The notes under the pieces are model-generated. The model ran no database searches, had not been told where the DNA came from, and saw only the letters and a program-made list of their open reading frames with translations. Both the position numbers and the translations under genes were made by a program. From Myxococcales bacterium (GTDB lineage: Bacteria; Myxococcota_A; Polyangia; Fen-1088), in NCBI GenBank assembly GCA_003136095.1, contig PNBO01000419.1, positions 8,401 through 53,981 of the forward strand: 45,581 nt of DNA. The letters are read 5' to 3'. Positions 1-45,581 of this stretch are shown piece by piece. How positions within the stretch are numbered: position 1 is the first letter of the stretch; every line of letters starts with the position of its first letter.

Positions 1-347
1 TCGGCGCTGGGCCAGCCTCGCGCGAAGACCTCGGCTGGCGGCACGACGAGGGTGTTGGCGTAGACCAGCGACCCGCCGCCCACGCCCGCCCCACCCAGCA
101 CCATGACGTCACCCAGCCAGTCGAGTCGCTGGATGCCGTGACAGCCCAGGCGCGGCAGCCAGAAAGACTTGCGCAGGTTCCAGTTGCTCTGGGGGAATTG
201 CTCGGGCCGCCAGCGCTTGCCCTCCTCGACGACGAGCACGCGGTAGCCCTTCTCCGCCAGGCGCAGGGCCGCCACGCTGCCGCCAAAGCCCGAGCCGACG
301 ACGATGAAATCAAAGCGCGCGTCGACGGCGAACGCCGTCTCGCTCAT
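1..347 (-). CDS. GMC-family FAD-dependent oxidoreductase, N-terminal part (cut by window edge)
   Basis: The first 115 or so residues of a flavoprotein lie here; the rest is beyond the left edge. Residues 13-31 form an FAD-binding Rossmann start ([19 protein letters not shown]), and [17 protein letters not shown] further on is the second glycine-rich flavin motif typical of glucose-methanol-choline and cholesterol oxidases. The ATG overlaps the stop of the upstream aldehyde dehydrogenase as ATGA, so the two are translationally coupled. An alcohol or sterol oxidase next to an aldehyde dehydrogenase suggests two-step oxidation of an alcohol to an acid; the substrate cannot be told from sequence. 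Confidence 0.85.
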
Positions 348-1810
348 CGGTAGATCGCCTTGAGCAGCCAGCGCAAGACGGTGAGCACGCGCTGGCGGTA
401 GGGGAAGCCGAGCTGGCGGCGCACCCAGGCGGCGAGCGGTTGCGCCAGCGGCCGGTCCTCGACGATGGTCTGCGGATAGCAGAACTGCCGCAAGGCTTCG
501 GGGCCGTGACGGAAGCCGAGGCCGCTCGCTTTCGTCCCTCCAAGGGGCGCGGAGACGAAGAAGTAATTCACCAGCACATCGTTGATGCACAGACTGCCAG
601 CCTCGATCCGCCGCGCGATGTCCCGCGCGTGGGCTGCGTCCCGCGACCACACGCTGCCGGACAGACCGAATGACGATGCGTTCGCTAGGCGGATAGCTTC
701 CTCGGCGTCGGTCACGCGTAGGATGGGCAAGACCGGGCCGAAGGTTTCCTCGACCGCGACCGCGGCTGCGGCCTCTACGCGGTCGAGCACGGTGGGAGGA
801 AAGTTCATGCCCACCGGCTCGCCCCCACCCGCGATCACCTGCGCACCACGAGCGATGGCGTCGGCGACCTGGGCGCGACAGCGTTCGACCTGGGACGGCA
901 ACGACAATGGTCCCACGTCGGCGTCTTCGGTGCCCAGGCGCAGGCTCTTGGTTTCGGCGGCGACCAGACCAGCAAACTCCTCGGCCACGGGCGCCTCGAC
1001 GAACACGCGCTCGACGCGGACGCACACCTGTCCGGCCCCGGCGAACGCGCCCCACACGGCCGCTCGGGCCGCCGCCCTCACATCGGCATCCGCCAGCACG
1101 ATCATCGCGGATTTACCGCCCAACTCGGCCACGCACGGGATCAAGCGCTGGCCCGCGCGCGCCGCGATCTCGCGCCCCGCCGCGACGCTGCCCGTGAAGA
1201 AGACCATGTCGCAGGAATCCACCAAGGCGCGGCTCGACTCCACACCGCCCTCGACCACCTGAAAGACCGATTCGGGCAGTCCTGCTTCCTTCCACAGTAC
1301 TTGCATGCGCCGCGAGGTGCGCGGCGTGTGCGGCGAGGGCTTGAGTAACACGGTATTGCCGGCCAAGAGGGGCGCCACGGCGTCCCCGAAGTTGTTGAGC
1401 AGAGGGAAGTTCGAAGGACCGATGACCGCGACGACCCCGCGTGGCTTCCAGGCTACGCGAGCGCGCTTGTGGGGAAGGATGAGCGAGGAACGACGCTCCT
1501 CGCGAAGCGCACGGTGGCCCTTGCGCCCGGCGAGAAACCGCGTCACCTCGCACAGGTAGCCGATCTCGAACCCGATGCCCTCGAACAACGGTTTTCCCGT
1601 TTCCTCGGAGATGATACAGGCCAGTTCCGCGTCGTCCCTCGCCCAAGCCGCCAGCCGGCGCAACGCGCGGCCACGTTCGCGAAAGGACAGCAGCGACCAC
1701 CCAGCCTGCGCCTGGCGCGCTCGCGCCATCGCAGCGTCTACCAACTCGCGGCTGTCACCTTCGCTATCGCGCATGGCTTGCTCACCCTGGAGCTTCCCAG
1801 CCCCAGTCAT
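344..1810 (-). CDS. NAD(P)-dependent aldehyde dehydrogenase
   Basis: An ALDH-superfamily enzyme of 488 residues, the usual length. The motifs are in order: GPSNFP with Asn134, a cofactor-binding Lys157 (LLKPSP), FTGS at 205-208, the general base Glu229 in AELGGKSA, and nucleophile Cys263 in GAGQVC. It oxidises an aldehyde to the acid with NAD(P)+. Closest by pattern are the succinate-semialdehyde or coniferyl-aldehyde type enzymes; the substrate is unknown. A second in-frame ATG at 1774 (MRDSEG) has a better ribosome site (AGGGTGAG) and may be the true start. The stop overlaps the start of the GMC oxidoreductase, which probably makes the aldehyde. Confidence 0.9.
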
Positions 1811-1827
1811 ACCCCAAAGCGAAGGGT

Positions 1828-1845
1828 CGCCGCCAGCCGGCGGCG
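1828..1845. terminator. GC-rich hairpin between thioredoxin and aldehyde dehydrogenase genes
   Basis: A perfect 7-bp stem (CGCCGCC / GGCGGCG) with a 4-nt loop sits in the 47-nt gap between the two genes. No T-run follows on either strand, so it is at best a non-canonical terminator or an mRNA-stabilising hairpin. Confidence 0.35.
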
Positions 1846-1857
1846 TATTCTCATCTG

Positions 1858-2223
1858 CTACGACGCGGCCGCGTGGGCGAGCGCTTCGTGACGAACCTTG
1901 TCCATGTCGAGTGTCTTGATCTGGTCAATCAGCTTCTGCAAGGCGTGGCCGGGCAGTGCGCCGGCCTGCTCGAAAACCAGGAACCCGTCACGAAAGGCCA
2001 TGAGGGTTGGAATCGCCTGGATGCCGTACTCAATGGCCAGATCCGGCTCGTCCTCGGTGTTGACCTTGCAGAAGGTCACGTCACCGTTCTCGTTGGCCGC
2101 CTTCTCGAAGATGGGGCCGAAGGCTCGGCACGGCCCACACCAAGGGGCCCAAAAGTCGACCAGCACAATCCCATTTTTGATCGCGTCAACAAACGATGTC
2201 TCGGTCAACACAACGGGTGCCAT
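1858..2223 (-). CDS. trxA: Thioredoxin
   Basis: A single-domain thioredoxin of 121 residues. The redox motif WCGPC is at residues 28-32 after the usual VDFWAPW strand, and the cis-proline loop (QAIPTL) follows. It is a cytoplasmic dithiol-disulfide reductant with no signal peptide. The chosen ATG at 2223 has a clear AGGAGA ribosome site about 8 nt upstream and gives the normal thioredoxin length; the longer in-frame extension runs into the histidine kinase gene and is not credible. It lies 46 nt downstream of the kinase, on the same strand. Confidence 0.93.
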   Translation of the reverse strand: MAPVVLTETSFVDAIKNGIVLVDFWAPWCGPCRAFGPIFEKAANENGDVTFCKVNTEDEPDLAIEYGIQAIPTLMAFRDGFLVFEQAGALPGHALQKLIDQIKTLDMDKVRHEALAHAAAS

Positions 2224-2269
2224 GGTCAAGTTCTCCTGATTCTTTAGACTCTCCAGGAGACGGAAGGTT

Positions 2270-3390
2270 TCACGCCACGGGCGAGAGCGGAAAGCGCAGC
2301 AGGAGCTCGGTCCCCCCCCTGCCAGGCGGGTTCGCCACCTCGATGTAGCCTTTGTGCTCATCCATCAGGCGGCTGGCGATCGCCAGACCCAGGCCCGTGC
2401 CGTTCTCGCGCGTCGAGAAGAAAGGATCGAAGATGCGCTCGCGATCCACGGCGGCGATGCCCGGACCCTCGTCGAGAATGCTTACCACCGCGAACCTGCC
2501 GTGGGGCAAGACCCGCTCCTGGTGGCGCACCTCGACGTGGCCGCCCTCGGGAGAGAACTGCACCGCGTTCAGCAGCACGTTGAGGAGGATCTGGGTCAGC
2601 TTGTCGGCGTCGCCCTGGATGACCAAGTTGGGCGCCGCGTTGTCCACCCGCAGGGCCACGTGCCGGACATCCGCTTGCGGCTTCACCAGCGCGATGGCCT
2701 GTTCCACGATGTCCGCGAGCTTCACCCGCGCGAACGTCAGCTGCCCCGGCCGCGCGAAGGCCAGGAAGCGATCGAGGAGCGCGGCCAGGCGGTCGATTTC
2801 CTTTTCCAGAATGGTCACCATCTTCCGGCGCGGCGAGGTTGCCGGGATCTCATCCGCCACGATGGCCGAGGCCGCCTTGAGCGAGGCCAGGGGATTCTTG
2901 ATCTCGTGCGCGAGGCCGGCCGTCAGCTCGCCCAGCGATTGCAAGCGCCCGGAACGCACGAGCTGCTGCTCCATGGCCTGCATCTCGACCATTTTATGCT
3001 CGACGTCGCGACGCGCGCGCCGCTCTTTCTCGACCAGCAGCCCCGTCACCAGCGCGACCACGTTGTAGAGCACCAACTCTAGGATCTTGTTCGCGGTGCC
3101 GGTGGGATCGGCGGAAATCATGCCGTGATGGTGCGCGTGCGGGCCGACCATCCAGAAGGCGTGCGGAACATAGAGCGCGGTCACGACGACCGAGGTCAAG
3201 AGCGCCCCGCGCAGCCCGAAGAGGAACGCGCCCACGATGATGGGGATGTAGTAGAGGCGGCGGAGCACGTCGTGCAGCCACTCCTGCTCCATCGGCGTGC
3301 CGAAATGCGCGACCGTCACCGCCACAACCGGTAACCAAAGGAAGAGAAAGGCCCGGCCCGAGAGCGCCCATAGGCGATTCGATTCGGCCA

Positions 3391-3394
<4 letters not shown>
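2270..3394 (-). CDS. Membrane sensor histidine kinase, NtrB/ZraS-like
   Basis: A 374-residue sensor kinase. The N-terminal 120 residues hold about four hydrophobic segments, with a loop rich in histidines (GPHAHHHG, residues 85-91). A short coiled linker follows, then a HisKA domain with phospho-acceptor His163 in LAHEIKNPL, and an HATPase domain with N box (LLNAVQFS), DEGPGI, FDPFFST and GTGLGLAIA. Its ATG overlaps the stop of the upstream NtrC-type regulator (ATGA), so the pair is co-translated and very likely cognate. The signal is unknown. Confidence 0.92.
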
Positions 3395-4773
<1,379 letters not shown>

Positions 4774-4810
4774 GGGTCAGGCCCAATCATGGCACAGGAC
4801 CGCGTTTCGA

Positions 4811-7800
4811 CTACAAACCAAGGTCGGTCTGACCGGCCGCGAGCTCCACGCGTTTGACGCTGGCCTTGAACCCGCGGCCGTCGTGCTCGATGGTGATGAC
4901 GGAAAGTGGCAGTGGCTTGGCCGCGGGCGCGCTGCGCAGGTGGACCTGGATGGATGGCCGCTTGCCCGCCGGTAGCAGCAAGGATGAAAGCCCGATCGCG
5001 GCGGCGTCCGTGGCCTCGCCGGCCATGGCCTCGCCCTTGCCGCCGGCCCGCGTGGTCAGGATGAGATCCGCGGCCAGATCCTGCCAGGACAGAATCACCA
5101 GGGTGCCCGGCCCCTGGAAGAGCTGCAGCTCGGCCAGATCGCGGCTCATGCTCTCGGCCAGGCGACGGGCATCGACCTCCTTCGGCGGCTCGGCCAGCAA
5201 GCGCGCCATGAGCGATGCGGCGGCCAGCCGCGCGAAGAGGCGTGGATCGCGCGGACCCGGACTGCCCGGCGCGCGCGCCACCTTGCGCACGACGCGCAGG
5301 GCCTCATCGGTGCGGCCGGCGCCACCCGCGGCGGCGGCCAGGCGCAACTGCGCCAGCAGGTTGTCGGGCGCCATTTCGACCAGGGTCTGGTACTGCGCGT
5401 ACGCCAGGTCGTACCAGCCATGGGCCAAGAACACGTCGCCCAGCAACTGGCGGGCCGCCAGGTTGCGCGGGGCGAACTCCACGATCTCGGAGTAGGTGCG
5501 AATGGCGTCGTCGGTCTGGCCCGCGTCGGCCTGCAGATCGCCGAGCGCCAACACGAGACGCGGGGTCAGCAGGCCCGCGGACTTCAGCTTGCGCGAAAAC
5601 AGCAGGGCCTCGTCGGCCTTCCCGGCCCGCGCCAGCAGCTTCACCAGCCGCATGCCACCCGCGGGATCATCGGGCGCGCGCGCCACGTACTCCTTGAGGC
5701 GCGCCACTCGCGTGTCCAGGTTGGCCACCGAGGACAGCTCCAGGTCGACCTTGTCCCAGGCCACGCGCGTGCCGAAGAGGCGCTGCTCGATGGCCGCGGC
5801 CAGCGCGTCGCCGGCGTTGCGGCGCAAGAGCACGCGCGCCAGGTAGAAGCGCGCCTCGGGCCGCGGGGCCAGGAAAGCGAAGACCTCGGCCACTGCCGCC
5901 TCGTTGTTGATGTAGTTGGCCAGGAAGCGCAGAAACAGCGCCTCGGCCCGCCAGTCGGAAAGCTCGCAGGCGGCCATCGCGGCACGGTAACGGTCGGCGA
6001 GCTCGCCCGGCGCGGTGGCCGTGCGCAGGCGCTTGTCCCACAGCAGGGCCCGCTCGAAGAGGGGCCGCTCGCTGGTGTCGCTGCACGCCGCCGGGATCAC
6101 GGCCGCGACGGTGGACTGCGGCCGGGATGGTTCGGGCGGAGGCGCGAGCGCGGGCTTCGCAAGCTGGGGGGGCCGGCCATGACCCCCGGCGCCCTGCGCC
6201 TGCGGTCCGTCGGATGCGGATTTCAGCACGTCATCGATCGAGACACCGCCACGTTTCGCACGCTCGCCCATTCTCCCGCTAGCGCTCTTCATCGCGACGA
6301 ATCTGCCCGCGGCCTCGGCCTTGCCACTTGCCTCTGCCTCGGTAGGTGGCGCGGGAGCCGCCGTCGGCACCGCAGCCGCGGGTTGGGCGCGAAGCTCGTC
6401 GTTGTCTTTCGGCCCCCGCAGCGCATGGAGCCCCATCTTCCCCGATTCCGCCGCATGCTTCTCTTTGGCGACGACTTCCTCAGCCTTCGCCTCGGGCTGC
6501 TTGGCGACGAGACGCCCGCTGCCCGGCTGCTGCTTGCGCGCGATCCCTTGTGCCGCATACGCCTCCTCGCTCTCGAGGGCGAGGAAGCTGGTGAACGGCG
6601 TCATCAGACCGTAGTCGAGGCCCAGCTTGACCAGGGTCCCGCGCTGCTCGTCGGCGCCGCCCACCTCGCCCAGGATCTTGTTCATGTACGCCGCGGCCCA
6701 GAAGCGCGGCACCAGGGCCGCCACCGATTCCTTTTCCTCCTCCACGCTGTAGCTCTTGTCGAAAGGCTGGCCACCCATGCGGCCCTTGACCTTCACCTTG
6801 CTCGGCAGATCGTGGTGCGAGCGCGCCAGCAGCGTGATCTCTCCGCCCCACGAGACCTTGCCGTCGGCCGAGGTGAAGACCTCGTCGAGGCCAGCGCCCG
6901 CGTCCAGCTCGAAGTCGGTCACGGTGGGCGTCTTGAGCGCCGCCACCAGCTCAAGGGCGCGGCTGCCTGCCTCCTCGGCGGTACCCACGCGCAAACCGCG
7001 GCCGCCGCCCGCGTGGGCCAGGGCATCGAGGAACCCGAAGTTGGCCTCGCCACCCACCGCAACCGTGAAGAAGCGCGCGCGCGAGGTGGCCAGGCTGCGC
7101 CGCAGGGCCGTCTGCAGACGCGGGCCGTTGATCTCGCCCGACGTGGCAATGCCGTCGCCGATGTAGATCACCGCCGGCTGCTCGGCGCCGTGCAGGCGGG
7201 CCAGGGCCACGTCGAAGAGGGCGCCCAGATCCGTCGCGCCCCCCGGCGGATGCGCGGCCAGCAGCTCGCGCGCCTTGCCCACCTCGGCCTCGGTCGCCGG
7301 GGCCAGGCCGGTCGCGGGATAGAGCATCTTGGGCCGCACGTCAAGCGCCATCAGAGCAAACCGATCGTCGTCGGCGAGGGAGCGCAGGATGGCCTCGGCC
7401 GCCGCGAGCTCGAGCTGCCTCGTGGTGTCGTCGCTGCCCGCCGAGGTGTCGACCACCACCACCACCGCGCCCGGCTGCTTCGGCGCCGCCGCGAATTCCA
7501 GGTCGGGCACATAGCGCAGCATTACGAAGTCCGCGCTCTCGGCCCCGGCCGAAAAACGCGCCACTCGCACCGGCGGAGGCAGGTCGCGCAGCCGCGCCTC
7601 GAGCAGGAAGTCGGCCTGCGGAGTAAAGCCCGAGCGGCGCATGGTGACCTTCTCACCGCCGTTCTCGATGCGCGCGTCTTCGAGAGTCGACAGTTCCATC
7701 GATCGACCGGCCTTGCCCAGGTCCACGGTCAGCGAGAGCTCGCCGATCCGCACCGGTGGGTCGGCGCGCATGGGGAAGTGGTAGCGCAGCCGTCCGTCGA

Positions 7801-8863
7801 CCAGCGGCAGCATCTGTAAGTAGCGCATGACCACCCGCCGCGTGCCGCCCGCGAGCACCGGGTAGATGCGCGCGCGGTAGCTGCGGCCGTCGATCCATTC
7901 CAGGAGCGCCGGCTCGTAGCCCGCCCGCGCCGCGGCCCCGTACTGGCGCGCGGCCTCCTTGCGCTCGATCAGCTCGCCCTCGACCAGCGTGCCGCGATTC
8001 TCGACGGCGAACCCGGTGACGAGAGCGCCCTCGGGCACGGTCAGCCAGTACCAGCCCTCGACCTCGCGCTCGCCCGGATTGAAGAAGGTCTGGTCGACCT
8101 CGGTCTCGGCGATGCCGGACTGCACGGCCACCCGCACCGCCTGGCGGGTGACCTCGAGCGGCCGTGCCGCGCTCCTCGGCGCGCCGAAGTCCACGCCGTA
8201 GATGCGGCCCGCGCCCGCCGCGCCCCCGGCCAGGCGCTGGTCGGCCATGCCGCCCGTCCAATCCTCCCAGTACGCCACCGGCGCCACCGCCGGCGCCGCG
8301 CCCGCCTTGATCGTGGCGCGCTCGCCGGCCCGCACCTCGACCCTGCCACCCGGCGCGCTCACATGGGCCAACCCACGCGCCACGTACACACTGGCCTCGC
8401 CCGCGCCGCGCCGAATGGACAGGCCGCTTTCCGCGGCCGATACGGTCACATCACCCAGGGTCAGCACGCCCGGCTTGCGATCCACCGCCGGGACCTCCAA
8501 CCACGCCTCGCCCTCGATCAAAGCCGCGCCGTCCGTGCGCAGCTCGATGGCCGTCCCGCCGCGCAGAAACAGGGCCGAGCCGTCGGACAGCCGCAGCAGC
8601 GCCCGCGCGCCCTTCCCCGCCGCCACTCGCGCTCCCGCTAGCACGGCAGCGCCCGAGGCCACGCGCACCGGCGCGCCAGCATGAGCCACCGTCACCTCGC
8701 CCGCAGCTAGTTCCACCCGCGCCTGCAAAGGTTCGCTGCGCACGGGCGCGATCTTCCGCCCCCTCACCGCGATGACCACCACCGCGGCCACCACCAGTAA
8801 CCCGGCGACCAGCGCCAGGCTTCGCTTCCAGTTCCGCGGATTCTCAGTCGCGCTTCCGACCAT
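4811..8863 (-). CDS. VIT and VWA domain membrane protein with FecR-like and TPR regions
   Basis: A 1350-residue protein. Residues 13-34 are one membrane anchor. A FecR-like beta domain follows at about 55-195 (LRLSDGSALFLRGGTAIEL), then a VIT domain at about 230-360 (VDQTFFNPGEREVEGWYWL, ARQYGAAARAGYEPALLEW). A von Willebrand A domain starts near Asp472 (VVVVDTSAGSDD), where the usual DxSxS metal motif reads DxSxG. A Lys/Ala/Pro-rich disordered stretch covers about 780-940, TPR-like repeats cover about 1090-1220, and a short beta domain ends the protein. VIT/VWA proteins act in extracellular or periplasmic protein contacts; the role here is not known. Confidence 0.88.
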   Translation of the reverse strand: MVGSATENPRNWKRSLALVAGLLVVAAVVVIAVRGRKIAPVRSEPLQARVELAAGEVTVAHAGAPVRVASGAAVLAGARVAAGKGARALLRLSDGSALFLRGGTAIELRTDGAALIEGEAWLEVPAVDRKPGVLTLGDVTVSAAESGLSIRRGAGEASVYVARGLAHVSAPGGRVEVRAGERATIKAGAAPAVAPVAYWEDWTGGMADQRLAGGAAGAGRIYGVDFGAPRSAARPLEVTRQAVRVAVQSGIAETEVDQTFFNPGEREVEGWYWLTVPEGALVTGFAVENRGTLVEGELIERKEAARQYGAAARAGYEPALLEWIDGRSYRARIYPVLAGGTRRVVMRYLQMLPLVDGRLRYHFPMRADPPVRIGELSLTVDLGKAGRSMELSTLEDARIENGGEKVTMRRSGFTPQADFLLEARLRDLPPPVRVARFSAGAESADFVMLRYVPDLEFAAAPKQPGAVVVVVDTSAGSDDTTRQLELAAAEAILRSLADDDRFALMALDVRPKMLYPATGLAPATEAEVGKARELLAAHPPGGATDLGALFDVALARLHGAEQPAVIYIGDGIATSGEINGPRLQTALRRSLATSRARFFTVAVGGEANFGFLDALAHAGGGRGLRVGTAEEAGSRALELVAALKTPTVTDFELDAGAGLDEVFTSADGKVSWGGEITLLARSHHDLPSKVKVKGRMGGQPFDKSYSVEEEKESVAALVPRFWAAAYMNKILGEVGGADEQRGTLVKLGLDYGLMTPFTSFLALESEEAYAAQGIARKQQPGSGRLVAKQPEAKAEEVVAKEKHAAESGKMGLHALRGPKDNDELRAQPAAAVPTAAPAPPTEAEASGKAEAAGRFVAMKSASGRMGERAKRGGVSIDDVLKSASDGPQAQGAGGHGRPPQLAKPALAPPPEPSRPQSTVAAVIPAACSDTSERPLFERALLWDKRLRTATAPGELADRYRAAMAACELSDWRAEALFLRFLANYINNEAAVAEVFAFLAPRPEARFYLARVLLRRNAGDALAAAIEQRLFGTRVAWDKVDLELSSVANLDTRVARLKEYVARAPDDPAGGMRLVKLLARAGKADEALLFSRKLKSAGLLTPRLVLALGDLQADAGQTDDAIRTYSEIVEFAPRNLAARQLLGDVFLAHGWYDLAYAQYQTLVEMAPDNLLAQLRLAAAAGGAGRTDEALRVVRKVARAPGSPGPRDPRLFARLAAASLMARLLAEPPKEVDARRLAESMSRDLAELQLFQGPGTLVILSWQDLAADLILTTRAGGKGEAMAGEATDAAAIGLSSLLLPAGKRPSIQVHLRSAPAAKPLPLSVITIEHDGRGFKASVKRVELAAGQTDLGL

Positions 8864-8979
8864 GGGCGCCTCCTTGTCCGCCGCAGATTATCGCCCCATC
8901 TCTACGACGGGAGAAGCAAGGATTCGCGTCTCGCTCCCGCACGATTCGTGGCCGTGCTCGCGGCCAGCCACTCTCTCCG

Positions 8980-9546
8980 CTACGATTTCGCGGCCCAGGC
9001 GTTGCGGTCCAGGATCTTGACGGTGAACGCCTCGACGGATGCGAGGGCCGCATCGGACCTGTCGTCGATGCTTACCTCGATGTAGTACTGACCGATGAAA
9101 GCTTTGGCCTGATAGCCTGTGGGGAGTCCCATGTCGACCACGGCGTTGGGCCTAGCGCCAAGAGGGTCGTTCGGGTCGGTGTTGCTAATCACGATGCGCG
9201 ACAAGGGCAGGTCGTAGTTGAAGATGGAATCCGCGTTGTCGCCGCTGCCCATGTCGTGGATCGCCACCGACATGAGCACCCCGCCCTGGCTGTACTCGGC
9301 ATACACCGAGCCCTGCCAGCCGCGATCGATGTACTTGGGGGCGGCACCGTCGATCTGATTGTAGAGCTGGGTATCGTTGTTCGCCGCGGTAGCCGGACCG
9401 ACCCGAACCCAGCTTTCGACCTCGTTGTCCGCCGGCAACATGCCGGCCGGGGAGTGGTCACCTGTCCCCGAGCAACCGAGGGGGAGAAGACACAGAATCC
9501 CGCAAACGAGAATTCCGACTGCCGCGCGCCACCAGGACTTGTCCAC
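8980..9546 (-). CDS. Putative lipoprotein, DUF6599-like
   Basis: About 188 residues from a GTG start at 9546, which gives a compact lipoprotein signal (hydrophobic GILVCGILCLLPLGC, lipobox LPLGC). The mature part has YNQIDGAAPKYIDRGW and QGSVYAEY, a pattern I associate with DUF6599-type proteins (a YxxIDGGA-like motif). The reading frame also allows a GTG at 9552 and a TTG at 9564, and none has a convincing ribosome site. Function unknown; probably anchored in the outer or inner membrane. Confidence 0.7.
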   Translation of the reverse strand: MDKSWWRAAVGILVCGILCLLPLGCSGTGDHSPAGMLPADNEVESWVRVGPATAANNDTQLYNQIDGAAPKYIDRGWQGSVYAEYSQGGVLMSVAIHDMGSGDNADSIFNYDLPLSRIVISNTDPNDPLGARPNAVVDMGLPTGYQAKAFIGQYYIEVSIDDRSDAALASVEAFTVKILDRNAWAAKS

Positions 9547-9646
9547 GGTCACAAGGCTAGTCAACGGCCCACGCCACTGTCAACTCTTCCCCGGGGCTCC
9601 TTGCATCGACGGCGACAAGCCAGGTAGCTTGTGGTCGTTACCACCC

Positions 9647-10198
9647 ATGGCGATCGCCACTATCATCAACCTTGCATTGTGGGCAACTTGGCTCGCGTAC
9701 TGGATCGTCGCCGCGCGGTCGGCGGCCCGTGGGGCATCGTTCGAGCGTCGCGGCTCGCGCCTCCTCCATCTTGGTGCCGCGCTGGCTTCCCTGGCCTTGC
9801 TGGTGTTTCGCCCCTTCCATCTGGAACTGCCCGGTGGCGCCGTGGTCGCCGCCGCTGGCGATCTGGTCACTGGCCTCGGGTTGGCCTTCGCGATCTGGGC
9901 TCGCATTCATCTGGGGCAACGGTGGAGCGGGCGTGTCGAGGTGAAGCCAGGACACCGCGTGGTGCGCAGTGGCCCCTACGCCTGGGTTCGCCACCCCATC
10001 TACGCGGGCATCCTGGTGGCTGTCGCTGGCAGCGCGCTCGTCGCGCGCGAGCTGACCGCCGCCCTCGCCGTCGTCATCATGGCGCTGGCCTACTTGCGCA
10101 AGGTCCGCATGGAGGAAGCCGTCCTGCTCCAATCCTTCGGGCCCGAATACCAAGCCTACCAACGAGAAGTCAAAGCGCTGGTGCCCTTCATCGTCTGA
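9647..10198 (+). CDS. Isoprenylcysteine carboxyl methyltransferase-like integral membrane protein
   Basis: A protein of 183 residues with about four hydrophobic segments. The C-terminal half has the ICMT/PEMT-type signature VVRSGPYAWVRHPIYAG followed by a hydrophobic stretch and EEAVLLQSFGPEYQAYQREV, the SAM-binding pattern of this membrane methyltransferase superfamily. Bacterial members rarely have a proven substrate and this one is no exception. The ATG at 9647 is chosen because the protein then begins with a membrane segment; upstream in-frame sequence overlaps the divergent lipoprotein gene. Confidence 0.85.
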   Translation: MAIATIINLALWATWLAYWIVAARSAARGASFERRGSRLLHLGAALASLALLVFRPFHLELPGGAVVAAAGDLVTGLGLAFAIWARIHLGQRWSGRVEVKPGHRVVRSGPYAWVRHPIYAGILVAVAGSALVARELTAALAVVIMALAYLRKVRMEEAVLLQSFGPEYQAYQREVKALVPFIV

Positions 10199-10235
10199 GT
10201 CGTGCCCCCATTCGAACTGGTGATACTCTCGGTCC

Positions 10236-10877
10236 ATGCGACGGAATCGGTGCACCTTGGCCTTCCCGGTGGCGGTAGTTGCCGCTCTTCAAGGCTGCGC
10301 CTCGAGCCGTGGGTTTGCCTCCAGTGCTCGCGCGACAGTGGCAGCTCCGTCAGCCAGTGACGCCTCTGCCAAGTCGTCCCCGACCGATGCCGCCAGCGCG
10401 GACGACGAGTATTCTCCACATGGATTTGCCATGCGGCACGTCCCGTGGCCTCCCGGCGTGGTCAGCGAAATCGTGCCCAAGGTGCCCACGGCGTGGCAGC
10501 AAGCGGCAGTACCGGCCTTCGTCCTCGATCCCCCTTCCGTGGCGAGCGGCCATATCGTCGCCCGCGGCTGGCTGATCAACGATACCGACGCGCCCGTCGT
10601 GACCTACCTCTTGTCGGCCCCGCACACGCTCGGCCCGTTGCACGTGAGGTTGGGCGGTCCCGAAGTGAAGCTACGCCCATACAGCGGCCCGCAAATGCCC
10701 GAGGTCTACCCCGCGCCCGAGCGCCTCACCTTGCCGCCGCACACCCGCGTCCCCTACGAGCGCGCAGTCGTGCTTTCCCGCTATGAGTTTCCGCCGGGCG
10801 GCAAGGCAACCGTCACCTGGCAATTCGTGTTTTGGAACAAGCCCACCTCCGGAACGTTCGACATCGTCTTGCCGTGA
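10236..10877 (+). CDS. Hypothetical lipoprotein
   Basis: A protein of 213 residues with a basic N terminus, a hydrophobic stretch and a lipobox-like ALQGC. An Ala/Ser-rich linker follows, then a beta-rich region that has IVARGWLINDTDAPVVTYLL and ends with YEFPPGGKATVTWQFVFW. I do not recognise the family. The gene ends 18 nt from the convergent HNH nuclease gene. Confidence 0.75.
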   Translation: MRRNRCTLAFPVAVVAALQGCASSRGFASSARATVAAPSASDASAKSSPTDAASADDEYSPHGFAMRHVPWPPGVVSEIVPKVPTAWQQAAVPAFVLDPPSVASGHIVARGWLINDTDAPVVTYLLSAPHTLGPLHVRLGGPEVKLRPYSGPQMPEVYPAPERLTLPPHTRVPYERAVVLSRYEFPPGGKATVTWQFVFWNKPTSGTFDIVLP

Positions 10878-10895
10878 GCTGGCGGCCCGCGGCCG

Positions 10896-12191
10896 TCACC
10901 CCGCCAAATTCAGCAGCATCGCGCCCACCGCCCAGTCGTAGTCCGGCCGGGTGCCGTCCCAAAGCGGCAGGTTCGCGTCACCGCCAAGATCGACACCGCG
11001 CTCCTCGGCCCATTCGTGCAAGAACACCAGAGAGTCTTCGCCCGTCTCACGGGCCGGTACCGGCGGCAAGGCGCGGCCATCCGGCGCCGTGAAGACCAGT
11101 TGGCCTTCCGCTGTCCGCGCCACCGACCAGCCGCCCTCGTGAACCAGGTGATGGTGGCGCGTACACAGCAGTGCCAGGTTGTCCACGCTGGTCTCGCCCC
11201 CATGCAGCCAGTGGCGGATGTGGTGTCCGTGCAGGAATCGACTGTGCGCGCACCCGGGGAAGCAACAACCCCGGTCGCGTAAGGCCAGCACACGACGGAT
11301 TGCCGGGGGTATCGAACGTGAGCGGTGGCCGATATTGAGCCCCTCGCCGTCCCCTCTGACTGCTACGAGCCCGCAGTCGCAGGCCACGCGCCGAAGCGCT
11401 TCCGCGGAAACAGGGGTTCCATCATCCAGCGTTCCCGCAAGCACCCCATCGGGCGCCAGCGGATCCTGGTCCACATGAAGCATGACCTGGAAACGCTCGC
11501 CTCCATTTCCGGTGGCCACGTTGCCGGCGAGGTAGCTCTCAGCCAGCGCAACCACGCCATCGGCACGGGATGGGAATTCGCTCTCCGGCGTTTCCGCGGA
11601 AACATTTGCGTGGCCTTCGTCACAGTTCCGCGCGTCCGCGGAAACACGCTTGTCGGTGTGTCCGACCTCGCGAGCCCGGTCGAGCGCGCGCAGGACCAGA
11701 TCCGCCTCGTCGGGCAGAAGCACGATCTCGAGCTTCACCATGCCGCCCGGCAGATCCCGTCGCCGCACGCTGCGCTCGGCCAGCGGCAAAGCATTGTCCG
11801 CCACCAGCGCGCCACGGTAGCCGCGGCACAGCCGTTCGAGCTGCGCGCCCGTGGCCACCATCGCCAGCTCCAGCAACTGCGCGTCGGTTTCGGGGGTGGC
11901 CACCCGAGTAAGCGCCCGCACCTTCGCATAAGAAAGCTTGCCCACCTTCAATGCGCCATCGATCGCAGGCAACTTCCCGAGCGCGCGCGCCACGCGCACC
12001 TTCTCGCGCGCTGTCGCCGGGTCGAGCCCAATTCGCCAACACAGCCAAGCCGCGCACGACACAGCCCCCTGCGCCGCCCATCCGCACTCCTCATCGAACT
12101 GGCGAACGCACTCGAGCAACCGGTGCGTAGCCGCGTCGATATGCATCGCCAAAACCGCTATCTCCTCACCCAGTTTCTCGACGGAAAACAT
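10896..12191 (-). CDS. DUF222 / HNH endonuclease (13E12-type)
   Basis: A protein of 431 residues. The helical N-terminal two thirds resembles DUF222 (DEECGWAAQGAVSCAAWLCW, ARALGKLPAIDGALKVGKLS). The C-terminal HNH domain has the Cys pair CCFPGC, HGHHIRHW, NLALLC and TRHHHLVH, so all catalytic and zinc ligands are present. Such genes are abundant in actinobacteria, where they are called the 13E12 family; nuclease activity is inferred. The ATG at 12191 lies only 8 nt from a perfect LexA-type box (12200-12216), which implies induction by DNA damage. It is downstream of the retron RT on the same strand, 225 nt away. Confidence 0.88.
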   Translation of the reverse strand: MFSVEKLGEEIAVLAMHIDAATHRLLECVRQFDEECGWAAQGAVSCAAWLCWRIGLDPATAREKVRVARALGKLPAIDGALKVGKLSYAKVRALTRVATPETDAQLLELAMVATGAQLERLCRGYRGALVADNALPLAERSVRRRDLPGGMVKLEIVLLPDEADLVLRALDRAREVGHTDKRVSADARNCDEGHANVSAETPESEFPSRADGVVALAESYLAGNVATGNGGERFQVMLHVDQDPLAPDGVLAGTLDDGTPVSAEALRRVACDCGLVAVRGDGEGLNIGHRSRSIPPAIRRVLALRDRGCCFPGCAHSRFLHGHHIRHWLHGGETSVDNLALLCTRHHHLVHEGGWSVARTAEGQLVFTAPDGRALPPVPARETGEDSLVFLHEWAEERGVDLGGDANLPLWDGTRPDYDWAVGAMLLNLAG

Positions 12192-12199
12192 GGGAAATA

Positions 12200-12216
12200 C
12201 TATACACCTGTTCAGG
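12200..12216. promoter_or_regulatory. LexA (SOS) box upstream of the HNH nuclease gene
   Basis: CTATACACCTGTTCAGG on the plus strand matches the M. xanthus LexA motif as I remember it, CTRHAMRYBYGTTCAGS, at all 17 positions. Its core is part of a palindrome (ACACCTG TT CAGGTGT, 12204-12219). It begins 9 nt upstream of the ATG of the DUF222/HNH gene, a place where a bound repressor would block transcription. The consensus comes from memory, so the identity should be checked against the published footprint. Confidence 0.75.
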
Positions 12217-12416
12217 TGTGAGGGCAAGGGCGATCTGCGGTGAAATAGGCATATTGGGGACGGCCACGGCAAGCTGCGTGTGTGGCTACGGGAACACTAG
12301 CCGCTCCGAGACCGCTTGGCCGCGCTTGGGGCGGCAAGGAGCCAGCGCATTCGGGCGCTCATACCGAAGACCGACATGGTTCGATTCAGGCCTGGAGCTG
12401 CCTTTCGAGAACCGGG

Positions 12417-13337
12417 CTAGACGGTCGCTGCCGGTGTGGCGCCCGTCGCAACAGGTGCGGATTCGCACGCGTGGACGATTGTCTCGTACCGAATGAGTGC
12501 CGGGTCGGAAGGGCGCACCATGCGCAGGAACGAGACGTAGCCTCGAAGCTCCTGCGACCGGGCACCAAACCGGTCCGGGTGAAGGTCGGCTTGGTGAAAT
12601 ATTGCGCGCCACCGATGGCGTTGGCTCTTCGGTACATTTGGAAACTCGTTCACCACTAGCCCCGTGACCATTTGCGACTGACCACGTCGATGAACCCGGG
12701 TCTTCTTGGGGTTCCCCTCGAATCCCTCGGACGCAATGATCGCTTCGATTGTGCGCTGCGCACCTCCGAGTGCGCCGTTTCCGGACACTGTAATGTCGTC
12801 ACAATAGCGCGTGTATGACCAGCCGCGGCGCTGACACAACCCACTAAGCCGGCCATCGAGACGGCGTGCAATGATATTGGCGAGTTCCGGTGATGTAGGA
12901 GCCCCCTGCGGCAACTCTCCACCCCTCGTCGTCAGCTGCGTGAATGCGAAAGCCACTTCATCCGCGAAGCCCAACCCCCTAAACAGCCCGAAAACCCGAC
13001 GACTAGTTATTGAAGGAAAGTACTCTCGAATGTCGGCGTTGAACACGAAATCGCGCCCTATGTGTGGTGCGGCATTCTTGACAATTGAGCATCCTGGCCG
13101 GAATGCGGTCGCCGCGACATGCAAGGGAACGGCTCGAAGGATGTATTTCACGATCCAGCGCTGGAGGCCCTTCAACTCGGCACTGGGCGCGTTGATAGTC
13201 CGATAGCCATGTCCGGATGGCTTCCCGATGCGGAATGTCTTGTACAGCCGGTGCGCCTTGAACACATACCGCGTGAGGGCGTACTTGGGAATGCCGATCG
13301 CCTTCGCCAGGCCGTCAATTGTGGCTATCGTGGTCAT
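12417..13337 (-). CDS. ret: Retron reverse transcriptase
   Basis: A reverse transcriptase of 306 residues. The finger/palm motifs run in order: PGCSIVKNAAPHIG (79-94), which has the retron-specific NAxxH at 88-92, first catalytic Asp102 in NADIREYFPS, LPQGAPTSP (142-150), the active site YCDD at 178-181, and the retron thumb motif VTG at 224-226. It reverse-transcribes part of the msr-msd RNA encoded just upstream (13357-13543), priming from an internal 2'-OH to give branched msDNA. No group II intron maturase or DGR features are seen. The ATG is 19 nt after the a2 repeat. Base composition looks less GC-rich than flanking genes, in line with horizontal transfer. Confidence 0.95.
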   Translation of the reverse strand: MTTIATIDGLAKAIGIPKYALTRYVFKAHRLYKTFRIGKPSGHGYRTINAPSAELKGLQRWIVKYILRAVPLHVAATAFRPGCSIVKNAAPHIGRDFVFNADIREYFPSITSRRVFGLFRGLGFADEVAFAFTQLTTRGGELPQGAPTSPELANIIARRLDGRLSGLCQRRGWSYTRYCDDITVSGNGALGGAQRTIEAIIASEGFEGNPKKTRVHRRGQSQMVTGLVVNEFPNVPKSQRHRWRAIFHQADLHPDRFGARSQELRGYVSFLRMVRPSDPALIRYETIVHACESAPVATGATPAATV

Positions 13338-13356
13338 TGGCGAGTCGCAAGATGGC

Positions 13357-13373
13357 GGTGAGGGATTGCTCTG
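13357..13373. repeat. Retron a2 repeat (inverted partner of a1)
   Basis: This 17-nt segment is the exact reverse complement of 13527-13543. In the RNA it pairs with a1 to bring the branch G next to the 3' end of msd, where reverse transcription begins. The pairing stops at the first mismatch on both sides, which sets the RNA ends used here. Confidence 0.92.
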
Positions 13374-13526
13374 CTACCAGGGTGCCCGCGACGCGGGGAC
13401 CCGCAGACACGGGCGCGTCCATCACGAGCGAGCGCGGAATCGCGCTCGGGAGCGATGAGAGCGCCCGGCAGTGGGGACATCGATAACGGATTGGCGATCG
13501 CACCAATCACACCTGCTTTCGCAGTC

Positions 13527-13543
13527 CAGAGCAATCCCTCACC
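13527..13543. repeat. Retron a1 repeat (inverted partner of a2)
   Basis: This is the 5' arm of the a1/a2 duplex of the retron RNA. It includes the effector stop codon (13539-13541), so the ncRNA and the effector mRNA share sequence and probably one transcript. Confidence 0.92.
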
Positions 13544-14393
13544 CCCCAGAAAACAACTGCCCGACCGCGGTTGAGCGCCGCGGGTTCAACGTTTGATTCA
13601 ACCACCTTGCACGCAATCGGACGATATCGCTGACGCAACCTGAAGGCAACCCAGATTGATCAAGGGGGCGAGTCGGCGTGTATCGTTTCAATTCCAAGCG
13701 AAGCAGGGCAGACGCAAATAGCGTCTTGAGCAGCGCTCGGACTGTGTGTTCGGGAAACGAAAGAACATCGCGAAGTTCTGCGAGAGTTACCGCGCCGCAC
13801 ACGTGGCACGTAGCAAGTACCACGAACTCGTCGAAGGTCGTCGTGCCGCCGCGCTGGCCGCTCGGAAGACGCGTGTGCCACCGTTCGGCGACTGCGTGAT
13901 CGACGTGACGAAGCGCTGTGGGCTCGAGCAGCCTAGCGGCGGGTTCATACCAGACCAGCCGTTCGCGGCCGATGAGTGCGAGAGGGCCCAGGTTGAGAAA
14001 GCTCTTCTCCGCGGCATATTGCACATCGTTGAACACCAAGAGCTTGGGGTTGATCTCAGGGTCCATCGCGAAAGCAGTGACCTCGGAGATAGTACCGACG
14101 GAATCAAGAAACACTACTATGAGTTCGGAGTTCTTCGCCTCGCGGACTTCTACCCGAAGGTGGTTCACGTCCGTACGCACGTCCCGAGGGAGATCGATGT
14201 CCTCACCGAGGAATGCGGTGCAACCCATTCGCGTCTCCAGAATGCGCTTCAACTGGTGCCGAGCGTCGAAGCGGGGGTCGGTAACTTCGCCACCGCAAAG
14301 GAACACACGAAACTGAGGACCGCGGTGGAGGTGTCGGAACAAGTCGCTGAGGAGGAATGGCAGCCTCTCAAGGACGGCGTCAATCTCGTACAT
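13539..14393 (-). CDS. Retron effector: N-deoxyribosyltransferase-like N-glycosidase with winged helix
   Basis: A protein of 284 residues. The N-terminal Rossmann-like domain starts with VFLCGGEV (30-37), continues with FLGEDIDLP, and has the glycosidase motif DSVGTISEV (97-105) with a candidate catalytic Glu104, as in nucleoside deoxyribosyltransferases. The C-terminal part (about 185-240, ATCHVCGAVTLAELRDVL) looks like a winged helix. This domain pair matches the effector of type II retrons such as Eco1, where a glycosidase toxin is held in an RT-msDNA complex and released during phage attack. The ATG at 14393 has a GGGAGAA ribosome site; the longer upstream frame lacks one. Confidence 0.88.
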   Translation of the reverse strand: MYEIDAVLERLPFLLSDLFRHLHRGPQFRVFLCGGEVTDPRFDARHQLKRILETRMGCTAFLGEDIDLPRDVRTDVNHLRVEVREAKNSELIVVFLDSVGTISEVTAFAMDPEINPKLLVFNDVQYAAEKSFLNLGPLALIGRERLVWYEPAARLLEPTALRHVDHAVAERWHTRLPSGQRGGTTTFDEFVVLATCHVCGAVTLAELRDVLSFPEHTVRALLKTLFASALLRLELKRYTPTRPLDQSGLPSGCVSDIVRLRARWLNQTLNPRRSTAVGQLFSGG

Positions 14394-14561
14394 CTGGATA
14401 TTTTCTCCCTTCTGGGAGCCGCCGTCGAGTGGAGGTTCAGCCCAAGGGCAGCAGCGATCGCGGCCACGGCGGGCGGTCAAATGGGCTCCGGACACCCAAG
14501 CCCGCCCGACCCCCGCCACCAAATCCCGCGAACCTTTGCCCGTCCCCGTTGTCTATCTTGC

Positions 14562-17500
14562 ATGGCTAGCTTCGCTTCCGGTCTGCGCGCGTCTTGGCCT
14601 GGTCTCCCCCTCCTCCTTCTCGCCGCCTGCCATCCCTCACCTCGCCTTGGCCCACCGCCGGCGGTCATCACACAACAGAGCACACCCCCCGCCACCGGCC
14701 CTGCGATGGTTTTTGAGGCGGCGCCGGTGCCTGGCATGCCTCCTGCCTTGCCGCCGGCGCCGCCGCTTGCGGTGCAGGAGTTTGGCCCCACGGGCGCAAT
14801 TGATGTCGGGGCGGAGCCGCGGGTGCGGTTCAATCAGCAGGTCGTGGCGCTGGGACAGGCCATGCTGGACGAGCCGGATGTGCGGATTGTGCTCGATCCG
14901 AAGGTCGAGGGGCGGACGCGGTGGCGCACCAGCGAGTTGCTGGTGTTCGAGCCGAAGGAGCTGGCGCCGGCCCAGCGCTACCAGGTCCGCGTGGTGGTCT
15001 TGCGCTCGGCCAGCGATGCGCTCAAGCGACTCTTCGCGGAACATCCGCTCGCTTTTTCCTTCGAGACGCCCGGGCCTGACGTCGAGGGCTCGTATCCCGA
15101 AAAGAACGTGCAGCCCGACGACTGGACCAGCCGGCAAGCGGTGCTGCTCAAGCTGACGCAGCCGACGGCCGTGGCGGAGCTGCGCAAGGTGCTCTCCGCG
15201 CGCTCGCTCGGCGACAAGACCGGCCCGCTCGCGGTGCGCGTGGAGGCGGTGAGCCCGCGCGAGCTCAAACGTTTGACCTGGGCAAGCCGGTTGCTCGAAG
15301 ACGAAGAGCCGCTGAAGAACCGCCTTTTTCAGGTGCGCCCCGTGGCTCCCTGGCCAACGGATCGCGAGATCGCCATCGAGGTCGCGGCGGGGCTGGTCGG
15401 ACGTCTGGGGCCAGTGCCATCGACGGCGCCCTGGCGGCTGACGTTCAAGACGCCGGGGCCGTTGCGAATCGAGTCGCTGCGCGTGGAAGAAGACTCGTGC
15501 ACGGACAACCAGTTCGTCCTGCGCTTGAGCGAGCGAATCTCTCGCTCGCAGGTCTCGCGCATCCACATTTCCCCCCGGCCGCCCGAGACCGAGATCGAAT
15601 TGACCGATTCCTGGAGCGACGACGGCGGCCGGCAAGTCGCGATCCGCGGCGCCTTCGTGCCGGCGCAGACCTACACGGTTCGCATCGATCCACAGATGCG
15701 CGACGTGAACGGCTACACCGTGGGCGACGGCACCGCCGGCCAGCCGTGGACGGGAACGATCTCCCTTGCGGGTGAGCCCAGCCTGCAGATGTCGGACAAC
15801 GGGATCTTCCCCGTTGGCACCCCACCGGTCTTCGGCGTGACCACGCGCTGGGTGAAGACCCTGCGGGTGCGGGCGGCGGTCCTCGATCCGGCCTGCGCGG
15901 CTCGTGCCCTGTTCACCGGCGGCGGCAACAAACCGTCGCGCACATTTGAATCGCTCGGCGTCGCCGGCAAGGACATCGTGGTGCGCGACTATCCCCTGAC
16001 AGTGAAGGCCCCGACCTACTGGTCGGACTTGGCAATTGACCTCATGAGTTTGGTCGGGGAGGTGCGCGGCACGATTCTGGTCGAGGCCGCGCCCTTGGCC
16101 CTGGTGCCAGCGCCCAAGGATGCGGCGCCGCTCAAGATGCCCGAGGTCGAGCAACGTCTCTTTCGGCGGACCGACCTCGGTCCCGTGGCCTTTCAATCGC
16201 TCTCCCGCTGGGTGATCAAGGTCGTCCGCCTGTCCGACGCGCGGCCGGTCGCCAACGCCACCGTGACCCGCCTCGACGGAAGCCAACAGGTGCTGCTCGG
16301 CCACACCGACGAGCAGGGCCTGCTGGTGTTGCCGTGGCAGGCGGAGCACCTACCTCCCGGCAAGGCGACCCTGGTGGTTTTGGATCCGGCCACGCACGAC
16401 CAAGCGCTGGTGCCGCCCGCGGTCCCGTACCACGCGGGAAAACACGACGACAAGGCCAACCTGCTCCACCAGGGCGAGAGCCTGCTGCTGGACATCACCA
16501 CCGACCGCGATGCCTACCGGCCCGAGGAGTCCATTGCGCTGGTCGGCTTCGCCATCCTCGACACGCCCTTTGCCAAGAGCGGGCTGCGGCTGCTACCGGA
16601 GGGCACACCCGCGGTACTGCGTGTGTACGACATCAACGACAAGACGGTGGCCGAGCAGACGTTGCGTCTGGACGGCCAGGGAAAATTCTGGACCCGCTTG
16701 CCGATTGCCAAGGGCGCGCGCCTGGGCGGCCTGCGCGTCACCGCGACTATCCAGGACGCAACGACCGATGCGCACGTCAAGCTCGAGGATTTCCGCACGC
16801 CGGAGTTCGAGGTCACGGCGCAGCCAGTGCGCGATTCCATCTTGATTGGCGAGCGTGCGGCGATCCGCGTGCACGCCAACCACTATTCGGGCGTGCCCGT
16901 GACCTTCGACGAGGTAGCGTATGCCAGCCACTGCCACGTGTCTCCCTACCTGGTGCCGGGCCTGGATTCGGGGTGGGTGGCCGGCGATTCCCCAGTCAGG
17001 TACCGCACGACGAGCGCGCCCCGCACAGTCGTTGCCGAGGCCAGAGGTGCAAGCGGCAGCATCGAGCTCACGCCGGTGCTCGAGACTGCCGACGGCAAGA
17101 GCCTGCTCTGCTCGGTGGAGACCGAGGTCAAGGACAGTAGCCAGCAGGCCATCGGCGCCGAGAGCAGCGTGCGCATCCACCCGGCCAGCTTCTACCTGGC
17201 GGTGCGGCCGCCCTCCGGCGTCTACGTGGGAGATCCCGCCAGCATTTCAGTTCGCGCCCTGACCATCGATGGCCAGCGCCGCGGCGCCAGCGGGGTGGAG
17301 GTGAAGGTCATGCGCTCCTGGCGCGAGGAGATCCACACCACCGTGGACGGTCGGGAACGAACGCGCTGGGAAGACCGCAAGGAAGTCGCGGCGACCTGCC
17401 ACTTCGAGGCCAGCACGGACAAGGACGCCGAGTGCCGCGTGGAGCGGCTACAAAAGGGCGAGTACGCCATCGCGGCCAGCGCCAAGGACGGCAGTCGCGT

Positions 17501-20429
17501 CGCCACGACACGCGCGAGATTCTGGGCATGGGACAAGCCCAAGGTTTCGTCGCGCAAGCCGGCGGCGAAGATCGACACCGACATTCCCACGCACCTGGAG
17601 CTTGCGGTCAGGCGCGTGAGCAGCGCGGAGAGCCCGGACCAGACGATCGCTCCCGGCGAGCACGTGAGCGTGACCGTGCGCAGTCCCTGCGCCTCTGGCG
17701 GCGGCATTGCCCTGCTCGAACGCAGAGGCATTCGCGAGCAGCACGATTTTGCGCTGGCCGACCACGGCGCGGCCCTGGACTTCGCGGTGGACGACACCTG
17801 GACCCCGCAGGTCGAGCTGGAGGTGCTCACGGTGTGCAAGCTGGGCGAGAAATACCCCAAGGTCGAGCAGCAGAGCCAGCACATCACGGTGTCGAGCGCG
17901 CATCGCGAGCTGAAGGTTGTCTTGTCGGTCCCGGCGCATGCCCTCCCTGGACAAACCATCCCCATGACGGTCGAGGTGCGCGACGCCGACGACAAGCCCG
18001 TGAAAGCAGGACACGTGGCGCTCTGGGCGGTGGACGAGGCCGTCCTGTCGCTCGGCGACTACCGGGTGAAGAGTCCCCTCGCCCATTTTCTACCCCGCCG
18101 CGGCAGCGAGACCGCGACGACACACGAATTCTCCTCGCTCTTGTACGCCTACAGTCTCTCGGCGATCGATCCGTTCCTGGACGTCAGGGGCCACGGCTGT
18201 GGTGGCGGTGGCTCGGGCTATGGCACCATCGGCCTGGGCAATTATGGAACCATCGGCAAGGGCGGTGGCATGCCACCGCCCGCGCGGGCGCGCTTCGAGT
18301 CCACGCCGATCTTCCTGGGGGAGGTCCGCCTCGACGACGCGGGTCGGGCGCGCGTGGATGGCCGCCTGCCCGACAACCTGACCACCTTCCGGGTCACGGC
18401 GATTGCCTCGGCGCCGCTCGCCGACGGGGTGACCCCGGGACGCTTCGGCGTGGGCGAGGCCAGCGTAGTTGTCAGCTCGCCGTTCATCTTGCGGCCGTCG
18501 CTGCCACGGCAGATGCGGCCGGGCGACACGGCGGAGATCGCCGCCATCGTGCAGAACCAGACCGGCGAGGCCGGGCGCGTGGTGGTCGAGGCCAGTCTAG
18601 GGAAGGACGTACCGGTCCTGGCACTCCTCGGCGTGGCCGCCCATGAGACGCCGCTGTCCGCGGGTGGGCAGTTGCGCGTGCCCTTCTCGGTGCGGGCCTT
18701 GCGGGCCGGCATTGCCAGCGTCGAGCTACGCGCCCGCTTCGCGCCCGAAAGTGGCAAGCCCGTCAGCGACGCCGTCCGCTTGCCCGTGCCCGTTGCGTTC
18801 GAGCCCAGCCTGGTCGAGCGCACGGCCCTTTACGGCACCCTGGACTCGGCCGCGCCGGTGGCGGTGGCGGCCCGTTTCCCCGCCGCGGTCGCGCCGGCCG
18901 TAGGGGGGGTCTCGGTCTCGCTCTCCACGTCGCTGCTCGGCGAGCTGCAGGACGCCTTCCAGTACCTGCTCGATTACCCCTACGGCTGCATCGAGCAGAC
19001 TTCCAGCCGCGTCCTTTCCCTGGTCGCGGCCCGCGAGCTTGGCCAACGCTTCGGGCTCGACAGAACCGAGGCAGAACGGCGGCTGACCATGGGCATCGAA
19101 CGCATGCTCTCGATGCAGACTTCTTCCGGTGGCTTCGCCTATTGGCCCGGCGAAGAGAAGGTCCATCCCTACGCCTCTGCTTTTGCCACCTGGATCCTCT
19201 TCCTGGCCAAGCAAGGCGGCGCCGCCGTTCCCGCGCCCGCCCTCGAGCACGCTCTCGACTACCTGGCCGGCTGGGTGGAAAAAGGCGGCACGGCTCGCGC
19301 CAGTGACCTGCCCTGGGGCGGGAGCTCGCCCTTCCCCAGCGAGCGGGCCATCGCGCTGCAGGTTCTGGCCGAGGCGGGACGGCCCCTGCCCAAGGCCGCG
19401 CTTGACGAGGCGCTGGCTGGACGGGCTGGGCTGCCGGGCTTTGCCCGCTCGCTCTTGCTCAGCGCTCTGGCTCGCGCCGGCGACACGCGAACCGCCGTCA
19501 TGCTCGAAGAGCTGCTTTCGTCCGTGAGCGAGCTGCCCGCCACCGCGCATGTGCGCGAGAGCAGAAGCTCGGAGTGGGACTACCTCTTCCATTCGCAGAA
19601 TCGCAGCGACGCCATGGCCTTGCGCGTGCTCATGCAGACGCGTCCCGAGCATCCCCTGGTCGCCAAGCTGGTGCGCGGCCTGCTCGAAGCGCGGAATGGC
19701 GGGCGCTGGCGCAACACGCAGGAGAACGCCTACAGCCTGCTGGCGGTGCTGGAGTACGCGCGCCGTTTCGAGGCCGCGCGGCCGAGCTTCTCGGCACACG
19801 CCTGGGTCGGCAATCGGCCGATTCTGGAGGCCACGCTCACGGCGGCCTCGCCGTCGAGGAGCGGCTTCGTGCCCATGGCGCAGCTTCTGCCGCTGCCGCA
19901 GCCCGTGTCCGTGGTGCTGCAACGCCAAGGCGAGGGGCGCCTCTACTACCGCCTGGGCACCGAATGGCAAGAGCTGGGCGAAACGCTGCCGCCGCGCGAC
20001 CAGGGCCTGGCCATCGAACGCAAGGTGCGGCTCCGTCGCGGCGGCGGCTCGGTTTCGATTCCCGTCGGCGAGGCCGTGACCTTCGACCTGACGCTGAGAA
20101 ATCGCGCCCCGCTTTCCTATGTTGCCATCGAGGTGCCGGTTCCCGCCGGGCTCGAGCCCGTGCTGGACAATCTGGGCAAAGGTCACGGCGCCTCTAGCCT
20201 GGACAGCGAGGGCTTCCAACTGACCAGTCACGAAGAGCGACACCCCGATCGTGTCCTCCTCTTCATCGACCAATTGAGCGCGGGCGAGCACCGGCACACC
20301 GTCCAGTTGCGGGCCATCACCCCTGGCGAGTACGCCCTGCCCCCGGCGCGCGCCCAGGCCATGTACATGCCCGAGATCTACGGCCGCACCACCGGCGCCC
20401 GCCTGACCGTAAGCAGCGCCCCGCGCTGA
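14562..20429 (+). CDS. Alpha-2-macroglobulin family lipoprotein with thioester
   Basis: A 1955-residue protein. The signal peptide ends in the lipobox LLAAC (Cys23), and a Pro/Ala-rich tether follows. Ig-like MG domains and a CTTQ-less bait region come next, with a glycine-rich insert (GCGGGGSGYG) near residue 1210. TPIFLGEVRLDDAGRARVDG leads into the A2M core, and the thioester motif is PYGCIEQTSS with Cys1476. Bacterial A2Ms trap attacking proteases by cleavage-triggered thioester reaction with them in the periplasm. The family is often beside pbpC, but no penicillin-binding protein is here. The start at 14562 is fixed by the lipoprotein signal; the open frame upstream is antisense to the retron effector. 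Confidence 0.93.
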   Translation: MASFASGLRASWPGLPLLLLAACHPSPRLGPPPAVITQQSTPPATGPAMVFEAAPVPGMPPALPPAPPLAVQEFGPTGAIDVGAEPRVRFNQQVVALGQAMLDEPDVRIVLDPKVEGRTRWRTSELLVFEPKELAPAQRYQVRVVVLRSASDALKRLFAEHPLAFSFETPGPDVEGSYPEKNVQPDDWTSRQAVLLKLTQPTAVAELRKVLSARSLGDKTGPLAVRVEAVSPRELKRLTWASRLLEDEEPLKNRLFQVRPVAPWPTDREIAIEVAAGLVGRLGPVPSTAPWRLTFKTPGPLRIESLRVEEDSCTDNQFVLRLSERISRSQVSRIHISPRPPETEIELTDSWSDDGGRQVAIRGAFVPAQTYTVRIDPQMRDVNGYTVGDGTAGQPWTGTISLAGEPSLQMSDNGIFPVGTPPVFGVTTRWVKTLRVRAAVLDPACAARALFTGGGNKPSRTFESLGVAGKDIVVRDYPLTVKAPTYWSDLAIDLMSLVGEVRGTILVEAAPLALVPAPKDAAPLKMPEVEQRLFRRTDLGPVAFQSLSRWVIKVVRLSDARPVANATVTRLDGSQQVLLGHTDEQGLLVLPWQAEHLPPGKATLVVLDPATHDQALVPPAVPYHAGKHDDKANLLHQGESLLLDITTDRDAYRPEESIALVGFAILDTPFAKSGLRLLPEGTPAVLRVYDINDKTVAEQTLRLDGQGKFWTRLPIAKGARLGGLRVTATIQDATTDAHVKLEDFRTPEFEVTAQPVRDSILIGERAAIRVHANHYSGVPVTFDEVAYASHCHVSPYLVPGLDSGWVAGDSPVRYRTTSAPRTVVAEARGASGSIELTPVLETADGKSLLCSVETEVKDSSQQAIGAESSVRIHPASFYLAVRPPSGVYVGDPASISVRALTIDGQRRGASGVEVKVMRSWREEIHTTVDGRERTRWEDRKEVAATCHFEASTDKDAECRVERLQKGEYAIAASAKDGSRVATTRARFWAWDKPKVSSRKPAAKIDTDIPTHLELAVRRVSSAESPDQTIAPGEHVSVTVRSPCASGGGIALLERRGIREQHDFALADHGAALDFAVDDTWTPQVELEVLTVCKLGEKYPKVEQQSQHITVSSAHRELKVVLSVPAHALPGQTIPMTVEVRDADDKPVKAGHVALWAVDEAVLSLGDYRVKSPLAHFLPRRGSETATTHEFSSLLYAYSLSAIDPFLDVRGHGCGGGGSGYGTIGLGNYGTIGKGGGMPPPARARFESTPIFLGEVRLDDAGRARVDGRLPDNLTTFRVTAIASAPLADGVTPGRFGVGEASVVVSSPFILRPSLPRQMRPGDTAEIAAIVQNQTGEAGRVVVEASLGKDVPVLALLGVAAHETPLSAGGQLRVPFSVRALRAGIASVELRARFAPESGKPVSDAVRLPVPVAFEPSLVERTALYGTLDSAAPVAVAARFPAAVAPAVGGVSVSLSTSLLGELQDAFQYLLDYPYGCIEQTSSRVLSLVAARELGQRFGLDRTEAERRLTMGIERMLSMQTSSGGFAYWPGEEKVHPYASAFATWILFLAKQGGAAVPAPALEHALDYLAGWVEKGGTARASDLPWGGSSPFPSERAIALQVLAEAGRPLPKAALDEALAGRAGLPGFARSLLLSALARAGDTRTAVMLEELLSSVSELPATAHVRESRSSEWDYLFHSQNRSDAMALRVLMQTRPEHPLVAKLVRGLLEARNGGRWRNTQENAYSLLAVLEYARRFEAARPSFSAHAWVGNRPILEATLTAASPSRSGFVPMAQLLPLPQPVSVVLQRQGEGRLYYRLGTEWQELGETLPPRDQGLAIERKVRLRRGGGSVSIPVGEAVTFDLTLRNRAPLSYVAIEVPVPAGLEPVLDNLGKGHGASSLDSEGFQLTSHEERHPDRVLLFIDQLSAGEHRHTVQLRAITPGEYALPPARAQAMYMPEIYGRTTGARLTVSSAPR

Positions 20430-20454
20430 GGGGAGATCCATCGCGGTCGAGCCG

Positions 20455-23400
20455 CTATGCCACCGTCACCGGCCCCTCGACCACGTGCTTGCGCCGCCAC
20501 ACGTAGAAGATTGCCGGGTATACCAGCAACTCCAGCGCGAAGGAGGTGACAAGGCCGCCGACCATGGGGGCGGCGATGCGCTTCATGAGATCCGCGCCGG
20601 TGCCGGTGGACCACATGATGGGTAGCAGACCGATGAAGGCCGCGCAGACGGTCATGGCCTTGGGGCGCACGCGCTTGACCGCGCCGTGGATGATGGCTTC
20701 GGTGAGATCGCCGGTGGTGCGCATTTGGCCACGCGCCTTGGCCTCGTCGTGCGACAGGTCGAGGAAGAGCAGCATGAAGACGCCGGTCTCGGCGTCGAGG
20801 CCCATGAGCGCGATCATCCCCACCCAGACGGCGATCGAGACGTTGTAGCCGAGGACGTAGATCAGCCAGACGGCGCCCACTGCCGAGAAGGGCACGGCCA
20901 GCATGACCAGGGCGGCCTTGAAGCTCGACTTGGTGTTGAGATAGAGCAGCCCGAAGATGAGCACGAGCGTGAGGGGAACGATCACCTTCAGCCGCTCTTT
21001 CACGCGCAGCATGTTCTCGTACTGCCCGCTCCAGGTCAGGGCGATGTTGTCGGGCAGCTTGAAGGCCGCGCCCACCGCCTGCTTGGCGCGCTCGACGTAG
21101 CCACCCACGTCGGTCTTTGAGGTATCGAAGTCGACGTAGACGTAGCCAGAAAGCAGGCCGTTCTCGTCGCGAATCATGGACGGCCCCTCGGTCAGCTTGA
21201 CCTCGGCGATCTCAGCCATCGGGATCTGGCCCTGCCCACTTGGCAAAGGTAGAAGCACGCGCCTCAAGGCGTCGAGATCCTCGCGAAAGTCGCGCGCGTA
21301 GCGGACGCTGACGCCGTAGCGCTGCCGGCCCTCGATGGTGGTGGTCTGGTTGTCTCCTCCCACGGCGGTCATCACCATCGTGTTGGCGTCGTCGATGGAC
21401 AGGCCGTAGCGCGCGAGCTTGTCGCGGTCGAGAACGAAATCGAGGAAGTAGCCGCCGGCCACCCGCTCGGCGAATACGCTGCGCGTCTCGGGCAACTTTG
21501 CAATGGCGGCCTCGATTTGCAGGCCGACCTTCTGGATCACGCCAAGGTCGGCGCCGCTCACCTTAATGCCGATGGGCGTGCGGATGCCGGTCGACAGCAT
21601 GTCCAGACGGCCCTTGATGGGCATGGTCCAGGCATTGCTGATCCCAGGCAGCTGCAAGGCCGCGTCCAGCTCGGCGATGAGGTCTTCCTCGGAGATTCGA
21701 TCTCGCCACGCGGTTCGCAGCATGCGCTTGAGCCACTCGGGCGCCCAGGGCGAGTACCAGCGCGCTTTCTCGCGCCACGCGGACTCGGGCTTGAGCAGGA
21801 TGGTGGTTTCCATCATGGAAAACGGCGCGGGATCGGTCGAGGTTCCGGCGCGACCGGCCTTGCCAAACACGCGTTCGACCTCGGGGAAGGTCATCAAGAT
21901 CTTGTCCTGCACCTGCAGCGCCTTCTGCGCCTCGGACACCGACATGCCCGGCTGCACGGCGGATGGCATGTAGAGCAGCGATCCCTCGCGCAAAGGCGGC
22001 ATGAATTCGGAGCCGAGCTTGAGGTAGATGGGAACGGTCAGCCCGACCACGAGCAAGCTGGCCACCACGGTCGCCCAAGCGTGGCGAACCACGAACCGGC
22101 ACGGCCCTTCGTAGATGCGGTGGAGCAGATGGCTGATGGGGTGCCGCTCTTCCGAGTAGTACTTGCCGACCAGCAGCGTCGAGGCCAGAGCAGCCAGCGG
22201 CCGCGGCCTGAAGCGGAACGGCTCGACGCGCGCGAAGAGCATCCGCATCGCCGGATCCAGGGTGATGGCGAGCAGCGCGGCGATGGCCATGGCGAGGTTC
22301 TTCGAGTACGCCAGCGGCTTGAACAGCCGCCCTTCCTGATCGACGAGGGTGAAGACCGGCACGAACGCCACGGCGATCACCAGCAGTGAAAAGAAGACCG
22401 AAGGCCCCACTTCCAGGAGCGCTTCGAGGCGGATGCGGTGGAAGTCACCCTGCTTGCCGCCGGCTTGCCACAAGTGAATCTTGTTGTAGGCGTTCTCGAC
22501 CTCGACGATGGCGCCGTCGACCAGCACGCCGATGGAGATGGCGATCCCAGACAGCGACATGAGATTCGCGTTCAGCCCCATCAGGTACATGGGAATGAAC
22601 GCCAGGATCACGCTGATGGGAATGGTCAGGATGGGCACGATGGACGAGGGCACGTGCCAGAGAAAGAGCAGGATGATGAGTGAGACAACGATCATCTCCT
22701 CGATGAGCTTGTCGGTGACGGTGCCGATGGCGCGGTGGATGAGGTCCGATCGGTCATAGGTCGTGACCACCTCCACGCCCTCGGGCAGCGACGGCCCGAG
22801 CTCGGCCAACTTGGCCTTCACGCGTTCGATGACCTTGAGGGCGTTTTCTCCCTGGCGCATGACCACGATGCCCCCCACCACGTCGCCCTGCCCGTTGTAA
22901 TCGGCGATGCCCCGTCGCATTTCTGGTCCGAGCGCCACGGTGGCCACGTTCTTGACCGTGATCGGCGTACCGTCTTCGGTCTTCAGCACCAGTTTCTCGA
23001 GGTCGCCAAGGCCCTTCACATAGCCGCGGCCGCGCACCATGTATTCGCGCCCGGACAGCTCGACCAGGCGGCCGCCCACGTCGTTGTTCCCCTTGCGTAC
23101 GGCCTCGACCACCGAATCAAGTGGCAACTTGTAGGCGGCCAGCGCGTTCGGATTCACGGTGACCTGGTACTGGCGGACTTGCCCGCCCACGGTGGCGACC
23201 TCGGCCACGCCCGGCACGCTCTGCACGGCGTAGCGAAGAAACCAGTCTTGGTAGCTGCGCAGCTCGTCGCTGGTGTGCTTGCCGCTGTGGTCGACCAAGG
23301 CGTACTGGAAAACCCAGCCCAGGCTGCTGGCATCCGGACCAAGCTCGGTCTTCACGCCCGCCGGGAGCTGGGCCGAGATCTTCGAAAGGTACTCGAGCAC

Positions 23401-23724
23401 GCGGGTGCGAGCCCAGTAGATGTCGGTGCCATCCTCGAAGATCACGTAGACGTAGCTGAAACCGAAGTCGGAGTAGCCGCGAATGGCCTTCACCTTCGGC
23501 GCGCCGAGCAGCGCCGTGATGATGGGATAGGAAACCTGATCCTCGATGATGTCCGGGCTGCGATCCCAGCGCGAGTAGACGATGACCTGCGTGTCCGAAA
23601 GATCGGGCAAAGCATCGAGCGGAATGCTCCGCATGGCAAAGTACGCCGCCGCGATGGCGACCAGCGCACCGGCGATGACCAGAAACTTGTTCTCGGCGGA
23701 GAAGCGAATGACTCGCTTGAGCAC
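20455..23724 (-). CDS. cusA: CusA-type heavy-metal RND efflux pump
   Basis: A protein of 1089 residues with the full RND plan: TM1, a large periplasmic loop, TM2-6 including VLVDGAIVEVENAY, a second loop and TM7-12. The three methionines that carry Cu(I)/Ag(I) in E. coli CusA have counterparts here: Met586 (LLYMPS), Met638 (MMETTI) and Met709 (RLDMLSTG). This favours monovalent copper/silver over Zn/Co/Cd export. The start is GTG with a strong GGAGGGAAG ribosome site, 2 nt after the CusB-like stop. It is the inner-membrane engine of the tripartite pump. Confidence 0.95.
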   Translation of the reverse strand: MLKRVIRFSAENKFLVIAGALVAIAAAYFAMRSIPLDALPDLSDTQVIVYSRWDRSPDIIEDQVSYPIITALLGAPKVKAIRGYSDFGFSYVYVIFEDGTDIYWARTRVLEYLSKISAQLPAGVKTELGPDASSLGWVFQYALVDHSGKHTSDELRSYQDWFLRYAVQSVPGVAEVATVGGQVRQYQVTVNPNALAAYKLPLDSVVEAVRKGNNDVGGRLVELSGREYMVRGRGYVKGLGDLEKLVLKTEDGTPITVKNVATVALGPEMRRGIADYNGQGDVVGGIVVMRQGENALKVIERVKAKLAELGPSLPEGVEVVTTYDRSDLIHRAIGTVTDKLIEEMIVVSLIILLFLWHVPSSIVPILTIPISVILAFIPMYLMGLNANLMSLSGIAISIGVLVDGAIVEVENAYNKIHLWQAGGKQGDFHRIRLEALLEVGPSVFFSLLVIAVAFVPVFTLVDQEGRLFKPLAYSKNLAMAIAALLAITLDPAMRMLFARVEPFRFRPRPLAALASTLLVGKYYSEERHPISHLLHRIYEGPCRFVVRHAWATVVASLLVVGLTVPIYLKLGSEFMPPLREGSLLYMPSAVQPGMSVSEAQKALQVQDKILMTFPEVERVFGKAGRAGTSTDPAPFSMMETTILLKPESAWREKARWYSPWAPEWLKRMLRTAWRDRISEEDLIAELDAALQLPGISNAWTMPIKGRLDMLSTGIRTPIGIKVSGADLGVIQKVGLQIEAAIAKLPETRSVFAERVAGGYFLDFVLDRDKLARYGLSIDDANTMVMTAVGGDNQTTTIEGRQRYGVSVRYARDFREDLDALRRVLLPLPSGQGQIPMAEIAEVKLTEGPSMIRDENGLLSGYVYVDFDTSKTDVGGYVERAKQAVGAAFKLPDNIALTWSGQYENMLRVKERLKVIVPLTLVLIFGLLYLNTKSSFKAALVMLAVPFSAVGAVWLIYVLGYNVSIAVWVGMIALMGLDAETGVFMLLFLDLSHDEAKARGQMRTTGDLTEAIIHGAVKRVRPKAMTVCAAFIGLLPIMWSTGTGADLMKRIAAPMVGGLVTSFALELLVYPAIFYVWRRKHVVEGPVTVA

Positions 23725-23726
23725 GC

Positions 23727-25055
23727 CTACTTCCCTCCGATGGAGGACAGCGAGGCGCGCAACTGCGATTCCGAGTCCACGAGGAAATTGGCGCGGGTGA
23801 CGACTTCCTGGCCGAGCGCGAGGCCGCTCGCTACCTCGACCTCAGCGCCGATCTTCTCCCCGATCTGAACCACGCGTGGCTCGAACTTCCCGGCCCCGCT
23901 GGCCAGAAAGACGACATCCTGGTTGCCGGCGCGAATCACGGCGTCGGCCGGGATGCGCAGCCCGTCCCGCGTCAGCCCTTGCAGCGTCACCTCGCCGAAC
24001 ATCTCGGGCTTGAGCTCGCGCTTAGGGTTCATGAAGTGCAGGTGCACCTTCACGGTGCGCGTCTTGGCGTCGAGCAGCGGATCGATGAAGGCGACCTTGC
24101 CGCTGAAGGTACGATCGGGATAGGCGGCCAGGGTCAGCGACGCCTTCATGCCGGGCGCTATGCGTGTCATGTCGCTCTCGTAGGCGTCGGCCATGGCCCA
24201 CACCTCGCCGAGGTCGGTGATCTCGTATGGCGCCTCGCCCGGGCCGAGCCGCGCCCCTTGCACGATGTTCTTGGCGGTGACCACGCCCGCGATAGGCGAC
24301 ACCAGCGTCAGGGTCTTGCTTGGCTCGCGCGTGGTGGTGAGCCGTTCGATCTCGCTCGCTGGCACGTCCCACAATTCCAGGCGCCGCCGCGCCGACGTCA
24401 CCAGACTGTCGCCGTTTTCGGCCAGGGCACCACTCTTGGCCAGAGACTCCCTGGTTTGCAGCGCCAGCAGATACTCGTTCTGCGCGGCCAGCAAGGCAGG
24501 GCTGTAGATGGAAAACAGGGGCTGTCCCTTGCGCACGCTCTGGCCGACGAAGTCGACGAAGACGCGCTCGACGAAACCCTCGATCTTGACGTTGGTCTTG
24601 CGCACGTGCGTGGGCGCGACCTCGATGCGCGCGACGGTGTGCCAGCTTCCGCCGACTGATCCCTTGCTGACCTTGGCCGTGCGCAACCCGATGAGCTGCT
24701 GCCGCGATGGATCGATGGTGACCGCGGCCATGCCCGACACCCTCGCCTCGCGCTTGGCGGCGCCGCCGCTGTCAACCGCGGCCGACCCAGTCGACACCAG
24801 CTTCATGCCGCAGATCGGACAGTTGCCCGGGTGATCCGAGGTGATGGCCGGATGCATCGGGCACCGATACAGCGTGGCCTTCCTCTCCACCGCGTGGTCG
24901 TGGTCGTGGCCGCGCATTTTCCACCACACGCCTGTACCGCCAAGCACCGCCCCCGCAATCACAGCCGCGAGCACCAACCACACGGAACGTGGCGGGGACT
25001 TGCGGTCTTCGGCCTTTCCCACCTCCTCGGAACTTCGTGTCTTTTCCTCGCCCAT
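23727..25055 (-). CDS. cusB: CusB-type periplasmic adaptor with heavy-metal-binding domain
   Basis: A protein of 442 residues. It has an N-terminal membrane anchor (WLVLAAVIAGAVLGGTGVWW), a GHDHDH stretch (49-54), and a small metal-binding module YRCPMHP ... CPICGMK (63-85). The barrel-sandwich, coiled hairpin and beta-barrel regions of an RND adaptor follow (GFVERVFVDFVGQSVRKGQP, VVTAKNIVQGARLGPG). It links the CusA-like pump to the outer-membrane channel and can deliver metal. The ATG at 25055 is preferred to the upstream frame, which overlaps the cusC-like gene. Confidence 0.93.
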   Translation of the reverse strand: MGEEKTRSSEEVGKAEDRKSPPRSVWLVLAAVIAGAVLGGTGVWWKMRGHDHDHAVERKATLYRCPMHPAITSDHPGNCPICGMKLVSTGSAAVDSGGAAKREARVSGMAAVTIDPSRQQLIGLRTAKVSKGSVGGSWHTVARIEVAPTHVRKTNVKIEGFVERVFVDFVGQSVRKGQPLFSIYSPALLAAQNEYLLALQTRESLAKSGALAENGDSLVTSARRRLELWDVPASEIERLTTTREPSKTLTLVSPIAGVVTAKNIVQGARLGPGEAPYEITDLGEVWAMADAYESDMTRIAPGMKASLTLAAYPDRTFSGKVAFIDPLLDAKTRTVKVHLHFMNPKRELKPEMFGEVTLQGLTRDGLRIPADAVIRAGNQDVVFLASGAGKFEPRVVQIGEKIGAEVEVASGLALGQEVVTRANFLVDSESQLRASLSSIGGK

Positions 25056-25068
25056 GGCCGGCTCCGCT

Positions 25069-26481
25069 CTACATCCGTGACATCGAAGCGCCGGCGCTAT
25101 CTGCCTCTGGCGAAGAACCCGCGGTACGACCCGAGGAGACGGAAGCCGAAGTCGCGCCCGCGCCCGGCATGGCGGGCCCACCCATGCTTGCGGCGGAGCT
25201 GCCCGGCGCTTCCAGACTGATCTCCTGTTCGGCGATGACGATGTTTTGGGTCGTCGTCACGGAATCGAGAAAGCCATTCAGGTCGGACAGGTAGCCGGCC
25301 AGGGCCTCCAGCACCGAGGCGAAGCTCACGCGCCCGACCCGGTACTGGGCAAGCGTGCTCGATACCGTTGCGTCGGACTCGATCAGCAATCCTGAGCGGT
25401 ACAGGCGATTGGCCTCGAGCAGCGCCCCGAGCACCGCGAGCCGCTCGTGGACCCGCTGGCACAAGAGCTGGCGGATGGCCTCGGCGCCGTCACGAGCGGA
25501 CTCGCCACGGGCCCGATTCTCCGCCATGACCCGCGATTGCTTCTGTGCGGACCAGACGGGCAGGTTGATGGCAACCCCGGCCTGCCACATGGTCGGGAAA
25601 CTGCCCCCCCGTGGCATAATCCCGGCATTGACCGTCACGTCCGGCCAGCGCTCTCTACTGGCGAGTGCCACGCGCCGATCCGCCTGCTCCCCGGCAAGCA
25701 TCGCCTTCTTCAGTTCCGGGCTCGCCGACTCGGCGGCTTTCACCGCCTGGTCCGGGTCGGGCAGCGCGGGGTCGGGCAAATCGGCCAGCGTGCGCGTCGT
25801 CAAGATCGGATCCGTCAGCGGGTGCCCGCGCAGGCGATTGAGAATGGCGATGCGCCGGTGCTCCTCGGCCAGGAGGGCCCAGCGCTGCTGCCGCAAGCGG
25901 TTCCGCTGCAACTGCGCGCGCAGAAGGTCGGACTGTGCGGTCTCCCCAGACTCGTAGCGAACCCGAGCGATCCCTTCCGATTGCGCCCACAAGGACTCGA
26001 GCTTCGCGAACAGGCGGATTTGGTCGCGCACCAGCAGCAAGTCGAGGTAGGCCCGGTCCACGTCCGCCGCGACCGAAAGCAGCACGCGCTGCAAATCAGC
26101 CTCGGCCTCGCGCTTCCCCAGCCCCACCACCTCGCCGCGCAGCCCCCGCTTGCCTGCCCATGGGAAGGTCTGCGAGGCCATGATCGAGACGTAGCTGGTT
26201 TCCATCTTGCCGATCTGAATGCCGCTGAAACCATCATTCTGGATGCCGAGAGCCAGGATCGGATCGGGCAGCACGTTCGCCTGCGGTACGCGTTCCTGCT
26301 CGGCGCGGATCTGCGCCCGCACCTGGGCAAGCTCGGGCCGCTTCTCCATGGCCTCGTTGACGAGTATGTGAAGTGCCGGATCATCGAGCAGCGGTGGGCC
26401 CGCCGGAATCGACGAGGGCTCGCCCGCGGCAACCCTGGGTGCGGAGAAGACCAGCAAGAGCAGCGCGAGCCAGCGGCCCAT
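25069..26481 (-). CDS. CusC/TolC-like outer-membrane efflux channel
   Basis: A protein of 470 residues with a signal peptide (LALLLLVFSAPRVAAG). The two repeated helical halves of the outer membrane efflux protein family are visible: KRPELAQVRAQIRAEQERVP, VDRAYLDLLLVRDQIRLF, YESGETAQSDLLRAQLQRNR. No lipobox is seen, unlike E. coli CusC. It should form the exit duct for the pump encoded downstream; the gap to the next gene is 13 nt. Confidence 0.9.
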   Translation of the reverse strand: MGRWLALLLLVFSAPRVAAGEPSSIPAGPPLLDDPALHILVNEAMEKRPELAQVRAQIRAEQERVPQANVLPDPILALGIQNDGFSGIQIGKMETSYVSIMASQTFPWAGKRGLRGEVVGLGKREAEADLQRVLLSVAADVDRAYLDLLLVRDQIRLFAKLESLWAQSEGIARVRYESGETAQSDLLRAQLQRNRLRQQRWALLAEEHRRIAILNRLRGHPLTDPILTTRTLADLPDPALPDPDQAVKAAESASPELKKAMLAGEQADRRVALASRERWPDVTVNAGIMPRGGSFPTMWQAGVAINLPVWSAQKQSRVMAENRARGESARDGAEAIRQLLCQRVHERLAVLGALLEANRLYRSGLLIESDATVSSTLAQYRVGRVSFASVLEALAGYLSDLNGFLDSVTTTQNIVIAEQEISLEAPGSSAASMGGPAMPGAGATSASVSSGRTAGSSPEADSAGASMSRM

Positions 26482-26494
26482 GGTCGGGGTTCCT

Positions 26495-26788
26495 CTATGG
26501 TGACTGGGTGTACTTGCCGGGATCCTTGTCGAAGGCCCCTTTGCAGCCAGCGCAGCAGAAGTAGACGTGCTTGCCCTTGTACTCGGCGTGCACGGTATCC
26601 TTGGCGATGGTGAATTCTTCGCCCGTGACCGGGCATGTCGCCTTGGTGCCCGCTTTCTGCGGCGAGGCGAACACCTTGGGCGCGGCCTTGGCTGCGGCCT
26701 GGTTGTCGCCAGCGGGTTTGGCTTGCACCGCGGGCGCGGCGGCGAAAAAGAAAGCTGCGAGGCTGAGTGCGGTGAGAATCGACTTCAT
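26495..26788 (-). CDS. Secreted YHS-domain metal-binding protein
   Basis: A 97-residue protein with a signal peptide (LTALSLAAFFFAAAPAVQA). The YHS/TRASH-like domain has CPVTGEEF with Cys52 and YFCCAGCKGAF with Cys78, Cys79 and Cys82. As the first gene of the efflux operon, 13 nt before the channel gene, it is a likely periplasmic Cu/Ag carrier in the position that CusF holds in E. coli. That role is inferred from context. Confidence 0.85.
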   Translation of the reverse strand: MKSILTALSLAAFFFAAAPAVQAKPAGDNQAAAKAAPKVFASPQKAGTKATCPVTGEEFTIAKDTVHAEYKGKHVYFCCAGCKGAFDKDPGKYTQSP

Positions 26789-27145
26789 GGGGCTTGCTCC
26801 TGTTGTGGCCCGGCCCTGCGCCGGGTAACACTGGGGTTGATTTGCAAGGCCCAGGCCAGGCTCGCGGCCTCGAGAAACCCAGGATCTGCCTCGACTTCCG
26901 GTCCTTGGATGCCGCGCGCAAAACCAGGTTGCAGAATAGTCTCCACCGAAGCTGCCGACTATTCTGCGGCCACCGCACCGGTCATGCTCGTCGGCGAGTC
27001 CGCTGGCGATCCGAGCCTTGCCAACGCCACGTCAAGACCGGATGACAGCCTCGCCCCGCACGGCTATCTTTCCTCGCGACGACCGTGGCTGCCAGCCGCG
27101 GAACCCGCCGGAGGATCTTCGTCCGACTCTGCTGCGGGCTTTGGC
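26789..27145. other. 357-nt intergenic region upstream of the metal efflux operon
   Basis: It lies between the stop of the PEGA pseudokinase and the start of the YHS gene, both on the minus strand. It must hold the efflux operon promoter. Apart from the 11-bp inverted repeat at 26931-26967 I see no ORF with coding character and no CueR-type operator. Confidence 0.5.
26931..26967. repeat. Perfect 11-bp inverted repeat, possible operator or terminator
   Basis: GCAGAATAGTC and GACTATTCTGC are separated by 15 nt, about 143 nt upstream of the YHS start. No T-run follows on either strand, so an intrinsic terminator is not supported. A binding site for a dimeric regulator of the metal operon is possible but unproven. 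Confidence 0.55.
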
Positions 27146-28828
27146 CTACTTGCTGAACTTCGCCAGCGCGGGTCGGGCGCCAGCTTCGACGGTGATGTCC
27201 ACGGAAACCACACGCCGCGCACCGGGCAGGTAGATGCCAACCATGTGCTTGCCGACCGTCGTCGGGACCCGCAGCGACGGGCAGAGCAGGCCGGTTTCCT
27301 CGTCGTCGATGAGGATGGGGAACTTCCCCACGGTCTGGCACTCGACGCGCACGAAGCCGCTGCCGCGCCCTGGTGGTGGCACCGGAACCAGGTTGCGCCG
27401 GATGATGGCGCCGCGGCTGGTGTCCACGATGTCGCGGAACATGCGGTGGCTGGGCAAGGTGAGGACGACGCGGTGGCTGCCAGGCCCGACCACGATGTCG
27501 GCAAAGGTCGTGCCCCTCACGACGCCGTCGACCCAGACGGTCGCGCCCGGTGGCACGGTTTCGGCGACGAGGTGGCCGGCGAGGTGTGACAACACTCTCT
27601 CGCGGGACGGCGCCTCCTCATCGCTCTCGGCGACGCTCGCCTCCCGGTCGGCTTGCACGGCGGTGGGCCGCCTGTCTCCGGTGGGTGGCTCGACCCGCGC
27701 CGGATTCGCGCGGCCGGGGCGCGAGGCGCCCGACAGAGCGAGCGACACGATGGCCGCGGCCACGCCCACCCCGGCAAAGGCCGCCGCGGCCCACACGCGC
27801 CAGCGGTTGCGCCGTCTGCCCAGACCGGGAATCGCTCTCGAGAGTGCATCTTCCGCCAGGCTGTCCGCGGGCAGCGGCACCTTGATGGGCGGCGACGCCC
27901 CGGTTTCCCGTGCCCGCGCGGCCGCCTCCCGGGCTTCCTTCTCCGCCTTGCGCAGGCCCTCCGCGATCCGGCGCTGCCGCTTGCGCACGCTATCGACGCC
28001 GCCCGATAGCCGGTCCACCAGCGCGGCCGCGGACTCGGGGCGATCCTCGGGCCGCGGCGTCAGCAGGCTGCGCAGAGCCGCGTTCAACTTCGGTGGAACC
28101 GCGGGAAGCTCGGGCGGGGACACCGGCCCGCCCACCGGGCCAGCAAGAGTCGCCTGACCGGGCGACTGCCCGGCCACGAGAAAATAGAGAAGCGCGCCCA
28201 GCGAATAGAGATCCGCGGCCACCGCCAGCCGTCCGCCCGGGACGGCTGCGCCGACGAGCTCGGGCGCGACGAACCACCAGCGCTCCGCGGGCTGTTCGGT
28301 CAACGAGCGACTCGCGGCCGCGATGCCGGCGTCGAGCAATACGACCTCGCCCTCGTCGGTGACGATAACGTTCTGCGGGGCGAGGCCAAGGTGGGTCAGG
28401 CTGGGCTTGGCCGCATGCCCCATCTGCAAGAGGCGCGCGATCTCCGCCCCGATCAGGCCGGCGAGCCCCGGGTCCGCGCCGGTCCGCCCCTCGGCCCGGG
28501 ACATGTCGAGAAGCCTCGCCAGATCGTGGCCGGCCACGTACTCGGTCACGATGAAGGTGGCCGAGGGATCGGCGGAAACGTCGAGGACTTTCCCGAACCC
28601 TGGGCGATGGAAGTCGGCCAGCCGCCGGCCGGCGGCGACGAACCTTTGCGCGACCTCGGCGAACGCCGCCTCGGGGATGCGATCTTGCCGCAGCCGCTTC
28701 AAGGCAAAGAGCTGGCCCGAGGCCTTGGCGGCATCTTCGGGCAGGCGGGCCAGGTACGTCTCGGTGACGCCGCCCGGACCGAGCAGGCCCTCGACTACGT
28801 ACCCGCCGATTTGCAGCGACGGAAGCAC
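27146..28828 (-). CDS. Ser/Thr pseudokinase with PEGA-type C terminus
   Basis: A protein of 560 residues from GTG 28828 (the longer frame runs into the PLD gene). The kinase fold is clear: glycine loop GPGGVTETYLA, LFALKRL with the ATP lysine, and VAADLYSLGALLYFLVAG. The catalytic HRD reads HLG (HLGLAPQN) and DFG reads DAG, so phosphotransfer is unlikely. A single membrane segment (WAAAAFAGVGVAAAIVSLAL) leads to PEGA-like beta repeats (VPPGATVWVDGVVRGTTF, VGPGSHRVVLTLPSHRMF) outside. It is a paralogue of the broken gene at 33643-35480. Confidence 0.85.
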   Translation of the reverse strand: MLPSLQIGGYVVEGLLGPGGVTETYLARLPEDAAKASGQLFALKRLRQDRIPEAAFAEVAQRFVAAGRRLADFHRPGFGKVLDVSADPSATFIVTEYVAGHDLARLLDMSRAEGRTGADPGLAGLIGAEIARLLQMGHAAKPSLTHLGLAPQNVIVTDEGEVVLLDAGIAAASRSLTEQPAERWWFVAPELVGAAVPGGRLAVAADLYSLGALLYFLVAGQSPGQATLAGPVGGPVSPPELPAVPPKLNAALRSLLTPRPEDRPESAAALVDRLSGGVDSVRKRQRRIAEGLRKAEKEAREAAARARETGASPPIKVPLPADSLAEDALSRAIPGLGRRRNRWRVWAAAAFAGVGVAAAIVSLALSGASRPGRANPARVEPPTGDRRPTAVQADREASVAESDEEAPSRERVLSHLAGHLVAETVPPGATVWVDGVVRGTTFADIVVGPGSHRVVLTLPSHRMFRDIVDTSRGAIIRRNLVPVPPPGRGSGFVRVECQTVGKFPILIDDEETGLLCPSLRVPTTVGKHMVGIYLPGARRVVSVDITVEAGARPALAKFSK

Positions 28829-28877
28829 GGCTACCGATTGTAGACCACCCGCGACAGCGGCGCGCGACTCCCCGCGG

Positions 28878-29474
28878 CTACTCGTCGAGTGGTTTCGGAC
28901 AGAAATCGCGCAGCTTGCACGCGGAGCACTCCGCCCCGCGCCAGATGCGGTCAAAATACGCCTGCACCTCGTCGAGCAGCAGGTCGTCGCGGCTGGTCAA
29001 GCCGAGCTCGAAATTGCGCCGGCCCTCGCCCTTGGCGCCCAAGCCCGCGCCGGTCCAGTTGGCGCTGCCCAGGTAGAGCATGCCGCCGTCGACGATCACG
29101 GCCTTGAAGTGGACGCGCGGGCAGAGCCGCATCTCGAAAGCGCCACGCGGCGGCCGGCGCAGGGCAGGCAGGCGGCGCAACTCCGCGCGAAACGGCCGCG
29201 ACGGCGGCGAGGCGTGCAGGATGCGGATCTCGACACCACGCCCGACCCGCTCCGCGAACGTCTCCAGGACCGAACGAAACTCACTCCGGCCAGCGGCGGT
29301 GCGCCGACGTCCGGGCCGCGCGCGCTCGTCCTCGACCATCAACTCTTTCAGATTCGCGGTGGCAATCCACAGACTGCGCTCGGCATTCATCGCGGCCTTC
29401 ACCACGGCCTCGTAGTGGCCCTTGCCCCCGATCAGGGCGAGCGTCACCGGGCGGTTCTGCCGGACGAAATCCAT
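28878..29474 (-). CDS. Phospholipase D-like protein with C-terminal cysteine cluster
   Basis: A protein of 198 residues with one PLD half-site: His122, Lys124 and Asp129 in VHFKAVIVDGG, then GSANW (136-140). Because PLD enzymes need two HKD motifs, it would work as a homodimer, like the nuclease Nuc. The tail has CSACKLRDFC (Cys183, Cys186, Cys192), which with Cys118 could bind zinc or an Fe-S cluster. There is no signal peptide, so a cytoplasmic nuclease is as likely as a lipase. It starts 3 nt after the stop of the Cys-rich lipoprotein gene. Confidence 0.8.
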   Translation of the reverse strand: MDFVRQNRPVTLALIGGKGHYEAVVKAAMNAERSLWIATANLKELMVEDERARPGRRRTAAGRSEFRSVLETFAERVGRGVEIRILHASPPSRPFRAELRRLPALRRPPRGAFEMRLCPRVHFKAVIVDGGMLYLGSANWTGAGLGAKGEGRRNFELGLTSRDDLLLDEVQAYFDRIWRGAECSACKLRDFCPKPLDE

Positions 29475-29477
29475 CGG

Positions 29478-30614
29478 TCAGTCACGCGCGCCAGCGTCGG
29501 GGGAAGTCGCGCTCGCGACCGTGCACGGAGGATTCACCGTCCCCTGGCAGGTCCCACTGGTGCAGGTGCCCACAAAGCAGGCCATTGAGGCATAGCCACC
29601 GTCGGGCACCGTGCACGCTTCCCCCATGCCTGGCAGGGTCACGCAGGTTCCATCGCGACAATCGGCGTAGAAGACACAACCCGAGCTGATTCTCGAGATC
29701 CCACCGTCCGGGACGCTGCACGCGGCGCCAACCGCCAGGCGGGGGCGGCAGGTGCCGCTCGTGGCGTCACAGAAGCTGTTGACGTTTTCGCAATCGGCGC
29801 CATTGGGGTTGCACGCCTGTCCATCCTTGACGTAGGGCACGCAGGTTCCCGAGCCCGAGCTGTCGCAGGCCAAGCCGGACTGGCATTGGTTGTTGTACGT
29901 GCAGGGCTGCCCCTGCGCCCCCTGCGGCTGGCAGGTGCTCTGGGAGGAGGTCGCGTAGTCGGTGCCGCAGTAGTCGCCGGCCGCGCAGTCGGTCGAACTG
30001 GTGCAGGCCGCGCCGGCGGCCAGGGGTTGCCCGCAGGTGCCGAGACAACAGCTCGTACTGCAAGAAGGCTGATGACAGGAACCGCCCACGCACTCCGCGT
30101 CCGTGACGCAGTTCCCGCCAGTGGCTACGGTCCCCTTGATCACGCCCACGCAATTGGCGTCGGCCTGGCTCCCCTGCGAAGTCGCGCCCTGCGTGCAAGC
30201 GGTGGCGGCGATCCCATCGAAGCAAACGGGGGCCTTGCTCGCGTCGTAGATGATCTTGCCGCTGTCGATGTCCTGGACGAGAGCGGTCAGATCCATCGCG
30301 CCCGAGTCGAAGTAGTCGGCCTTGCACAGGGCCGTGCTGGGGCTGACGCCGCACCTCACGAAGAACTGGCAGAAGGCGCTGACGTACCGGTTCGCGAAAT
30401 CCGCGGAGCCGCCGGTGCCGCCGAGAATCGCGGCATCGCTCCGCCCACCGCTGCCGCCCGCGCCACCCGCCCCGCCGCCACCGGCACCGCCGGTGTCCAC
30501 GCCGCCCGCACCACCACCCCCGCTGCCACCATCGACGGCTTGCTTGGCGCCACCGCAAGCGAAAGAAATGCCGGCCAGACCAACTACGGCGAAATTCAAA
30601 GCGAAGTTACGCAT
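29478..30614 (-). CDS. Gly-rich, Cys-rich (Dickkopf-like) lipoprotein
   Basis: A protein of 378 residues with a signal peptide ending in ISFAC, a long Gly/Ala low-complexity stretch and then many repeated cysteine motifs (GGNCVTDAECVGGSCHQPSC, AAGAACTSSTDCAAGDYC, GQPCTYNNQCQSGLACD). These resemble the Dickkopf/EGF-like modules common in myxobacterial surface lipoproteins. The periplasm or cell surface is likely; function unknown. The ATG at 30614 is chosen for the signal peptide. Confidence 0.82.
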   Translation of the reverse strand: MRNFALNFAVVGLAGISFACGGAKQAVDGGSGGGGAGGVDTGGAGGGGAGGAGGSGGRSDAAILGGTGGSADFANRYVSAFCQFFVRCGVSPSTALCKADYFDSGAMDLTALVQDIDSGKIIYDASKAPVCFDGIAATACTQGATSQGSQADANCVGVIKGTVATGGNCVTDAECVGGSCHQPSCSTSCCLGTCGQPLAAGAACTSSTDCAAGDYCGTDYATSSQSTCQPQGAQGQPCTYNNQCQSGLACDSSGSGTCVPYVKDGQACNPNGADCENVNSFCDATSGTCRPRLAVGAACSVPDGGISRISSGCVFYADCRDGTCVTLPGMGEACTVPDGGYASMACFVGTCTSGTCQGTVNPPCTVASATSPDAGARD

Positions 30615-33507
30615 GCGTTCTATTCTAGCACCTGCTGGCGCGGCGTTTTCCCCGCCGGTTCCGCGCCGGTTGCTCGGCTTCGTTGTAGTATCCCCCCCGG
30701 CAAGCTTGCGTATCCAGGATCCTCCACCTTCCAAATCCAGCTATCCTCGCCGGTTCGGACCTCGTTTCACGCTGCTCAAAGAGCTCGGCAAGGGGGGCAT
30801 GGGACACGTCTTCATGGCGCTGACCGGACAGGCCGGCGTCGAACGGGTCTGTGCGCTCAAAATCCTCAAGGAAGTCCGCGCCGGCCGCGACGCGGAAGAG
30901 CTGACACAGCGTTTTCTCGACGAGGCCAAGGTGGTGACCAAGCTCTCCCACGAGAACCTGGTCTACGTCTTCGACTTTGGCATCAACGATCGCCGCGGCT
31001 ATCTGGCCATGGAATACGTCCAGGGCAAGTCCGTCACCGAGACCTGGAACCGCTGCGCCGCCCGGCGCGACGGCTTCCCCATCGGCCTTACGCTCTACTA
31101 CATCTCCGAGCTGGTTTCGGCCCTCTGGTACGCGGCCAACGTCGAGGGTTTGGGCCTCGTCCACCGCGACATCTCGCCCTCGAACGTGATGCTGACCTAC
31201 ACCGGCGGCGTCAAGCTCATCGACTTCGGGCTGGCCAAATGGAACGCCAAGGTGGTGCAGACCGCGGCCGGCGTGCAGTGGGGCAAGACCAGCTACATGT
31301 CGCCCGAGCAGTACATCGGCAAGCCGGTGGATCACCGCAGCGATCTCTTCTCCGCCGGCGTGATCCTGTGGGAGTTGCTCACCGGCCGGCAGATGTTCCC
31401 GCCCACCGATCCGCGCCTGCCGAGCGCGACGGTGCCGCCACCCTCGAAGTACACGCGCGAGGTAACGCCCGAGCTCGATCGCGTGGTGGCGCGGGCCCTG
31501 GCCATCGAGCCCGCGGAACGCTTCCAGACCGGCGAGGAGATGTGCACGGCGCTGCTCGCCGCAATGCCCAAGGACCCCGGCGGCAAACTGCAGGCCGCCA
31601 AGTTCATCGGCCGGCTCTTCGAGGCCGAGATCCGCGACGAAACCGCCGAGCAGCGCGAGTTGGTCGAGCGCGCCAGCCGCATGGACGACCCCCTGCCAGC
31701 GGGGACGCTCGACCCACCCATCGTCGGCGAAGCCATCGGCGACGGCGAAACCACGCCGGACCCTGATCCCGACGGCCTGCTCGGCAAGACCTTGAGCGAC
31801 CGCTACTACATTCGCCGCCTGGTCGGTGAAGGCGCCATGGGCCGCGTCTACGAGGGCCACCACACCGGCATCGGCAAGCGCGTGGCCATCAAGATCGCCC
31901 ACCGGGTCGAGCGGCGGAAGACGGAGGTGGCGAAGCGTTTCCAGCGCGAGGCGCTGGCCCCGGCGCAAATCGGCCATCCCAACGTGGCCGACGTCACCGA
32001 CTGCGGCACCACGCCGGGCGGTGAGTTCTTCTTCGTGATGGAGTTCATCGACGGCGTCAGCCTCGACGCGGTCATCAAACGCGACGGCCAGCTCACCATC
32101 GAACGCGCCCTCGCCATCGCCGTGCAGATCTGCCGCGCGCTGGAGGCCGCCCACCGCGCGGGCATCATTCACCGCGACCTCAAGCCCTCGAACGTCATGC
32201 TCGTGCGCTCGCAGGACCAGGAGGAGGTGGTCAAGGTCCTCGACTTCGGCGTGGCCAAGTTCCTGCACGACACCGGCGACGGCGCCAACCTCACCCTGAC
32301 CGACGCTAGCGTGGGCACGCCGAAGTACATGGCCCCGGAACAGATCCGCGGTGGCGGCAAGGTGGACTTCCGTTCCGATCTCTACTCGCTGGGCGCCATC
32401 CTCTACACCATGCTCGCGGGCGGCCGCCTGCCCGTCGAGGGCGCGACCATCGAGGAGCTGTGGCAGCACAAGCTGACCCGCGACCCCTACCCGCTGCACG
32501 ACTACCGCTCCGATCTGCCCGCCGACCTCGAGGAATTGATCCTGAACAGCCTGGCGCGCGAACCGAGCCAGCGGCCGGCCTCGGCGAAACTCCTCAAGCA
32601 ACAGCTCATCTCTCACCTCGAATCGACGCGCGCCATGAGCGACAGCATCCTGGGCATGAAGTCGCCCTCGCAGACGGAGATCCTCGGCGAGCGCAGGCGA
32701 CGCTGGCGGGCCCGCCTAGGCATCGCGCTCGGCACGCTCACCGCGGCCGCGATTGCCGTGGCCGGAATCTACCTGGTGCGCTCGCCGTCTTCCCCGCAGG
32801 AAGAGCCGCGCCGGGCCGCCGAGCCCCCCGCACCTTCGCCCGCGCCAATGAAGTCGCCGCAGCCCTCCATCGCCGAGCCGCCATCCACGGCGCCCGCCGA
32901 ACCCAAGCCCCAACCGCTGGGCCCGGCCGCCGCGGGCACAGAGAACCTCTCCGGCAAGTCCGCATCCACGACGCCGCCCGCCGAAGAAATGGCCGGTGGT
33001 GCACAACGTCTGGCCGGCGAGACCGCGCCGGTCGGTCAAGGCAAGACGCGACGGCACGGCGCGGAGGCGACGGCCCCCTCGACCTCGGCGCGGCCGCCGG
33101 GCAAGAGCCCGTCGGAGCCGGCCGGAGCGCGAGCCGAGGCGGCGGCGGCCGAACCCGAGCCGCGCGGCTCGGGGCGCGTGCGCCCAGCCATAGCGGAGGC
33201 GGAGGCAGGCCCCGCCAGCGACGAGTCTGTCGCCGCAGCCATCGCCAAGGCCGAGGCCGCGTTCAGCGGCGGCCACATGGCGACCGCGCGCATCGCGGCC
33301 ACCCAGGCGGTTTCCGCCGCAAGTGGCTCGCCGCCCCCTCTCAAGGTGCGGGCGCACATCATCATGGGCAAGGTGGAGCTCGCCTCCGAGCGCTTCCCCG
33401 AGGCCGAGCGCGCCTTCGATCGCGCGCTGGCCATCGCCCCCGACAACCCCGTCGCGCTCAAGGGCAAGGAGCGCGCCCGCGACGCCGCTACCAAGGCGAG
33501 GCCGTAG
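30613..33507 (+). CDS. Tandem double Ser/Thr protein kinase with TM and TPR-like tail
   Basis: About 964 residues with two complete kinase domains. Kinase 1 (about 48-320) has GKGGMGHVF, CALKIL, HRDISPSN (Asp186) and DFGLA. Kinase 2 (about 398-665) has GEGAMGRVY, VAIKIA, HRDLKPSN (Asp522), DFGVAK and MAPEQ. Both look active. A membrane segment near residue 700, a Pro/Ala-rich stretch and TPR-like helices (ERFPEAERAFDRALAIAPDN) follow. The start is uncertain: the ATG at 30613 is back to back with the divergent lipoprotein start, and a TTG at 30706 would give a tighter N terminus and leave room for promoters. Confidence 0.88.
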   Translation: MRSILAPAGAAFSPPVPRRLLGFVVVSPPASLRIQDPPPSKSSYPRRFGPRFTLLKELGKGGMGHVFMALTGQAGVERVCALKILKEVRAGRDAEELTQRFLDEAKVVTKLSHENLVYVFDFGINDRRGYLAMEYVQGKSVTETWNRCAARRDGFPIGLTLYYISELVSALWYAANVEGLGLVHRDISPSNVMLTYTGGVKLIDFGLAKWNAKVVQTAAGVQWGKTSYMSPEQYIGKPVDHRSDLFSAGVILWELLTGRQMFPPTDPRLPSATVPPPSKYTREVTPELDRVVARALAIEPAERFQTGEEMCTALLAAMPKDPGGKLQAAKFIGRLFEAEIRDETAEQRELVERASRMDDPLPAGTLDPPIVGEAIGDGETTPDPDPDGLLGKTLSDRYYIRRLVGEGAMGRVYEGHHTGIGKRVAIKIAHRVERRKTEVAKRFQREALAPAQIGHPNVADVTDCGTTPGGEFFFVMEFIDGVSLDAVIKRDGQLTIERALAIAVQICRALEAAHRAGIIHRDLKPSNVMLVRSQDQEEVVKVLDFGVAKFLHDTGDGANLTLTDASVGTPKYMAPEQIRGGGKVDFRSDLYSLGAILYTMLAGGRLPVEGATIEELWQHKLTRDPYPLHDYRSDLPADLEELILNSLAREPSQRPASAKLLKQQLISHLESTRAMSDSILGMKSPSQTEILGERRRRWRARLGIALGTLTAAAIAVAGIYLVRSPSSPQEEPRRAAEPPAPSPAPMKSPQPSIAEPPSTAPAEPKPQPLGPAAAGTENLSGKSASTTPPAEEMAGGAQRLAGETAPVGQGKTRRHGAEATAPSTSARPPGKSPSEPAGARAEAAAAEPEPRGSGRVRPAIAEAEAGPASDESVAAAIAKAEAAFSGGHMATARIAATQAVSAASGSPPPLKVRAHIIMGKVELASERFPEAERAFDRALAIAPDNPVALKGKERARDAATKARP

Positions 33508-33517
33508 GAAGAGATCT

Positions 33518-33631
33518 CACCACAGAGGCACAGAGAGCGCAGAGCCCGAAGAAGAATTGGGTTTCTCCGGATCCGGATCCGAACCATCCCTTCCTCGTCC
33601 GGCCTTTGTGCTCTCTGCGCCCTCTGTGGTG
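33518..33631. repeat. Imperfect inverted repeat between convergent genes (CACCACAGAGG-type element)
   Basis: CACCACAGAGGCACAGAGAG begins at 33518, and its imperfect complement ends at 33631 (CTCTGCGCCCTCTGTGGTG). The arms span 27 nt each, with a bulge and a few mismatches, around 60 nt that contain a tandem GGATCC repeat. It lies exactly between the convergent double kinase and pseudokinase genes, so it may act as a two-way terminator. Similar CACCACAGAGG sequences are, from memory, scattered in intergenic regions of many environmental bacteria. Confidence 0.65.
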
Positions 33632-33642
33632 AAAGTCCGGAA

Positions 33643-35480
33643 TCAGTAACTGAACTGCACGCGGTGCGGACGGTCGGCGAGAACCTCGCGGTCCTGGGTC
33701 CAGATGCGGTTCTCGGGAATGACGAAGACACCCACCATGTGCCGGCCGGGGTCGAGACGCACGCCCGCGATCGGACAGAGCGCACCGATTTCCTTCCCGT
33801 CGACGACCACCGGGTACTTGCCCTCGGTGGTGCAGGCGACGTTGATTCCTACGCTCCCCGTGAGTGGGAAGACCGCGGGCACCATCTCACGCTCGAAAAC
33901 CGCGCCATTCGTGGTGTCGACCACGTCGCGCAACATGCGATAGCCAGGGGACGTGATCACCAGGCGGTGTGCGCGGGGCTCGGTCACGATCGTCGACGGC
34001 GAGGTTCCCACCTCCTGGCCATCGATCCACGCCACCGCCCCCGCGGGATTGACCTTGAGCACGAGGTGGCCCTTGGGGAGCATCGGGGCCTGGACGAGCT
34101 TGGGTCTCGTGGCATCGAGTCTGGCCCGCTCCGCGGCGTGGGCGGCGTCCCGCAACATGCTCTGCTCGCGCGCCGCGCGCCAGCTCTGGAGGAAGAAGAA
34201 GCCCTCTACCCCGCCGCCGACAACCACCACCGCGATGGGCACCCAGGCGTAGCGGAACAGCTTGCGCGCGAAGGCGCTCTTCGTCCAGGCGAGCATGCGG
34301 ACACCGCGCCGCCGCCGGCGCTTCACCTTCCCGTCGGCGGTGACCTCGATTTCATCTTCCTCGTCCTCGTCATCGTAGACCGCGCCCACGTCGGGGTCGT
34401 CCGCGGCGATGTGCTCCGACGCATGATCGGCCACGGCCGCCACCTCGCCTTGGGGGACCAGGACAAAAGGCTGGATCTCGGATTCGCCGTCGCCATCCTC
34501 CGATGCAGGCGCCGGCGGACTTTCTTCTTCTTCAGGCTGTCCGCCAACCTCCTTCGGACGGGCAGGGGCGAGTTGGGCGCTCGCCGGCGCAGGCGGCCCC
34601 GCCGGCGTCGGCCGCGCCGCCACCGGCGCGAACGCGCCAACCTGTGCGCTGGCGGTGAGCAACGCCACCGAGATCTGACGCACGACCTCGAGCGCGGATC
34701 TCGGCCGAGCCTCGGGCGCGTACGCGAGCAGGCGAGCCAGGCCGGTGGCCAGGGCGGGGTGGAGGCCCGCGAGCTCGGGGTTGCCGCCGGCGATGCGCGC
34801 CTCCAGTTCCTTGGGCATCTCGCCCACGAAGGGCAACCGCCCGAAGTACAGGAAGTACATCAGTACCCCGAGCGTGAAGAGGTCGGAGGCGGAGCCCGCG
34901 GCCTCGCCGCGCAACTGCTCGGGGGCCGCGAAACGCCAGCTCTCGCTCGGCCAGCCCGCCTTCGAATGCAACGCATCCGCGAACCCGCAATCGAGCAGGA
35001 GAAGGTCGCCGCTCGGCCGCACCAGGACGTTGCCGGGCGACAGGCCGCCGTGCACGCGCAAACCATCGGGTTGCCCATGCAGGGGCACCAGGCGCTCGGC
35101 GAGTTTTCGCCCGATGGTGCCGACTAGCCGCGCGTCCATGTGGCTGCCTTCCGGCACCGCCTGCATGCGAAGCTGGCGCAGGTTCACGCCTTGCTCGAAC
35201 TTGAAGGCGGCATAGGTCGCCTCCGGCCGGTCCCCGATCTCGAAAACGCCGGCCATGCCAGGCATCGGCCGGCGCTGCAACATCCGCGCGGCGGCGATGA
35301 AGCGCAACTCGACCTCCGCCCGATGTTCGCCCTGGCGCAGCACCTTGAGCGCAGAATGCCTGGGTCCTTCTCGCCGGGCAAGACCTCCACCAGCCGTGCC
35401 CGATAGGTGTCGGTCACGTTTCCTCGCCCCAGCAACACCTCAGGCTGGTAGCGCCCAAGGCGCGCAAAATTTGCGCTCAT
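33643..35480 (-). pseudogene. Frameshifted Ser/Thr pseudokinase with PEGA-type C terminus
   Basis: The N-terminal piece starts at ATG 35480 (RYQPEVLLGRGNVTDTYRAR, the glycine-loop strand) and loses its frame near 35353-35357. The expected continuation ALKVLRQGEHRAEVELRF is in the next frame and runs to 33643. One lost base explains it. Together the pieces make about 612 residues, like the paralogue at 27146-28828. Catalytic motifs are degenerate (HGGLSPGN for HRD, DCGFAD for DFG). An acidic stretch, a membrane segment (WVPIAVVVVGGG) and PEGA repeats (KVNPAGAVAWIDGQEVGTSP) follow. The cause may be a true mutation, an assembly error or programmed frameshifting. Confidence 0.82.
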
Positions 35481-35483
35481 GGC

Positions 35484-36026
35484 TCAGAAGGCCTCACCCC
35501 ACATTACATCGACCGACCTCGGCATTTCTTGCGCTCCCCTCCTATCCTTTTGCGTCATGGGCTGGCGGCGGCTACGCTGGCGCGCGACCTCGAACATGGC
35601 CAGCCCCGCGGTGGTCGACAGATTGATGGAACGCATGTTCGGCTCGACCATGGGAATGCGCAAGGTCCGGGAGGCGTTGCGGGCCAGAATCTCCGCGGAC
35701 AGCCCGACGCTTTCCCGCCCGAAGACGAGCGCCACGCGTTCGGGATACGCTACGTCCCAGAACGAGCGCGAGCCGTGCGACGAGAAGAAGAACGGCTCGC
35801 CCAGCTCGGGCAACTTCTCTTCGATGGCAGTCCAGCTCGGCCAGATCCGCAGGCGCACGCGCGGCCAGTAGTCGAGCCCGGCGCGGTGGAGATACCGATC
35901 GTCGAGCGAGAAACCGAGCGGCTCGACGAGGTGCAGGTCGGCGCCCGTGGCCAGGGTGGTGCGGCCAATGTTGCCCGTGTTCCAGTGGATCTCGGGCTCG
36001 ACCAGGATGACGTGCAGGGAAGACAC
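35484..36026 (-). CDS. trmL: tRNA (cytidine/uridine-34 2'-O)-methyltransferase TrmL (SpoU/SPOUT class)
   Basis: About 180 residues. ILVEPEIHWNTGNIGRT, LVEPLGFSLDDRYLHRAGLD, ALVFGRESVGLS and RSINLSTTAGLAMFEVAR are the SPOUT trefoil-knot motifs in the TrmL arrangement. It should methylate the wobble ribose of tRNA-Leu species. The best start is GTG 36026 (VSSLHVILVEPE) or TTG 36038; the very long upstream frame is antisense to the pseudouridine synthase. Beyond the catalytic domain there is an extra tail of about 30 residues. It ends 3 nt before the frameshifted kinase gene. Confidence 0.87.
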   Translation of the reverse strand: MSSLHVILVEPEIHWNTGNIGRTTLATGADLHLVEPLGFSLDDRYLHRAGLDYWPRVRLRIWPSWTAIEEKLPELGEPFFFSSHGSRSFWDVAYPERVALVFGRESVGLSAEILARNASRTLRIPMVEPNMRSINLSTTAGLAMFEVARQRSRRQPMTQKDRRGAQEMPRSVDVMWGEAF

Positions 36027-36077
36027 GACTTGGCCCAAGGAAGACCATAGTATTGCCGTGGGGACAACTCCATTCCC

Positions 36078-36791
36078 ATGCCCAAACTGGAAACGCTCCT
36101 GGCCCGCAATCTCGGCTGCTCGCGCGGCGAGGCGCGTGGCCTGCTCGCCCGCGATGCGAGCGGGCTGCCGCATGAGGTTCTCCCCGGGGCGCTGCCGCTC
36201 TGCCTGACCATCGCGGGCAGGAGGATCAATATCCACGGCTCCTTCCACTTGCTGCTGCACAAGCCGGCTGGCTGCGTGACCGCGCTGTCCGACAGCCGGC
36301 ACCTGGCCGCGGCCAGCTACGTGGCAGGCGCGCCGCTCGCCGCCGAATTGCGGCCCATCGGCCGCCTCGACCTCGACACCACCGGACTTCTGCTGTGGAC
36401 CACCGACGGCGCCTGGCTGCACCGGCTCACCCACCCGCGCGGGGCGCTGCCGCGCGGCTACCACGCGGTTCTGGCGCGGCCGTACCAGCCACTGCCGGCG
36501 GACCTCGTTCTCCGCGACGGCCACCGGCCGCGCGTGGTCGACCTGCGTCCGCTGGCGCCGCACGAAGCCCATCCCGCCTTGCCACGTCCCGAGGGCGCGG
36601 CCGTTTTCGCCGCCATCACCATCGCCGGTGGCGCCTACCACGAGGTTCGCCGCATCTTCGCCGCCCTCGGTAGCCACGTGCTCGCCTTGTGCCGGGTGTC
36701 CTTCGGCGCGCTCACGTTGCCCACGGATCTCGCCGCGGGAAGCTGGCGCCCGATCACCAAGGCCGAGGTCGAGCCCCCTACCGCGCGCTGA
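36078..36791 (+). CDS. RsuA/RluB-family pseudouridine synthase
   Basis: A protein of 237 residues. RPIGRLDLDTTGLLLWTTDG with Asp98 is the RsuA/RluB/RluE/RluF signature, and LLHKPAG, ALPRGYHAV and EVRRIFAALGSHVLAL complete the core. A short and weakly conserved S4-like region is at the N terminus. It isomerises uridine in rRNA; the 16S U516 (RsuA) target is the most likely by length but is not proven. It is transcribed away from trmL, with 51 nt between the start codons. Confidence 0.88.
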   Translation: MPKLETLLARNLGCSRGEARGLLARDASGLPHEVLPGALPLCLTIAGRRINIHGSFHLLLHKPAGCVTALSDSRHLAAASYVAGAPLAAELRPIGRLDLDTTGLLLWTTDGAWLHRLTHPRGALPRGYHAVLARPYQPLPADLVLRDGHRPRVVDLRPLAPHEAHPALPRPEGAAVFAAITIAGGAYHEVRRIFAALGSHVLALCRVSFGALTLPTDLAAGSWRPITKAEVEPPTAR

Positions 36792-36794
36792 CGC

Positions 36795-36925
36795 CGTTAC
36801 TTGAAGTTCTGCGCGGCCCAGACCGCGCCGCCCGACGTCGTGTAGAAGCCGCAAGCCACGCCGTTCTTGTAGCCGGTTCCGGTCATGTTGATGTAGTGGC
36901 CGTGATCGGTAAAGCACTGTGGTTT
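36795..36925 (-). pseudogene. C-terminal remnant of a CAP/SCP-domain secreted protein
   Basis: On the minus strand an open stretch reads CFTDHGHYINMTGTGYKNGV followed by ACGFYTTSGGAVWAAQNFK and a TAA at 36797-36795. This is the end of a bacterial CAP (SCP/PR-1) domain. An in-frame TAG at 36928-36926 and the YfiR-like gene upstream show that the rest is missing. It is too short to be a gene and is best seen as debris of a deletion or rearrangement. Confidence 0.65.
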
Positions 36926-36930
36926 CTACG

Positions 36931-37515
36931 TCACCTGACCACGGTCGCCAGGCGGAGCAGCTCGGGCCCGAAGGCGACCCCCTCCTCGCGGTTCGCTTCC
37001 AGGTTGACGATGATGGTGTTCCGGCCGTCGAGATCGAACACGCCCAGCGACAGCCCGAGCTTGAGATGGGCCTCCTGGCTCGCCATGGTCAGCGCCTTGC
37101 GCGCGCGCGCCACCGCCTTGATGTCGGCCAGGTTGGCATCGAGCCCGCTGCACACGTAGAGGGTGTCGATCCCGCCCTCCCGCACCGCCTTGTCGAGGCC
37201 ATCGCGTCCGACGAAGGAGAGGCGGCTGATCTGCACGGGAAGCCCCAGCAGCGTCGCCGTCTCGAGGGGCGTGAACGCCTTCACGAGCAGGTCGGCCATC
37301 TTCTCGGATTCCTTATCGCCCTTCTTGGCGAGGATCGCGATGTTGACGGCCGCTCCGGCGCGTTCCTTGAGGTTCCCATCGTACGCGATGACTCGCGCGA
37401 GAAAGATCGCTTGCTTGCCCGGCGGGAGCTCCGCCGCCCGGGCGGGCCGGCCGGACAGAAAACCCACCGCCAGCATGCTGGCCCACAGGATCAGACGCAA
37501 ACGCGATCTAGTCAT
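36931..37515 (-). CDS. YfiR-like (DUF4154) periplasmic protein
   Basis: A protein of 194 residues with a signal peptide (LRLILWASMLAVGFLSGRPARA). The body matches the YfiR/DUF4154 pattern: KQAIFLARVIAYDGNLKERA, VNIAILAKKGDKES, GIDTLYVCSGLD, GVFDLDGRNTIIVNLEANRE. In Pseudomonas YfiR represses a membrane diguanylate cyclase, but no GGDEF gene is next to this one. ATG 37515 is chosen for the signal peptide; the start at 37581 would bury it. Confidence 0.8.
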   Translation of the reverse strand: MTRSRLRLILWASMLAVGFLSGRPARAAELPPGKQAIFLARVIAYDGNLKERAGAAVNIAILAKKGDKESEKMADLLVKAFTPLETATLLGLPVQISRLSFVGRDGLDKAVREGGIDTLYVCSGLDANLADIKAVARARKALTMASQEAHLKLGLSLGVFDLDGRNTIIVNLEANREEGVAFGPELLRLATVVR

Positions 37516-37723
37516 GGCGGAGAGGGAGAACCATGGACGAACCGCCCGCCTAGCATCCTCGACAATCACGGCGGCCGCCAAAAACTATCGATTTCGCCAT
37601 CCCGGACACTGCGCCACGTCACTCGTTGAACGACCACTCTCTGCGTTCAAGCTTACAAGGAACCCGTGACGAGAAACAAGTACCTTCCCGCAATCAGCGG
37701 AACCAGGCAAGGCCTGCTCGGGG

Positions 37724-38881
37724 CTAGCCAACCGGGTGCAGGCCGGTGCGATCGATGCCGTGCAGGTAGTACTGCGAATCGGCGAGAAAGCTGGTGAACA
37801 TGCCGATGTAGAGCACGAGCAACCGGATGAAGAGCGGCTGGTCTTCATACACGGACTCGATCTGTTTCTTGCGAATCTTGTCGTCGGGGTCGGCAAAGTG
37901 CTCGAGAAAACTTCCGTCGAGCAGACCTCCCTTCTCCTTGCTGTGAATGGCCGCCATGCCCCCGGCGGCGCAGTAGTCCATCATCTCGCGCAAGAGAGCG
38001 CGCCGCTCCTGCCCGCCCAACGCTGGCGACGAGAGCAGGGCCGCCACCGCCCATTGCGCCTGTTCGCTGCTGCTGGCGGCGAGGGCGCGAAAAAGGCGGG
38101 TCGTGGTTTCGTCCAGCCGGTCGAGGCGCTGCTCGCGCAGCATGCTCATGAGCACGACGTTCTTGAAGAGCTGGGAGACCAGGAGCACGCAGGCCTCGAC
38201 GTCGGGCACCACCGCGTCAACGTTGGGCGCCGGCCGGTAGCCGGGCAGGAAGAGCATGCCGAACGCCAGCTCGAAAAAGTCGTCGTGCTCGGTCGGGGTC
38301 CGCTGCACGGCGATGTCCATGGTGTTGTCCAGCCGGTCGGCCAACTTGCAGCGCAGGAGATCCGGCATGGTACGCACCTTGGACAGCACGACGCCGAGAT
38401 AGTCATAGTAGTTCTGCGTCGACTGCCGCCGGAGCAAGGCGATACGCTCGCCCAGGAACCAGCGATGGTTGGAGTCGATCTTTTCGAGCACGTGCGCGAA
38501 CTCCGCCTGCAGGCGATCCCACTCGGCGTCCCCCAGTTCCTCGCGGGTCAGATCCTCCTCCTTGTCGTGCAAGAAGGCCCCGAGCAAATCGAGGGTCGTC
38601 GGCGCCGGCATCACGCGTGCGAGCATGGCGGCGACGCGCAGACAGTGGAGCACGGCGGCGGGCCCGTTCTTGCGCCGCCGGTCGCCGTAGGCCTGTTGCA
38701 GGTAGTTGAGAGCTTCGAGCAGCGGCGCCTGATCCGCGACCTTGGCCGGCCCCAGAATCACGCGCAAAAGTGTGCGCAGGTCGATCTTGCGCGCCGAGAG
38801 GTGCCAGTTGATGGTGGCCGACAGGGTGAGGTGCCCCTCCACCGAGAGCCCCGCAAGCCGCTGTTCTTGGACTGAGAGCAT
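37724..38881 (-). CDS. SpoT-like HD-domain protein (possible alarmone hydrolase)
   Basis: A protein of 385 residues. The first half carries the RelA/SpoT hydrolase pattern: AAVLHCLRVAAML (His79), AFLHDKEED (His105, Asp106, Glu109, Asp110; HDxxED) and CKLADRLDNTMD. No synthetase, TGS or ACT domain follows. The C-terminal half is helical and unfamiliar, and ends with a hydrophobic stretch (PLFIRLLVLYIGMFTSFLA). A Mn-dependent phosphohydrolase acting on (p)ppGpp or another nucleotide is the best guess. GTG 38908 is an alternative start. Confidence 0.75.
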   Translation of the reverse strand: MLSVQEQRLAGLSVEGHLTLSATINWHLSARKIDLRTLLRVILGPAKVADQAPLLEALNYLQQAYGDRRRKNGPAAVLHCLRVAAMLARVMPAPTTLDLLGAFLHDKEEDLTREELGDAEWDRLQAEFAHVLEKIDSNHRWFLGERIALLRRQSTQNYYDYLGVVLSKVRTMPDLLRCKLADRLDNTMDIAVQRTPTEHDDFFELAFGMLFLPGYRPAPNVDAVVPDVEACVLLVSQLFKNVVLMSMLREQRLDRLDETTTRLFRALAASSSEQAQWAVAALLSSPALGGQERRALLREMMDYCAAGGMAAIHSKEKGGLLDGSFLEHFADPDDKIRKKQIESVYEDQPLFIRLLVLYIGMFTSFLADSQYYLHGIDRTGLHPVG

Positions 38882-38974
38882 GAAGTCACACCGCCGCGCC
38901 GCGCACACCGCGTCCGACGCAACGACATCATTCTACATGACCGGCCGCGATTGCCCAGGTTGGGCTTGAGCGGC

Positions 38975-40192
38975 TCACGGCTTCTTGGCGCGCAGGAGGT
39001 CACCGAGGGTGCCGAAGTGGGCCGGGCCGGCGGCTGCGCGGGCCGCGTCCAGATCCTCCTGCGAAACGACATCGCCGCGCTCGCCAGCGCCGAGCGAGAT
39101 GCGGCGCCGCTCGTGATCCAAGGCCAGGACGGTCACCACCAGGCTGTCCCCGGGCTTGCACATCTCACGCGCGTGGCGCACCTGCTTGCCCGCGGCCAGC
39201 TCCGAGGTGTGGACCAAACCCTCCACGCCAGGCGCCAACTCGACGAAGGCACCGAAGGACTCGACCCGGACCACCTTGCCCGTGACCTGCGTTCCCGAGG
39301 GAAAGCGCGCGCGCACGTCTTCCCAGGGATCGCGTTCCAGCGACTTGAGCGAGAGCGAAATCCGCTCGGGCCGCTTGGCGTCGTCGGTCTTCTCGATCTT
39401 GAGCACCTGCACATCGAGCCGCTGCCCGACCGCGAGAATTTCGCTCGGCCGCAACCCGCGAGAGAAGCCGAGCTCGGAAGCATGCAACATCCCCTCGATC
39501 CCGCCGAGGTCGACGAACGCGCCGAAATCCTTGATGCTCACCACCACGCCGGGCAGGACCGCGCCCGGCACCAGCTTGGCGCGCACCTTCTCGGCGCGCC
39601 CGCGCGCCTCTTCCTCGAGCAGCGCCCGCCGCGAAACCACCAAATTCACGCCGCGGCGGTCGACGTCGTAGCGCGTGACGCGGAACTGGAACTTGCGGCC
39701 CACGTACTCGCCGGCATCGGCCACGTGCCGCGCCTCGAGCTGCGAGATGGGACAGAAGCCGCGCACCCCGGCGATCGTGACTTCGACCCCGCCCTTGTTG
39801 ACGGCCGTCACGGTGCCTTCCACGGCCAGGCCGAGTTGCGCCGCCTGGGCTAGCTCCGCCTTGGCCTCCGGCCCCCGTGCCATCGCGCGCCGCAGGACCA
39901 CGCAGCCTTGCTTGCCCATGGTCTCGACCACGCGCGCGTCGATTTCGTCGCCCACCTTCACGCTCAGGTTCCCGTCGCCGTCACGCAACTGGTCGAGCTC
40001 GATCATGCCTTCGATGGCGCCGCCGGCGATCTCCACCACCGCCGATTCCTGCCCGATCATGGCCACCCGCCCGCGCACCGTGTCCCCCACCTGCGCCTCG
40101 GCACGCGCTCCGCGGCTCCGGCGGCCTTCGAACTCCGCCAGCATGGAGGCGAAGTCCTCCGGTTTACCGCTCGCCTGGTCGTTGTCGCTCAT
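38975..40192 (-). CDS. Multi-S1-domain RNA-binding protein
   Basis: A protein of 405 residues with four S1 (OB-fold) repeats, at about 33-110, 120-195, 205-285 and 295-375. Signature segments are GRVAMIGQESAVVEIAGGAI, GTVTAVNKGGVEVTIAGVRG, VVSIKDFGAFVDLGGIEGML and VVRVESFGAFVELAPGVEGL. It is shorter than six-domain ribosomal protein S1, so it is either a lineage-specific S1 paralogue or a general RNA-binding factor. The ATG at 40192 is preferred to two upstream starts in the same frame. Confidence 0.88.
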   Translation of the reverse strand: MSDNDQASGKPEDFASMLAEFEGRRSRGARAEAQVGDTVRGRVAMIGQESAVVEIAGGAIEGMIELDQLRDGDGNLSVKVGDEIDARVVETMGKQGCVVLRRAMARGPEAKAELAQAAQLGLAVEGTVTAVNKGGVEVTIAGVRGFCPISQLEARHVADAGEYVGRKFQFRVTRYDVDRRGVNLVVSRRALLEEEARGRAEKVRAKLVPGAVLPGVVVSIKDFGAFVDLGGIEGMLHASELGFSRGLRPSEILAVGQRLDVQVLKIEKTDDAKRPERISLSLKSLERDPWEDVRARFPSGTQVTGKVVRVESFGAFVELAPGVEGLVHTSELAAGKQVRHAREMCKPGDSLVVTVLALDHERRRISLGAGERGDVVSQEDLDAARAAAGPAHFGTLGDLLRAKKP

Positions 40193-40335
40193 GGCGGCTT
40201 TCATACCCGCTCCGCGCGCGGCTTGCACGCGCCGATTGCGCTGGAATTCGGATCCTCCCGTTCGGATTGGCGACGCCGGCTGGAAAGACGTAGTACACTA
40301 GAGGTGTCAGAGGTTCGAGCGAGGCAATTCCAGGC

Positions 40336-40620
40336 ATGGCCATGACGACGAAGAAGACACTACGCGTGCCCGTGGCCGCTGATGGCGTTCCCCTCGTCGT
40401 GCAATCGCAGCGACCGGAAAGGACGCGCGAAATCGCCAACGACGAGGCCATGGGCCCGGAGAACGAACCTCAGGCCGCGGCGGCGCCGGGCGCGCCGCGG
40501 GAGATCCTCGCGGACGACGTCACCGTGCCGGTGCACTCGTCGATCGAAAGCTCGCTCACCTTCGAAGTACTCCGCCGCCAATCAACCAACAACGACGACG
40601 AGGGCGACAAGAAACGGTAG
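40336..40620 (+). CDS. Hypothetical small protein
   Basis: A protein of 94 residues with no signal peptide or membrane segment. It is rich in Ala, Pro, Glu and Asp, and the C terminus is charged (NNDDEGDKKR). No family recognised. It lies 18 nt upstream of the PadR-like gene and may be co-transcribed with it. A second ATG two codons in could be the real start. Confidence 0.55.
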   Translation: MAMTTKKTLRVPVAADGVPLVVQSQRPERTREIANDEAMGPENEPQAAAAPGAPREILADDVTVPVHSSIESSLTFEVLRRQSTNNDDEGDKKR

Positions 40621-40638
40621 TCCGGGACCGCGTCCACC

Positions 40639-40938
40639 ATGAGCCAGGCCGAATCCGTCACTCCGCAAGCCGCCTTGCTGCGCGTGCTTATCGCCGGCGA
40701 AAGCGACGGCCCGGAGATCATGCGCAAGATCAAGGACTGGACCGAGGGCCACATCGACCTCGACCAACCGGCGTTCACCGCCACGGTGAGCGAGCTGGAA
40801 AGCTCGGGGCTGGTCGAGCGCCACCGGGGCACTCTCGACAAGCGCACGGGCGAGGCGCACGTGACGTTCGCGCTCACGACGGCGGGGCATGCATCGGCGG
40901 TCGAGATCCTGGCCGCCAGCCTAACGCGAAAAGCTTGA
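40639..40938 (+). CDS. PadR-like winged-helix protein
   Basis: A protein of 99 residues. ALLRVLIAGESDGPEIMRKI, AFTATVSELESSGLVERHRG and VTFALTTAGHASAVEIL follow the PadR winged-helix order (helix, recognition helix, wing, LTxxG). It lacks the C-terminal dimer helices of long PadR proteins. The last 65 nt overlap, tail to tail, the end of the YfhO-like gene. Confidence 0.72.
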   Translation: MSQAESVTPQAALLRVLIAGESDGPEIMRKIKDWTEGHIDLDQPAFTATVSELESSGLVERHRGTLDKRTGEAHVTFALTTAGHASAVEILAASLTRKA

Positions 40939-43279
40939 ACCCGGCCAGCGCGGCCCAAAGCCCGAGGAAAATCAGCCAGCCGCCCAGCGCGAGCGCGGCA
41001 CCCAGACGGAGGCCCGGCGTGCGATAGAACATCTCCACCCGATGGGCGCCCGCCGGAATCGCCACTGCGCGCAGCACGACGTCGGCGCGCTCAAGAGGGG
41101 CGGCGGCGCCGTCGACGGTCGCGCTCCAACCGCGGGTCCATTCGTCGAGGAGCACCGCGTACCCGGGCCGCGCGGCCTGGCAATGCAGGATCACGTGTTC
41201 GGGAACAGGCCTTTCGATGTCGCACGGGGTGGGCGCTTCCGTCGCGCTGGTGTGACGTTCCCCCGGTCCGGACAGGGCAATGGCGCCTAGGTCCACCGCT
41301 GAAGGACCGGACGGAAAGAGCCGTGCCAGCACCTGCTCGTCGGAGAGGCCGTGTTGGTAGCGGTAGGCCACGAAGGCGCGCGGCCGGCGCACCTCGTTTT
41401 CCACCACCACGTGCCCCGTGAGCGGTCCAAGGCTGCGCAGGGGCATGCCCATTCCGGCCGCCTGCGCGCCCTCGATGAGAAGGTAGCGGATGTCGAGGAG
41501 ATCCATGACGCGTTCGAGGTTGGCCCGGCCGCTGGCTGCGGCCAGGGTGTCGAAGCGTTTTGTCCCCGCGATGGCGTAGCCGGGAACCTGCCCAAAGCCG
41601 AAGCGCGTGGCCCCGTTGTCCTTGGCGAGCTGGTGGAGATAGAGCGCGCGCACCTCTCCGGGGACGGTGATAGGGGTCGACCCCTCCGCCCGGCGCAACA
41701 GGCGAGGGATTTCCTGCCGAGTCGGGGCCGGCAGCCGCGCGAGGAGCGCGGGCGTCTTGCGCACCAACTCGCGCGCGAGCAGCACCTGGGTCGACCAATC
41801 GTGGGCCACCAACTGCGCGAGCGCCAGGCCCGCGAACCCCGGCCGCGCGAAACGGCCCAGGCGGGGATGCTGAGCCAACCACGGGGTGAGGGCGACGAGC
41901 AGAGCCACGGCCGCGGCGACGAGCCCGCCCTCGAGCACGTAGGCCAGCGCCGCCTGCGCGTCGAGGCCGCGGTCCTGCGCGAGGGCGGCGCGGAAGAGGG
42001 CCTCGCCCAGCGGCCCGCGCACCGCATACCCCACGCACGCGAGGGCGGCGAGGAGCATGGCGAGACCCGCGCTGGCGAGGGATAGGCGCCGCCACCTGAC
42101 CGCAGGATCGAGCAGGCGGTCGAATCCAACCGCCGCGAGCGCCGACCACAGCACCAGCGCGGTCGCAAGATGCTTCTCGGGATAGCGCAGAACTTGTTCG
42201 AAGCGAAAGAGCGCGCGGTACGCGCCGTAGACCGGCGTGTGCGTGCCCAGGGCAAGAAGCAAGAAGAAGAGCGAGAGGAGGCCAAGACGCCGCAAGATTC
42301 CGCCCCCGCTCCCAGCCGCCACGGCCGCGCAAACGAGAACCGGAAGTCCGACGTAGACGCTCGCCGCCCAGCTTCCTTCCAGGCCGCCGCTGTCGACCCA
42401 GAGGTTGGCGAGGTTGCACTCGGGGCGTAGGCCGTGGCCGAGGAAATCCGGCCAGAACAGCTCGATGAGGCGCAGGGGATGCATCGACCACGCCCCGCTC
42501 GCGGCCAGCGAGAAACCGCCCGCGCGGGCGCTGTCTGGCAGGGTCAGCAAGGGCGGCAGCACCGAGGCCGCCCCCATGAGCGCGCCCAGCAACCCTGCGG
42601 CGGCGAGCGCGGCCAGGGCCGGGAGCCGGCGCCGCGCGCCGAGGAGCACGATGGCGCCGGCCAGCAGCGCGTTGTTGACGCCCGCGGGATTGCCCGAGGC
42701 CACCGAGCCCGCGAACACGGCGGAGAAGATCAGGCCTTGCCGAACATACGCGTGGCGCTCTTCCGCCTGCGCCAGTCCGAGTGCGGCCCAGGCCAGAAGC
42801 GGCATCCAGCCCAGGGCCATGAGGATGGACCCGTTGACCGGCATCGACGTCATGTAGCCGGAGGTCATGAGCGCCGCCCCGCCGAAGAACGCCCCCAGGG
42901 GACTGGCGCCCAGCCGCCGCGCGAAGAGCAGCCCGCCCACCCCGGCGAGAAAAAGGTGCAGGAGGAGCAAGAGGTCGGCCCCGAGCAGCGGATCCACCAG
43001 CGCGACCGCCCAGGCGGGAGGATAGGTTACGCCGTTGTTCGGATCCGCGGCGAAACGATCGCCGAGACGCAGGTGGTCCCACCACTCCGGCAGGTGCCCC
43101 TGGCGCAGGCTTTCGGCGAGAAAGGCGCGTGAGGGCAGCGTCCAGGTCAAATGGTCGCGCACGGCGAAGGTTTCGCCCCCGAACAGCACACGCAGGTAAG
43201 CGAGCGCGAGGACGGCAAGCAGCCCGAGGAGGCCGAACCGAAGCGCGCGACGCCCGGCGCCTAGCGGGGAATCGCCCAA
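40874..43279 (-). CDS. YfhO-like polytopic membrane protein
   Basis: A protein of 801 residues with a dozen or so membrane segments and a soluble C-terminal domain. DHLTWTLPSRAFLAESLRQG, PPAWAVALVDPLLGADL and SGYMTSMPVNGSILMALGWM follow the YfhO family pattern (PF09586), a GT-C-like fold linked to cell-surface glycan or lipoteichoic-acid modification in Firmicutes; the donor and acceptor here are unknown. The only in-frame start near the membrane segment is TTG 43279, 7 nt after the pyruvate kinase stop, so the two are probably co-transcribed. Confidence 0.82.
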   Translation of the reverse strand: MGDSPLGAGRRALRFGLLGLLAVLALAYLRVLFGGETFAVRDHLTWTLPSRAFLAESLRQGHLPEWWDHLRLGDRFAADPNNGVTYPPAWAVALVDPLLGADLLLLLHLFLAGVGGLLFARRLGASPLGAFFGGAALMTSGYMTSMPVNGSILMALGWMPLLAWAALGLAQAEERHAYVRQGLIFSAVFAGSVASGNPAGVNNALLAGAIVLLGARRRLPALAALAAAGLLGALMGAASVLPPLLTLPDSARAGGFSLAASGAWSMHPLRLIELFWPDFLGHGLRPECNLANLWVDSGGLEGSWAASVYVGLPVLVCAAVAAGSGGGILRRLGLLSLFFLLLALGTHTPVYGAYRALFRFEQVLRYPEKHLATALVLWSALAAVGFDRLLDPAVRWRRLSLASAGLAMLLAALACVGYAVRGPLGEALFRAALAQDRGLDAQAALAYVLEGGLVAAAVALLVALTPWLAQHPRLGRFARPGFAGLALAQLVAHDWSTQVLLARELVRKTPALLARLPAPTRQEIPRLLRRAEGSTPITVPGEVRALYLHQLAKDNGATRFGFGQVPGYAIAGTKRFDTLAAASGRANLERVMDLLDIRYLLIEGAQAAGMGMPLRSLGPLTGHVVVENEVRRPRAFVAYRYQHGLSDEQVLARLFPSGPSAVDLGAIALSGPGERHTSATEAPTPCDIERPVPEHVILHCQAARPGYAVLLDEWTRGWSATVDGAAAPLERADVVLRAVAIPAGAHRVEMFYRTPGLRLGAALALGGWLIFLGLWAALAGFKLFALGWRPGSRPPMHAPPS

Positions 43280-43286
43280 GATCCTA

Positions 43287-44696
43287 CTACCCCTTGAGCT
43301 TGTAGAGCTTGAGCACGTTGGTCTGGAAGGGCTCGTTGCCCATCACCATGCCAAAGGTGATCACGATGTTGTCGCCAGGGAACGCAAGCTGGTTCTTGAG
43401 GAGCTGGCGCTCGGTCTGCTCGACCACGCCCGCGACCCCCTGCACCCATTCGCCGTGCAGCGGCCGTACGCCCCACAGCAAGCCGAGGCGGCCGAGCACC
43501 TTCTCGTGGCGCGAGAAGGCCACGATGTTGGCGAGTGGACGCTGGGCGGAGAGCAGATTCGCCGAGTGGCCGCTCTCGGTGTAGACGGCGATGGCCGCGA
43601 GGTGGAGGTCCTCGGCGATTTCCGCGGCCGCGTCGGCGATCGAGCTCGAGAAGGTCCGTTCGCTCACGTCGGGGCGTTCCTGCCCAGCGGTCAGGTAGTT
43701 CTCGTTGCGCTCGATCTCGTCGATGATGGTGCCCAGGAACTTGACGGCCTCGACCGGATAATCGCCCACCGAGGTCTCGGCCGAGAGCATGACGGCGTCG
43801 GTGCCGTCGAGCACGGCATTGGCCACGTCCGACACCTCGGCCCGCGTCGGGCGAGGGTTCTTGACCATCGAATCCAGCATCTGCGTGGCGGTGATGCCGG
43901 GTTTGGCGCGCAGCTTGATCTCGCGCAGGATGCGCTTCTGGATGAGCGGCACCTTCTCTTGGCCGGCCTCGACCCCCAGATCCCCGCGCGCCACCATGAC
44001 CGCATCCGCGGCCTCCAGGATCGCCTCGAGGTTCTGCACCGCCTCGGGTTTCTCGATTTTCGCGATGATGGGAATGCCACCCGACAGGGCCTTGGCCTCC
44101 TCGATGTCGCTGGCGTTTTTCACGAAGGAAAGCGCGAACCAGTCGACGTCCAGCTCGCGGCCGAAGACGATGTCCTTCTTGTCCTTCTCGGTGAGCGCGG
44201 GCACGGAGAGAGCGGAACCAGGCAGGTTCATGCCCTTCTTGTCCTTGAGCATGCCGCCATCGACGATCCGGCAGACCACGTCGTCGCCCTGGACCGACTC
44301 GACCCGCAGTTGCAGCAAGCCATCGTCGAGCAGGATGGGGTCGCCGGCCTTCACGTCGCGCGCGAGCGGCAAGTAGGTGTGCGAGACCCGCGCGGCGGTC
44401 CCCAGGAAATCGCCGGTGGACAGGATGATCGACTTTCCCTTTTCCAGTGGCACTTGCCCGCCCTGCATCTTGCCCACGCGAATCTTCGGACCGCACAGGT
44501 CCGCGAAGATGGTGATGGGCCGCCCCACCTGCTTGGCCGCGGCGCGGACGTCGTCGTGCATTGCCCGGTGGGCCACGTACTCGCCATGCGAGAAATTGAG
44601 GCGCGCGACGTCCATGCCGGCCTCGATCAACTCGACCAGCCGAGGAACGCCCGCGGTCGCCGGGCCCAGAGTACAAACGATCTTCACCTTGCGCAT
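43287..44696 (-). CDS. pyk: Pyruvate kinase
   Basis: A protein of 469 residues. It starts with KIVCTLGPAT, then GMDVARLNFSHGEY, ADLCGPKIRVG, the active-site signature IIAKIEKPEAVQNLEAILEA, MVARGDLGVE, ITATQMLDSMVKNPRPTRAE and GTDAVMLSAETSVGDYPVEA. It transfers phosphate from phosphoenolpyruvate to ADP, the last step of glycolysis. The ATG at 44696 has an AAAGGA ribosome site; the ORF start 13 codons earlier adds non-conserved residues. Confidence 0.96.
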   Translation of the reverse strand: MRKVKIVCTLGPATAGVPRLVELIEAGMDVARLNFSHGEYVAHRAMHDDVRAAAKQVGRPITIFADLCGPKIRVGKMQGGQVPLEKGKSIILSTGDFLGTAARVSHTYLPLARDVKAGDPILLDDGLLQLRVESVQGDDVVCRIVDGGMLKDKKGMNLPGSALSVPALTEKDKKDIVFGRELDVDWFALSFVKNASDIEEAKALSGGIPIIAKIEKPEAVQNLEAILEAADAVMVARGDLGVEAGQEKVPLIQKRILREIKLRAKPGITATQMLDSMVKNPRPTRAEVSDVANAVLDGTDAVMLSAETSVGDYPVEAVKFLGTIIDEIERNENYLTAGQERPDVSERTFSSSIADAAAEIAEDLHLAAIAVYTESGHSANLLSAQRPLANIVAFSRHEKVLGRLGLLWGVRPLHGEWVQGVAGVVEQTERQLLKNQLAFPGDNIVITFGMVMGNEPFQTNVLKLYKLKG

Positions 44697-44887
44697 GCGC
44701 GGCCGTCCTTTCGCCGCCCATGCTCGCAGAACCATGCCCCGCGCTCAATGACAAGCGCCAACCCTGCATGACACACCGATCCAAAAAAAGATCGATATCC
44801 AGAATCGTAAGTCTGGAAATACTTCTGCCTACCTGTATGATGCCGCTCGCAGTCCAACGTCACAGTCACACTCGGGGAGGACAATCG

Positions 44888-45253
44888 ATGAAGCGTCTAC
44901 TCATGGTTCTTTCGGTTTCCGCTGTATTGCCTCTGTCGGGCCTTGCTTTCGCGCAAGGGAAGCCCGCCGCGGCACCCGCTCCTGCACCAGCGGCGGCTGC
45001 CAAGCCAGCCGCCGCGCCCGCCGCGCCGGCTGCGGCCAAGCCAGCGGCCGCGCCAATAGCCGCCAAAGAGGCGAAGGCCGAGAAGGCCGCGGCCGCCGAG
45101 GAGAAGGGCAAGGACGCCAAGGCCGAGAAGGCCGAAGCTGAAAAAGCCGAGAAGGCCGAGAAGGCCAAGGCCGAAAAGGCCGAGAAGGCCGAGAAGGCCA
45201 AGGCCGAGAAGACCGAGAAGGCCGAGAAGGCCGAAGCCCCCAAGGCCAAGTAG
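44888..45253 (+). CDS. Secreted Ala/Lys/Glu-rich low-complexity protein
   Basis: A protein of 121 residues with a signal peptide (MVLSVSAVLPLSGLAFAQ). A Pro/Ala tether follows, then repeated AEKAEKAEKAKAEK units that should form a single charged alpha helix. The ribosome site GGGAGGA is strong. No known domain. The region just upstream has a CCAGA/TCTGG inverted repeat (about 44800-44816) that could be regulatory. Confidence 0.8.
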   Translation: MKRLLMVLSVSAVLPLSGLAFAQGKPAAAPAPAPAAAAKPAAAPAAPAAAKPAAAPIAAKEAKAEKAAAAEEKGKDAKAEKAEAEKAEKAEKAKAEKAEKAEKAKAEKTEKAEKAEAPKAK

Positions 45254-45285
45254 TCTCCGGGCAATCGCCCGAAAATCGCGCGCGG

Positions 45286-45316
45286 GCCGGTGGGCTTTGC
45301 CCGGCGGTACTCACCG
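45286..45316. repeat. 31-nt direct repeat, copy 1
   Basis: It matches 45360-45390 at 27 of 31 positions, 74 nt apart. Each copy can form a small GGG-CTTT-CCC type hairpin, and both carry CCCGGCGGTACTCAC. Confidence 0.8.
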
Positions 45317-45359
45317 CGCAAGTTCGAACCCAGGGTTTTTCCCTGAGAGTTGACTGAGC

Positions 45360-45390
45360 GCCGACGGGCTTTACCCGGCGGTACTCACTG
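45360..45390. repeat. 31-nt direct repeat, copy 2
   Basis: It is the partner of 45286-45316. It ends on the first base of the terminator stem that starts at 45390. Confidence 0.8.
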
Positions 45391-45426
45391 AAAAGGGCCT
45401 TCTGGCAGCGCCAGGAGGCCCTTCTC
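45390..45426 (+). terminator. Strong terminator-like hairpin
   Basis: A 17-position stem (GAAAAGGGCCTTCTGGC with its partner) has one mismatch, one G-U pair and a 3-nt AGC loop, followed by ATTT. The U-run is short, but the hairpin is the strongest in the window. It ends transcription from the Ala/Lys-rich gene or from a small RNA that contains the direct repeats, and it shields the convergent gene at the right edge. Confidence 0.75.
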
Positions 45427-45470
45427 ATTTGTGGGATCAATGGAAGCTACGTCGGGTCGGTTCTGCAGAT

Positions 45471-45581
45471 TCACAAAGAACGGAGGCGTTCGCGATCCTT
45501 GGTCCCAGCGGCGGTGCGAGCCAGACCCACCTCCTCCGCCATGGCGCCCAGGAAGGCGTCGATGGTGGCGTCGGGCAGCTC
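45471..45581 (-). CDS. Unidentified protein, C-terminal 36 residues (cut by window edge)
   Basis: The minus strand is open from the window edge to a TGA at 45473-45471, reading ELPDATIDAFLGAMAEEVGL and a tail that ends in DRERLRSL. Coding character looks real, but the piece is too short to name. Confidence 0.5.
   Translation of the reverse strand, partial: ELPDATIDAFLGAMAEEVGLARTAAGTKDRERLRSL

Follow-up and report, generated by a model that had tools for sequence, protein, structure and literature searches.

The window, by which we mean the whole 45,581-nt stretch of DNA analysed here, carries on its minus strand (12417-14393) a complete and probably functional bacterial system against viruses, a retron with the layout of Eco1. 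An effector gene is followed by a noncoding RNA (ncRNA) and a reverse transcriptase (RT) gene (Table 1), and the stop codon of the effector falls within the a1 arm of the ncRNA. The observed grounds are the presence of the three parts, homology to Eco1, conserved catalytic residues, covariation in the RNA and co-conservation in a second phylum. From Eco1 we infer msDNA synthesis, complex formation, enzymatic activity and defence of the host. As an explanation of the whole, a type II-A-like (Eco1-like) retron gained by horizontal transfer, whose effector would be restrained by RT-msDNA until phage infection, appears very likely to us. As far as sequence comparison can tell, the Myxococcales retron is a divergent addition to the Eco1-type kind and no new kind.

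The initial annotation had described a complete retron with three parts on one strand: an N-deoxyribosyltransferase (NDT)-like/winged-helix effector, an RNA of 187 nt with a perfect 17-bp inverted repeat at its ends, and a retron RT with NAxxH, YCDD and VTG motifs. This description holds in all its parts. Both open reading frames lie exactly at the coordinates first noted, the repeat is present and the three RT motifs were found, the first of them as NAAPH.

Table 1. Features of the Myxococcales retron, with positions in the window.
Feature	Positions	Strand	Remarks
Effector gene	13539..14393	-	284 aa, ATG at 14393; NDT-like core (about residues 28-145) and C-terminal domain
Glu104 codon	14082..14084	-	aligns with catalytic Glu106 of Eco1 effector
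Retron ncRNA (msr-msd)	13357..13543	-	187 nt; from repeat, folding and homologous RNAs upstream of sister RTs
a1 arm	13527..13543	-	GGTGAGGGATTGCTCTG; a1/a2 helix with compensatory changes across relatives
Predicted priming (branching) guanosine	13526	-	first base past a1; invariant in RNA family
msr hairpin 1	13513..13524	-	CTGC-GAAA-GCAG; equivalent of Eco1 P2; CG to UA double change here
msr hairpin 2	13489..13508	-	GATTGGTG-CGAT-CGCCAATC; equivalent of Eco1 P3; 8-bp stem as in sisters and Eco1
Predicted msd template	13374..13488	-	115 nt as upper bound for the copied stretch
Conserved UAG right before a2	13374-13376	-	predicted 5´ end of msDNA, 5´-CTACCAGGG...
a2 arm	13357..13373	-	CAGAGCAATCCCTCACC
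Retron RT	12417..13337	-	306 aa, ATG at 13337; NAAPH, YCDD, VTG

The RNA element

The RNA is delimited by an inverted repeat with 20-nt arms (13354-13373 and 13527-13546, 95% match) that enclose the perfect 17-bp core, and the 187 nt are counted between the outer ends of this core. The predicted fold has an energy of -117 kcal/mol and a z-score of -6.66 against shuffled sequences, none of 200 being as good. Because Rfam scans of the RNA, both strict and permissive, returned no match, validation had to come from its relatives.

Homologous RNAs lie upstream of the sister RTs and have in common the msr core [a1]-CUCUG-G-AC[CU]GC-loop-GC[AG]G-spacer-GGUUGAUG-loop-CGUCAACC ... UAG-[a2]. In an alignment of eight members, placed by eye with a1-msr joined to UAG-a2 and the msd omitted, 99.4% of cells pair and five pairs are altered on both sides (10 cells). 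Shuffles gave 2.0 such pairs and none of 500 equalled the observed five, a control that is inflated by relatedness because most of the sister RNAs come from one class; sliding of the helices abolishes the pairing. The RNA of the tripartite relative L220 does not contain the letters CUCUGG (UUUUAGAC stands there), and its a1 and priming G are set apart by an insertion, with both hairpins retained. The loop of hairpin 2 consists of four bases in the Myxococcales retron and L220 and of three in the sisters and Eco1. A pattern of the msr, with alternatives allowed for L118-L120, L220 and other sisters, has one match in the window, at the correct place, with 0 expected. Compensatory changes among relatives, as read from the aligned sequences, support the predicted RNA structure.

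The effector and a proposed course of defence

The best PADLOC assignment of the effector is NDT_II-A (8.8e-22). Against the NCBIfam St85 effector family it scores 86.3 bits, under the curated cut-off of 100 bits, which is a threshold of the library and no biological trait; by this score the protein would be a divergent member at best. Its sole relatives in a PDB search are chains of the Eco1 (Ec86) effector (7v9x_C, 4.6e-10). Combined with its L220 homologue in a two-sequence profile, it matches the Eco1 effector in PDB at 4.1e-19 over residues 28-255 of 307, and hhalign pairs it with that effector at 98.9% over 245 columns spanning both halves. The C-terminal half, winged-helix and DNA-binding in the Eco1 effector, is accordingly homologous by both profile-profile comparison and PDB profile match. 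The AlphaFold model is weak (mean pLDDT 55, poor beyond the NDT core, C-terminus included), and the best Foldseek matches obtained with it are Eco1 effector structures. The E106A variant of the Eco1 effector, altered at the counterpart of Glu104, is an inactive mutant according to the title of PDB 8qbl. A viral scan with a single protein gave no match.

We suggest the following course of events. In the folded ncRNA, a1 would pair with a2 and thereby position the guanosine at 13526. RT would prime from the 2´-OH group of this guanosine and copy the msd from the conserved UAG beside a2, and the product would be a branched msDNA about 100 nt long. The NDT-like effector would be bound and kept inactive by RT, msDNA and msr, probably within a filament like that of Eco1, for which filamentous complexes and defence via NAD+ hydrolysis are described (PMC12405507). 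Modification or damage of the msDNA by phage might then free or activate the effector, which would hydrolyse NAD+ or related nucleosides, so that the infected cell stops (abortive infection). Phage DNA methyltransferases that act on msDNA have been reported as triggers for Eco1 and two II-A retrons (PMC11754653, PMC12548924). Since the msd of the Myxococcales retron contains no GATC, a Dam-type trigger, as in some II-A retrons, is not suggested; its several GCGC, CGCG and CCGG sites make a cytosine-type modification possible.

A variant of this scheme would retain the msDNA-making retron and direct the NDT effector to a non-NAD target (for example a nucleotide or nucleic-acid base), with another trigger and without a filament. 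The NDT fold suits several substrates, the effector is just 29% identical to that of Eco1 over 131 aa, and the lack of GATC would fit as well. Still, both halves of the Eco1 effector are covered by the homology and the catalytic Glu is kept, and we consider such a target rather unlikely.

Relatives, tree position and host genome

The closest solved relative of the RT is the Ec86 RT (2.9e-44, 35% identity over 272 aa), followed by other retron RTs and, much further down, by group II RTs. The initial annotation had named an RT of the DGR or group II clades as a refuting outcome. A group II intron RT was rejected on profile scores (group_II_RT_mat 38.7 bits, the cut-off being 300, with retron profiles reaching 279 bits), and a DGR RT was rejected as no DGR family appeared among the profile matches. 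Of the PADLOC profiles, RT_XIII scores highest (279 bits) and RT_II-A comes next (256), and the St85 RT profile of NCBIfam gives 235.9 bits at a cut-off of 235.

A genome scan with an alignment of RTs as query revealed three clearly closer RTs (44-51%), all of them in MAGs (L118, L119 and L120). L118 and L120 are titled Melainabacteria/Obscuribacterales; L119 is titled Proteobacteria yet groups with both. The L119 MAG is probably mislabelled, its retron locus and neighbour gene matching Obscuribacterales. About ten more emerged when 194 genomes of the class to which L118 belongs were searched. One of these, L220, is a second tripartite copy with an NDT effector upstream and lies in a Melainabacteria-class genome (G602), where the effector is 38% identical to the Myxococcales one over 258 aa, C-terminus included, and the RT 51%. 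In the maximum-likelihood tree the Myxococcales RT pairs with that of L220 (98/88) within a Melainabacterial family (98/95), and both nest among effector-less Melainabacterial retrons. About ten close sisters possess RT and ncRNA, with no NDT found in the genome. The AU test rejects a single clade of all NDT-bearing RTs (p 1.5e-6), and with it their common origin; NDT effectors are therefore paired with several RT lineages. A clade of the family with the Eco1 RT is not rejected (p 0.133), although this grouping is absent from the tree itself.

These relations allow for a more general idea, which we put forward tentatively. The ncRNA-RT module might swap partners, so that together with NDT (Myxococcales, L220) it would provide Eco1-type defence, and in NDT-less Melainabacterial sisters, which have near-identical msr cores and in several lineages stand right behind Ku-LigD, msDNA would have a repair-linked or non-toxic use; NDT would then have been gained separately from that of Eco1. 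Quite improbable, in our opinion, is an effector-less domesticated retron (for housekeeping or repair, as the sisters may be) that happens to lie beside an unrelated or decaying NDT gene. It could draw on the roughly ten close sisters with RT and ncRNA and no NDT, some behind Ku-LigD, but an intact NDT gene that runs into the a1 arm and retains Glu104 is present, and L220, whose RT is the sister of this one, has an NDT with 38% identity at the corresponding place. That a classical myxobacterial (Mx162-like, long-RT) retron gained an NDT effector is hardly credible and was rejected, even though RT_XIII tops the PADLOC list for this RT, as it does for long RTs from that class (L008), and long RTs are common in the class: the 306-aa RT has no N-terminal extension (its class relatives are mostly open frames of 435-670 aa), it sits in the Melainabacterial family (98/95), and one clade of that family with long myxobacterial RTs, which stood in for Mx162 itself in the tree, fails the AU test (p 0.0156).

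Several neighbourhoods of related RTs were recorded along the way. Effector-less sisters directly behind Ku and LigD on the same strand (L120 355-4843, L251 747-5309, L252 1049-5481 and L253 742-5056) belong to Melainabacteria-class genomes and to two separate RT branches, and in them the ncRNA (CTCTGGACCGC core) is followed by RT. Effector-less sisters at L118 1489-3579 and L222 1-1095 stand behind a large ORF, about 80% identical between the two, with a weak, below-cut-off match to an nSTAND3-type NTPase; it is a possible alternative partner. Short NDT proteins (about 190-200 aa, without the C-terminal domain) adjoin retron RTs at L177 2840-4870, L152 2811-4903 and L193 2796-4858, where the RTs carry N-terminal extensions of about 185-220 aa, as if the second half of the effector had moved there; one of these three lies on a contig binned as a Nanoarchaeota archaeon. 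Among the papers searched, none deals with retrons in Melainabacteria, and the two in which both retron and LigD occur name each just once.

As for the host, its assembly comprises 6.03 Mb in 456 contigs and is 84.75% complete and 6.7% contaminated. Contamination of the MAG as the source of the contig was rejected: a SpoU gene of this contig has counterparts with 65% identity in the congener and 43-66% in family members, and the congener matches it colinearly along flanks of 17 kb and 1.8 kb, which makes the contig the host's own. In the congener (G387), the counterparts of 10-1775 and 27145-43748 are separated by only about 950 bp (L248 3400-4348), and 1776-27144, retron included, is thus a 25-kb variable segment. 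The G+C content of the retron is 57-63% as against 65-70% across most of the flanks. Together with the nesting among Melainabacterial RTs, the variable segment and the lower G+C suggest that the retron was probably acquired horizontally. Flanking direct repeats were looked for around the retron and none were found; the genes scanned included no integrase, and the ncRNA was not found in any phage record. The same segment also holds a DUF222/HNH gene, a heavy-metal RND efflux operon, a VIT/VWA protein, a two-component pair and a giant ORF, alpha-2-macroglobulin-like by our own reading.

Comparison with known retrons

The initial annotation had placed weight on the classical myxobacterial retrons Mx162, Mx65 and Sa163 having been described without this effector type. 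These likewise combine a retron RT with msr-msd in myxobacteria, but their RTs carry an N-terminal extension, and for Mx162 and Sa163 vertical inheritance has been described (PMC6868368). The Myxococcales RT is without that extension and groups elsewhere in the tree, so a difference from Mx162-type retrons is to be expected. The weight once laid on novelty is not supported, as effector type, gene order and overlap of a1 with the stop codon are all as in Eco1.

Of 379 genomes in the phylum, 2 have NDT_II-A, the Myxococcales one counted. The second NDT-type retron of the phylum (L003 71-1974, genome G005) has an RT of a quite different branch. It shares the succession of NDT effector and RT with St85-family/II-A retrons on Phaeobacter and Thioclava plasmids (L035, L036), and the RTs of all these stand on tree branches separate from that of the Myxococcales RT. 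Among the matches listed by our literature search, no paper about type II-A retrons makes mention of Myxococcota. L220 agrees with the Myxococcales retron in the three parts, their order and the msr hairpins (with compensatory changes), and differs by a longer N-terminus of the effector, the insertion after a1 and another msd.

Against the Eco1-like reading stand the effector score under the St85 cut-off, RT_XIII ahead of RT_II-A, a clade with the Eco1 RT that the tree does not return, the missing UUU loop, the lack of NDT in most close sisters and the poor effector model outside the NDT core. With the present retron, NDT-effector (Eco1-type) retrons reach into Myxococcota and Melainabacteria, with a distinct RNA that Rfam does not recognise. 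The Myxococcales retron could serve as an out-group that tells which traits of the Eco1 RNA (UUU loop, msd sequence) matter for RT recognition, effector inhibition and sensing, and the NDT-less sister clade offers a natural comparison for the role of retrons without a toxin.

With Eco1 itself (Ec86, type II-A, E. coli) the Myxococcales retron shares the order effector-ncRNA-RT and the overlap of a1 with the effector stop. In E. coli strain C (L249) the ncRNA begins at 3501, ahead of the effector end at 3514, and RT is annotated from 3752; a1 thus likewise lies over the effector stop. The Eco1 ncRNA query matched 48 E. coli genomes at at least 99%, the matches listed being at 100%. Both effectors combine NDT with a C-terminal part of DNA-binding type and a catalytic Glu. 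In Eco1 the priming G immediately follows the a1 region, and the P3 loop UUU is read by RT (PMC11754653). The Myxococcales retron has the predicted priming G directly past a1 too, as well as two msr hairpins, the second with an 8-bp stem; this stem carries the loop CGAT instead of the 3-nt UUU, hairpin 1 is short (4 bp), unlike in Eco1, and the priming context is UGGAC versus UAGC. The two retrons differ also in their proteins (RT 35% identical, effector 29% in the core only, 131 aa), and the Myxococcales msd is G+C-rich and unrelated in sequence to that of Eco1. Taken together, sequence comparison places the Myxococcales locus as a distant retron of the Eco1 kind, far from E. coli, with a distinctive RNA that it has in common with its Melainabacterial relatives.
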